DNA from: Favolaschia claudopus | Lineage: Eukaryota > Basidiomycota > Agaricomycetes > Agaricales > Mycenaceae | Assembly (NCBI GenBank): GCA_037176885.1 | Contig: JAWWNJ010000028.1 | Location: 1,302,001-1,366,000 of the forward strand | Direction of reading: 5' to 3' | DNA: 64,000 nucleotides | Shown here: positions 1-64,000 of the stretch, one piece after another | How positions within the stretch are numbered: position 1 is the first letter of the stretch | How the letters are laid out: each line of letters begins with the position of its first letter | Notes under the pieces: model-generated | Database searches by the model: none | Told to the model about the DNA's origin: nothing | The model's input: only the letters and a program-made list of their open reading frames with translations | Translations under genes and position numbers: made by a program

Positions 1-2045
1 TGGGCTGGTGCATGGATCCACGCACCCGGTTTGATCTATATCTATACGGGTATTCTTCGGACGAAGGGCGAGAGGCGGATGTTGTCGGCGTCCCGGTGTA
101 TTGCATGGGGGTTCAGAGAGGAACGGGCACCGCGAGGTCGGCCAATGACACTCGGCCGCAGGATGGCGCAGGTTCCGTCGAGAACTGAGCCGAATGTCGC
201 TTGATCGACCGAAATCCACGTCATTCTGAATTCAAGATAGAGAAAAGTTAGAGAACACTGGGAGAGAGCGTTGGTTACTGATCATGATACCTTGGTATGA
301 AGGACGCACCGCATTCACCGAAAAATGGCGCAATCAGACTTTGACGCTCAAGAAAGAGTTGAGAAGACTGTTCTTGGAGCCAGAGGGTATTCTTGAATTG
401 AAAGGGCGGCGAAGGTGTGGCTTGCAGCTGCAGGCTCGACGATTGGAAAACCAAAGCAATTGGCGAAGAGAGCCTCTAACGAGCTCCGGTTGAAGCGGTA
501 CTACCTCGAAGGGAAGGAGTAGACCCAGTGCCATATTGATACACCATGCGTCGAGGGCCTTGCAAAGACCCTTGAAGAGCATCGAAGAAGTCGGACATTC
601 GGGGTCTATATTCACGGTAAGACATTGAGATTTGAAGCATTTGGGGAAGATTGAGGGGGACTGGTGAGCAATGAGCATATTGAATGTGAGCTGCCGAACG
701 GCGCTGGGTTGCTGTTCGTCGAATCGACGTCGACGGCGACGGCGCCGAGGTTGTTGTCAATGTTGAGGAGGAAGAGGAAGAGATGTCAGGTGGGGGTGGG
801 GTTAGGGTTTGTCTGTTCCCTGTACCCATGTCATCGTCCCAGGCTCTCAGCACTTTTAGGGCCTTTCCCTGGAGTATCTTGAATCGAAACGACCTCACAG
901 TCGTCAAATCTCGATGATCCGACCTCGAGCCCATTCGAGAGCTTTGCGTGTGTCTTCTGGCCGACAGTTGTTTTTTGTTCTTCTGGCGACGCTGCTCATT
1001 CTGTGGACGCCTTGACTGTATGCTTTATGGCGCTTAAGGGCCATCCTACTAGTACTATAGTAAACGGACTCGCTGCCTTTTCTCGTCTAGACCTGGAACC
1101 AGGATGACCTTGTACACCTATATAGGCCCACGCGGTGCGTTACCGACTTGCCGGAGGAGCCCGGCCTCTGCTGCGATGACCTGGTGTGTTTATGCTAGGT
1201 GCGCCATCCTGAGGCCGTCAGCACCAAAACGAACGCACGACTGCGTTTTCGCTCAAGCACTCCCATCAACGCTCCATGTTGCGGATCCCCCCGCCGCGGG
1301 CCGCCCTTGTCTCTCTGTGCGAATCTCCCTTTCCCCATCGGGCTTTCTGTATCTTGCCTCTCCGGTCATCAAACTGGTCCATGACCTACACTCCGCCACT
1401 CCGAATTCAAAATAGGCAAAACTCTCGATGGTGCTGCACCCGCCCTCTCCTTCCCCGCGAAACCCTCTCGACTTCCAATTTGATTCCATATACACACCCT
1501 CTGTCGGGCACCACCTCATTTCCTGTTCATGACTCGCTGCTTTGCCTGTGCAGGCTCTCTTCCCTCTTCATCAATGTCCCGCTGCATCATACGGTACGGC
1601 CGCGTCGTACCTCATCTCCTCGTACATATGGATCAAGATGTCCTTTCCCCTCTTCCTCTCCCCGCATCTCTACCTCATTTTTCTTTCATCATCCTACTTT
1701 AGTCTTTACCCTCCCATCCTTACGTTCTAAACTTCTATCTCGTATTCGCCACCTCTCTTACACTAGACGTACTATCATATTCACCCTACCTCGCTAGTAT
1801 CATCCTCACGATGCAAGTACCCTAGGATGGGAGGGATGTACTTGAGGAGAAGATGTGTCAAAGTTCGCATCAAATCGCAATGCCATGATGCACTGCATCT
1901 GAGCTTGGTCTTGTTTTGTACCGGCTGTGAACAAAATCCGATAAGAGACATTGGCAGCACATGCTACACAGCACTTGCTTCTGCCTCAGACTAGTACTGA
2001 CCCAAGGCTTGCTCCTCCCATCCACTGAACAAACACACTTGAGAA
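1..2045. other. Left edge, no supported gene
   Basis: I see no recognisable protein here. Open frames exist on both strands but none has family motifs or a credible splice pattern. From about 1.2 kb the sequence is C+T rich and aligns by eye with the reverse complement of about 39.4-40.05 kb. Examples are the shared TGCCTCTCCGGTC near 1355 and the shared GAGCTTGG.CTTGTTTTG near 1900, which place it in the upstream flank of the duplicated NLR gene. It is therefore probably promoter or 5' flank. A G-rich stretch near 790-812 contains GGGTTAGGG. Confidence 0.5.
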
Positions 2046-4806
2046 ATGGACTCTGGACAACCTATGACTATTAAAGCTATCTATGGTACTACTGGAATAT
2101 AGCTTTGGTGCTCTTTGGTCATTGAGTTTTCTATAGGTGGTACTGGTGGTTCTGGAGGCGGAAGTGGCAGTGGTAGTGGGGGGGTTGGAGGTAGTGGTCA
2201 GGGACCACAAATCCATCTCCATGGTCCAAGCCATTGGAATGTGCCTGATAGTAAGCTTTCCATATTTCACTGGAAAGAATAAGTTTTGATACATCAAGTA
2301 CCTGTAGCAACTCAGGTGTTGGTTAGCAAAGTGAAACCCAAGCAACGGAAGCTATGTCCTCTTGCAGTCACAACTTTCACAGGGCGTCAAGAGAGTCTTC
2401 AAGAGATCCATCAATTCTTTGATGGAGATCCAAGGACCCGGCTTGTCTTTGTCTTGCATGGTCTTGGGGGCTCCGGAAAGAGTCAATTGGCCTTCAAGTT
2501 TGTGGAAGAAGCCCAAGAGAAAGAACGGTGTGTGACAATTCCTTTGTGGATGTCAGACTACCTCATTATCCTCATATATTTTGAAGATTTACAGAAGTAT
2601 TCTATATTGATGCTACCAGCAAACAGACAGCAGAAACAGACTTGCAATTGCTTGGTCCTGAAACTGTTGAGACTGCAGAGGCAGCTTTACTTTGGCTTGC
2701 TAGCAACTGGCATACACAACGGTTAATTGTCTTTGACAATGCCGATGACACAACATTGGATCTTGCAAGATTCTTCCCTGAATGCAGATTTGGATTGAAT
2801 ATACTGATTACCACCCGAAATCCTGCACTCCGCATCCATGGAACCGCCACTCAAGTTTCAAACATGAGACTTGATGATGCCACAGAATTACTTCTGAGGC
2901 TGGCTGGTCAGACAGCGGTTGGAGACAACAAGAAAGAACTGGCTACAGCCATTGTCAAGGTGATTCAAGTGAATAACTGAGAATTTTACCAAACTGAAAG
3001 ACAGTATATTAGGAACTCCACTGCTTTGCTCTTGCTGTCTCTCAGGCGGGAGGATATATCAATGCTCAAGGAGACTTCGAAGGCTATCTAGCACTCTACA
3101 AGGTGTCTCGTGACAGGCTATTGAGGCGAAATGATATCCAAGGCCAGAGCCAATATAATGCAGCTGTTTATGCAACCTGGGATCTGAGTTTTAATAAACT
3201 CAACCCAGCTGCAAAATTACTGCTGCAAATTTTCTCTCAGCTGCATCATGAGGGGATTACAAAGGAAATTTTTGAGAAGGCATCTCTATCAGAGCTACAG
3301 CTGGATGATCATGATTTGCATTTCCAGATAAATCAGGTCTTGACTCAACTTGGAGGCAGTAATCAAACTTGGGATAGCTTGGCCTTCAACGACATTGTTG
3401 GAGAGCTTCAAGCATACTCTTTAGTTGCAAAGAATTTGCATGATCAGTCTTTCAGTGTTCATCCTCTTGTTCAGCAATGGAGTAATGATACCACCAAACA
3501 GAATATGGGCTTCATCCAGACATGTGCACTAGCAATAATTGCCATGTCATGTTATTTCAATAAGGAAGACTTCAAATATATAACTACATTATTGCATCAT
3601 ATGACAAGACTGTCAAAATTCTTCCGAAAGCCAATGGATCTCGGGATAAGTGAATGGTTGGCATATATTGCTGCACGGCAAGGCCTGTGGAGTGATTCAG
3701 AGTTACTACATAGTACAGTGCTTGAGAGGCAGAAAAGGCTGTTGGGTGAGGAGCATCCAGACACTTTGAGCAGCATGCACAGCCTTGCAGTGACATACTG
3801 GAACCAGGGCCGATGGAGTGATGCTGAGGACCTTCAGGTCACTGTGCTTGAGAGCCGGAAGAGGCTACTGGGTGAGGAACATCCAGCCACTTTGGGCAGC
3901 ATGAACAGCCTTGCATGCACTTACAGCGACCAGGGCCGATGGAGTGATGCTGAGGTCGCTGTGCTTGAGAGCCAGAAAGGGGTGCTGGGAGAAGAGCATC
4001 TAGACACTTTGGGCAGCATGCACAACCTTGCATGCACTTACAGCAAGCAAGGCCGATGGAGTGATGCTGAGGACCTTCAGGTCACTGTGCTTGAGAGCCG
4101 GAAGAGGCTACTGGGTGAGGAACATCCAGCCACTTTGGGCAGCATGAGCAGCCTTGCATGCACTTACAGCAACCAGGGCCGATGGAGTGATGCTGAGGAG
4201 CTCAAAGTCAAAGTGCTTGAGAGCCGGAAGAGACTGCTGGGTGAGGAACATCCAGACACTTTGAGCATCATGCACAGCCTTGCATGCACTTACAGCGACC
4301 AGGGCCGATGGAGCGATGCTGAGGACCTTCAGGTCACTGTGCTTGAGAGCCGGAAGAGGCTGCTGGGTGAGGAACATCCAGCCACTTTGGACAGCATGCA
4401 CAACCTTGCATGCATTTATAGCAAGCAAGGCCGATGGAGTGACGCTCAGCGTCTTCATGTTATGGTCCTTGAGAAAAGAAAGACATTGCTGGGCAAGGAG
4501 CATCCTCACACGTTGAGCAGCATGTACAACCTTGCATATGTTTTTGAGCACCAAGCACGTTACTCTGAAGCAGAGGCACTAAGGCGAACTGCACAAGACA
4601 TTGAGCAACGTAAAGATGCAGCTTCCAAAGCCACCCGAATAGACAAATTGGTGGTCTCCCCAGCTAGGATGGCTTTTCCGGGGGCAGTGTCTGAGGACCC
4701 GCTTTCATTATCATTGCATGAAAAGTCAGCAAACCCACGAAAACGGAAAAGAGAATCCATATCTCCTTTTCAATCTACTAGTAGGAGAAACATAGAGTAT
4801 GTTTAG
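2046..4806 (+). CDS. NB-ARC/TPR NOD-like receptor, left copy
   Basis: This is a fungal NLR-type STAND ATPase, presumably a cytosolic sensor in non-self recognition; its ligand is unknown. Five exons (2046-2085, 2137-2250, 2300-2528, 2587-2959, 3013-4806) sum to 2550 nt, an exact 850 codons. Order along the protein: a short leader, a Gly/Ser-rich stretch ending in GQGP and SHW, an NB-ARC-like ATPase with Walker A GLGGSGKSQ and Walker B LIVFDNADD followed by ILITTRNP, a helical region containing FALAVSQAGGYI, then seven kinesin-light-chain-like 42-residue TPR units (consensus RLLGEEHPxTLxSMxxLA.TYS.QGRWSDAE), the second lacking three residues. A basic tail ends the protein. The start is the ATG that gives the same leader as the paralogue at 39317. 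No effector domain precedes the ATPase, so the leader may be the whole N-terminal module. Seen: motifs and splice frames. Inferred: immune role. Confidence 0.9.
3724..4602 (+). repeat. TPR-coding tandem array, about 7 x 126 bp
   Basis: Seven in-frame units of 126 bp (one is 117 bp) encode the TPR domain of the left NLR. Neighbouring units are very similar at the DNA level. Copy number differs from the paralogue (13), showing that the array gains and loses units. Confidence 0.9.
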
Positions 4807-5036
4807 GCTGGCGATGATATCTGAGTAATGGTCGCAATGGTAAGTATCAGTTCAATGCCACACCTTGTTCATCACTCATTCTCACATCACAAATCTAGGT
4901 GTTCAGCATCAGCTCTTCATCGATTCTTCCTTCAATTTGTATTCCTTGTATTTATATCCCTATAAAAGCACACCCATACGTAGCAATAAACAACTTCTCC
5001 TATCCTCACCACATCAAACAAGAACATGAAAACACA

Positions 5037-6951
5037 TCACCAAAACATCTCCGGCTCCTCGACCACAGGAGACTACCAAATCACCGCCGCATTCAAGTCG
5101 TCCTGTGTCTCCTTGCCCACGCCGACGACGCTGTTCACTTGGTATACATTCTTTTTCTGTAAGTTTGTTGGTAAGTATATGCACATAGTTGAAGAGATTA
5201 AGAGGGAAGAAAGAAGGAGAAGGACGAAGACCAAAGGAGATTCAGAAAGAGCGGAGAGAAGACACAAAAAGATATATAAAGAAAAAATAACACGAAAGCA
5301 AGAACAATAACTCACCAGCCCAAGCGAAACCTTAATCGCCGGCGGCCCAGGCGTATACCGCTCAAGCGGCTCATCGGTCTTAACATGAACGAGCTGCAAG
5401 ACATTCCGCGCGGCGACCTCCGCCTGGTAATATGCATTGTGGCCAGCGGGAATGGCGCCGAAGGCGTTCGCCGCGTCGCCGATAGCGAAGATGTGCGGGT
5501 AAGGTGTGCTGAGGTCCTCCTCCTCTTCCTCCTCTTCTTCCTCCGTGTCAGCAGCAGGCTCTGACTCCGCAGACGAAGCATTTTAGTTTTGCAGCGCGAT
5601 TTGCGCGAGCGCAGCGTCGAGGACGTCTTCCTCGTTCGCGGACGTGCACGCGGGATGGAGAGCGGGTGTGACGGGGGAGGAGGGACGAGCACGAGCTGCA
5701 TCGTTCGCAGGACTTGCGCGAGGGCGGTGTTCGTGTTGACTGTGCACGAGTCGAGCGATTGGAGGAGTTCTGTGTTGGGGCGTTGGCCGGTGCAGAGTAG
5801 CTGGGTAAGCAAGCAAATAGATTGAAGTCAGATTGGATGATGATTGTGGAGCGAGAGGTGGGGGACGCACGACGAGGTCGGCGTGGATGATGCGTCCGGT
5901 GGTGGTGCGGACGGTGCTGTGGCCGGAGGTAGAAGACAGCAGGTCGAGACGCTCGCTGAGGATGACGTTGATGTTGGCTGATTCCATAGCTTGAAGGACT
6001 ATATACATAGGGGCACAGAGTCAATCAAATACAGAGAAAAAGCGGCAGCAGTACGCACTCTCAGTGTGCATCTCGCTATCGAAACGCGGGAGGAGTCGGG
6101 TGCGGGAATGCAGCAGCATCACAGGCTTGCCAGGGTACACGGCGGCGATATCCGTGGGAAATTCTGGATAAACGCGTGAGGGGATACGGAAAAGCGGCAG
6201 GATTCAAGTACGCACAAATACCGAGGGCACCCCCACCCACGACGAGGACGGAGTTCGCGTCCTCGATAGCCCGTTGCTTTCCTCGTAACCAGGCGATACT
6301 CTCCGCCTTCGACCCGCCATACGACTGCACAGAGGGCTTCCCATCTGGGGCGGCATGCCATAAATTGAGCGGACTGGGGAGATGCGAGCCGAGGGCATAG
6401 ATAGCGTAGTCGAAGTGAAGCGTATCGGAGTCGATGCCGTGCTCTGGGAAGGCGTGCGAGAGCTTGACTGAGTTGGGGCCGAGTGACTGGATGTGTGCTC
6501 GGAGAAGATGTGTCGTTGAGGGTCTAGTTGTTTGCAATCGAAGATGTTGTCGTAGGGAACAACTGGCGGAGCTTGTTAGACCAGGGAAACGAGGTAGCGG
6601 AGGGAGGCCTTACATGCTTTGTGTTCGTGGCCGGCCAGGACAGCGAGCCGCGGTAATATATACGTCTGCGACTCAGGCTAAGCCGCAAGAAGTCGACCGG
6701 TTAAGACATTCCACTTACGGTTCACATGTCTGATGAGGATAATTTTAAATTAGCGAACGAATTTTTCGAGGCGAGGACGAACGTACGAATTTCGATCTAT
6801 CAGGACTATCCGCCAGCTGTCTGGAAGCCCAGCAGCTATTAATTGGGCTGCGCGAGCGCCTGTGGAGTATCTCTGAGAGCTTGAAAGTCGGATAAAGAGT
6901 TGTACAAACCACTCAGGCTCCCCCGAGAACTACGACGGGTTTCAAGGACAT
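5037..6951 (-). pseudogene. Relic of AIFM2/FSP1-like FAD oxidoreductase
   Basis: This is the decayed partner of the intact gene at 33631-35552, read on the minus strand from the ATG at 6951. Comparison with that copy shows five lesions: (1) codon 13 is TGA (6913-6915), inside the first FAD-binding glycine motif, with a 1-nt loss and a ruined splice donor; (2) a 2-nt deletion near 6652 in the exon encoding VYILPRLAVLAGHEHK; (3) an 11-nt deletion near 5672 in the proline-rich stretch; (4) a nonsense TAA at 5583-5585 replacing a Glu codon; (5) a deletion near 5073 that creates a TAG before the C-terminus. Introns and flanks remain alignable. No product is expected. It lies tail-to-tail with the NLR gene, about 230 bp away. 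Confidence 0.92.
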
Positions 6952-7051
6952 GGTGGCACCATTGCGGGTCATGGAAGTAGGACAAGCCAAGATAGCAGTG
7001 ACGACGGTAGGGCGGGAAGTCAAGGGACAAGACAGACTGAAAATTCATCGG

Positions 7052-9991
7052 AGTGGTTGGGTGGAACGATCGTGTTACAATGGAGAAACCGGTGTCTTGA
7101 AGTCATGCTTGCAGCTTGCAGAGGTACTGAAGACAAACAAAACAAAATGTTATTTTCAGTCGTGGTTGTAGTTCATCGTCGACGATTCGCTGTGGTGGTT
7201 TGGGACAAATGATTGTGCCAGTGTTTAGGAGCCAGTTGGTAGGGTTAGGGTTAGTCCTCTTTTGAGTCTTCCCACCTTCTCCGTGAAACTTCGATGCCTC
7301 TTCTTCTTCTTAGACTCCTCGTCTGCTGGATCTCGAATTGCCGCATTCCTCTTGACTAGCTTTGTACTAGCTTTGTAATAGCTTGGCCTCAAGTTGCTTC
7401 AAGTGTAAAGAGCGCATTAAGAAACTTGAACCTACGAGTCGTGCGACAAGTCGGAGTGCATCAACCATAGGGATTCGGAGAGAGCCATATTCAAGCGTAC
7501 GCCGTCAGTCTGTTGTTCTTTGGTCCCAAATGTCTTACCCTATATACAGAATCTTCCTCGGCGAACGTTGTCGTTTCTCGCGCGCCGTTTGAAGAATGCC
7601 GCTTGGCAAGTGCGACCGCACTATGATAGACCTCTGTTTTTCTACACACCTGACGTCTGGTGTTGTGTCGTCGCTCTCGATGGACAGAGGGCTCTCGCAC
7701 ACAGCCATAGACCATAGAGGGTCTTTCAGAACAGTGACGGCGTGTCCTGTGGTATACGAGAATCCGCCCCTTCTTCGGAGTCATGGAAGTCTTTCGTTCC
7801 GATGGCGTCTTGTATCTCGAAGCCCAATCTCGTCTCTCGTAAAGCCCGCTGCCTACTCCGGCGAGACGATGCGAGCAGGCATACAAATCTCTCCGGTGGC
7901 TGGTCCTGACGCTGGAATTCCCTTTACCTCTGCTACCTTTCCGCACAAGCCTGCTCCGCCTGTGTATCGTCGGCGCCTTCCTCATCCCAACCCGACACCT
8001 ACTCTACTTCAAACGATATCCGCTCCCTCCCATTCACCTTCTTCGACTGGCCGCTATACCGCCGCGGCTCGAGCACGAATTCTCGATGAAGACACCTCGA
8101 CACCTTGCCGGTTACAAGCTTCCTCCGAGTCATGTCGCCCTGTGTTTGCGATGTCCGGCCCACTATCGTGTCTGAACGCCAATCATGGCTCGGTCATCCG
8201 GTCAACTGAGTACGCTCGAGCCCAGCACATGGGATTATGGCGAACACGAGAGCGGCAGCGTCGCTAGCAAAGCTTCAAGAAATGTAATGAGACGAATCAG
8301 GGCCAATGCGTTGCATATCGTGACGTGAAGGACGTGCTCGGACCTCTCTCTACAGGTAGAGTGTCAACGACGCCACACGAATGTGTGGCCTTGCTGAAGC
8401 GTCCGGCGGCCGGTCGGCGTCCGCAGATCTGCGCCGAATGGATCCGTTTTCGGATGCAGACTCGCATGGCATTCAGCGGTGACATTTCCATGTATTCAAG
8501 GGTCTTCCTCCAACACCGAAGAACATAGCGAGCCTTGTCGCGTACGGACGTCGGGCCGATCCATGGGTTACTTTGTATCTGCATCCCCTCTGACCCGGCG
8601 CTTCTGGTTCACATCGCGACCGCTTCCCGCGAATCGAATCGCTCTATTCGCGAACGACGCGACGCCGGCGCCTTCTCCTCTGTATCCAGTTTCCCCATCG
8701 CACGTCTTCGTTGGACGATCCAACTCGCTCACTTGCTCGTCATTTTCACATCTCGACTCCTCATCTCCCCTCGACAATCGAATCCCCTCAACCGCTAACT
8801 AATCCATTGGCGGAGCTCGCCTCATCCACGCCCACCCTGCTCACTTCAGTGTCGTCTCGTCAGCCGATGTGTACTGCCGCAAGGTTATAGGCCCGTCGGT
8901 GGAAGCGCAGGGGTATAATGCCGGTGCTCCCTATTGAGCTTGAGGTCCAGAGATCTAGCATTGAATGGCATTTGTAACGTATCTGCGGATTCATCTCCCC
9001 TGCCGCTACCACTCTGGTCGGTCTCAAATCCACTCACACCATTAAACCTCCACCCGATAACCCACAGCCGCTTGTCAAACCTCAAAGCCGTGTCTATGGT
9101 ATTCGCTTCGCCGTACCACTGCGCCCATGTTCCTCGCCCCACGCCGCCCCGTTCCCGCGGCTCGTTCAATTGATTTGCATATGCTGTTTCCCTGCGCGGC
9201 TTGCCAGCGCACCGCATCGTGTCGAAATTCTCCCCTCGCCTTCCTCCTTCGCAAGGACGCGGGTCCACAGCGCCGTCCTCTTACCACGCCTCTCGCCCCG
9301 AGAAAGCAGCCCTCGTTCCTCTCTACGGACTCGCGTTTTCCACCATCCCTGCCGCCTGTGGCTCGTCGCGCCTCTTTCACCTCACTCCGCCTCGTAGACG
9401 CGTGCGTCTATCGATGAAAACTCGTCGCCGCACCTCACCTCGCCCGATTCGACCCTTTGTCCTCCAGTTTCTTTCCGCCTTTTGATCTCAATCTCCCGAC
9501 GAGAGGGCCTGACTTTTGCGTCTCGACCTTTCGCCGTATCGCAGCATACGTCTTTTACTTTCCGCTTGATGCACGGTCGGCCGCGTCTACGATACGTCGC
9601 ACAGCACAGCACAGCTAGCCGTTGTCATCCGCCACGCATCCCGTGCGCCTCGCAAAAACCCAGACATCGCGGCCGGCTCGCGTCTTCTCAAGACGGAGGA
9701 TGAAAAGCCTTCCATTATTACTTACGATGGCGAGCCGTGTGTGAGGATGGTGTTTGGGAAGGGAAGGTGGAAAGGGCGATGGATTGGGTGGCTTGATGAC
9801 GCTCTACTTCATTGCCGACTTGCCGAAAGCCACTCTTTGCCCTGATTCCATCCTTGCTACGTTACAGTCTACGGTTACATTCGCCTAACAGCTACAACGG
9901 TAGTACAACAGCGTGTGCATGTACAGTACGAACACAAACTGTGAAGTACGAGTGTCCCATCTTACAAAAAGTGACAAGCATACCCTTTCCT
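7052..9991. other. Gene-poor region, no supported gene
   Basis: I found no family motif or consistent exon chain on either strand. Frames of 100-220 codons (for example plus 7596-8267, minus 7491-7985, minus 8885-9268) have no recognisable domain and often lack an ATG. About 8.6-9.7 kb is C+T rich on the plus strand. It could hold a promoter, a non-coding transcript or eroded repeats. Confidence 0.4.
7240..7254 (+). repeat. Short interstitial telomere-like repeat
   Basis: The 15-bp TAGGGTTAGGGTTAG is two and a half units of TTAGGG, the usual basidiomycete telomere repeat. It lies about 190 bp outside the inner border of the left duplication arm. It could be a repair scar or a binding site for a TTAGGG-recognising factor; chance cannot be excluded. 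Confidence 0.5.
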
Positions 9992-11418
9992 TTACCACCC
10001 CTTCTTCTCCCAATCCTCCAGCGTGTCAGCAACCGTCTCGGCCATAGTGTGGTAATTCAACCCAAGCAGCCGCACACTCTTCTCAGCGTTAAATCGTATC
10101 TGGTGAACCGCGTCCTTCCCGGCACCAGGTGTGCCTTTCTGGTGCTTTGACGATGGCGGGGCGGCGTCGACTGAAATAAGTCAGAGCTCTAGCAAGAGAA
10201 CGACAACGAAGAGCCAGGGGAGTAGAAGTTTTTACTCACGCAAATCCTGGAACGAAAACGCCCCAGCCGAGATGATGATCCTCTCCCCGCCCGCCTCCTC
10301 CTTCTGCAGACCGAGCACTTGAGCCAGCGCGATATCGCGCACATCGACCCAGCTCCCGCTGCCCACCGCCGATCCTTCTTTCGTGAAAACGTCGTACATC
10401 GTTTGCGAGGACGTGTTCTGTGCGTGCGGGGATGATACTTCGTGGATGATGGGCTGCAGATAACGGGAAAACGCTTGAGGTGAAATTCTAGATGAGATGA
10501 ATGAGCACACGCACCCCGAATACCATAGGCGGATTCAGGGCAACGACGTCCCAGGCAACCTCGGCTTTGTGCTTGCTGTGGAAATCCCATGCCGCTGATA
10601 GCGAGACGGTGAATCACAATGGAATGGAATGGAGACGAGGCGGTCGGGAGAAGAAGGCTTACCGCGCTCCGCAAGCGTCTTCGACGCGCGGTATTTCGCC
10701 GCATTTGAAGCCTCACGGCCCTTCTCCTCGACCTCCTTCACGGCTTGGTCGTTCCAGTCCGCTTCGGTGAAGACTTGGGGGGACGATGGGACGCTGAGGA
10801 CGGCGGCGACGGAGGATGTGATGATGACACGCTTTACAGAGGTGCTAGAGAGACCTCAGAAAAAATGAGTAGCCTGTTAAGTTGCCGACGCACCCATGTT
10901 TACGCGCGCTTTCAAGGATACCGACTGTGCCTTTTACCGCAGGTTCCAGCAATTCTGAATTCCGATTCCGTATATCAGTCGCTGAGGAGAAAGATCAAAG
11001 CGGATCGCAGTGCACCAGCGGGGTCTTCAGCCTTGAAATGGAACGGTGAAGCGGTGTGTTCTATCGCATCCACGCCCTTGACTGCTTCGTCGAAGGCTCC
11101 GTCCTGCAGAACTCACTTCGATCAGGGTCATAAAAAACGTAGCATTTTCGTGTACGCACCAAAGTGATATCTGGAACCTCAACAACCTCGAACTTGTCGC
11201 CGTACGACGCGAATACCTCTTTCAAATGCTTGCCCTTATCTGCGGAGCGCACGGTCCCCCGCACGGAATACCCTTGCTCCAGAAGCGAGCGTACAACCCA
11301 CTGGTATAGTGGTGAGAACACAGACCCCGATGTTCGCGAGGCAGTTGAGACGACGCACGACAGCGATGAATCCGTTAGCGCCAGACACGAGAACTTTGCC
11401 AGAGGTAATGGCGGGCAT
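9992..11418 (-). CDS. NAD(P)-dependent extended SDR reductase (DFR/GRE2-like)
   Basis: The protein begins MPAITSGKVLVSGANGFIA, containing the GxxGxxG dinucleotide-binding motif of extended short-chain dehydrogenases. It continues through RGTVRSADK and FEVVEVPDIT, typical of the dihydroflavonol-4-reductase/methylglyoxal reductase group. VKRVIITSSVAAVL carries the catalytic Ser region, and AAKYRASKTLAE carries the YxxxK catalytic pair. The C-terminal exon ends TLEDWEKKGW with its stop at 9992-9994. At least six short introns are needed, for example after the first exon, whose donor follows GFIAV. The enzyme would reduce a ketone or aldehyde with NADPH in the cytosol; the substrate cannot be told from sequence. 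All diagnostic residues are present, so it looks functional. Its 5' end faces the tail of the F-box gene, about 255 bp away. Confidence 0.9.
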
Positions 11419-11673
11419 GTTGTGGGAGGAACAGAAAGAGCAGCAGATAACACGAAGATGAGTAAATAAACGCGGTCACGTTGATCCGTGTTGGCTTCGC
11501 ATTGACGCGTCTCTGCGCTTGAATTTTCTGAATTTCGCGATCGATAGGGAAGAAATTAGACCATGCGCAAACTGGCTAAAGCAATGTCTGCAACGAAACG
11601 CAATTCGAAGTGATCCGTGACTGAACGATGGGACTCCCGACTCATTGTAGGGCAAATGCAGTACTTTCTATAT

Positions 11674-13423
11674 TCAAAAAGTGTACACGGTAACTTTATC
11701 TGGGGAAGATGAGAATGGCTGAGTATCGTTCATTAGTTCAAAGACTGGCAACAAACTATCCTCACTCACAGATGTGTTCATTGCCAATATTCGATCCTGA
11801 TCCATTAAAAACATGTCATGACTTCTATCCAGTTTGCGGCGCAAGCTCCTATACGGAAGCGCTGTCAGGATAGAGTCTTGGAAGACGCCATCCAAGGTAA
11901 AAAAGTCCGAGCCGACAAATAAATCCGCAGATAACGCTGCCAGTGGTGAGTTTGATTCTTCCTCTGGCGTCTCATTTTCCTTGCGTTGTGGCCTGACGCC
12001 GAAATCTAGCACATGTACATACGTCGGATCATCGCAAGGAAGTGCGACGCGTTCACCGTGCACCTGTCTACCAAAATCAATAAAGTTCTTGGAAGAAAGA
12101 CTGGGCTCGGAATGGAAATGGACAAACCTATTCCACTGATGATTCGAGCCGGGTAGCAAGCGTGAGTTGTGAAAACCCCACTCGTCCCAGGCAAGAGTTG
12201 CTACTCTGGTCTGCTCCCCAATACGATCCGCATCCAGAACAAATTTATGGAGGTAGCGAAACGGCACGAACAGGCGACACCAGTGCTGTAAATCATAACA
12301 AAGCATAAACATATAGATGCGATGCTCGTTCGATTTCGAGAATGGCGACCCAGCGATAGGCTTGGCGCAGAATGGTCCAGTGTGTATCATGACATTGGTG
12401 AGACCAATACCGGGAAGCAGTTTCGGAAGCTCGAGAGTCCCAACAAGAATCGGATCGTTGTAGTCGTCGGCTTCGAATGTGAAGATGTCAATCTGTCCCG
12501 GTCCAGCGTCAGACCCATGGGCGAATAGGTAGGAGCGGGGAGACAACAGATGAAAATCTGTCCGAAACTCTTCCCTGAATTCCGTATCGCTGAATTCCTG
12601 AGGGCATGATCAGCGAATGTTCCCATGGCGGCTCAGAAAAGTGAACGCACAGCAATCTCCACGCCTGTCTTCCAGTTGAATAGATGCGCCGTAGAAGGCG
12701 TACCGCGGAAGAAGATGGCAACAACATCGTCCGCGATCTGTACGGTAAAAGAACCCAGGGGATTTCGATCGAGCTCGAACGTCAATACCGATTCATCAGC
12801 CAGAGGATGATCTTCCCCAGTCGAAATAGTGCGGCATTCGAGGGAGGCGTATTCACCAGAGATCCAGGAAAACCATATAATCAGATCCTGAGTCGGGTCA
12901 ATCGCCAAGTCATGGAAACCCTCGAGAGCCTCGGCAGAAGAGGGTGTCGTTGTGATTCGCGGAGCTCTACCGCGGGAGAAGGAAACCGACAGCAATTTCG
13001 GTGCGCGTTGCTGCTGCTGCAGGAAAAGTCCTCCCACCAATTCGTACGCGCGGCTTATCCACAGCGACTCCATTTCCAGCGTGACTTCCGACGTCCATTC
13101 TAGATTCTTCCAAGCTCGACGACTCGAAATCAACGCCTCCAACGTCTCTGAAGCCGGAAGTGAATATTCGGGCTCCATACCGTCTGCCCATAGCTCAATT
13201 TTACATTGGAGATCAGATGAGCTGTGAACGAGTTCGTTCCAGAGGCGACACACCTGTTGGGAATCGACTCAGTCAAACGCGAGCTGGAGAGTGAGAATGA
13301 TTCCGGGCGCACGGAATAGCAAACCAAGAGGCTTTTCGCATCTAGAGAACTCAAGATTTCGGAGAGGGTTTCGGGAGGGATATCCTCCATGGTGAGGTGT
13401 TGGCTATCGATATCGTGGCTCAT
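11674..13423 (-). CDS. F-box protein
   Basis: The N-terminus reads MEDIPPETLSEILSSLD and, after one intron, VCRLWNELV. Together these make the compact F-box that binds Skp1 in SCF ubiquitin ligases. The remaining roughly 480 residues resemble the C-terminal region of the many basidiomycete F-box proteins, with scattered beta-strand-like stretches (FTVQIADDVVAIFF, YVHVLDFGVRP) but no clear WD or LRR repeats. A second intron follows GVEIA and rejoins at EFSDTEFREEF. I chose the ATG at 13423, just before the F-box; in-frame ATGs at 13504 and 13558 would add up to 45 residues. The substrate is unknown. It is the middle gene of three minus-strand genes, but fungi rarely use operons, so no joint function is implied. 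Confidence 0.85.
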
Positions 13424-13609
13424 TCTGAGTGCCAAATCATCCGATGAGGTCGAGATGGAGGTTGTTGACAAGAATTGTTTCGATGTCCGATTACTCACTG
13501 GCATCACACATGTCAAAATGGCGATGATATCATGATTCAAAATTCGACTTGGATACACAAGAATACGCGACCGTCTAGATAGGGTTGCTGAATAGATACA
13601 GACCCATCA

Positions 13610-15813
13610 TCAACTCAGAGGCAGCACGGTCGAAATTTCTTGTAGAACCTTGACCACAATTTCATCCGCGAATCGACGAGAAACCAGTTGCAAGCATAAC
13701 GGAGTTCCAATGAAAGTTTCCGGAACATCTAGCGGAGTATAACGATATTGACAAATTTTACTACCTGCAATCCAGAGAAAGAAACTCACAGTTTTCAGAA
13801 TTTTCTTTGTCCGCTTCGCTCATATAAGTACGAGGCGCGGCATCTCGAAGGTCCGTGGATGGATCGGAATAGAGTCCCGTAGGGAACACAGCAGCGGGGT
13901 AATCGACGGAATTCCAGATGTTAGTATATCTGAGGTCTAATGAATATGAGTGTCTATATTGATTTTTTTTAGCTTACCCCCAGTATTTGCAAGTTCCCAA
14001 AGCGGGAGCAGGACCAGCGCCAGCCGGACACAGCACCACGTCCACGCCTTGCGAGTTGAAATGTTGCAGATATTCCGCACGGAGCGTCTCCCTCCTTCTA
14101 TTCATCTGGTCGATCTCTAATTGAGTGGGGAGAAAAAAATATATAAGGTATAACAAACCTCCCAAAGCTCGTGAACTGTATGTTTCTTCACACTCGGCAA
14201 GGTCAAGACCCATTCGGTGAGTGGGAGGACAAGCTCTCCCGTAGACGCTGCTCTCGCTCTGACGTACTCGCCGCCGTCTACAAAATATAATTCATGCTAT
14301 AATAAAATCATGAGTGTCTGTTTGAAACAAAAGAGAAGCGAGAATCATGCACCACAAGGGCTCCCGCTTCGAAATGCTTGTATGGCTTGTAGTCCACGAC
14401 TTCAAAGCCAGGCTGTCTTTTCAACACATCCACAAGCGCTTTCAACGCGCGTCGTATGGGTGGTTGGGGCATAACAATTTCGTCGTGCCACATCACGCCG
14501 ACACGTATGCGTCCATTGGATCCTGACCAAGTCGGAGAGACAGGAATATCCCAAGGGATGCGCAGAATGCTATGTTCTTTTAACCAGGGCTCAGATCCAA
14601 GGACGACAGAGAAGAAGAGTTCAATGTCACGGAGACTGCCAAAGTATTGGAGATTGATCAAAATAAATTCAAAGATGCAGGGAAAAAAACCTTCGCGCTT
14701 GCGGTCCGAGCGTAGAAGCGATAGAGTCGGCGCCTGGTTGAGCAGTGTGTGCAGCTCCCTTTGGTACCCGCAGCGTGCTTGCCTCTGTCAAGGAGATTAT
14801 TACCGCTCCCTTAGAAAATTACTTTCGGAGTGGAACACGCACTCAATGTCCAGAGACCACATGCGTTAGCTGGCGAACGCAAACTTCCTCCGATATCGCT
14901 CCCAATGCTCATGGGTGCGCCGCCGAAAGCTACAAGAGCACTGCAGCCGCCTGAGCTTCCTCCAGGTGTTAAGGCGGTATTCAACGGATTCAGCACCTGG
15001 CCCCAGAAGGAATACGTTTCGAGATGCATGATGCATTGCGGGAGGTTAGTTTTCACGTAGAACACTGTGAGGAGTTTCTGCCTAGGTTTGAAGAGGAGAG
15101 GTAGGTAGCACTGACCTGCTCCCGCATCGTATAGAATCTGAGTGATGAAACTATTCTGTGGCGCATGAGGCTCTAATAAGTCTGCCACGAAGCCCGCTGT
15201 CGATTTATGTCCAGCCAGATGTATGTGGTCCTAAAACGCCACTGGGTTCAGATTGTAGTCGGTATTGAGTCTCTGCTTCCTCGCTTGCCTTGATGCCAAC
15301 CGGAAGCCCATGTAGAGGGCCTACAAGCCTCCCTGTTGTGCTATAAAACTCGTCCAATTCCTTCGCTCTACCCAATGCCTCCTCAAAAAAGAAATCCGTC
15401 AAGCAAGATAATAGCTGATGAGCAATGGCGGCGCGTTTGGCAAAAGCAGTGGTAACCTCCACCGCGGTCAGCTCTTTGCTTTTTATGCGCGCTAAAATCT
15501 GAGAAGTGGCTGACGTGAGTTCAATCGAAGATATTTGCAGCATGAGTATAACCCACCGAAACAGAGTCCTGATCAAGACTAGTGATATCCAACTCCTCCG
15601 GGGTCATCAAACCAGACTTTGCCGCTGCGTCCCGGACGTCCGACCCAGGAGGATATCTGGCGATAAACTCTGGCGTGAGTCGAAATGATTCGGGGATGCG
15701 AGAGTCGCGGAACGCAACGGCGTCGAGGGCAACCTTCATTTGCGAATGGAGTTCAACCACTCTCTATTCGTCAAATTATTACGCGGGCTTACTTGTGGCC
15801 ATATCGAGTTCAT
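13610..15813 (-). CDS. Amidase (amidase-signature family, FAAH-like)
   Basis: An amidase-signature serine hydrolase that would release ammonia or an amine from an amide. The Ser-cisSer-Lys triad is visible: the Lys lies in GLPVGIKDHIHLAGH and the two serines in TPGGSSGG and GSDIGGSLRSPA. The N-terminus is MNSIWPQ from the ATG at 15813, then an intron, then VVELHSQMKVALDAVAF. The C-terminal exons read IWNSVDYPAAVFPTG and TFIGTPLCLQLVSRRF, ending at 13610. The intron within the Lys motif (15231-15288) has a GC donor (GCAAGC) with a normal AG acceptor; reading through it would destroy the motif. At least seven introns are needed. No inactivating change was seen. A second amide hydrolase (23997-25313) and an MFS transporter lie nearby, which may or may not reflect shared nitrogen use. 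Confidence 0.9.
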
Positions 15814-17078
15814 GTTGGATGGTGGTGGTTGAGTGTGAACTTCGGACCGGGCAATTGATTGGGCGCTTAGATTAGCTGAGGGCTGATCGGCGATCAACGT
15901 ATTCCGGCCCTTTTGCGGCCGGTGTCTCTCGAACGGATCCCCAATGGATCCCTTCCCTCCATTACTCCTCTTGAGCTTGAGCGCCTGAGCGCTCGAGTGG
16001 GTTTGGTTTTCTTCGAGCTGGTTCGGGTCTGCAAATTCGTTTTTCAACATATGTTGGGCAGATCATCACAGAAGTTTCTCAGACTCGGAGTGATCACCTT
16101 GCTCACCATACGTAGAAGCCACGCTGTGTATAGTGCGGTACTTGCAGGATCTGCACGGAACAAGACATGAGGAAATATCACCCGGAAAAGGATGGAAGAT
16201 AACGAACAAACGGTAGGGTGTGTCGGCTAACGTTCAACTGGGCAACAAGTTGAACTTGAAGATCAGCAATAGCCGGATATCGTATAGGTACTCACTCGGA
16301 TCTGCCTCCCATGTCGAAAGCCTGCCAGTGGTTCGACGGGCGAACCTTTCTTGTCGTAACCTCGCCAACCCATTCCAAGAGCCAACGGGACACCGCCAAC
16401 CGCAGTCTCAGAAAGTCCCGAGATTCCGAGATGGCAGTCGGATGGCAGACGCGCAGTTCCTCAGGAACCGTCATAATTTGCAAGTTTTCACACGTGTACG
16501 TATAGCATCGCATCACCTGGGGCTCGAACGTGGGGGAAATGACAACAGGTTCAAGCTGCTGCCCTGTTGCCTACAGTTGCTGCGGGATACGGGCTTGGAA
16601 TCGCTCTTTGGAACATGGTGAATATAGCAACGCCCTAGCAATACTCCCGACCCCAACAACTTGAATCAGAGTTATCAACTGAATATCTCCTTCGGCCGAC
16701 GTGTTCAGGCCGGAGACTACCAAATTCGGAAATCATCCCACCACAGATCATTCAGCCAACGAAACATCTTCCTTTTCACTCTCTCCCTTAATTTTTTTCG
16801 TTTTCTAGGACCACATCTTCTCATGCTGCTGAGCGTGTAATCCGCCGATAGCATTGCCCAAGAATCCGACTGGAGCCAGCTCCCCTGTCGATAAAAGGAG
16901 GGGCTTCGTGTCCGTCGGGCTTGTCTATGACGAGTTGGAAGGTCTTGAGCCAAATCGCCCTCACCAGTGCGAGTAGAAGCCCGTCCGCATTCTGGGCCTT
17001 GTTTCTTTTAAATACCGCGGTCTACTCGACGCCAGCTTCACCCCACACCTCTTATTCGGCAGCCATCTTTTTGCGCAT
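15814..17078. other. Intergenic, one doubtful small minus-strand gene
   Basis: This is the divergent interval between the amidase and the MFS gene, so it probably holds both promoters. On the minus strand, about 16.3-16.5 kb, an open stretch with good codon texture reads TAVGGVPLALGMGW and ends at a plausible donor. I could not connect it to a start or a family, so I do not call it a gene. Confidence 0.35.
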
Positions 17079-19734
17079 ATGGCGAACCCTCTCTTCAACT
17101 TGAATGAACTTGATAGGCCAAAATCCCAGCTGACCAAAACGGATTTGCTTAGCTACCATGAGTATAACGCAGGGCGTCTCATCGTGGACCCAAGGTACGT
17201 GTTTCGCTCGTTTCTGCGCTCCTATATGACTCACATACATTTAGAGAGGCTGCCAAGGAATTCGGAGAGGAAACTGCTGCGCTTCTCAAGCTTTCTGCAG
17301 ACGGAGAACACATTCTTTGGCCGCAGCCCACTTCTGATCCTGAGGATCCACAAAATGTACGTCTTTCCTTGACTTCCTCGTTGGATTCCCGCGTCTCAAG
17401 CTGTTCTGCGCGTCTAGTGGTCAGACAGGCGGAAGTCTGTGCAGCTTCTCATCATCACTCTCGCCAGCGCGATCCCCGATTTCGTCGGTAGCATCGGCGT
17501 GGCTTCGATCTTCGCCCTCGCGGAGAGGTATCAGACGTCAGCTGAGCATGTAAACGCGCTGTCTTCGAAGTAAGCCCTCCCATTGCTTTTCTCCTCGATG
17601 ACCGCTGACAAAATCATTCAGCTGGGGCGTGTTCCTCCTCGGCTGGGGAGGCTTCGCCGCCGTCATCCTCACGAGACGCTGGGGCCGCCTCCCCGTGCTC
17701 TTCTGGTCCCAGCTCTTCGCTGTTGCCTTCCTCACGGCAGGCATTTTTGCACCCAATCTGAACACCTTTTCCGCCATGCGCTGTATCGCCGCGTTTTTCT
17801 CCACCGCGCCTCAGATCACGGGGTTGTACACTGTGACGGACTTGTATCCGTTTCATTTGCAGGCGCGTAAGGTGTGTCTGCTGCATTGGTTTGTTCTTGT
17901 GATTGGTCGCTGAAGGATGGGTGGATTAGTTGAATTTGTGGACGACTGGATTCATTATTTCGCCGTTTGTTTCGCCGTTTTTGTTGGGGTTCTTGATTGC
18001 ACATGCAAAGTACGTTCGTTTCGTCAAGTATTTTGTCGGTTGAATTGATTCCTTTGAAGCTATAAATGGGCCTATGCAGTGGGCTCCTTCTACTCACTGG
18101 TCGTTGTTCTAATGATTGTCTTCCTGGGTGAAGAGACGTACGTCTCCTTTTCTTTCTCATTCTGGGACTGATAAACCTTGTTTGTCGTTAGAATGTATGA
18201 CCGCTCTCTTCGGTCAGTTCCTCCGAGGCCAACGCGAGGTCTTCGATATCGCGTTGAAACCCTCTTTGGCGCAACCGGCTGGAAAATGGTCAGATACCGA
18301 CCGAGTTGGTACGAATGCGTTGTCTCTACGTTGCGAGTTGCATGGCGACCTCATGCGCTCATGATTATGGTTTTCGGCGTACGTTTCATATTTCGTATCT
18401 TTGTCGTCGAGTTTCTAATCCTGTATAGGGCGTGGAATTCGGTATGAGTATCGGTGAGTCCAATTCCAGATAATTTTTATATGACTGTTGAAAGTGTTTT
18501 GTTCCAGGCATCACCGTCACGAATGCGATTTTCCTTGGGTCTTCACCTCCCACTGGGTTTGGGCTGAGCCAGACAAAGATCGCCGCCATGTATGCCACTC
18601 CGATCGTATGTTTTCATTCACTAGTTGCCTTCCGATTGCATGTTGTTCAACCCGAATGCGACTGCAGGTGGCCACAATCCTTGGCGAAATCATCGGCCGG
18701 TATGGAAACGATTTCATAGCGTCTTTCGGTATCAGGCGGAATAAAGGCGTCTTTGAGGCCGAAATGCGGCTTTGGTTTGTCAAGTCTTCCTGCCCAATAT
18801 CGGTTGTTTATCCACCTCGCAGGATGTGTTATGTTTCGCTCCCACTTTACATCACTGGGTTTCTTGTTATGGGACACGGGTTCGAGGTTCGGAATATTCC
18901 TGCGACGATAATGGGGTGGGGGATTGGGCAGGTACGTCTACGGCTGTCCCTGTTGGCTGGGTGCTCATGCAACAAGCAGATAGCTATAATGTTAAATACG
19001 ACGGCGATATGTGAGCGTCTTACGGTTTTGCGGAGCAGGGCATAGCTGATTTGGTTAATAACATAGACGCGTACTTGCAGGACTCGTTTCCTAGACATCA
19101 TGGCGAAGTCAGTGCATTGTTCAATTTCTTCCGAACGATGAGGTATGTCTGCATCATTTCACCGCCCTTCATGGCTTCTTATACTCACAAATTTAAGTGG
19201 CTTTGCGGTGATATACTTTCAGGGCCCGTGGCTGGAGGCGAGGGGCGGATTTCGGGTCTTTGGCTCTGAAGCTGCGTCAGTCTTTCAACATACTTTTATT
19301 TCTAGGAAGCAGCTGATTTTTGAGGTTAGCATTGTGGTTGGCTTATTCATCTTAGTAGTGCCTTTCATGCAGTGGAAAGGCGCTTCGTTACGAGTAAGTA
19401 CCCATCTTCGTCCCATATCCGGAAAGCCTCATCCACGCCTCGGTATCAGGAAATGTATTCCATACGCCCACCTCCTCCACCCACTTCCAATCGACCACGC
19501 CCAGCCAGCAACACGTTCCGCATCTCGCAAGGCTTCGACCGTGCAGACCCCATCGTCGAGCACGAAATGACGCATCTGTCGATCGCCAACGACAAATCAC
19601 CAGTCTCAGGCTTGTCTACAGGGTTAGACGGGCTTGGCGTAAAAACCCTCGATGTGTCTGGTGCGAGTACCAGTACATTGGCTGTGAATACGCATTTCTT
19701 GGGAGGTTCCGAGATCTCGGTTGGGATACCGTAG
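17079..19734 (+). CDS. MFS transporter, 12-TM general substrate type
   Basis: A Major Facilitator Superfamily membrane carrier. The soluble N-terminus (about 85 residues) contains LSADGEHILWPQP and DPEDPQNWSDRRK, the usual lead-in to TM1 in fungal drug/H+ antiporter-like MFS proteins. TM1 holds LLIITLASAIPDFVGSIG, TM2 is WGVFLLGWGGFAAVI, and LTRRWGRLPVLFW is the loop 2-3 signature. A long central loop (EETMYDRSLRSVPPRP) precedes the second half (AMYATPIVATILGEIIGRYG, YVSLPLYITGFLVMGHG, SGFAVIYFQGPW, IVVGLFILVVPFMQW). A proline-rich cytosolic tail follows the last intron. About twelve short introns are required; I followed the frame through them and saw no stop. The substrate is unknown. The start is the first ATG giving the conserved N-terminus. 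Confidence 0.88.
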
Positions 19735-20124
19735 CGATTCCTTGGATGATTTTGTGGATTTTGTAATTGCCCGACTGTTGTATTTTTCTCGGAATGGTGC
19801 TTGGAGATAGATTTGTAGTATTGTACGATAAGATGTAGAAAATACAGTACAAAAATGTGTAATGATAATATCCGCTTTCGGATTTGCTTCCTGTAGCTTT
19901 TTCGAGCTATTCAGGCCTTGAGATTCCGCCCTCGTACTGTTACCAGCGAAATTTGAGATTGAAATGACTCAGAGCTGACGCGTCGCGTTACACATAATCA
20001 CAGCCACGTGAGTGTGACACTTCGTTCCTTTCCGTTCCCCTTCATCTCCTCTCCTTGACCCGCCGTTGCCAGCCAGTGACTATACAGTTCCCCACGAATA
20101 TTAAGCTGGCTGTATCTGGCTACG
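19735..20124. other. Intergenic, PMS1 promoter side
   Basis: No gene is seen. It carries the 3' end of the MFS transcript and the 5' side of PMS1. CACGTG is present near 20014 (CACGTGAGTG), a possible bHLH site. Confidence 0.4.
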
Positions 20125-23100
20125 ATGAGCATCAAGCCCATCGACAAAACCTCTATCCACCGCATTACCTCTGGCCAAGTTGTTATTGATCTTCAAACGG
20201 CTGTGAAAGAGCTGGTGGAGAACAGTCTTGACGCTGGGGCTACTAATCTAGGTGCGCATGTTCTCCTGAGTCATATTTTTATCGACTGATTTCCGTTAAA
20301 GAAGTGCGATTTAAGCAGTATGGGTTGATGTCGATTGAGGTCATCGACAACGGCGGAGGGATCTCTGAAGAAAATTACGAAGGGATAGGTTCGTCGTTGC
20401 CCTCTGGATCTGGCTACACTATGTGTTACTCAAGAACTTGTCATTCTATCAGCACTCAAGCATCACACCTCCAAACTTTCCTCCTTTGCGGATTTGACGA
20501 CGGTGACGACCTTTGGCTTTCGTGGAGAGGCGCTATCATCGTTGTGCGCACTATGCGACTCTGTCGTTGTATCGACTTCGACGCAGTCTCCAATGGGCGT
20601 CACCCTGGAGATGGATTCTGCTGGCAAGATATGTCATAAAGCAAAAGTAGCGCGGCAGGTGAGTGTATGTGCGTGCGTGCCTCCTTACGAGTTGGTGAAA
20701 AATTGAATTTCAGCGCGGAACAACAATCACTCTGTCTAATCTCTTCAGCAGACTGCCTGTCAGAAGAAAAGAGTTTGAGAGGAATGCAAAACGAGAGTTT
20801 GGCAAGGCACTGGCTTTATTGAATGCTTACGCATTGGGCCCTTGCTCCAGTGGCAACGGTGTCAGGCTGGTAGTCAGCAATCAGCCAGAAAAAGGGTGAG
20901 TACCGTTTCTCGGTTATGATCATCGCTGAATCCAGGGCAGGTCGAAATCTGTTCAAATCCGAACGCCAGGAACGCCGTCATTGCGTGAAGGAGTGTCTGC
21001 ACTCTGGGGTCCGAAAGCTCTCGACAATACAGCCGCCCTGGACCTCGATTTCTCTGTCGAACGCGACAAATTGGCCATAAAAAGGTCTCCTGAACGTTAT
21101 ATTCCGTTTCCATCTTCTCAGAGGACCTTTTTTAGAGCCACGGAAGCCGATGATACCCCTATACAAGTTCGAGTTCGCGGCCTTGTATCCAAGTTTGCCC
21201 CAGCGTGTGGTCGAGCAGGAACGGATCGTCAGTTTTTCTACGTGAACGGCCGGCCGTGCAATCTTCCAAAGGTCGTTCTGTTCTCCGTCAGCTTTGCCGT
21301 TCGTTCATTGACTCCGTAGCGCAGGTGCAAAAAGCACTGAATGAAGTCTATCGTTCTTTCAATGCTACCCAATCTCCGTTCATTGTGGCAGACTTTCTCT
21401 TGCCGACGGGTATGTCTCAGCTCGCTAGTTCTTGTTCATCGCTCATTCCCGGTCCCAGATTCTTGCGACATCAACGTTAGCCCTGACAAGCGCTCGATTT
21501 TTCTCCATCACGAATCCAACCTTATCGCTGCCCTGAAGGTCGTTCTTCAATTTTATGCTTCCGTGTTTTGAAACTGAAATGCTATTTCAAAGTCGTCGCT
21601 GGAATCTAATTTTGCTCCCTCGCGGTCGACATATGATGTTGAGGGGACCCAATCGAAACCCTTGACACAGACACTGCTTCCAATATCGCAGCCGCTGAGG
21701 AAGGCTGCATCAACAGTCGTTGTCGTTGTCGATGGTGATGAAGAGGAGGATATCCAAACTACACCTGCGCAGATGCCGCTGGCGATGGCGCAGCCGATGA
21801 GCAAGCCGGCCCCACCGCTCGTCCTTGATAGTGTAGAAGAGGCTCGTCCTGAAAGTCTTTCCCAGCACACAACAACAAATGTCTCAGACGAGGCCAAACC
21901 GCTCCGAGTCCCTCCAAACGTGATAAGGAAAGCTCATCGCCGGGAATCCCCTCCACCGCCCACTCAAATAGAAGCTCAATCATCACGCTTGCTGGCTACC
22001 CAGTCATCCAACACAGCTCGGCTTATACCTCTCGACCAACCAGGCGACAGCCCGTTTCTGGTCCCAGAATCGATTTCTCCGAATCCTGAACCGCGTGAGT
22101 GCCTCGACGCGATAAAGGACCCCTCTCCCGCTCGTCCGACTCCTTCTACTTCTATTGCTATCCCGAGCAGCCCAGTCCAGGACGTAGTCGTGAGACTCGA
22201 TACGTCTCCTCCTAGCTGGCAACGCAAGCTCAAGTTGGCGCGAAAGGCTTCTGACGAGCCCGGATCAACTCCAGTTCCAGTGGATGAAGGCTCTGCGCGG
22301 AAAAAGCGCCGCTCTGACACTAGCACTGATGTGATGGAATTAGAGCCTCCAAAGCCAACCCAATCCGCGCGCCAGAACCTTCGTTCTTTTTTGGCCGGAT
22401 TTTCGCGACCTGGCAGCCAACTTGGTTCGAATACTGCAATGGAGGAAGACGAGCTGGAGTCTGGGGACGAAGGGGATACCGAGGAAGTACGCTTTCCCAC
22501 TAATGTTGAAGCCTCAGGAGACGAGCAAGACCGGCCGATGCTGGTTGATTCGGACCTCGATGAAGCTACTCCGTCGTCGCCCGAGCAACAGCCAACAGAT
22601 ACTAAGATGCAAATTGACTCAAATAGTTCTGACGCCGACGGCCATGATCTACAAGAGAAAGTGGACAAACTTTTCGACGAAGAACCCGACATCGTGGTGA
22701 TAGACACGAAATCCCCTCCCAAATCTGTGGCGGATTCATCCGTCATCGACCTGACAGATGATGACCCACTTGACTCTTCAGTCCTCTCGACCTTTGCGCC
22801 TGACGCCGTATCCGCGACGCCCTCCCTAGAAGATGCCGTAGCGCGACCTGAAGTCATCCGAACTTCAAACAGCAACGGAGACGTTTCTCTCCGTTTCAAT
22901 CTTACAAAGATTTCTCGCGCATGGGAAAATCTCAAGAACGCTGTCCGTGCAGCCTCCGATCCTTCTGAATCGGAGAGCTCTGCGTCGAAAATGCTGCTCA
23001 ACGCCGGACTGGGTGATGGAACTAACGACGACACCGCCGCTCAGGCTCTGTCGCGAACCATCAGCAAAGAAGACTTCGGTTCCATGAATATTTTAGGTCA

Positions 23101-23891
23101 GTTTAACCTGGGGTTCATTATCGCAAGACGAAGAAAGAGCGAGGACGGTAATGGAATGGACGACTTGTTCATTGTCGATCAACACGCTGCGGACGAAAAG
23201 TACAATTTCGAGACTTTGCAGCAAACTACACGCATAAAGTCGCAGAAACTTTTCCGGTGCGTTTCATTTTCGGCAAGACGTGATTGGCAGTTGCTGATCC
23301 CACTGATAGACCACAGCTTCTGGAGCTCACCGCCGGCGACGAGCTACTAGCGCTCGAGAATATCGAGGTGCTTCGACAGAATGGATTCGAAGTTGAGGCC
23401 GCCGGCATGGTTTCAGATGATAGTGACTCAGGGCCTGGCACGCGACTCTCACTTACTGCACAGCCGGTCAGCAAGGACACCGTCTTCGATATGAAAGGTG
23501 CGCGCTCTTCTATCAATGCCTGTGAACTCATGCTCAGACGGCGATTAGACTTGGAAGAAATCATTCATCGAATGCGAGACCAGCCCGTCGGCCAAATGGT
23601 GCGTTGCTCCAAGGCGCGCGCGATGTTCGCAATGCGAGCCTGCAGAAAGAGTGTCATGATTGGTATGCCTCTGAGCAAGCCGCAGATGACTGCTGTGAGC
23701 AGAAGCCATTCCAGATCATGCCGAGCGGTTCTCTAACTCTGTTTCTCTCCCAGGTCGTCCGACACATGGGAACGATGGACCAGCCGTGGAACTGTCCGCA
23801 TGGTCGACCCACCATGAGACACTTGGCGGACATCGTAAGTAAAAAACAGGAACGGCGAGCTACGCAGTGGGCGGGGTTTGCCGCCAAATAA
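20125..23891 (+). CDS. PMS1: DNA mismatch-repair endonuclease PMS1 (PMS2-type MutL)
   Basis: The MutL subunit that pairs with MLH1 (MutL-alpha) and nicks the discontinuous strand during nuclear mismatch repair. The N-terminal GHKL ATPase motifs are all present: [24 protein letters not shown] and [13 protein letters not shown]. Next come the transducer domain ([14 protein letters not shown]) and a roughly 450-residue acidic, Ser/Pro-rich linker (about 21.7-23.0 kb). The C-terminal endonuclease domain has [10 protein letters not shown], metal-binding [21 protein letters not shown] and [14 protein letters not shown]. The endonuclease motifs mark it as yeast Pms1/human PMS2 rather than MLH1 or MLH3. 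The ATG at 20125 begins [14 protein letters not shown]. Introns are short and the frame holds through each. The linker produces a long antisense open frame that is only a shadow. The stop lies about 105 bp before the formamidase ATG. Confidence 0.96.
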
Positions 23892-23996
23892 ATTTCAACT
23901 TAGATATTACTTATCTCTTGATCCGCTTATCTTTCGGCCCGAAATGTACCGACCTAGTTCGGCTGCAATTGGAAACATCACTTTGTTTAGACCACC

Positions 23997-25313
23997 ATGT
24001 CCTTTCACGCCGTGAAGCGCTCACAAAGCCATCTAGCTTGGGACAACAGGTATATGTCTACGATATGGCTCTGGGAAATACGTCTTACATGCTCAGCATT
24101 GCGCCGGTCCTTCGTATCCAATCCGGGGAAACCGTCAACTTCGATTGTCTGGATGCCTCGAACGGACAGATAACACCAGACAGCACCGTCGAATCAATCA
24201 GTTCGCTCGTATTCTCGCAGCTTGACCAAGTAAACGGCCCCATTTATGTCGAAGGTGCTTTGCCCGGCGACACGCTTCAGGTTGACGTCCTCAGCGTCGT
24301 ACCGGCAAAGTGGGGATGGACTGCATGCATTCCTGGGTTTGGGCTCCTTTCGGATGAATTCACGGAACCGGCGCTGAAGATATGGGAGTTGGACACCGAC
24401 GAGATGATAACATATTTCGATGAAGAAAAGAAGATTCGTATTCCGTTGCGCCCTTTTGCTGGTGAAATGGGTGTAGCGCCGGGAAAGATGGGCGCGTTCT
24501 CGACGATCCCGCCTTACGCTACGGGTGGAAATATCGACACGAAACATCTGAGTGCGGGCGCGACGCTTTATCTCCCTGTTGAGGTGGAAGGTGCGTTGTT
24601 TTCTATAGGGGTAGGTTTTCGCCATATTGCTTGGAGAAGGTTTGGCTTACTACTCGGCATAGGATGGTCATGCAGTTCAGGGTGACGGAGGTGCCTCTTT
24701 CTTTGATTTAGCTCTCCATTCTGTTGACCCTGTTTTTCTGGAGCAGAAGTGTGCGGTACGTTTATAATCCTTGGATCCGATACACTGAGAAATGTAAAAA
24801 ATTAATTTGTTTGCGACTTGCAGGCACCGCTATTGAGACGCCTATGAACGTCTCCGTCCGTCTCACAGTTCGCAAGGATCGGCCGTATACCAAGACTCCT
24901 CATTTTAAGACGCCCAAAGTCAACCTCACCGACGAGGAATTCTACTGCACTACCGGCGTCGACGCGGACATGCGCGAGGCTACCCGCGCGGCGGTCCGTA
25001 ACATGATAGAATTCCTTGTCACTGACCACGGTTTCAACCGTATTGATGCGTATATGCTCTGCAGCGTCGCTGCTGATCTTCGATTGCATGAAGTGGTGCG
25101 TCGATTCGCAGTTTCGGTGCTTTGCTCTCCTGATAGTAGATGATTCTGACTTTAGGTTGACATGCCTAACTACGTGGTGAGCACTCAATCTAGCGTTTTG
25201 ACTGACTGGACAGTCGGAGCTGACTGGCCCGTTAGGTGGGAATGATGATTCCGAGGTCGATTTTGCCAGGCGTAAATAGTTCTTGCTGCTTCTCTAACTT
25301 GTCATCGTGTTAA
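23997..25313 (+). CDS. Acetamidase/formamidase family hydrolase
   Basis: An FmdA/AmdA-family hydrolase, expected to split formamide or acetamide into ammonia and the acid. This family is metal-dependent and unrelated to the amidase-signature enzyme at 13.6-15.8 kb. Family landmarks appear in order: SHLAWDN at the N-terminus, SGETVNFDCLDASNGQ, NGPIYVEGALPGDTLQVDV, WGWTACIPGFGLL, FAGEMGVAPGKMGAFSTIPP, then GGNIDTKHLSAGATLYLPV, DGHAVQGDGEVCGTAIETP, AYMLCSVAADLRLHEVVDMPN and VVGMMIPRSI. Six introns are needed, including tiny exons around GEVCG and VDMPNYV. Proposed stop TAA at 25311-25313. The extreme C-terminus after LPGV is the least certain part. It has a tight intergenic space with PMS1 upstream. 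Confidence 0.9.
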
Positions 25314-26358
25314 TCATCTTTGGCAGGGTCGACTCTAAATGTGAAGAACTCTAATCCTTGATTTTCTCTTTGCTAAGAATATCGTGTAAAAAATTGTACA
25401 GCAAGTGGTCTCATCCTCTCGAACGCGTCCTCCTCGACAACGGTCTTATCATTGCTACCTCCATATAACTGGGAACGCGGCAGTATACAATCTGGCGCAG
25501 GAAATCACCGTTCGTCCAAAAATAACGTGGCAGAGAATTCCGTTCAACAAAGCCGCTCGGGTGTTTTACAGCTAAGGTTTGAACCATTCGATTGGAACAA
25601 TAGCGCCCTTGCTCCAGGGCACAAGATACACATGGAAAACCGTCATTCGTCTGGGTAGGACTTTTCTGCTCTAGAATTCCGACCCACAATATTCCGAATT
25701 GTGGCAACGTCGACGCGGATGTCTGTCGAAACTAAAGTTGCATTTGTGCGGATTGCCACGGGGTCTCTCGAGTTTCTACCGTCGAACTTCGTTTCGTCTT
25801 CACAGCTCCACCACGTGTAGATTCTCTCTTACAACACATTCACTACGAGTGAGAAGTAACTTTTCCATTCAGCTAACGCCGTCGCGCGGACTTGCTCATG
25901 CATCGCAGAGTTGAATATAATGATTCCTGTCAGATATCCGCGCCAAAGGAAGGGTTCGTTTTCCGTGTCACTGCACTGAATTTAATCTGTAACACGGCTA
26001 GAAATTAAAAACCGAATTCGCTGCGCCTCAGGGTTCTGAATCGGGACTTCGATGCCTACAAAAGATGGCTATCTGGTGGAGCACTTCAATGTCTTCCTCT
26101 CAAGAATGACCACTCAGAAAAATATTTTCAGGGCCTCAAAAGGCGGCCATACTCTGTAAGAAAGCATGCCGACGTCCGAAAGTTGAATCGAAGTTCAACA
26201 TTTGACACATTTGAATTTCACGTCGTCCGCGGGTGTGAATTGATGATCGGCTGCCAAATAAGTGACGGATCTGAAGTCGTACATAAGATATATACCTCCG
26301 AGTGTAGACACTTCCCACCCACCAATCACCGTCTCACCAATCCCCCTCGTCTTGCGCG
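25314..26358. other. Intergenic, no supported gene
   Basis: About 1 kb with only short frames lacking domains (for example minus 25411-25707). It contains the 3' end of the formamidase gene and the promoter of the first G-alpha gene. GATATATACCTCC near 26287 is TATA-like and sits about 70 bp before the G-alpha ATG. Confidence 0.4.
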
Positions 26359-28480
26359 ATGGCGACGAGCGTAGCCAGCAGAGCCCGCGGCGGCTCTCTC
26401 GATGACCCATTTGCCGTGCATATGGCCCCTCCCGCTGGCGAAACTTCAGACCAGCGCACCGCTCGACTCGCTGCTGCTCAAAATGCGGATAAAACGTCTC
26501 GACAAATAGACGAGGTCCTACTGCAGTCGAAGAAAATACTGGATAAGAAGAAGGCGGATGTCAAGATACTTTTGCTAGGTATCTATGTTTCGTCGTTGCT
26601 GGAAGCCGCAGGGCTCACTTTGAAGTATTTATTGCACAGGCCAGTCGGAGTCCGGTAAAGTCAGCATCGTTAATATTGTGGGTCTCTTGAGATGCTGATG
26701 CAGAAGCCTTGGCCAGAGTACGGTATTGAAGAGTGCGTTTTGGTTCCGAATGATCGATCGACGCCGCTGACCTGACCTTTGTGGCGCTCGCAGACTTTCG
26801 GTTACGATTCACCCCGCAATATTTCGATGGCGAGAGGGCAGCATGGCGGATGGTTATTCTACTCAATCTCATCGGGTGCGCTATCATGCTGGAACTCTGA
26901 CCGTAATCTCAGTTGACTCGCCGTTGTAGGTCCCTTCGAGTCATCTGCGAGACCATCGAAAGCGAGCTTGAATCGCCGGAATTCAGCCTCGTGTCCGACC
27001 TTCACCGACAACGCTGTGCCGACCTCGCTCCCGTCCTGCGCGAAGAGGAAATCATAAACCAGCTCATATCTCCTTCAAAGCAATTATTGGGCGAGATATA
27101 CGTTCGGCCAGGAGGCGAGTGGAAGACGATCCTCGCGTCATCGGAGGTAGCGCAAAATTCGGCTTCGGTCGTTCTGTCCATGCGCGACGAGATTGAAAAC
27201 TTCTGGGCCGACACCGCGGTGAGAGAGTTGATGGAGAAGAAGGAAATCCCAATACGGGATGGGGGCGGATAGTACGTTTTGACTGCTATTCTGTTCGGAC
27301 TGGATGCTCATCGTTTGTACAATCTAGCTTCATGGACGACGTTGCGCGCATCACCGAGGCCGACTATGTTCCCACAGATTGTGCGTTCGTCGCCATGTGC
27401 ACTGTTCGCAGTCTGTTCAATTTTGATTAACGTTCGTCATCAGCTGATATCCTACGCGCACGGATAAAAACTATGGGCGTTGAAGAGCACTTTTTTGAGA
27501 AGGAGTCGGCTTCAGGTGCGGTTCGCATTGATTTATCTTATAGCAGTTACCGTCAATGAAGGTCTTTGCAGCAGCTCGCGGCGTGAAGGATTTCTGGATA
27601 TATGATGTGCCTGGGCAACGGGGCTCTCGGGCAGCATGGTAAGCGATTATACATCTCGGTGGATGATTGATGTAGATGCTCATTATGATCGTAGGATACC
27701 TTTCTTCGATATGGGTAAGGAGAGCCAGAACCGTTGCAATTATTTTCTCATTGAAGCTTTACACATCTAGTTCAAGCCATCGTATTTTTGACGCCGCTTT
27801 CGTTCTACGAAGTGCTGGAGGAGGATACACGAGTCAACCGATTAGAAGATAGTGTGATACTATGGAAGGACATTTGTGCCAACACACTTCTCCAGAACTG
27901 CCAGCTGATTTTGTTCTTCAACAAGGTGCTGTTTGCATTCGTTCTCCCGTCGTTTCATTTTTCTCATTGCATTTGGCATCCTTACCCATAGATGGACATC
28001 TTGAAGGCCAAGCTGCGGGGGGGGTTGATCATCAACGAGTATGTTCCGAGTTTTGCGGACCGTCCGAACACGTACATCGGCGCTACGACCTGTAAGGAAT
28101 TCGAATTCGTTCCGCAACTATTCCAGCTAATCACGTTCGCCAGATTTCAAAGAGAAATTCAAAGCATATCATGTAAGTATCTTGGCTTCTTTCATCTCGA
28201 AGATGCACGCCTAAGTTAATGTCTCTTTACAGAAAAGAAGCTCGCCGAAGCCGCGCAGCTTTTTTTACTATGAAACCACCGCTGTTGTAAGCATCATATT
28301 CACACTGTTTTTTACCCCTTCGGATGTTTTTTTTGACCTCTATTTAGGATACGCGTTCAACGGCGAAGATCATTGGAGCAGGTGCGTGTTCTTCATTGGC
28401 CTTGGAAAGCGACTCACGTGGCAATTATAGTCCACGAGGAAATCTTCCGCAAGCATCTGCACGACAGCGTCTTGATTTAA
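26359..28480 (+). CDS. Atypical heterotrimeric G-alpha subunit, copy 1
   Basis: A G-alpha protein, normally a GTP-regulated switch below a seven-helix receptor. The G1 loop is GQSESGKST, reassembled across two introns. Switch I keeps LRARIKTMG with its Arg and Thr. G3/switch II reads DVPGQRGSRAAW instead of the canonical DVGGQRSERRKW: the catalytic Gln is kept, but the preceding Gly is Pro. G4 NKMD (in FFNKMDIL) is intact, split by an intron after NK. The G5 TCAT motif is replaced by TTAVDT. The N-terminus MATSVASRARGG lacks Gly-2 and the usual N-terminal Cys, so N-myristoylation is not expected. An extra stretch of about 40 residues lies in the helical domain. About ten introns are needed. 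It forms a tandem pair with the gene at 29566. Signalling competence is uncertain. Confidence 0.9.
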
Positions 28481-29565
28481 CGACGACGACCCAATAAACG
28501 ACACCGCTAGCCGGAACTTCCCGCATCTATCTTATTCCTTGCTTTGTATATACCGTTCCCCCCGGCACTTGGCCGTACATACGTACATATTCTAGTTTAT
28601 TGGGTGTAGGTGGGATTGACCTCATGTATGTATCCATAGTCTATACCTATTGCTTTGCTTTTGTTTTCGTCGCCAGATGAAGTTCGCTTAGATATGGCGC
28701 TTCGGGCTTCCGAAGAACTTCTTCGAATTGGCGGAAGAAGCTCTGGATCCGGGGAGACAGCCCGCGAAGGTTTTTGTTAGCTTTTTCACGCATTTGACTC
28801 CACAGGCTGATTCACTGTCAATTCATGATTACAGTTTTTTCTACTGCGAGTCTCGGCGCACAACACTTTTTCTCCTTGCCCAACGGCACAACGCCAAAAT
28901 TAGCATCACATTCAGCTTTCACAGGCTCGGCCGTTCGGTCCGGATAAGCGATATATCCGACGATTCCCGACTTTATCTTATCTTCCCGACGAGACCCTCT
29001 CGAAACTTGGCCGTATGGGCTTGCGCCTGCCCCCATGCGCCATGGTCGGTTAAAAAAACGGGTATTGCCATGGATATCAGTCTAAGGATGCGCGCCTCAA
29101 GGCGGGGTCACCGGCGGCCGCACAACGTTGAAAATATATTCAAACTATCAGCAAAAAATATGTGGCGAATCATCGACATGAGATCATTTGCTCTGCCACG
29201 GTGAGTCGTGAATCATCGTTTCACAGCTTTGAAGGATGTAGATCAGTTGATACGTAGACGGAGCGTTTATGACGGGAGAACTGTCAAAGTTTTCCGGGAA
29301 CTTCGGCGGACGCAGATCAAGACGAGGGAATGACAAGAAAAATACCGGAGACTCATCTGGGAGTTACATCCACCACAGCCTACATCCAGATGCCTCGCAT
29401 TTTTGTTCAACTTTGTGTTCAACTTGCAACGTGTTCTCGACGACGATCACCGGTCTCCTTCGCTTCTGCCGCTTCGCCAATGGATGATGGGATGTGATTG
29501 GGATCTCATGGTATGACCAATAATTCCTTTCGGTTGCTTCATGTCCCTTTGGCCTCTACCCCAGC
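28481..29565. other. Spacer between the two G-alpha genes
   Basis: About 1.1 kb. The plus frame at 28728-29204 opens at TTG and has no domain, so I do not call it. The spacer should contain the terminator of copy 1 and the promoter of copy 2. Confidence 0.4.
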
Positions 29566-31797
29566 ATGCCAGACCGCAGGGCCCAACGGACAAGCAACAG
29601 CTCCTTCGATCCTCTAAACATTCCCCTTCAACCACCCCCAGGAGAGACTGAAGAAGAGAAAGCAAAACGGCTAGACGCAGCGCGGGAAGCAACGAGAATT
29701 TCGAGGGGGATCGATGTGACATTGGCTGAATCGAAGAAGGCGATGGAAAGGAAAAAGCGGGCAGTGAAGATCCTTCTCTTGGGTTAGTGCTTGTCCTGTA
29801 CCATCTCGATCGAGCTAATTTCGACGATGCAGGCCAATCGGAATCTGGAAAGGTCAGAACCCGTTTTACTTCTGGTGGGGGTTGCTGAAGCCATTCGTGC
29901 GCAGAGCTCGGTGCTTCGGAGTACGTTTGCAGTCAAGTATCTGCATCGAACCTGTCATTTGACGTTATGACAGATTTCCGGCTTGCCTTCACACCGAAGT
30001 ATTTCGAGGGGGAACGATTACTATGGAGGACGGTTATACAGCTCAATCTCATTAGGTGCGTGGCGATTCCTGAGTTTTGAGACATTCCACGATGAACTTG
30101 CACGTGTAGCTCGATCAAGAAAATATTGACTGTGCTGCAAGAGGAGTGGGAAGCCCTCGAAAATGATTCCGCGGAATCAAAGCCCGATGCCCCCCTCACG
30201 AGCGAGCACCGCCGACTCGCTATATCATTATCTCCCCTACTTGCGTTTGAGACCAGCATCAGCCAACTCATCGATAGCTCCACCGGGGGCTACACCGTCA
30301 CTGTGCGCCCCGGCGGGGGATGGAAGGACAGATTAGCGACGTTTGCTGGGCGGTCGCCGTCTACCTCCCCAGAATCCCATTCACCCACCGATGAGAGCTC
30401 GAATGACCCCTCGCAAGTGACACAGGTGCTTGCGGCATGCAAAGATGAGATTATGCAGCTTTGGGATGATGCGTCGATACGAAGTGTTCTCGAGTCGCAC
30501 GGTGCCTATCTTCAAGACGACTCGGGCTTGTATGTCTTTCCTCGGCGTTATTCTTTGTGCGACTTACCAAATTCTATTACAGTTTTTTAGACGATACGGA
30601 ACGCATCGCGGCTTTGGATTACATACCAACGGATCGTGCGTCTCCTCTCATTTATCGTCGGAGCTTTTCTCATGACCGTTTTTAGGAGATATTATGCGCG
30701 CTCGAATAAGAACTCTCGGTGTCGAAGAGCACCGATTCGTCACTGAATCGGGTACGCGGTCAGTCCATGTTTAAGATTAGTATATTACTCAGCGTCGGTC
30801 GGGCTTTAACTAGGATTCAGAGCAGGGACAGAGTTTTATATTACGGACGTCTGTGGGAGCAGTAGTCAGGTGTGTCTGTCTTTGGGTTCGGAGATCCCGC
30901 ATGCTGAATGTTCCGTAGCGATCAACTTGGGTAAATTAATTTGTTATCGTTGGTTTTGTTGCTAACACGGTTGAGGATCTAGATACCTTACTTTGACGAC
31001 GGTAAGAATACCATCTTTCTTGTTACCGACAATTTGCTGATGTATATCCAGTACAAGCCATCCTCTTCCTCGCACCGCTAGCTTTCTGGCAAAGTCTGGA
31101 CGAAGACTCAAAAGTCAACCGAGTAGTAAGTGCCCATTCTCACTTCTACCAACTAAACCGTCCCTGATTTCGCACTCCCTCTCAGCAAGATTCACTTGAA
31201 CTCTGGCGGGAGATCGTCGGCAACCCACTACTTGCCAAAACGGCATTTATCTTACTGTTCAATAAAGTGAGTTAAATGAGTCGGTACATGTGTCTGAATA
31301 CGATTCGTACCCGCAGAAAGATGTACTTGAAGCACACATCGAGGCGGGTGTGAAGGTGAAGAAGTATGTACCGAGCTATGGGGATCGGCCGAACGACGTT
31401 GCGTCGGTGACAAAATGTAAGTAGATTGTGGCTTTTGAGTAAATGCACGAAGCTTACTGGGTTTGTAACAGACTTCCGGGACAAATTTTCAGCGTATCAT
31501 GTAAGAGTTGGTTTATCGTCCTTCGGTTAAATCTGATGCTTTCGCTCAAAGCGAAAATTCTCACCCGAGCCACGGCCGTTCATATTTTACGAGACAGAGG
31601 CTATTGTGCGTCGTTCTGCATCTGTTTTTCTCTGCGAGTTGATTTCTTGTTTTCAGGATACCAAATCGACGGCTGTAATCCTTGGCGAAGGTTCGTTTCA
31701 GTGCCTTTTTACCCGCAGATAGTCACTCAAGCTCGTCCTGCCTGTAGTCCAAGAACAAATAATCCGAAACCATCTAAAGGATCTAGACGTTATGTGA
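29566..31797 (+). CDS. Atypical heterotrimeric G-alpha subunit, copy 2 (catalytic Gln lost)
   Basis: A paralogue of the neighbouring G-alpha gene with the same layout. N-terminus MPDRRAQRTS, without a myristoylation Gly or palmitoylation Cys. The G1 loop GQSESGKSS is rebuilt across introns. Switch I MRARIRTLG keeps Arg and Thr. Switch II reads DVCGSSSQRSTW, so the residue aligned with the catalytic Gln of DVGGQ is Ser and the first Gly is Cys. G4 NKKD is intact. G5 is TEAIDT rather than TCATDT. The C-terminus ends HLKDLDVM. The helical domain carries a Ser/Pro-rich insertion (SPSTSPESHSPTDESS). More than ten introns, several with very small exons (for example QRSTW and YFDD), keep one frame to the TGA at 31795-31797. 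By analogy with Gln-to-Leu mutants, GTP hydrolysis should be poor; that is inference. Confidence 0.88.
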
Positions 31798-32031
31798 ATA
31801 CATAACCCCCGGTCCTCAACATTCCGCGACAGCGGCACTCACGCAGAATCTCCCAGATACTCCGGACAAAGGTAATGGGAAGGAAGACGAACTGGAGAGC
31901 ACAAGAGCTGAGCTTAATATCCGTAATATTTACCGGCGATCTAATTATTTTGGATACCTTCGATCGATATGGGTGGATTGCGGGGAGGAATTATTGAAAC
32001 TAACGAATACGAATGGAATACGCGGATCTAC

Positions 32032-32778
32032 TTACATAGGATGTTCGTTGTTGTTGTTGTTGTATTTGGGCCGGGGGACCTTGAGGGTTCGTTCGTGTAC
32101 ATACATATTATGGCTGTGGGTAGCCACGATGAATAATTTAGGACTATGGATACAGCGATGGGAACGACGAAGACAAATAGATGGATAGATGGACAGTGAG
32201 TGTGTCAGCAAAAAATCTTGTGTGAAAGTCTCTTGAGGGAGCGTAATAACCGGGCGCCGAACCAGTCTCGCGCGTGGCACTGGGAGGGTTTTGGGTTGAG
32301 AGATCGTGTGGAAGGAGCGATGTCGGGACGGACGCACCGCTGGGCAGATGTACCGAGGTAGTCGGTCTGAATGGACCATGAACCATCGGAGAGCGTTGTC
32401 TCCGGCGACTTCCCACCGCCCGCAGTTCTCGCAGTAGTGCGCGAGCTGGTGTTCTGCGAGGAGCACCTCTACTTTGTTAACCCCCGCTTCGTGGTCGACG
32501 ATGGCGAAGAGCGGTGGCTCGTGGACGTCGAGGGAGAGGAGGAGATCGAGGAGGCTCTCGCCGTCGAGCTCCCAGCCGGAACGCGCTTTCGGGTTAAACC
32601 AGAACCGCGGGCGCGTCGACCAGGCGGATTTGAATGGTCCAGACGCGTCGAGGCGGGAGATCTCTCGGCTGTCGGCTGTGCGATAGGGTTTGGCGAAGAT
32701 GAGGTACCACCCGTTGTATTTGTGTCCGAGGGAGAGGGAGACAGTTAGTCTGGGGTGTTGAAAGGAGTGTACGGCCAT
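32032..32778 (-). CDS. Hypothetical protein, family not recognised
   Basis: An open frame of about 248 codons from the ATG at 32778 (MAVHSFQHPRLTVSL). The first two thirds look protein-like: GHKYNGWYLIFAKPY, LLDLLLSLDVHEPPLFAIV, and a CENCGRWEVAGDNALRWF segment followed by YICP, which could be a CxxC...C metal site. The last 70 residues are basic and low in complexity, ending in an Asn run encoded by a GTT microsatellite (32046-32060), so the true end probably lies earlier or beyond an unplaced intron. The frame also continues upstream to 32919 without an ATG, and a hydrophobic stretch (KLPPVFILIHNFAP) lies further up, so a 5' exon may exist. No function is proposed. Confidence 0.35.
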   Translation of the reverse strand: MAVHSFQHPRLTVSLSLGHKYNGWYLIFAKPYRTADSREISRLDASGPFKSAWSTRPRFWFNPKARSGWELDGESLLDLLLSLDVHEPPLFAIVDHEAGVNKVEVLLAEHQLAHYCENCGRWEVAGDNALRWFMVHSDRLPRYICPAVRPSRHRSFHTISQPKTLPVPRARLVRRPVITLPQETFTQDFLLTHSLSIYPSICLRRSHRCIHSPKLFIVATHSHNMYVHERTLKVPRPKYNNNNNEHPM

Positions 32779-33630
32779 GCCGATGTGCGCAGTGTTTGCG
32801 ACGAAGATACAAAGAGGGATTGTGAGGTTTGAGAGATACGTGTCGGGGAGCTGTTCGGGTCCCAGCACGCGAGTATGAGGGCTACCAGTTAATGAACATT
32901 GCGCTGGGTATCGGCGCAAAGTTGTGGATGAGGATAAAGACGGGCGGGAGTTTCACGCTAAACGCCTATCGACGTCACCGATGTGGGGCTTCGGACTCGT
33001 GCTGTATCATCGGCGTACACGAGGCTGCAATTCGGAGGGGTCGTCAGACCATGGATTTTAGTTAGTTTTTGCTTCTGCTGAGCGGGATAGCATGAGGGGA
33101 CAATGGCCAGCTGCAGGGGATGTAATTCAAATTCGATAATTAAGTTTTGAGGTCGCGATTTGACCAATTTTGGCTCAAATTCAGTCGAAAAAAGGGTTGT
33201 TCAACGGTGGTGAGTTTTTATTTCGTGCTGCAGGATAATGACGCGTCGTTTGCAAGGGCATCGAGCAGAAGAGGGGAGAGGTGAGGTCAAGAAAGATTGT
33301 CACGTGAATCCGTTATTTGTCCCAGTTGTGCGGTGACACCATCTGTGGGTCTCTTTCTCGTCCTTTCACTTCATTACCGACAGACCCAGCCTCGTCGGGG
33401 CCAGCGTAAGTATTTCACATCCGCACCCAGGATATAATTGCGCCATTTACAAATCGTCTCACAACCGCGTAATCCAGACCTCGGGAGAAAACGGCCGATT
33501 TCTCAGGACAGGCACCGATAATCTGATTACCCGGCACTCCGAGTCTTCAGTCTTGTCCCTTGACTTCCCGCCCTACCATCGTCACTGGTATCTTGGCTTG
33601 TCCTCTTCCATGACCCGCAATGGTTCCACC
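32779..33630. other. Intergenic before the intact oxidoreductase
   Basis: It may contain a 5' exon of the hypothetical gene on the minus strand (32.8-33.0 kb). The remainder is the promoter side of the oxidoreductase. Similarity to the left duplication arm begins only at about 33545. Confidence 0.4.
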
Positions 33631-35552
33631 ATGTCCTTGAAAACCGTCGTAGTTCTTGGGGGAGCCTACGGTGGTCTGTACAGCTCTTCATCCGGCTTGC
33701 AAGGTCTCAGAGATACTCCACAGGCGCTCGCGCAGCTCAATTAATAGCTGCTGGTCTCCCAGACGGCTGGCGGATAGTCCTGATAGACCGTAATTCGTAC
33801 GTTCGTCCTCGTATCGAAAAATTCGTTCGCTAATTACCCTCATCAGACATGTTAACCGTAAGTGGAATGTCTTAGCCGGTAGACTTCTTTCGGCTTAGCT
33901 TGAGTGGCAGACGTATATATTCTACCGCGGCTCGCTGTCCTGGCTGGCCACGAACACAAAGCATGTAAGTCCTGCCTCCTCTACCTCCTTTCCCCAGTCT
34001 AACAAGCTCCGCCAGTTGTTCCCTACGACAACATCTTCAATTGCAAGCAACTAGATCTTAAACGACACATCTTCCTCCGAGCACACATCCAATCTCTTGG
34101 CCCCAACTCCGTCAAGCTCTCGCGCGCCTTCCCGGAGCACGGCATCGACTCGGATACGCTTCACTTCGACTACGCCATCTACGCCCTTGGCTCGCACCTC
34201 CCCAGTCCGCTCAATTTATGGCATGCTGCCCCGGATGGGAAGCCCTCTGTGCAGTCGTATGGCGGGTCGAAGGCGGAGAGTATCGCGTGGTTACGAGGGA
34301 AACAGCGCGCTATCGAGGACGCGAACTCCGTCCTCGTCGTGGGTGGGGGTGCCCTCGGTATTCGTGCGTATTTTAGTCATGCTGTTCTTTCGTATCGCCT
34401 CACGCATTCATCCAGAATTCGCCACGGACATCGCCGCCGTGTACCCCGGCAAGCCCGTGACGCTGCTGCATTCCCGTACACGGCTCCTACCGCGCTTCGA
34501 TAGCGAGATGCACACCGAGAGTGTGTACCGCTGTCTCTTTCTCTTCTTTCTCTTCTTTCTTAACTGACTGGAGTCCCTGTAGTCCTCCAAGCGATGGAAT
34601 CCGCTAATATCAACGTCATCCTCGGCGAGCGTCTCGACCTGGTGTCCTCCACCTCCGGCCACAGCACCGTCCGCACCACCACCGGACGCATCATCCACGC
34701 CGACCTCGTCGTGCGTCGCCTGCCTTTCTCTCTATAATCACCATCCAATCTGATGTAAACCTATTTATCACCCAGCTCCTCTGTACCGGGCAACGCCCCA
34801 ACACCGAACTCCTCCAATCGCTCGACTCGCGCACGGTCAACACAAACACCGCCCTCGCGCAAGTCCTGCGGACGATGCAGCTCGCCCTCGTCCCCCCTCC
34901 CCCGCCTCCCTCGCCCGTCACCCCCGCTCTCCTCCCCGCCTGCGCGTCCACGAACGAGGAAGACGTCCTCACCGCTGCGCTTGCGCAAATCGCGCTGCAA
35001 AACGAAAGCGCTTCGTCTGCGGAAGAGGGAATCGAGGCGTCAGATGACGAGGAGTCTGAGGAGGAGGAGGAGCTCACCACTCCCTACCCGCACATCTTCG
35101 CCATCGGCGACGCGGCGAACGCCTTCGGCGCCATTCCCGCTGGCCATAATGCATATTACCAGGCGGAGGTGGCTGCGCGGAATGTGTTGCGGCTCGTTCA
35201 TGGCAAGACGGATGAGCCGTTGGAGCGGTATACACCTGGGCCGCCGGCGATTAAGGTTTCGCTTGGGCTGGTGAGTCGTTGTTCTTGCTTTCGTATGTTC
35301 TTTGTGTAGCTTCTCGTGCCCTCTCTCCGCTCTGCCTTGAGGTCCTTTGGTTTTTGCCTTCCTCCCGCTTTCTTCCTTCTCTGTCTCCCGACACTCCACA
35401 TGTACTGACTCACAAACTCACAGAAAAAGAACGTATACCAAGTGAACGGTGTCGTCGGCGTGGGCAAGGAGACGCAAGACGACTTGAATGCGGCGGCGAT
35501 TTGGGGGTACTTTGGGTCTCCTGTGGTGGAGGAGCCGGAGATGTTTCGGTGA
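33631..35552 (+). CDS. FAD-dependent oxidoreductase, AIFM2/FSP1-AMID type
   Basis: A flavoprotein of the apoptosis-inducing-factor-like family; relatives reduce quinones with NAD(P)H or act as alternative NADH dehydrogenases. Exon 1 (33631-33673) encodes MSLKTVVVLGGAYGG, the first FAD glycine motif. After an intron come ARAAQLIAAGLPDGWRIVLID, then VYILPRLAVLAGHEHKA. The NAD-binding motif is SVLVVGGGALGIQFATDIA, and HIFAIGDAANAFGAIPAGHN is the C-terminal FAD motif. A proline-rich and then acidic insertion (DDEESEEEEE) sits between LLCTGQRPNTE and HIFAIGD. Seven introns were placed; all use GT-AG and keep the frame to the TGA at 35550-35552 (C-terminus VVEEPEMFR). There is no N-terminal Gly after Met and no obvious targeting peptide. 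It is the functional partner of the relic at 5037-6951. Confidence 0.9.
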
Positions 35553-35801
35553 TGTGTCTTCCTACTTATTACCTTTCGATGTGATGAGATAGTAGTAGAA
35601 GTTGTTTATTGCTACGTATGGGTATGCTTTCATAGGGATATAAATATTAATACAAGGAATACAAAATGAAGTTGACAAAGCAAAGAATTGGTGAAGAGCT
35701 GAACACCTAGGCTCTGTTTGTGATGCGAGAATGAGTGATGATGAACAAGGTGTGGCATTGAACTGATACTTACCTCCATTGCGACCATTACTCTAGCTAG
35801 G

Positions 35802-38800
35802 TTAAACATTTTCTGTGTTCCTCCCATTGGTAAATCCAAAGAGAGATGTGAATACTCTTTTCCATTTTCTTTGCTTTTTTGACTTTTGTGTGCATGTTTC
35901 ATGCAATGATTGCGCAACAGGGTTCTCAGACACTGTCCTTGGCAGGGCCAGCTCAGCCGGAGTGACAACAAATTTGTCTATTTGGGTGGGTTTGGAAGCT
36001 GCATCTCTAAGTTGCTCAATGTCTTGTGCAGCTTGCCTCAGTGCTTCGGCTTCAGAGTGACGCCCTTGGTGCTCAAAAACATATGCAAGGTTGTGCATGC
36101 TGTCCAAAGTGTTCGGATGCTCCTTGCCCAGCAATGTCTTTCTTTTCTCAAGCACCATGACATGAAGACTCTCAGCATCACTCAATCGGCCTTGATTGCT
36201 GTAAGTGCACGCAAGGTTGCTCATGCTAAGCAGAGTGTCTGGATGCTCTTCTCCCAGTAGCCTTTTCCTTGCCTCAAGGACTGTGACCTGAAGACCCTCA
36301 GCATCGCTCCATCGGCCTTGGTCGCTGTAAGTGCTTGCAAGGTTGCTCATGCTATTCAAAGTCTTTGGATGCTCTTCTCCCAGTAGCCTTTTCCTTGCCT
36401 CAAGGACTGTGACCTGAAGACCCTCAGCATCGCTCCATCGGCCTTGGTCGCTGTAAGTGCTTGCAAGGTTGCTCATGCTATTCAAAGTCTTTGGATGCTC
36501 TTCTCCCAGTAGCCTTTTCCTTGCCTCAAGCACGTTGACCTTGAGCTCCTCAGCATCGCTCCATCGGCCTTGGTCGCTGTAAGTGCTTGCAAGGTTGCTC
36601 ATGCTATTCAAAGTCTTTGGATGCTCTTCTCCCAGTAGCCTTTTCCTTGCCTCAAGCACGTTGACCTCAAGCTTCTCAGCATCGCTCCATCGGCCTTGGT
36701 CGCTGTACGTGCTTGCAAGGTTGCTCATGCTAAGCAGAGTGTCTGGATGCTCTTCTCCCAGTAGCCTTTTCCTTGCCTCAAGCACTTTGACCTCAAGCTC
36801 CTCAGCATCGCTCCATCGGCCTTGGTCGCTGTAAGTGCTTGCAAGGTTGCTCATGCTACTCAAAGTGTCGGGATGCTCTTCTCCCAGTAGCCTTTTGCTT
36901 GCCTCAAGCACTTTGACCCTGAGCTCCTCAGCATCAGTCCATCGGCCTTGGTGGCTGTACGTGCTTGTAAGGTTGCTCATGCTACTCAAACTGTCAGGAT
37001 GCTCCTCGCCCAGCAGCCTTTTCTGCTTCTCAAGCACAACACTGCAAAGGCCCTCAGCAGCACTCCATCGACCCTGGTTACCGTAGGTCAATGCAAGGTT
37101 GTTCATGCTGGTCAAAGTGCATGGATGCTCCTCCCCGAGCAGCCTTTTATCACTGTCAAGCACTGCAACCTGAAGAGCCTCAGCATCGCTCCATCGACCC
37201 TGTTGACTGTATGTCCAAGCAAGGTTGGCTATGCTGTTCAAAGTGCATGGATGCTCCTCCCCGAGCAGCCTTTTTTGGCTGTCAAGCACTGCGACCTGAA
37301 GAGCCTCAGCATTGCTCCATCGACCCTGTTTACTGTATGTCAATGCAAGGTTGGCTATGCTGGTCAAAGTGTATGGATGCTCCTCCCCCAGCCGCCTTTT
37401 ATGGCTGTCAAGCACTGCGACCTGAAGAGCCTCAGCATTGCTCCATCGACCCTGTTTACTGTATGTCCATGCAAGGCTGTCCATGCTGTTCAAACTGTCA
37501 GGATGCTCCTCACCCAGCAGCCTTTTCTGGCTGTCAAGCACTGTGACCTGAAGAGCCTCAGCATTGCTCCATTGACCCTGTTCACTGAATGTCCGTGCAA
37601 GGTTGGCTATGCTGGTCAAAGTGTGTGGATGCTCCTTCCCCAGCAGGCTTTTTCTTTTCTCAAACACTATGCTATGTAGTAACTCTGAATCATTCCACCG
37701 GCCTTGCCGATCAGCAATATATGCCAACCATATACTAATCTGGAGATCTATGGGCTTTCGGAAGAATAGTGACACTCTTGCCGTATGGTGCAAAAGTCTG
37801 GCTATATATTCAAAGTCTTCAGTATTAAAATAACATGACATGGCAATCAGTGCCAGCACACATGTTTGGATGAAGTGCATGTTCTGTTTGGTAGTATGAT
37901 TACTCCATTGTTGGATGAGGGGATGAACACTGAAAGACTGGTCATTCAAATCTTGTTCAATCAAGGAGTAAGCCTGAAGCTCTCCAACGATGTCATTGAA
38001 AATCAGGGCATTCCATGTTTGATTACTGCCCCCAAGTTGAGCTAACACTTCATCTATCTGAACCTGGAAATCACCATCATCTATTTCCAGTTCCGATAGA
38101 AAAGCCCTTTCAAATATTTCTGTTTTAATTCCCTGATGATGCAGGCAAGAAAAAATCTGCAACAGTAATTTTCCTTTCGAGCTAAGCTTGTTGTAACTTA
38201 GATTCCAGGTTGCATATACAGCTGTATTGTATTGGCTTTGCCCCTGTATATCATTGCGCTGCAACAGTTCATCTCGAGAACTTTGATAGATTGTCAAGTA
38301 GCTTTCAAGGTCACCACGAGCATTGATATATCCTCCTGCTTGAGACACAGCAAGAGGAAAACAATGGAGTTCCTTTTCTGCATTTCAGTTTCAAGTAGCT
38401 TATTCCTAGGATATAGACTACCTTGACGATGGCTGTGGCAAGTTCTTTCTTATTGTGTTGTATAGCTTTTCGGCCAACTATTTTCAAGAGCAGGTCTGAA
38501 GCATCATCTTGCGCCATATTTGATACTTGAGAGTCTACTCCATGAATGCAGAGTTGTGGGTTGCGAGTTGTGATCAAGATGCTACCGAATGTGCACGGAG
38601 GAAAGAATTTGGCAATGTCCAGTCCAACATCATCAGCATTGTCAAATACAATCAGCCATTCATTGTGGTTGCTTGCAAGCCAAGATAATGCTGCTTCTGA
38701 AGTATCATTAGCAGTGGGGGCAAGTAACTTCAAGTCTGTTTCTGCGGTCTGGTCACTGGTAGCATCAATAAAAAATACATTGCAGAACCTTTGAAGTATA

Positions 38801-39317
38801 TGTAAGAATGGCAAAGAGAATACAAATATCGACATACCGCTTTTTGTCCTGTGCCTCTTGCACATATTTGAATGCAAGCTGACTTTTTCCAGAGCCACCA
38901 AGCCCATGCAGGATAAAGACAAGCCTAGTTCCTTGAGCTTGACCAAAGTATTGATGAATTTCCTGAAGAGTCTCTTGGCGCCCTGTAAAAGAGGGCACAG
39001 GAAGCGGACAAAGTTTCCGTTGCTTGGTTTTCACTGCAGTCGAGAAAACAGTTTCAGTGGCTAGAAATGTAAAGTATCACAACTCGACTCTTTCAAAGCA
39101 ACACATGTCAAGCGTACCACTGTGGACAGTCCAGTGACTTGTACCAGATACATGGAATTGGGGCCCTTGACCTATCCCTCCAAGCCCCCCACTACCACTC
39201 TCACTTTGCCCTCCTGGGCCACCAATCCCTCCTATAGAGAATTTAGTTATGAAAAGAGCGCCCTGAGCTACATTGTATACCATGAGCTTCAATTGTTATG
39301 TTTCTCTCAAAATCCAT
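35802..39317 (-). CDS. NB-ARC/TPR NOD-like receptor, right copy
   Basis: A paralogue of the left NLR with identical architecture and intron positions. Start ATG at 39317 (MDFERNITIEAHG), then the Gly-rich leader with GQGPQFHVSGTSHW, an intron, KQRKLCPLPVPSFTGRQE, Walker A GLGGSGKSQLAFKYV, Walker B WLIVFDNADD, ILITTRNPQ, and ELHCFPLAVSQAGGYI rebuilt across an intron. Thirteen TPR units of 42 residues follow, then a basic tail ending NGRNTENV. The predicted length is about 1,130 residues against 849 for the left copy; the difference is mostly TPR number. Two adjacent units near 36255-36506 are identical in DNA, pointing to recent duplication or conversion. It converges with the oxidoreductase, with about 250 bp between stops. 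An immune-receptor-like role is inferred from the family. Confidence 0.9.
36020..37660 (-). repeat. TPR-coding tandem array, 13 x 126 bp
   Basis: Thirteen in-frame 126-bp units. They fall into two similarity blocks: NH2-side units with QVAVLDS and LLGEEHPCTL, and COOH-side units with EVKVLEA or QVTVLEA and SMSNLASTYSDQ. Two consecutive units are identical at every base I compared (about 36255-36380 and 36381-36506). This pattern shows concerted evolution within the array. Confidence 0.92.
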
Positions 39318-42300
39318 TGCTTGAGTGTACTTGGTTAGTAGGAGTGAGGAGCTTACTTGGTGAGCGTCAAGAGCAAAGTGCTGGAGCATGTGTTGCCGGC
39401 AACCCCAACGTGTCTTATCGCCGTCGGATTTGCACACGGCCGGCGCAAAACAAGGCCAAGCTCAAATGCACTGCATATAAAAAAGTACTCGTAATTTGGG
39501 TAATTACTAAAAGGTAGCGCACATATGGTGGTGCGAGCAAAAAAAGGGAAGACGAGGTGAAGGGGACGTGGATAGACTGGGGTAAACAATGGAAGGTAGT
39601 AACATACGTACTACGGAGATGAAAGGCGTGAGGTAAATGAAGGAGAGAGTGGAAAGCTGAGGAGAGGGCAGTCATGCGTATAAGGATAACATACGACAGG
39701 GCAGTACAGTATGTTCCAGGGGGGACGAGAATTTGTGTGTGGATTTGAATTGAAAATCGAGAGAAGATTTGCCGGCGAAAGAGGCGGTGAGTCCAGCACG
39801 GCGGACACTGCTTCTGGTTTGGACTGGAGTTTTGAATGTGAGAGTGTAGCTTGAGGCGCAGGTTGTAGCGGGAGACGACCGGAGAGGCATGATGCAGAGC
39901 AAGTATTCGGGGCCAATGGGGAACAAAGCCACGTAGCGAGGGAAAAGTAGAGGTAGACAGGCCTGAGGCCAAGTAAATTAACGAGGGCAAGGGCAACGGA
40001 GGCCGGGAAGCGAGACGGGAAGTGGAGAAGCACGCATAGTCGAGCGGTAGATGCATGGGACCGCTCGCCTTCAAGTGATGCGAGCAGCGCCGCACAACAC
40101 GTCGTAAACCAACCATCCCCGCACGTAGTCTGATTCGCTGCTTGGCGGGACGCGGCGATTCAGTTGCGCAGCCGGAAAGACTGACCGAGGGGAGGATCGT
40201 CTTTGTCCCGGTTATACGATCAGATTCACGCTGGCTCAGCGCACCAGAAACCACACGCGGGGCGGCGTTCGAGCAACACACCCTCGAATAGCTGAATCAG
40301 AGTCCCGCGGGTGATGTGGCGATATCAAAGCAAGCCAGCACACGGCGTCACGGAACGGAGTTCGGGGTCAGCGTATGAACGCCTCTAGATCTCAGTCCAG
40401 AAACCTACCTGCCAGCGAGACAAGGAAAATCTGTAGAGATAAAGATTGCTCCGGTGGTATATCGCGTCGCGAAAAGGGACCATGCGTGCGCTTCCAGCGA
40501 CGATGCTCTCTAGTCTGGAGGGCTGTGAGATATCCTTGGCCAACGAAAGAATTTATTCCGACGCACCGTCTTATACTCTCCGCACGCCTTACTTTGGTAT
40601 CTTGATAAGCTCCTGTAAGTTTTTTCCGAGACTTCAGGCAAGGAGAAACGATTTGACTTCAGTTTTGTGCGCTTGTTGACGCATTGCGACCAAAACATTG
40701 ACTGGGCTGTCATTCGAGCATCACGGCGAGAGTAAAAGAGTTTGAGAAGAGTTAAGCAGGCGAAGAAGCGCGGGCGTTGAAGAGCGTAAGACCGTGTAGA
40801 AAAACGCAAGCATCCTCAAGGCTGGAGACGAAGAGTTCGGTGTGCGTCTTGAGATACGGTCTTGAGGACTAGACGCTGCGGTGTCGAGTGAGAGCTTGTG
40901 AGGTCGAGGTTGCAGCTAAGTTGTGGTGGGAATCTGGCGGAAATTGCCGAAGCTGCTTGGCGTCGCCACACACGGTGATCACATTCATCGCACCGTCGTG
41001 CCATCCCCAAGACGTCTGAGTCCGTGGACCGTCATGCACGATTGATTCATGCGCAGAACCTTCAAGGCATGGTCCGAGAACGACGACGTACAGGCGACTT
41101 CAGAAATCCTACCTCTGCTAGCGTGAAGAATCTTGAAGACCGTTTCAAGCTGCGCTCGGGAATCGAAGAGAAACGCTGCACCGCAGACTGTGTCCTGGTA
41201 GGCGTAGGTTCCGTTCAAGAAAAAACCATGCGACTAGATAGACACCAGTGCGGCGGACTCATGCCTGGGGTCGCGGATGCAGCGGACTGCAAATGACTTC
41301 AGTCGCCCAACGACACGCATGAGGAATAATCTTAAGAACGACTTGGTCATTTGGCCCGACGCAGAATCCATACGGCTCGATGTACGTGCGTACCATCTGA
41401 CCGACCTGCGCCCCCTTGTTGTCACTCACTTTCATCAGGGAGTATCACCTACGAGTTATCTGCCGCAGTACCGACATTGCCGTTCAGGTACGACGATCCC
41501 CTTGGCTCTATTTTCCTCACGGCCCATGGTCAAACCATGATATCAATATCCTCGGCGTGCTTTGACTTCCTGTGCGTCTCATAATCCTTCCCTGTTCCTA
41601 GCATCCTTCCCGGTCTTGATTTCAATCCGCCAGGAAACCCCCGCCGATCCTTCGTCACACGCAGGCCTCCGCATCTCGTCTAACCCCTTTATCCACCCGC
41701 TGCTGTCTCACTCAGATCTCTTCTTCCACGCCTCGCCGTAATCGGATGTAAAGCCAAAGCTAGACCTTGACGAGTCAAAATCTTCGGCTCTGAAGACCCT
41801 CTCGACCATCTCAGCTCAACCTCACTCGTGATATGACGATTCTCGTCAGCAGAAGCCCTCCGGTCCACCTCTCTCATTTCCCTCACTCACCAACTCGCTG
41901 TAATCAAACTCAATCCGCCGACGCGTCAATAGCGAGCGTCTGTCCGAGTCGTGATCGGGAATCCCCAGAGCGCAGGCCTGCCTCCACCTCCGCCGCGATC
42001 AAGCACTCACGGTACTCTACACTTCGATCGACCTCATGCCCAGCCGCCGTCGGTATGAAGACTAAACCCTTGTTACTTGCGCGAATCGCTGCTCGAGACG
42101 ACACGGACCACGAACGAATCACCTCCGCTCGCCACCGGTCAAGGCTCAAACCGCATGTCTTCGCTTTCTCGCCAAGCGACGGCTGTCGGGCATATGCCAA
42201 AAAGTCACACACCGCTCACCCCGCCCACTCCTCTCAGAACGAGGTTACCCCTCCGAATCGCCAGAGACAAATCTGAAAAAGGTGCGTCTAGCCTCGTTAG

Positions 42301-45300
42301 TGTGCGGTCCTACCTTGATGCTGACGAGCGATACAGTCCCCGCCGTTACTGACTTCCTTCCCGCTGATGGGGTGCGCAGCGCCCAAGCACGACTTGCTCC
42401 GCGTCCTTGGTGCTGGTGTGTGCGGCGACCGACTTCGACGAGGAAGATATACTTCCAGTTGCCAGTATCAAGCGGCCCAAGCCTGCGACGCCAGGGCGTC
42501 GCTGGATCTTTTTGGTTTCATCCTTATGTCCTTGTCAATCTTGACCTCTACGCCGTCTTGCATATACTTTATTTCAGCGCTCTCCCTATGATATATCACT
42601 GGCACGACACGCGCTTCCTGCATTGTATAAGAAATCACATAGATTTTATGCCTATTTGTACAAACGTACATCCAAGTACCAGAATTGAATAAAAGATCAT
42701 CGTTCAAGAGGAATATACCGTCTACACACGCAATTATATGCGTCCACATTGAGAGCAAGCAAGACGTTGCCCCCCACCTTCCCAAGCAATTCGGACCAAC
42801 ATATCCGAGTCCTCCCCGCGCTGCTCCAACAACAACACCGTCACGATCCACCGCCGACGCCGACGCTATTCATTCATAATCCCCCCTCCTGTCTTCCATC
42901 TCGCTGATTTGAGCTTCAGCACCCGTGTGACCGCGGCCCTTCGAAGCAGACGTCGCAGTAAGTATACGTGTTGGGCTTGCGATGCGCGCGCGGGATTTGG
43001 AGATGAGGGTGTCGCTATGCTTTGAAAACGTCGATCGATAACACGGGTGTACGAACTCGCGAGCGGTAGAGCGGAGACGGGGTGAGTGTTGTGAGTTTGA
43101 GGCGCGGCGACGGGAAGGAGATTCAATTCATGCGAGGAGACGCGTTCGGGAGGCGGGGAGGTAAGAGGATGGTGCTGGGATGGCGGGGAACGCGAGATTG
43201 CGGTAGAGAGCGAACGTAATGCAAAGAAGAAGGGCTTGGTTAGAGTACGGGTGGGCGAGAGGTCGGACCCAAGTCCTTGCGGAAGAAGGAGCAGATACGT
43301 TGGAGGTCGTAGGGTGTAAGCGCTGGTACAGGGAACGCTGCGCCGTCCACATGCGACCGTAGAGAGAGAAGGGGCGAAGGGACGGAGGTTGGGAGTCGCT
43401 TGCTTGAGACAAGAATCAGAAGATGACCGTCGAGGATTAGCGTGGGACAGGCGTTGGCGGAGAAGTGTGGGGATGAGTGATTCGCGAGAAATGCGGGTGA
43501 GGAAGAGGGGGTGCGTGCTTGAGGTGGGCGTAGTGGAGGGGTGAGGATGCAAACGAGACAGATACCGATCCACCGCTCGCAGAGTCAATGCGCTTTGGAT
43601 TCCGTTGAAGGTTGCAGCTCGCGTGTCGGAGGGAAGGCGAACAACCGTTCCGAAAGACCAAAAAAAAGAGGTAGGCAGGTACGAGGCGCGAATGGGGTGA
43701 AGTTTGAAGTTTGAAGAGTCGCTATGTGTGCGGACAAGAGGAACGAGGATCAGGCGAAAGCGTCGAGTGAGACGTATGTGGTGCGATAGATTTGACAAGT
43801 GGATCTGGAGGAGACAGAGTTCTAGAGGAGGCGACATGTCGGATATGGTTCAGTACTCTGGACGGCACACAGAATATAGGCGATGTTGTCAGAATCGGGA
43901 AGAACGCGCGGTACACTTTCCAAGGCTCTTGCGGCCACGTAGTTGGCGACGAAGATACCAGTGAAAGCAGGTTTGGGCTTGTCGTCCTTCGATTTGAGGT
44001 ACAGCAAGCTGCTTCTTCGACGAGCCGATGCGCATTGCAGAGAAAACGTGACCGTTGGGACCAAGGAGCGAACCCTAACCCTAGAACCGACCATTTCTTC
44101 CCCTTTTCCTTTCACTCTTCCGTCAGCCCTTGCTCTCGACCGACCGCAACGCAGCTCCCGTCGCTTGAAGTCTCAGAAACACTTCGACTTTGCTCAAGAG
44201 CGCGCCTAGGTTTCCGTGAATATTCTGAATCGCAAGTTTGTGTTTGCGTTTGGTTTGCGTGCACTGCCACCCCACAAACAATCCGGACCAACGTCGACTC
44301 GTCGTCCAGCATACTATCCTGCCCTTCCTCCCCTTGCTGTGGAGAAGATTTCCGTGTTGTTTTATATCGCGGCTGGAATTGCTGAGGCTCTCGTTTTTGC
44401 TTGCCACGACGATCGGCGACCTTGGGATGTAAGACGCGTCGTCGCCGACTTCTTTTCCACGACCTCCAGTGTCTCCGGTCTATGCACTACTGTCCTCCTT
44501 GAATGAACATCAAACGACTTCCCAGCCACCCACAACGACTCTCTTCGAGCACCGCCTTCAAGGATTGGATTATCGATACGGTGCGTTGTCTATACTGAGT
44601 ATGATTTCTACATCTAACAAACCTGTACCCCAGTCAAACTTGCCTCAGCGTTACTTTCTCGAAACGGGGACCCAAGGCGACTATAGAGGTTCCTTGGTCA
44701 AGATAGACGACGACTTGCTCTCCATCTCCGCAGATAATTATCTTCCTACAGACTACAGTACTTCCTCCCTCCCTCCCGACGCACCCCCGCCTCCCTGATA
44801 TTCGGCATCCCGGGTGTGGACGCGCATCCTCACAACCCCACCTCTTTGCCTAAAGCCAAGCGCACCCCCGCTTTCCAACGTCTCCTCTTCCCTCAACCTT
44901 TTCCCTTCAAGACCCCGCCAAGCTATCCTCACCTGCCCAACATGTTTCAAGCCTTTAGCCCGGCTCTCATCCTCAATATCTATTCAATCTACACACGGGC
45001 GAAGCTCTCTTTCCCCGCCGCTCCGACTCTGCGAACGATCGACACGCATCAAACCTGCCGCCGCTCCATTAGAACGACGTACGATCAAGTGCGTTATATC
45101 GCAGTCTTTGTCGTCGTCGACAGCGAGACGTTCCTTTGTGGGTACGTCTATCTCTACCTTCCCTTATCCATCCTTATCTACTCCTTCTCACCTCCGACGT
45201 AGACTTACCTTCCTCGACGGCTCTCACCTCGCACCTTCATACCTCCTCAAGCCAATCCTTACCTCCTCAATCCCGATCCCCCGCCGATCCGTCCACCTCA

Positions 45301-46840
45301 CGTGTCCGCCCTCATCAAGAACCTCCGCACCCAGGCGACACCAGGAAAGCCGACGCCCTCTCAAAGCGATCAAGCGCTCGCGATGTACAACCCGTACGTC
45401 GTCTCCTCCCTGCCGCCGCCCGATCTTTTGCTGCTGCTGGTCAAGACACGCCGGCCAAATCGACCTCTCCCCTCCATGCTGCTCGCGAAGACAGGCATCC
45501 GCCAATCATATCCATCTTGCGCCATGATGGTGATCTCCGCAACCCAGACGCCGCACCACAAAACGTATTTATCGTCGACGCCGGGGTATTTCTTTCGCCT
45601 ACTCTACGTTCTCGAATCTGGATCTAATTCTTTTCCGATTGTTATAGGGACCGATGCCACGACACAAGGCTGTTCCTTTAGCACGATATATACATCAAGA
45701 CCACGTTCGCGGTGTTGCTGGTGTTCGTATAAGGTGTCCGACTCGACGAGGCAAGTCATCCAATGCGCGTGAAACCGAAGGTCTGGAGCTGCTGCACCTG
45801 CTTGGCGATCCGGCGGTGTCGCGTTCTTCTGTTATCCACTCAGCTTACTGGCCAAGCTTGGACACATATACTTTATGACCCTTTGTCTTTTTTCTACCCA
45901 GCCTCCCTTCGTACTATTCTTCACTGTGTGGCGGTCGCTTCGTTCCATACATTCTGCAACTGTAACTTGACTGTTATTCATTCCCTACTCTACTCTGCAA
46001 GCAAACGTACCAATACTACCTGCATTTAGATGTATGCATGAAATGGAATCAAATCCGAAAGTAGATTGTCCGTGTGCAAGGATATGTCTATCTGTGCGCC
46101 CACTCGTCTCCAAAAAACGAGCAAGTCCACCACACCTCTCCTATCCGCCAATTCCACCTTTCTTCACCAACAGCGCCGTCGCCGCCGACCGCCATCGTCG
46201 ACGCCGAACCTCCCTCGTCGCTATTCAAACCGCCTCGAATCCAAAAGTCCCATCAGACTGCATTATATCCGCCGTCCTCCGTCTACTAGTTTGATCTTGC
46301 GATACCAGGAAGAGACAAGGGCTTGCATACGGCGAAAGCGACGCAAGACCTCGCACAAGTACTGCAAGATAAAGCGAGAAAGAGAGCGTGGTGATTGAGT
46401 CACTCGCAGAAAGGGACAGGAGTGTGCCGAGGTGGAAGTGGATCTGAGGGAGAAAAAGACGCGCAAGACACCATTTGATTAGTCTCTTGCACCGACTTCA
46501 ACTCGATAACTCGTTACGAAGTCTGTTGGTTACCGCGGTCCTGTCACCGTTACCATCCGTTATTATATAAGCTACCCGTTTTGGAAGCCACGTGCCTTGA
46601 TCAATCGCGACACATACGCAAACAACTCATTAATTTTAACGCGTTTCTCGCCGTTCCAACGCGTCTCCAGGGTATCTAGTTAATTATTTGATAGAGTTGA
46701 GGACTTTTATTGCGTATCTCAACTTATGGAGCTAAACTCTGCGCTCCTGTACCTCGAGGCAGCCTGAACACGTCAGATGACTCCCAGATCTCTCTATATA
46801 ATCAGGGCGACTCGCGAGCTCGAGGCAGGTCCCCTCAATC
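39318..46840. other. Long region without a recognisable gene
   Basis: Up to about 40.05 kb it is duplicated NLR upstream flank. From 40 to 46.5 kb I find no known domain on either strand. Long frames (minus 39415-40281, minus 42866-43837, plus 44814-45527, plus 45136-45627) are rich in Ser, Pro, Arg, Leu and His because of strand-biased C+T sequence, and they overlap one another in several frames, which argues against coding. AACCCTAACCCTAG (44071-44084) is telomere-like. ATTATATAAGC near 46561 is TATA-like and could belong to the DUF6589 promoter. Eroded transposons or non-coding transcripts are possible. Confidence 0.45.
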
Positions 46841-49800
46841 ATGGATTTTCGTCCCGTTGATCCAACAACTTTCTTTGCTCAACCCACTCCACGGCCTAAA
46901 AAGCCCCCCCCTCCACCCCCAATTCCAGTTACCCCTGCAGGGCAACCTGCTTCAAATTCTACTTCTACAGCTTCGTCGAGCCAGCAACGGCTGTGTGCCC
47001 CTCGCAGAAGCAAATGGGAAAAAATGCACGACATTCTTGGCCATATCTCCAAGGATCTGGATGGCTTAGGCAACTTTCTCGAGCTGCTATTCTACCACCG
47101 GCCACATGGTACTAAAGACGTCCGGACGAGTCGACACAAAACAATGGTTACCCATTTTCTGCAGGGGCGAACAAATGTCAAAATGGGGCATATTATCGAG
47201 CTTATCTACCGTCATCGGCAAAGTCAACCACCGCCAACGTCTGCCGAGCGAGAGCTGGCATTTTCTAGTCGCATCCCTCACACCGACATTTGTCATGCCC
47301 GCCCTGCTCTCTCCGCATGGGCCTTGATTCTTGTTGGTCAAGAAGCGAGAAGGGAAATTGGGAGACTCACACAAAACGATCCTACCGATCCGACGGACAC
47401 TACGCAGCTGCGCGCTTCGACAAATGGACGGGTTCAGGATGCTGTTGTTGCCGACTGGGATACTCTGGCAGACAACATGAGCATTTCAAAAATTGCTGCT
47501 AAATACTCGAAACGCGGCACCGTACCTTGGTATCTTACCGAGATGATGTCTGCATCCAAGAAAGATGGTGTCATTGTAGTTCGACAAAGACGCCCGCACA
47601 CTACGGCAAGTAGTTCAACTCAAATGTGATATTTCTGCTCAACTAATTTCCAGATACAAGTTGGTGCTATCAGTAGCTTTATTCTGGCTCGGAATCGCTA
47701 CGCTAGCGGTTATCTCGCCCTTCCTCTTGCGGTATGGCAGTTTGCGTGCAAATCTCATGTTGATGAGAAGCGGATATTCAGCCGTTTTGGACTCACTGTG
47801 CATGACACGACCGCACGAGCATGTCTGGATTCACTGACTGATACGGGTTTAGAGAAAATGTGTCAATCAATTGCAGAGGGAATTGAGAGGGGCGAGATGC
47901 TCTGGCAGTATACCCTCGACAATGTCCAGCAATTTTGCCGTCAACGAGATCTTCGTCTCGGACGGCAAGATATTCTCAAGGTTGGCTGTGCCGCGACGGC
48001 AATCTTGCTCGAGGATTGCGCTCCGGGGGCTTTCAATCTGCAAGATCACCTCAATCGCATGGTGAAACAGGAGCGGAAGGAAATGACGACCGAGTCATTG
48101 TACTTGGATATCGACTGGGACTATATTCACGAATTAACCGCCTTACACTGGGTCCGCATTCTTGTCGAATTCCTCCCCCAGCTTGCGTTTCTCCGAAAAG
48201 ATGTTGAAGAGATCTTCCACTCAGAGAGAATGACCAAACGGCGCCTCCCCCCCGACGGTAAAACTGTTGTTCAACCTCTCGGAACGAATGCCGAGCGGGA
48301 AACAGAGACGCAAGGAATGATGCGGGCAATGCTCGATTTCGAGGCGCAAATGGGATTGGACGAGAAGGCCATGGAGGGTCTCATTATCACACCTCGAGGG
48401 GACGGCGCTTCGATTGCGGCAATGTGGCGCATTAAAAAATATCTCTCAGCACATCCGAACCACTACAAGGCTTTTCAAAATTGCGTACCTCCCGGCCCCG
48501 AAATCTGGCATACACGTTGGACTCAGCTCAATTCGATCTCAGCGAATTGCTATGGTGCCGCCTCTGCACAAGATCCTTTTGCATTATCGAAGAGTGCGAC
48601 TGCAGTAGGAGCAAAGCGGCCTAGCGACTTGAAAAAGGTTGATTTCTGGCCTGTTTCACGCAGCATGGCTCTGTTCTTTGAGGCTCGGGTGTTGGACTGC
48701 TGGCGGTACGAAGCACATTCTATTTGGCGTTCATGATTGTTAACTTGAGAGCATTTTCAGTATATTTTTCGGCGTTGAAGATCTCTTGACAGATTTCCCA
48801 ACATCGAACTCCCCTCTGCCTCGGATTGACACGTTGTTGTCGAATGCCAGTACTCTAGTGCGCCGCTACGCATCTCAAGACGCATATCATCAGGCTCTTG
48901 ACCGCGATTTTTATGACTCGTCAAGCTCGGAGATGCGTGTTCCACTGGGGACACCGTGGACGAAACCGATCGCCGAGCAGACTCTGAATTTGGAGCCGTC
49001 ATCTGGGGATCCAGGAGACGGCGATGAAGCCGCCGACGCCGCAGGCCATCTCGGGGAGTATATTGAACCGGGAGAGCAGGCCCCCGAAATTGCAAAATCA
49101 GATGAGGAGGAGGTGCCGAAGAAAAGGAAGAAGAAGAGCAAGTCGAAGAAGACGATCGATCATGTCGAAGCAGATGACTTCTCGGGAGATCACACTCTTG
49201 CGAACGAGTGCCTATTCTTGCAGGATATGGGTTGGTGGGTCATTGCAGCGCACGCTGTACCTGACGGAGAAGTCGGCCAGCTTTGAGAGATAATGAAGGT
49301 TTCAATCATAAAATTATTTCAACCTAAGTTCAGCTTACTTATAATTCGGCAGATTTGGATTTTCTGCTTCTCTGGATCGTCCAACCGCAATTACGCGAAC
49401 TATCTGCTCGAAACTTACTGCTTGCACCGGTATGAAGCATCTAGAGACTTTTCTGACGCGATGTTCAACAATTGGCTTGTTAACATGAGCGGAAAGAAAT
49501 ATACCGAATGTGATTATAACCAGGAGGACTTTAACAAATGGCTTGAAGAACTGGTAGAGCACCATGGGGGCGACTTCGACGATCATTTTTATCGACACAC
49601 CCTTGCTCCGAATGTCTTTCATTTCCTACGGTTCAAGGAGGAAATCGAGGAAGCTTTCGAATTGAAACGAAGGAGTAAAACGCACGGCGCCCCTCACCTA
49701 CGGAACGAGTTTCAACAACTGCTTCGTATGCACAAAGAAGACGAACTTCACCTCTTTCGGCCTCATCGAACGTATAACCAAGCAGCGATCAACCATCTAG

Positions 49801-50159
49801 GAACTGGGTATGAACGCTTGGAGGACGGACGCATGGACAAGTTTATCGAACAGAGCACGGCTTACTCGGATATCGTGATCAATGTTGTTCGACAATCTCG
49901 CACAGTCACTCCAGAACCACCAGATGCATTCGGCACGCAGGATCTAGAAGAGATGATTCGAGCGGGAGAGGAAGCAGATGAAGAGGATTCCGATGACGAT
50001 CCTGACGAATCAGAAGGGATGGAAATTCAAGGTCGTGCTACTGAAGTGGAGTCATCTGATGATGGCGAAGAGGAGGAAGATGAAGATGAGATTGAAGTAC
50101 AAACAGAGTCTGAGGAGGAGGAATATAGTACCGACGAAGAAGAGCAGAATACATTATAA
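46841..50159 (+). CDS. DUF6589 protein, probably with one nonsense codon
   Basis: It resembles the basidiomycete DUF6589 family, a large set of uncharacterised proteins. The ATG at 46841 starts a proline-rich leader, then RRSKWEKMHDILGHISKDL, KYSKRGTVPWYLTEMM, and, after an intron, SFILARNRYASGYLALPLAVW. The typical SRFGLTVHDTTARACLDSL block follows, then DIDWDYIHELTALHW, an acidic and Lys-rich linker, and a last exon with FCFSGSSNRNYANYLLE ending in a long acidic tail. The first intron (47606-47653) has a GC donor (GCAAGT). At 49284-49286 the frame reads GQL-TGA-EIMK just before a good donor, where a Trp-like codon would be expected; the gene is probably interrupted there unless an upstream donor (GTCGGC, 49272) is used. 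Its 3' end overlaps the helicase frame on the other strand. Function unknown. Confidence 0.75.
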
Positions 50160-51389
50160 TGCTAAATTTTCCTGATTCGCACGAACCCCCCCGTTTACGT
50201 GGGACATACTGCGGGCGGAATGATGCTGAGACCGCCGCCGCCTTCTCGAGCGGTACCCGAGAACGTTTGGCTTTGGGCTGCTCGTTAGTTGCGTCATCGA
50301 GCGCAGGGCGTTTGCGCGTAGTAGTCACCGGCCTCGCAGGCACAACCTGTGGCTGTTCTTCTGGCTCGCTAGGTGATCCCTCAAACTCTTCGTCCATGCC
50401 TTCTTCCTCCAAGCGTTCCTCCCGGCGCTTTGCCCGGGCCTTCGCGTTTTTTTCCAGCCGAGCAGCCTCGAATTCCGCTAAAAATGTGCCCTGTAGATTG
50501 TTAACAAGCAGGTACAGAGTCAGTCCATGGCGTTCGTAGTGCTTCCACTTTGGGATAATTAACTTGATGGTCTCGACAGTCGCGATGGCGAAGAATTGGT
50601 CGAGTATCGCGGATATGGTGGGGTTAGGGAAATATGACGAAGCGGGAGTGTAGCCGTGCGAGACGCGCTCGCGCTCTGCCTTATGGACTGTATCCCGGAA
50701 ACGACGCAGATCTGCATCTGCCCGAGCCCGCATTGCTTTGTTCAGTTTGTGGCCTGAATTTGGTGCGGAAGTGGAAACAGGTCGACGCGCTTGGTTCGCG
50801 GGTAAAAATAGAGGGGGAGGCAGAGCGCCGATGGGAAGAGAGGACGGAGGGAAGAATAAGGGGCCAACAAAACGTGGTAGACAATTGCTGCATGGCAGTT
50901 GACGTTCCGCCATAATGCAGTCGAGAAGCGCATTCTCGCCTGTGTTTCCGTAAGTTTTGTTGATGAAGGCGATGAGACAGGTCTTGATAGTGAGCATGAG
51001 GGCCTTATTAGTGCTCATTGCTGCCAGAGTTTTTGTGGCGTTGGTTTGCGTACGCCGTGCGGGTTCTTCAAATAATATGAACATCTCCATAGTTCAGTGG
51101 ATTAAGATCATACCTTGTGCGAGATATTTTTCGGCGGATTTATACGCCGAGTTCTGCGCAAAAACAACGGCACGGCCATTCGATGTTTGATCTCGAACTA
51201 CCCGACCGGCTTGCTGAAGTGTTTGGGCTAGAGTTTGGGGCACACCGAGCATGATGCTATCGAGTAAGACTCGAATATTGAAGCCTTGCCCAAATGCGAC
51301 GGTTGCGACAACAACTTGGCATCCGGGATCGTCCCGAATCAACCTAACGGTCTCCTCGTTGAAACGCTGCACTTGAATATATCGATATG
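50038..51389 (-). pseudogene. RecQ-like helicase, C-terminal fragment
   Basis: A minus-strand fragment of a superfamily-2 helicase. Its visible exon begins RFNEETVRLIRDDPG and continues CQVVVATVAFGQGFNI (motif V region), then LLDSIMLGVPQTLAQ and QQAGRVVRDQ (motif VI; canonical GRVGRD). A short intron after YLAQ leads to a RecQ-like cysteine set: CLIAFINKTYG, then LDC and LPCSNC. The C-terminus is basic with a KRKR-like patch and runs to a stop at 50038, overlapping the DUF6589 tail by about 120 bp. The DEAD-box half (motifs I-IV) should lie to the right of 51389 but is absent; retroelement-like sequence begins there. It probably lost its N-terminal half to that insertion, so no functional helicase is expected. 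Confidence 0.75.
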
Positions 51390-54035
51390 AGATGCAAGGT
51401 GCGCAATGGACTAATCCACTACAAAACACACAAACAACTCAACCAACACACACAACACTCCAACACTTATATATGTCTCAACAAGATACACCAAGTGCTT
51501 CCTATTGAGTTCGTGGGGTCCAATCCGAAATCCAGATGTAGTTCAACTTCGTCTACTGGTCTGAACTGACGCAAAACAAGTTCTTTACTGACTATAGTTT
51601 AGAGGAAATCCGTCCGCGGACTTTCCAATGAACAAGGTATATCGGTTTTTAGGATACAAGACTGGGAGGAACTCCGACAGTCAGGGCGAATTGAATATAG
51701 TAGACACCAGCCAATTGCTAGAAATGCCTCGTACACACACTTCTTACAGTGCCACTGCGACTGTAGACCTGAACTTCCAAGCTCTCAGGTACGTTTGACA
51801 CTCCTTTATATAGCACAAGCTCCAAGGCACTAATCGTATCCCGTCAGGTTACGTGCAGGCAAGTCTGAACACGATGCGTCCGCGGATAGATCGTCTACTC
51901 TCTTCAACTTGGGGAGATACTAGTTCACTCTTAAGCACACTTTCACTTCAACTGATTCTGAGTAGTCCGCGGGTTAAGTGGACCAGTCAAACACAACCCT
52001 GGTAAATGGGGGCGAGCAATGCTCAAACGGGCCAAGTCCTTGGAAGGTTACTGGGTTGGCTATGCCACGACAAAACTCCACAGTCCAAAGTTTCCGCGGG
52101 TGAACGCTTCTAGAAACTTAAGTCTTAATTCACACTTGTCTGAACTTCAACAAATCGTTCCTAATGAAGACAAAAACTAGCAAGCAGATAACTCCAATTT
52201 AAATGCCTCTACGTCCCTGCCTGAGTACACCAACGCCGTCAATGACCTGCGCGCGATGAACTAGACAAACGACGAGAAATACATGGTCTTTTATACTAAT
52301 GCCAAGAAAATACATGATGTAAACAAATCTGAGTCAAGATACAGAAACAATTGAGTTGGGATTGGGTATACGTAGGTCTAGCAGCCGTCTGCCGCTCTGA
52401 ATCGTCACGATCCGTCCATGAAAAGTCATCTATTCTGACCATCTCACGGTTGAATCACTATCTTGGTCATCCGCGGATGTGTATCACTGTTCCGCTCCGA
52501 CGTGTCTCCCCGGCACCCATGTAGATCCTCTGAATCATATGGTTGCTCCACTCCGTCTAGACCTTTCTAGATCTCTAGTTCTGTTTCCAGACCATCAGAT
52601 CACCGTCTAAGACATTCCTATGCTTCAGCGTCAAACTATCTCATCAGCGGCATACAGGAAAGTGCTTCCGTGATGTACATGCCGAGTCCGCGGAGTATCT
52701 TCCGTGACATGATGGATGTCCGCAATCACTGTTCCAGATCCGAGGCATCACCCTGCCGCTGATCCAACGTCCGGCACCCTTATGTTCAAGGTACATTGGT
52801 GCGGCAACTTGTCTGTAAGTCTTCGGCAGGTCCGCGGCGTCTATGTATCTCATAGACCTTTCGTTTGGATACTCCGCGGGCCTTCCTCCGACATTCCGTC
52901 TTGCTTTACTACAAGTCCAGACTGCACTTCAACTCAGTCTTCATCTGTTACTCTTGCAATACCTAAAACCTTGGGTTACTCCGTGTGCCGCGGGCCTCTA
53001 TGATTATCTCCAGTAACGTTACGACCAGCAGCTCGGAGCTCACTCTGATCCTCCTTCAAGTCACCATGAACAGGAGTACTGACTTCCTATTGATAGTCGA
53101 GTAAAGCCCTTAGTGCCATGCAGCTAATATGGGTATTTGTGCCACAAGTCACTACAAAAGCTAGATAAATACGCGCAAAATTGACCACGCGTATCATCTC
53201 CCCTTCACTAAATCTAGACCGTCCTCGGTCTACCATTTGTAGCCCTCAGTGTACTAGATATTGAGTGGTCCGCGGACTGACTGCGTCCGGCTAGACGTTC
53301 TAATTTTTATAGCGCCTACACACATGCACACTTTTTCACCATTTATTGGTTTTGAATCTGCAAGCAGAATTCAACCAAGTCCGTTGGTCCCAACTTGTGC
53401 TCAGCAAAATCTATTTTTAGACTTTTTGCTTCCACAGACGCCGATCATTACGTCATTGACATTTCCTGTCTGACTTTTATCAAGACAGGGGGTGTGCACT
53501 CAATCTGCACTCCTCCACTCAATTTTCTCCATAGTCGACAAATTTTTCGACTAACCCTAACCTTATACTCGCGATTTAACGCTTGGACCCTTGGGCGCTT
53601 CCCTGGTCCTTCAGAATCCTTATCTGCGCCTATCTAATCGTTTAGGCGCCGGCTCAATACAATCGTCGCCTTCTATCAAAAACAAGGTTTTGTCCAAGGT
53701 TCGCTGCGGAGAACCTCTTCCAAAGCTTGCTAATAATAGGTTGCTTCCGAGCCTTCCCTTATCGGGCCTCAGATAAGATCTGAATACAGTAGTCGCCGCG
53801 GCGGAGGGCTTCTAGCAAATTTTGCCTAAGTCCGCTCCGCCACATATACTGGCTGGGCTGGACTTAGAGCTAAATTCTCTCTCTTCCCTTTACCACCACC
53901 ACCACATATAGTGCTTTGCACTGTGTGGTCCCACTGCTTTTTGGATCCCTCTTCGTTGCTCGACGCCCACGTCGCTCAACGCATCAACCATTCCGACTGT
54001 CTTTCGACTCTCCCTGACGCTCGTCGTCGGCGGAG
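51390..54035. other. Left terminal region of the element, candidate LTR
   Basis: No coding sequence is seen in 2.6 kb. If Pol (minus) is the sense strand, this is the 3' end of the element and should include the 3' LTR. It contains ten of the CCGCGG sites, the telomere-like CTAACCCTAACC at 53551-53562, and a C/T tract at about 53873-53892 that reads as a purine tract on the Pol strand. Near its right end it must also hold the promoter of the first plus-strand gene. Confidence 0.45.
51468..51474 (-). promoter_or_regulatory. TATA-like box in the putative LTR
   Basis: On the minus strand the sequence reads ACATATATAAGTGTTGG. It sits about 80 bp from the point where helicase sequence resumes, the geometry expected for a U3/R promoter near the end of an LTR oriented like Pol. 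It is suggestive only. Confidence 0.3.
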
Positions 54036-55824
54036 ATGGCGTCTCCCACCAAATCTGCATCCAAGACGTCCGTTCCTGCAACGTCTCCGCGCGCACCAGC
54101 GTCTTCTTCGTCTAGTTCTGAGTCTGAAGACACCCGTCCCGCGCCTCTGGATTCAGACGTCTGCCGTCGACTCTCGAAGCTGCCTATCTCCCTTTCGGCG
54201 TCCGATCCTCGTGCCGAACATTGGGCTCCGTTTGATGTCGAGGCTGCTCGCAACTTCCACGAGCTCAACCACATTGACGAGCCGCCCATTTCCGACCAAG
54301 TTCAACGCATCAAGGCGTTCTATCCCATCATCGTACGTGGTATTATACCTTCTAATTGTCTAGGATATTAACCATTCTCCGTAGCGCGAATATCGTAAAC
54401 GCGAGAACATCCCTCCCGAAGTGGAGCTGTTCTTGTGGTCTTCTGCTCGTCTTATCCTAGGAGTGATCGAGGCGCTCTCCGCCGCCAAACTCAAAGTTTC
54501 CAACACCGTTCGCCTGGCTTACAACGCCGCGCGCCCTGCTCAGAGCTTCCGCTGCCAGTTTGATATGTCCGACCGTACTGTCAACGTGATCCCGGAGACG
54601 TTCCTTCTGCCAAAAATCGCTAAGAAGGTGGTCCGTGTGCGCAACGTTGCTGAGTCCGACGTTGAAGCTGACCCTCAGGGGACAGTTTCCGTTGTCGACT
54701 CTGACGCGCCTCTTGCTAAACGTCGCAAGTTGGAAGTGCATGTCGCGGTTCCATCTCGCTCCGCTCCCGCGCCGGCTGCGCCCTCGGAGCCTGTTGCTCC
54801 GCCCGTCGTTCCTGTCGCGCCCGTCGCTCCGATCCGTACCATCGCTATCACCAACCGCGACGAGCTGCTTGCCGTTTCTCTTTCCATGCCGAAGGGCGAT
54901 GCCCCTGCTCCAGCATTGATGCAGATTCCGCATCATTATGTTCAGGACTCTCTTAATCCTTCTCTGTACTCTGCCACAGCTTTCCCTTGTATTGAATGCG
55001 TCTCGCATCTCCGGCGTTGCCCCGGGATTGACGAAGCCACCCCGCGCGCAACGTCGTGTGCGCCTTGTGCTCAGACTCATAAGAAGTGTTCCTTAAACTG
55101 GCCGGCCAATAAACTCTCGAAGCTCATCGAACAACTCCGCCCTTATCAAAACTTGGCGCCGCAGACTATCGCCTCGTATCTTCAAAAGCTGTACCAGGCG
55201 ACTCTCGACTCGGAGCACACCGCCGCCTTGCACGCCCGCGCACTTAGCGCTCAACGTCTCGCTGCCCAGGATCTGGCCGTCGTCGTCCGTAATGCCGACA
55301 ACTCGTTGACGGATGCTGCGTTTCAGCAGATCTTTGAAGACCCAGCGGACGCCGTTCATTTGCGGGAAGTGGTGGACTCGTTCTTTGACCTGGAGCCTGA
55401 ATTCTTCGCCCAGGCGGCGTTCCTCTCGGACAATCCCACGTCCTCCGTCATCGCGCCCCCCGCTGGTTCGGCTGCAGGTACTCGCGGAACTTTCCATCCT
55501 GCTTTTTCCAACCGACGCCTTCCGCGCCCGCTTTTTGGAGAAGTCGACGCGTCTCTGCTTCCAGGAACCTTAACTGGTCCTTTGGAACGAGACCCCGCTC
55601 CTCACTTCGCTTCTGCGCCGTTGGCTCCCCCCGCGGTCTATGTTCCGCCGGCGTCTTCTGTCTCCGTCCTTCTGAACTCACCCCCCGCCCAACCGTCTTT
55701 TGGTCCTGCTGGGGTGATCAAACGCAGGAAGTCCAAACGACCTCCGTTTGTCGAGGGTAGTTCTAAGGATGGACAGGATGGGAAGGAACGTCGTCGTTCG
55801 CAGCGCAAGCATACGTCTCCCTGA
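54036..55824 (+). CDS. Element gene 1: Zn2Cys6-like protein, unknown function
   Basis: Two exons (54036-54332 and 54385-55824) join in frame to give 578 residues. A Ser-rich start (MASPTKSASKTSVP) is followed by a predicted helical region (SDQVQRIKAFYPII, REYRKRENIPPEVELFLWSS). Next come a Pro/Ala/Val-rich linker with a KRRK basic patch, then a cysteine cluster CIEC, RRCPG, SCAPC, KKC. Its spacing is C-x2-C-x6-C-x12-C-x2-C-x6-C, which matches the fungal Zn2Cys6 binuclear cluster, although that cluster usually sits at the N-terminus of transcription factors. A helical segment and a basic C-terminus (KRRKSKRPP, RRRSQRKH) follow. It could bind DNA or RNA of the element; that is inference. I do not recognise the family as a whole. 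It is the first of three plus-strand genes. Confidence 0.75.
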
Positions 55825-56880
55825 ACGCTTTCTTGTTTTTATATACGCATAACATACTTATACGCTGGACTCCTTGCGCGGTAGGCTGCCGCTTAGAAAG
55901 CCAAAAATATGTATATCTTGTATAGATCCCCGGGCTTGTTACATAGTCTAATTGCTTTAGATAGCCCATTCTGTAGACATGTAACCGCCCCCACCAATGT
56001 TACTAGCGCCAACGGCGCCAATTGCTGCTCTTCTGATTCAACCGTGTGAACCTCCTTCCTTATGAGAAATACCTTAGTGCTTAACTTAGCGCCAGAAATT
56101 AGCGCCGGCCTTAGCGCCTTGGCTTCTCGGACTCCGGCAACTCTTTCTTACCGGCCGATCATCGGATCGATCAAATATGATCCGATCACGGTGATCTCCG
56201 CTACTCAACTTTTTCAACCAAGTGCGAATTTTACCAAGTCCCAACTGCTTTTATAATCCAAATTGAGTCATCAGATGTCGATCCTCAATTCAAATTACTT
56301 GTTTCACAGTAGAACGGCTTCAACTTCTTAACTCTTTGCAGAATCCTGGTCCGCGGAGTTTCAGCTTCAACTTTTATTCAAGTAATGTAGTCTCATTGAA
56401 TCTTCAATTTCTTGCTAGTTCTCGCCACTTCATTTTCTGGTGAACTCCGGGGACTTGCCGTCTGACGCGTCTCCGCGGCCCTCCATCAATCAGTGTCGCA
56501 AGTCACTGCGTGTAGAAACCGATCATCAATATCCTCCCAATCAGGATTCCATGACTTCCGATTTTGAAAACATCGGCCTCAATCGCCTATTCTTGGTGAA
56601 ACAAATTTCTCCAAGCCTAGATATGGTAACAGACGCATGGACGCGCGGACGGCACACCGCCCATTCCGTGTCTTGGCTCCCTCTCTCCCCCCAACTAAAA
56701 TAAAACATGCGTCCTCGCATGCAGTTATATCAGCGAAAGAATTGAGTTGCCATGCGTCTTGGCGTGTTCCACCGATTTGCGCCTTTGTAACCAAGTTATC
56801 GTAACTCCCCGGACCTTTTGCACATAAAAGCCAGAGGTCCGCTCCGCTAAACTTCGTCTCGTTCTGACCACTTCCATGCA
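55825..56880. other. Spacer between element genes 1 and 2
   Basis: About 1.05 kb with no coding evidence. It carries several GGCGCC or AGCGCC words near 56010-56120 and CCGCGG at 56351 and 56473. CACATAAAAGCC near 56820, about 60 bp before the next ATG, is TATA-like. Confidence 0.4.
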
Positions 56881-58583
56881 ATGGCGCCTGACCGCCACCC
56901 TCCGCCTGCACTCCAGACAGCAATCCAAGGCATTCAAGCGGCTCACACTGAATATCGTGGTCTCCGAAAGGCGAAATTCTCGGATGCGATCTGCAACAGA
57001 GCGCTCGACACGGTGCTCGACCGCGTCGTACGTCCGCTATACTCTGCTACTCACTACTATGCTGACCCGCGGGGTTTCTTCCAGACCGGATTTCTCCCAA
57101 TGGCCTCCGCGCTCCAGCACCCCCAGAATGCTACCGTCACCCAGATCATTCTAGGACTCCCTGACCAGCTTCAACTCGCTGTCAACGAGCACGGCTTCCG
57201 CATTCCTAGCAGCCACAACGTTACGCTCAACCAGTTGATCAACCGCTACCACAATGCTAAGAAGAAAAAGAAGAAGGACGAAAAGGCCAAGGTATGCCCT
57301 CGTTATTTCATCCCTCTTTCTCAGCTTCTCTACTGACTTATCCCTTTCAGCACAAGTCCAAGGAGGCTGCCGAGGATACCGACGGTGACGACTCCGCGGA
57401 TGAGGCGTCTGTCGCTGACCAGGTATTCTCCAGGCGTTCTCCACATTACGATTCACTTTAATCGTCTACAGATGGACGTCGACAAGGAGGAAGGTATGAA
57501 TATTACTCCCTACTTGCTTGCCGCGTACGGGGCCAATTACCGTGCAGGTTCTGGCGCGGTCCCCGGAGGTCTTTCGTTCACCAAGACCAACGGTAACAAG
57601 AACAACAAGAAGAATAATTCCCGCGGAACGGTGCGCTCCGCTTTATTCCCTGTTTTCTTGTCCGTCCATCTTATTTTCATGGCAGATCAACGTGTGTGGG
57701 TCCTGTTCGTCGACTCAACACTCGATTGACATCTGCCCCGTCAAGCCCAAGGACTCCAAAATCTCCGAGGGTAAGGCGCACAAGAAACGCGATGCGTCAG
57801 TCGAAATCGTTGACGATCCGATTCCAGAGGATATGTTCCAAAACGTTTGTCGCACTGTTGTACGCTCCTCTTCCATGCATCTTACTCACTTGAAAATTTC
57901 TTCTCCTTCAGCGCAAGCTCAGAGCTCAGGCCGCCCAAGAGGAACAAGCCTTTCTCGACCAGGACGACTCGATGGTACGTAATCAACTTCTCACGGTTGA
58001 ATCACTCTAATACTCTCTTCGTATTAGGTGGAACCTCCCGCGGACCTTCAGGTGAGTCTAACTTTTCGTTATACGACTCCCCTTCACTGATTTCGACCCC
58101 AGCCTCCCGCGGAGATCTCTGATCCTGATGATGCCGCTCGTGGTCGCAAGCGTACTCGCCTGGCGGACGCGGCAGTCGATATGCTCCACGAACCCAACTT
58201 CCCGAGTACGTTTTAACGTCCTTTACTCCGCTATTCATCTCACTTGTACAACAGATCTTCATCATGATCTCATTGTCATCACGGACCCTGCGGTCATGGA
58301 CAAAGCGGTTCAAAACGCCAATATCCATGCTGAAGAAATGGATCCCCACGACTTTCGCACTCAGTCGGAGTTTCTTCGCCACAGCATGCGCTCCGCGGCC
58401 TTCAAGTTTCGCTTCTGGTTGTCGGAATACAATAAGTACGACGACCAGCTCGAGAAGCTTACATCGGACTTCTACCAGAAGTATCCTGATGACAGGCCTA
58501 TCCGTCGTCCGCACAGCGCGCATGGTGTACGCAATTTCGTTTTTGCGCACTGGTCCCTACCTAACGCGCCCTCGCAGCCTTAA
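56881..58583 (+). CDS. Element gene 2: Gag-like CCHC zinc-knuckle protein with seven introns
   Basis: Eight exons (56881-57291, 57351-57422, 57472-57630, 57686-57859, 57912-57974, 58028-58051, 58103-58205, 58255-58583) sum to an exact 445 codons. The first exon is predicted helical (FSDAICNRALDTVLDRVV) and ends in a lysine run. After an acidic exon, exon 4 carries CGSCSSTQHSIDIC, exactly the C-x2-C-x4-H-x4-C nucleocapsid knuckle. The C-terminal exon contains FRTQSEFLRHSMRSAAFKFRFW. Exons 2-6 are all multiples of three, so exon skipping would keep the frame. Gag-type RNA packaging is the natural guess, but a capsid fold is not evident. A spliced Gag-like gene opposite in strand to Pol is unusual. 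CCGCGG occurs in several exons. Confidence 0.78.
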
Positions 58584-59266
58584 ATCCTTAGCTAGGATTA
58601 TTTAGCTACAAGTTTCCGTTTCCTTTTATCGTTGTGTCTTCAACAGACACCTTGTGTCTTCAACAGACACATCTCCGCTGCTCAACCAGCAACCACAGTC
58701 TCTTATCAGCCCGGGCGTATCGTATCTTCAGTAGTGCTTGCAATACAATTGTTTTGCCAAGCCATTCCTGTGTGATTTCCCTTGCTTTCTTCAATTCTGA
58801 GAGTGAAACTCCGCTCCGCGGGGTGCCAAATCTCCGTTTCTGACTTTGAACAACCTCTCATTTCTTCGTCAAAAGAGCCGCGGGAGCCTTAGCGTCTTTA
58901 GCCTTCAATTGCTTACGCTGGTTGATTCCCTACATGCTCAAATTCTGAATGAATGATGGTCCTATCATCAACTTCAACTGACACTCCGTTCCAGGCTTAT
59001 CTGTTTCCTTCTCCGCAACGCTTGTCGTTCGTAGTGAGGGGTCCGCGGGCCTCAATTTCTCTACAAATTGGGTTTCTTTCCGCTGGATGCCATTCAAAAC
59101 GCTCCGACGGCACTGCGTTGAACCATTTAAGCTGTGATTGCTCAGTCAACCGATCGCAACTACACTCCTGAGTGTCCAAAGTGCTGGGTAATGTCTCAGC
59201 AGCCCTGTCTGACTTAAGGACAGCTGCGCGGAGCTTCCAAATCCCAAATACCCCTTCCGCTCTTTT
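58584..59266. other. Spacer between element genes 2 and 3
   Basis: No gene is seen. It contains the tandem hairpin repeat at 58632-58670, CCGCGG at about 58815, 58878 and 59043, and presumably the terminator of gene 2 and promoter of gene 3. Confidence 0.4.
58632..58670 (+). repeat. Tandem hairpin repeat in the 3' flank of gene 2
   Basis: Two direct copies of TTGTGTCTTCAACAGACAC lie back to back (20-bp period), starting about 50 bp after the gene 2 stop. Each copy contains GTGTCT and AGACAC separated by TCAAC, so each can form a perfect 6-bp stem with a 5-nt loop. Confidence 0.85.
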
Positions 59267-60123
59267 ATGTGCTGCGACCCATACGACGAGGAGAATCTAC
59301 CACCTGACTACGGCGACTACTACTACTCCACTCCTTCGCCTCATCCCGAGTGGGACGCTCCTTTCTTCCCCATGGATGAGATAGGCGCTCTTCGTAGCGT
59401 TTTTGGCTACAATTACGATGCATCCACCACTAGGGAGCCCAAGATTCTGGAGGTCCGCGAACGTCTCCGCTACACTCTTGCGTTCCTTGCGGATAACAAG
59501 GTGCGTTTCTGTTCTCTCCAAATCTCGCTCCTTACTCAGGGGAATTCTTCCAGCCTACTGCTGCTTGTTCTTGCTGCGAAGCGGAGCACGGTTCTAGGAC
59601 TTGTAATCCTCAGGCTTGGGGCGCTCCTTGCGATACTTGCCTCCGCAAGTTTCGCACTTGCCCTTTTACTGAGCAGAACAATATGTTCACCGTTTTCCAC
59701 GAGCGCGGTGGCCCTGGTACGTTTCCAAAAATCTCCGCGGAGTTTTATTCATTGCTGAATTCCCCCCCCAGTTATCATGTTTGGCAACGACAAGTTCCAC
59801 TTTGGTGAGCTCGCAGAAGAGTTCGACCTCGCTTTCTACTTCCTTCAGCGGGGAATCCGTTATCGTAAGGAGGGCTTCGTTCAAGCTCTCTCTCAGATCT
59901 CAGATGTTCACGAACTCGCCTACCTCCGCAAAGAACTCGACATCAACATGTACGACGACTCTGCTAAGGAGCTCGTCTTAGCTCGCATCACTGAACTCAT
60001 TCCTCCGGGGATCCATCCCAAGTCCGTGGAATCTCCCGACAAGTACGTCTTCGTTCCATATTTTCCAAGAAATATACTCATGATTATTTGTTCGGTAGGG
60101 GCAAATATGGCCACAATCTTTAA
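59267..60123 (+). CDS. Element gene 3: small Cys-cluster protein abutting Pol
   Basis: Four exons (59267-59504, 59540-59716, 59772-60042, 60099-60123) sum to an exact 237 codons, giving 236 residues. The N-terminus is acidic and Tyr-rich (MCCDPYDEENLPPDYGDYYY). The second exon carries CSCC, RTCNP, APCDTC and FRTC, spaced C-x2-C-x8-C-x8-C-x2-C-x6-C, a looser form of the cluster in gene 1. The rest is helical (FHFGELAEEFDLAFYFLQRG). The short final exon ends GKYGHNL with TAA at 60121-60123, immediately next to the Pol stop on the other strand. The first donor (GTTTCT) is weak but required by frame. Relation to gene 1 is suggested by the cysteine pattern only. Function unknown. Confidence 0.72.
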
Positions 60124-63100
60124 TCACTTTCTATTTCTCCTGGACCTCCGTGGGCCCACTCGTTCCTGTTCATCATCTAGTCCAAACGACTCTTCCTCCT
60201 CGCTTTCAGATTCAGATTGTGAAGATTCTGTATCCTCGAAGTCTTGGGGCGATACCCTGATGTTGACTTTGTCGAAGGCAATATCATTTAACTTCTTAGA
60301 CTTTTTATTCTTCTCTTCTGTACCCTCCGCGGGCTCGTCGTTTACTAGTTTTTCCAACGCCTCCGTAGAGATATCAATGAACTTTTGAATGTTCTTCGGA
60401 ATTTGGATTCGTTCCCTCGCTAAGTAAGGGACTACCCTTCCTGCAGCGATTCTGTCTTGGAATAAAGACCCATCCATCTCCGCAAGGATATACGCTCCTC
60501 CCTTGGTGCGTCTTATCACAACCATAGGTCCGAGGTACCTTCCTTTCTTTTCCATTTTCGAGTTCAATGATTTTTCTACCTCCGTGTGTCGCACCAGAAC
60601 TAAATCTCCCGGCTTAAAGTCATAGCCTTTGATCGCATGCTTATGGTTTCGTTCAAATTTCTGAACTGCCAATCGTTTTGCATGGTCAACACGCTCTCTC
60701 ATATATTCAACATGGGAGACATGCTTGGCTAGAGCTTGCGCACGGTATCCAATAAGCTCCGCAGTGGTCAACACTCGGTCTGGCAACTCCACTAACCACG
60801 TTGCTTCCTCAACATCCAATGGTAATATTGGATGCGCTCCTGTTACCACAAAATATGGTGAACACCCCAGACCCTTCCTTACTGTGACTCTGTCGGACCA
60901 AAGCATAACGTGGAAGAACCAGAACCATTTGGCTGGGTTCCCTCCAGTCGCCTTGAACAACGCTTGTCTCATTTGAAAGTGTCCAGATTCAATTTTGCCA
61001 TTAGCTTGCGAATTATAAGGCGAAATTTGAACATTGGCTATTCCATATTTCTGCCTCAACCACTCCACGGCTTTCTTGAACTGCCCCGCGTTGTCCGTTA
61101 CAATCCGCTTTGGGCAACCCCAACGGCAGATAATATCTTCAAACAGGAACATTCCAATCGCCTGAGCGGAATCCCTCACTAATGGTCTTCCTTCCAACCA
61201 AGAACTCAACGAGTCCCTTGCATCAACCACAAGTCCGCATTTATTTGAGACTTGTCCCATCACCATCACGTCGGTATGGATTACTTGGAAAAGACTTGGT
61301 GTATCCGTTACCACAGGCGGGACTTTGATCAAGGTGTGCTGCCTATTTTGGCAAGGTAGGCAAGTCGCCACATACCAATAAACGTCACACTCCAATCCTG
61401 GCCACCAGAATCTCAATGAAATTAACTCCGTAGTGGCATAACTTCCGCGATGACCTAGGCTATCATGAGCAGCCTTCATCATAAACATACGGTGTTCCTT
61501 GTCAACTACTAATTGATGAGCCATTCCAATCGCTTTTTTATACATCCTCCCCCCTTTCAAAAAGAAATGTGAGGCAGAGCGGACAAAAGCTCGATATTCT
61601 TGGTCGTCATTCATCCCCGCGGGCCTTATTAAAGGGTCCGCTAACCATTCCTTAATTAATGGTAACTTTGCGTCTCTCTTTTTCATCCACTCCGTGCGAT
61701 GCTCTTCATCATACGGCTCACGCTTATCTTTGTTCCACTTCAACTCTAAGTCAGGAATTAATGGTTCCATCATTAGAATATACTCTGGAACTGATTTTCC
61801 ATCCGTTTCATAGGCCGCTTGCCTTGCCTTTGCGATGTCTGCCTCCGCGGACGCAGCGAGCATACACTCCTCCGCGAAATCTTCAACACTCAACGCTTCA
61901 GGCTCCATTAGAAGGTAACCACCCCTTTTATCAATAAGGTGCTTAAACTCTTCAAATTCCAAGGGCTGTTGCCCGTCTGTTACAACATCTTCATGGTCCT
62001 CGGGAGGCTCATTCTGATCATAGCCTTCCTCGGAGTTTTTGAACTGTTCATCCCCGGGAAAAGGATCTCTCCTTGACAATCCATCGGGAGCGAACCTTTC
62101 GCCAGGAACATGCTTTAACTTAAAATGGAACATGAGAATTTTCTCAATCCAACGGTTTATTGTAGCATTTGGACCCATTCCAGGATTTTTCAACATGCCC
62201 TTGATGTACAACGCATCGGTTTCAACCACAAGCTTCCTTGCTCCGAAAATCCAGTAGTACATGGCTTCAAGAGCTCTCATCATCCCATACAATTCTCGTT
62301 TGGGTTGTGAGTAGTTTGCCTCGGTTTTCCCCAGCGTTATACTCGCAAACCGCGCATAGTATTTCTTCTTAGGGTCGTCTGGATCAAGCTGGTAGATAAT
62401 TATACCAATAGCTCGCCAAGATGTGTCCACTTGTAATACTATATCTGAAAGCCAATCGTATCTCAAAGGCTTGAGCGCGGGGCAATCCTTCAACCTCTGC
62501 CTAATCCTTGCCTGCGCCTCATCACACTCCGCGGTCCACTTAAAGACAATGTCTTTCTTGGTAAGATCATTGATAGGTGCGACTATGTCACCGTACCCTT
62601 CAATAAAGCTCCTCAAGACTCCAACAGTACCCAAGTATGCCTTTACTTGCGTAAAAGTATCGCAGGGGCCCCAATTGTTTATCACATCAATCCTTTTGGG
62701 ATCCGGCAGACGTCCGCGGTACGAACATAAATGTCCTACCACCTCAAACTCATCAGCGCAGAGCACCAACTTCTTCCCTGAGAACGTTCCACCAGCATAA
62801 TTCATGCGAGTAACAATACGGTTCAAATTTTGAACATGTTCCCACACAAATCGGCGAATGCCGGAGTTTTCTGGAATCCGTTCCCAATCTCCATCTCCCG
62901 TCTCATACCTCGTTGGACCTCCGCGGACCGGTACGTCGTCTATGTAAGGTATTGTAACATGCGGAATCTCATCTCTCAAGACATAGGTAACATCATCATG
63001 AAAGATAGGAACAGAATTTGTCCAACCCATGGGTAATTTAACTAGCCTCAGTGCGCCAAAGGGCGTCTGGAACGTAGTATAATCCCTGGAGGATTCTGCG

Positions 63101-64000
63101 AGATCCCTGTTATCATATCCAACGAACATGTCCAATGCAGCACCACAAGCTCTGCCAGCAAAATGTTCTGCTAGTTTCTCCGTACCCGGGGGCACTCCAG
63201 AGTGTTGAATGGTTACTTCATTGAGTCTCTCCAACGAATGTACGATCCGTAAAGATTTTCCATCCTTCTTGATGACAGCAAAAATCGGCGATCTGTAAGA
63301 CGAGTTCGAAGGTTCATATACGCCGGCATCAATTTTGGCTTTAATGATGCGACAGAACTCATCGAAATGTCCGGGGGGAATTGGAATTTGCGAGCATACC
63401 CACGGCGTATGAGGCGCCACAGGCATGTCCACGGGCGGAAAGAATTCATGTTTGAATTGTCCGCGCTCGTCTTCCTCCCAAGCAAAATGCTGATTATGCT
63501 CCATCATGAAGTGGTTCAACAATTTCATTTCTTCTGGCAATAAGAAGCCATTGTCATGAGTCTTGTCGAACACTTCCTTCCGCTCCGCGGTATATCTCCC
63601 AGTAGGTGCAAACTCTGGAGGATGCGGACTGATCGTCGGCATGTCCTTCAGCGGATCACCAGTGATATTCCGCACTATCCTAAACTTCTCATCAACTCGA
63701 CCTAAAATGGGCCTCACTTTGTCTGCCACGGGCTTATACTTGTTAGCAAACACCCGCTCTGGTTCAGGCTTGGGGTCAAGCTGCTCCATTACGAACTGCT
63801 GCCTGGGCGTATCAGGTACAGGCAAATCTAAGTGAACCACATTCTTAGGCGGTAGTCCGCGGACCGGATCAATCGGCTCCTCGGCACCACCTACTGCAAC
63901 ATTTGTTGACTCCGCCGTCAGAAGAGCCGCCTCCGCGCGCTTAGCCTTACGTTTGGCATTCTTCTTCTTTCCACGGTTCAACTTTTTCGACCGCTTCTTC
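60124..64000 (-). CDS. Ty3/Gypsy-type Pol (RT-RNase H-integrase), cut by window edge
   Basis: A single uninterrupted frame of 1,291 visible residues, open at the right edge; the real start lies outside. Order from the N-side: a Lys/Arg-rich segment, a region of about 170 residues, reverse transcriptase (FAVIKKDGKSLRIVHSLERL, LVKLPMGWTNS, catalytic YIDD in TIPYIDDVPV), and RNase H (VLQVDTSWRAIG, RELYGMMRALEA, VVETDALYIKG). Integrase follows, with the zinc domain HDSLGHRG and CLPCQ, then the catalytic triad in HTDVMV, IVTDNAGQF and NGKIESGHF; Asp and Glu are 34 residues apart by my count. A C-terminal GPY/F-like module (YLGPMVVIRRTKGGAYIL) precedes an acidic tail. No protease or chromodomain is visible. 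It lacks introns, unlike its plus-strand neighbours, and looks intact, so it may be recently active. Confidence 0.93.
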   Translation of the reverse strand, partial: KKRSKKLNRGKKKNAKRKAKRAEAALLTAESTNVAVGGAEEPIDPVRGLPPKNVVHLDLPVPDTPRQQFVMEQLDPKPEPERVFANKYKPVADKVRPILGRVDEKFRIVRNITGDPLKDMPTISPHPPEFAPTGRYTAERKEVFDKTHDNGFLLPEEMKLLNHFMMEHNQHFAWEEDERGQFKHEFFPPVDMPVAPHTPWVCSQIPIPPGHFDEFCRIIKAKIDAGVYEPSNSSYRSPIFAVIKKDGKSLRIVHSLERLNEVTIQHSGVPPGTEKLAEHFAGRACGAALDMFVGYDNRDLAESSRDYTTFQTPFGALRLVKLPMGWTNSVPIFHDDVTYVLRDEIPHVTIPYIDDVPVRGGPTRYETGDGDWERIPENSGIRRFVWEHVQNLNRIVTRMNYAGGTFSGKKLVLCADEFEVVGHLCSYRGRLPDPKRIDVINNWGPCDTFTQVKAYLGTVGVLRSFIEGYGDIVAPINDLTKKDIVFKWTAECDEAQARIRQRLKDCPALKPLRYDWLSDIVLQVDTSWRAIGIIIYQLDPDDPKKKYYARFASITLGKTEANYSQPKRELYGMMRALEAMYYWIFGARKLVVETDALYIKGMLKNPGMGPNATINRWIEKILMFHFKLKHVPGERFAPDGLSRRDPFPGDEQFKNSEEGYDQNEPPEDHEDVVTDGQQPLEFEEFKHLIDKRGGYLLMEPEALSVEDFAEECMLAASAEADIAKARQAAYETDGKSVPEYILMMEPLIPDLELKWNKDKREPYDEEHRTEWMKKRDAKLPLIKEWLADPLIRPAGMNDDQEYRAFVRSASHFFLKGGRMYKKAIGMAHQLVVDKEHRMFMMKAAHDSLGHRGSYATTELISLRFWWPGLECDVYWYVATCLPCQNRQHTLIKVPPVVTDTPSLFQVIHTDVMVMGQVSNKCGLVVDARDSLSSWLEGRPLVRDSAQAIGMFLFEDIICRWGCPKRIVTDNAGQFKKAVEWLRQKYGIANVQISPYNSQANGKIESGHFQMRQALFKATGGNPAKWFWFFHVMLWSDRVTVRKGLGCSPYFVVTGAHPILPLDVEEATWLVELPDRVLTTAELIGYRAQALAKHVSHVEYMRERVDHAKRLAVQKFERNHKHAIKGYDFKPGDLVLVRHTEVEKSLNSKMEKKGRYLGPMVVIRRTKGGAYILAEMDGSLFQDRIAAGRVVPYLARERIQIPKNIQKFIDISTEALEKLVNDEPAEGTEEKNKKSKKLNDIAFDKVNIRVSPQDFEDTESSQSESESEEEESFGLDDEQERVGPRRSRRNRK

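What the first reader, a model, noticed from the sequence alone, without database searches (positions are those of the whole stretch)
51390..64000. Possible ambisense retroelement: intron-bearing accessory genes antisense to an intact Pol
Three plus-strand genes with 1, 7 and 3 introns sit opposite an intact Ty3/Gypsy-type Pol on the minus strand. Their spliced lengths are exact multiples of three. Sense-strand introns would be removed during passage through genomic RNA. Introns survive retrotransposition only if the genes are antisense to the genomic transcript, which is the arrangement here. Some plant LTR elements carry antisense genes, but I know of no fungal element with three spliced antisense genes, one with a CCHC knuckle.
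Basis: partly seen in the sequence, partly recalled or inferred. Interest (0 to 1): 0.9.

Follow-up and report, generated by a model that had tools for sequence, protein, structure and literature searches.

The report
Mushroom retrotransposon with spliced antisense genes
An 18-kb "copy-and-paste" mobile element in a mushroom-type genome carries, besides its usual genes, three intron-bearing genes on the opposite strand, an arrangement that lets their introns survive the element's RNA stage; it is also peppered with one short DNA motif, a hint that it may recognise and control itself.

Summary
Confirmed and extended. Reading past the window edge shows a complete 18,022-bp Ty3/Gypsy-type LTR element (window coordinates 51360-69381). 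Its 1,837-bp LTRs are 100% identical, with a 4-bp target duplication and a tRNA-type primer site. Gag, protease and Pol lie on the minus strand in three frames, each overlap holding an in-phase G-GAT-TTT heptamer. Removing the element restores a helicase frame. Genes A (1 intron), B (7) and C (3) lie inside the LTRs on the opposite strand, tail-to-tail with Pol. In the same genome all 11 LTR pairs found carry A-, B-, C- and Pol-like matches in register. B and C matches run unbroken through their introns. A sister family (Pol DNA 76%) keeps all three C introns in place at 43-44% protein identity. So the introns most likely persist because the genes are antisense to the genomic RNA. New here: CCGCGG is about 13-fold above expectation across the element, also at synonymous sites of Pol and B, and at background in nine other retroelement regions; A keeps Zn2Cys6-type cysteine spacing yet exists as at least three very divergent allele classes on a nearly identical backbone. 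A self-recognition or anti-silencing role is inferred only. One antisense gene in a fungal element (Boty brtn) is already known.

The parts
51360..53196 (-). Left LTR (3' LTR of the element), 1,837 bp, TG...CA; the identical 5' LTR is at 67545-69381 (outside the window); element 51360-69381
   Evidence: 100% identical direct repeat; TSD TCGT at 51356-51359 and 69382-69385; empty site restores the helicase frame
53197..53206 (-). Polypurine tract beside the 3' LTR (GAAGGGGAGA on the minus strand)
   Evidence: sequence adjoining the LTR; function inferred from position
54036..55824 (+). Antisense gene A, 2 exons, 578 aa, six cysteines with CX2CX6CX12CX2CX6C spacing followed by a helix-rich stretch; very divergent between copies
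   Evidence: splice model; six cysteines invariant in five F. claudopus homologues and kept in two further allele classes
56881..58583 (+). Antisense gene B, 8 exons, 444 aa, CX2CX4HX4C knuckle
   Evidence: splice model; F. claudopus homologue (alignment); 35 of 41 listed matches in the genome span at least 1,699 of the 1,701 queried bases, introns included
59267..60123 (+). Antisense gene C, 4 exons, 230 aa, CX2CX8CX8CX2CX6C; stop codon abuts Pol's stop codon
   Evidence: 35 of 41 listed matches span 1-857; sister-family copy with the same 3 introns
60124..64000 (-). Pol (RT, RNase H, integrase); open frame 64293-60124 continues beyond the window
   Evidence: PF17919, PF17917, PF17921 above cut-off, PF00078 below it; 1,134 homologues. 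Protease 65642-64254 (PF13975 above cut-off) and Gag 67465-65603 lie outside the window
51614..63862 (.). Dispersed palindrome CCGCGG (most often TCCGCGG/CCGCGGA), 32 copies in the window, 50 in the whole element with both LTRs
   Evidence: 41 in 51360-67544 against 3.06 expected; synonymous shuffles; 39 of 40 sites kept in a second copy against 85% of all 6-mers
51094..51359 (-). 3' part of the interrupted helicase gene (continues right of 69385)
   Evidence: Helicase_C above cut-off; joined flanks give one open frame

Best explanation
This is a recently inserted, structurally complete, ambisense Ty3/Gypsy-type LTR retrotransposon of about 18.0 kb. The genomic strand (minus) is read from the right-hand LTR and encodes Gag, then protease, then Pol, probably joined by two -1 frameshifts (shown: frames, overlaps and heptamers; inferred: shifting). 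A polycistronic RNA starting at that LTR would contain genes A, B and C only as their complement, so their splice sites are not presented to the spliceosome and the introns are copied intact at each round (shown: introns retained across copies and across a diverged sister family; inferred: the RNA logic). A, B and C are conserved accessory genes expressed from their own promoters on the opposite strand and spliced (shown: spliced frames, selection pattern for B and C, conserved intron positions for C; inferred: expression). Most likely role: nuclear regulators of the element. My working mechanism is that A (zinc-cluster type), perhaps with C (another six-cysteine protein), reads the CCGCGG motif spread over LTR and body and so activates or de-silences its own copies, while B (zinc knuckle) handles element RNA. 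I give this functional part about 0.3; the stated confidence is for the structure and the intron-retention logic.
For: LTRs, TSD, PBS, PPT, empty site. Domains RNase H and integrase zinc finger above cut-off in Pol and aspartic protease above cut-off in PR. 11 LTR pairs each with A, B, C and Pol matches. B and C matches run through all introns (35 of 41 rows each). In the one other copy read, 10 of 10 B/C introns keep GT/GC-AG ends, B introns differ most (40/365) and C third codon positions (12/231) more than first and second (2/231, 1/231). Sister family: C's 3 introns identical in position and phase at 43-44% protein identity, and 40 of 40 listed copies span 850-852 bases. C abuts Pol exactly in 33 of 36 copies with both. 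Motif. A.
Against: No RNA or protein evidence. RT matches PF00078 only below its cut-off and the integrase core is not above cut-off. RNA folding 3' of the heptamers is no better than shuffles (z -0.36 and -0.10). For the proposed role of A: no Pfam zinc-cluster match; the solved-structure match to the AlcR zinc cluster is not significant (E 2.9, behind three unrelated hits); the structure model is poor (pLDDT 37); residues in the first half of the cluster differ between allele classes although the motif does not; A's own coding sequence is not enriched in the motif (1 observed, 1.01 expected). The second copy read has an imperfect target duplication (GTGT/GCGT), a frameshift in B, an insertion of about 1 kb in Gag and a nested insertion in A, so intact proteins were read in full only for the window copy.
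Confidence: 0.88

Rival explanations
1. A, B and C are ordinary host genes, or a nested second element, that happen to lie between the LTRs of this copy.
For: They have fungal-type introns, no domain known to Pfam above cut-off and an orientation opposite to Pol.
Against: All 11 LTR pairs seen carry them in register, C abuts Pol to the base in 33 of 36 copies, a sister family has C in the same place, and no LTR or inverted-repeat pair bounds them in the window copy.
Confidence: 0.02
2. The plus-strand transcripts matter, not their proteins: antisense RNA or double-stranded RNA tunes the element, and the reading frames are relics.
For: Tail-to-tail genes give overlapping 3' ends; antisense RNA as a regulator is discussed for plant elements (PMC7264820, passages).
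Against: Frames open across up to 8 exons, C's codon-position pattern, cysteines and intron phases kept at 43-44% protein identity, A's cluster kept in three allele classes.
Confidence: 0.06
3. The CCGCGG array is read by a host factor or acts in the RNA (palindromic contacts, packaging), and A, B and C do something else, for example interference with host silencing or RNA export.
For: The motif is also dense in gag-pro-pol and present in the same number in copies with different A alleles (50 and 52). The palindrome is equally present in the genomic RNA.
Against: Nine other retroelement regions of the same genome show 3-9 motifs per 20 kb, i.e. background, so a general host factor acting on retroelements is less likely.
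Confidence: 0.45
4. A's divergence reflects positive selection or hypermutation at one gene.
For: A is 65-85% identical in DNA between copies whose LTRs are 99% alike.
Against: Class I homologues differ by about as much in protein (82-88% identity) as class I matches do in DNA (83-85%), unlike what adaptive protein change alone would give, though it was not checked that these are the same copies. Flanks of A are diverged too (80% upstream, 75% in the first 256 bp downstream). Old alleles swapped by recombination fit better. No dN/dS was computed for A.
Confidence: 0.15

Closest known systems
Boty-like retrotransposons of Botrytis (antisense gene brtn; Zhao et al. 2011, not seen, cited in PMC7264820 and PMC8365987, of which I saw passages)
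   Same: Fungal Gypsy-type LTR element with an extra gene antisense to gag-pol between pol and the 3' LTR
   Different: One antisense gene; here three, with 11 introns in all. Whether brtn has introns I did not see; no sequence comparison was made
Plant Tat-type elements: Grande gene23, RIRE2, Retand (TRP28 antisense ORFs) (PMC7264820 passages and one section; PMC11963269 passages)
   Same: [quoted passage not shown] own promoter and nuclear protein reported for Grande; predicted DNA binding for TRP28
   Different: A, B and C show no TRP28 or other Pfam match; the word intron does not occur in either of those two papers' main texts; no dispersed palindrome is mentioned in the passages seen
HTLV-1 HBZ and HTLV-2 APH-2, spliced antisense regulators (PMC10186651, passages)
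   Same: Spliced antisense transcript of a reverse-transcribing element encoding a nuclear regulator
   Different: Starts in the 3' LTR and is a bZIP factor (HBZ); here three separate multi-exon genes with zinc-type cysteine motifs
VANDAL DNA transposons with VANC anti-silencing proteins in Arabidopsis (PMC5735166, passages)
   Same: Element-specific enrichment of one short motif, and an element-encoded protein with variable parts
   Different: DNA transposon; motif mainly in non-coding DNA and tandem repeats, whereas here it is also in coding DNA and not in tandem arrays; binding is shown there and not here

Membership tests
Ty3/Gypsy LTR retrotransposon | Identical or near-identical LTRs, TG...CA, with a target-site duplication | tested here: met
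   1,837-bp LTRs 100% identical, TSD TCGT, empty site in frame
Ty3/Gypsy LTR retrotransposon | Pol order RT - RNase H - integrase | tested here: met
   RT at 243-423 (below Pfam cut-off), RNase H at 488-622, integrase zinc-binding domain at 832-888 of the 1,291-aa window part
Ty3/Gypsy LTR retrotransposon | Gag with zinc knuckle and aspartic protease upstream of Pol | tested here: met
   PF13975 36.0 bits against a cut-off of 28.2; Gag knuckle CX2CX4HX4C read by eye, no Pfam gag match
Ty3/Gypsy LTR retrotransposon | tRNA primer site after the 5' LTR and polypurine tract before the 3' LTR | tested here: inconclusive
   TGGAGCCCACCGCGAGGGG 2 nt after the LTR, GAAGGGGAGA beside the other LTR; the 14-mer complement occurs 707 times in the genome against 1 for the reversed control; the priming tRNA was not identified
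[quoted passage not shown]
Plant Retand lineage | TRP28 (PF04195) domain in the antisense protein | tested here: not met
   no such match for A, B or C at E up to 1
Fungal Zn2Cys6 cluster proteins | CX2CX6CX5-12CX2CX6-8C (spacing rule recalled) | tested here: met
   A: 2,6,12,2,6 in class I and P0126, 2,6,11,2,6 in class II; class III 2,6,12,2,6 read by eye. C: 2,8,8,2,6, outside the rule
Fungal Zn2Cys6 cluster proteins | Match to the family profile | tested here: not met
   no zinc-cluster family in Pfam results at E up to 1
VANC-like anti-silencing system | Short motif enriched in the element and rare in other elements | tested here: met
   41 against 3.06 expected; 3-9 per 20 kb in nine other retroelement regions
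VANC-like anti-silencing system | Element-encoded protein binds the motif and removes silencing marks | not testable with these tools
   needs binding and methylation data

The most novel reading that the evidence does not exclude
A self-marking ambisense retrotransposon: it has accumulated a dispersed array of one palindrome, in coding and non-coding DNA alike, that is read by its own antisense-encoded zinc-cluster protein(s) A (and/or C) to activate or de-silence its copies, and the A gene is kept as several ancient interchangeable allele classes on one backbone, so that copies may compete or escape host control by swapping A. It would be the retrotransposon counterpart of the VANC system, made possible because antisense placement lets ordinary intron-bearing genes ride in a retroelement.
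Probability: 0.28. Interest if true: 0.9.

Novelty: new variant of a known kind. Interest (0 to 1): 0.76.

Why it matters
Introns are normally lost when a gene passes through RNA, so retroelements are expected to be intron-poor. This family shows a simple escape, placing the genes antisense to the genomic RNA, used for three genes with eleven introns and kept long enough for a sister family to share C's intron positions. That makes a general prediction testable in other genomes. The motif array and the swapped A alleles offer a concrete entry into a long-open question: what the antisense genes of LTR retrotransposons do.

Tried and rejected
Rejected: host genes or nested element as source of A, B and C. 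B as the element's only Gag (a separate Gag lies on the minus strand). A stable stem after the two heptamers as support for frameshifting (z -0.36 and -0.10; pseudoknots not tested). Structure of A by AlphaFold2 (pLDDT 37), so no fold search was made. Viral contigs: no match for the nearest homologue of Pol. Search of solved structures with A: nothing significant. My first impression that divergence stops exactly at A's reading frame was wrong: flanks are diverged too. The priming tRNA was not found. Literature on spliced antisense genes in fungal LTR elements: nothing found in the held library; titles and abstract starts only, except the papers named under Closest known systems.

Limits: genome DNA searches score only 40 candidates (LTR 40 of 428, B 40 of 109, C 40 of 41, Pol 40 of 302, sister C 40 of 81; A 17 of 17 and class II A 24 of 24). 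One C piece left out (C90:626879-627122) in fact abuts a Pol match then counted as lacking C.
Full report
What was checked. The gene models hold: A has one intron, B seven, C three, all GT-AG, and with the stop codon each spliced length is a multiple of three. Independent Favolaschia claudopus gene models of A have the same exon junction, and a F. claudopus homologue of B aligns across the second splice junction. The host is therefore probably F. claudopus or a near relative (Mycenaceae); this is inferred and not stated by any record.

The element. The window is G000:C28:1302001-1366000 of a 264.6-Mb assembly. Stretches to the right show a second copy of 51360-53196, identical over 1,837 bp, at 67545-69381, with TCGT on both outer sides. 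Joining the flanks with one TCGT gives an open helicase frame across the site. The minus strand holds Gag (open 67465-65603), protease (65642-64254; PF13975 and PF13650 above cut-off) and Pol (64293-60124; RNase H and integrase zinc domain above cut-off, RT below). Each neighbouring pair overlaps by 40 nt, the next frame being -1. In each overlap the heptamer G-GAT-TTT stands in phase; it occurs only three times on the minus strand of the element (phase read by eye). The MMTV pro-pol site is of this kind (recalled). No unusual fold follows either site. So A, B and C are inside the LTRs, opposite to gag-pro-pol, and C's stop codon touches Pol's.

Other copies. A DNA search with the LTR listed 41 full-length matches at 99-100% (40 of 428 candidates scored). 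Among them 11 pairs lie 18.0 kb (nine) or 20.5 kb (two) apart, and every pair contains one B, one C, one Pol and at least one A match in the expected orientation. B's genomic sequence with all introns is matched over at least 1,699 of 1,701 bases in 35 of 41 listed rows (92-100% identity), C's over 857 of 857 in 35 of 41 rows (84-100%). Of 40 Pol matches compared, 36 have C within 3 kb, 33 of them touching exactly. The remaining four are a C90 copy whose touching C piece I had left out, a Pol match lacking its 3' end (C161), a copy with C 8.8 kb away (C10) and the sister family on C15. The second copy read in full (C264, E2) has the same layout but is damaged: about 1 kb inserted in Gag, a nested insertion in A, one extra base in B exon 1, and imperfect outer repeats (GTGT/GCGT).

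Introns and selection. Between the two copies read, all 10 B and C introns keep GT or GC and AG ends. Differences are 13/446, 10/445 and 22/445 at B codon positions 1, 2 and 3 and 40/365 in B introns; 2/231, 1/231 and 12/231 in C and 3/164 in C introns. In a sister family (Pol DNA 76% identical) 1,061 bases were read. They hold C at 43% identity over 56 aa and 44% over 91 aa, with the same cysteine spacing, the same three intron positions and phases, the same eight-residue last exon (GKYGHNL against GAYHHNL after the shared K) and the same contact with Pol (intron phases read by eye). This family has at least 40 copies at 98-100%, all 40 listed rows spanning 850-852 bases (40 of 81 candidates scored). 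Two B-like fragments (74%) lie next to sister C copies on C22 and C58. Introns have thus passed through many rounds of retrotransposition.

The motif. CCGCGG occurs 49 times in the window, 32 of them from 51614 on. In the element less one LTR there are 41, against a mean of 3.06 and a maximum of 10 in 300 first-order Markov resamples. In synonymous-codon shuffles that keep protein and codon usage, Pol's window part has 8 against 0.84 (0 of 1,000 shuffles reach it) and B 6 against 1.89 (1 of 1,000); A (1 against 1.01) and C (0 against 0.03) show no excess. Ten other 20-kb regions around retroelement RT matches were read; nine have 3-9 motifs, the background level, and the tenth (14) turned out to hold part of copy E2. 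E2 has 52 motifs and its flanks almost none. Of 40 comparable motif sites, 39 are kept in E2, against 11,949 of 14,055 (85%) of all 6-mers and 262 of 308 (85%) of other 6-mers with two CpGs; by my own arithmetic the chance of at least 39 of 40 at 85% is about 0.01. TCCGCGGA is the site type of the yeast zinc-cluster factors Pdr1 and Pdr3 (recalled).

Gene A. A DNA search finds only eight full-length matches including itself, at 100, 85, 85, 85, 83, 79, 77 and 74%, plus weaker partial ones. A search with E2's A finds another set: C264 and C30 at 100%, eight at 93-94%, four copies at about 86-90% and nine at 64-67%. So at least three classes of A sit in the same place of elements whose LTRs are 99% alike. 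Between E1 and E2 A is 43-51% identical in protein, its flanks 75-80% in DNA, the rest 97%. The six cysteines keep Zn2Cys6-type spacing in all three classes. The residues of the first half of the cluster differ between classes (VSHLRR, AFNFLT, ANLFLP) while the second half stays basic, so a shared DNA target is possible but unproven. Pfam, the solved-structure search and the AlphaFold2 model give no support of their own.

Interpretation. Shown: a complete young ambisense element family with three conserved, intron-retaining antisense genes; a strong, element-specific motif array partly maintained at synonymous sites; old allele classes of A on a young backbone. Inferred: expression and splicing of A, B and C; -1 frameshifting; self-recognition of the motif by A or C, in the manner of VANC proteins that bind dense motifs in VANDAL transposons (PMC5735166, passages), or of nuclear antisense regulators such as HBZ (PMC10186651, passages). 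Antisense genes in LTR elements are known in plants and, singly, in Boty (PMC7264820, PMC8365987, PMC11963269; passages). I therefore call it a new variant of a known kind.

Noticed in passing
window 3717-7036 and 33547-36912; tandem repeats 3718-4537 and 36084-37668: Inverted duplication of about 3.4 kb at 83% identity that includes 126-bp tandem repeats; the unit reads like a TPR repeat (by eye).
   Followed up: no
window 49293-50159: Fragment of a DUF6589 gene (E 1.6e-34) next to the helicase gene that the element interrupts.
   Followed up: no
genome G000; primer site at window coordinate about 67542 and leftwards, minus strand: The complement of the primer site (14-mer) occurs 707 times in the assembly against once for the reversed control, so hundreds of elements probably share this primer site, the sister family on C15 among them.
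   Followed up: partly
G000:C264:49369-69901 and G000:C30:1942322-1962845: Both 20.5-kb copies share an A fragment at 100% identity and nearly the same length; C264 has a nested insertion in A and one in Gag. They may descend from one already interrupted copy that still moved, or from a segmental duplication; C30 was not read.
   Followed up: no
L035/L021 junction region, copy E2 gene A: The nested insertion in E2's gene A is bounded by identical 152-bp direct repeats, which also occur elsewhere on C264.
   Followed up: no
window 58632-58670: Perfect tandem pair of a 20-bp unit between genes B and C, shortened in copy E2.
   Followed up: no
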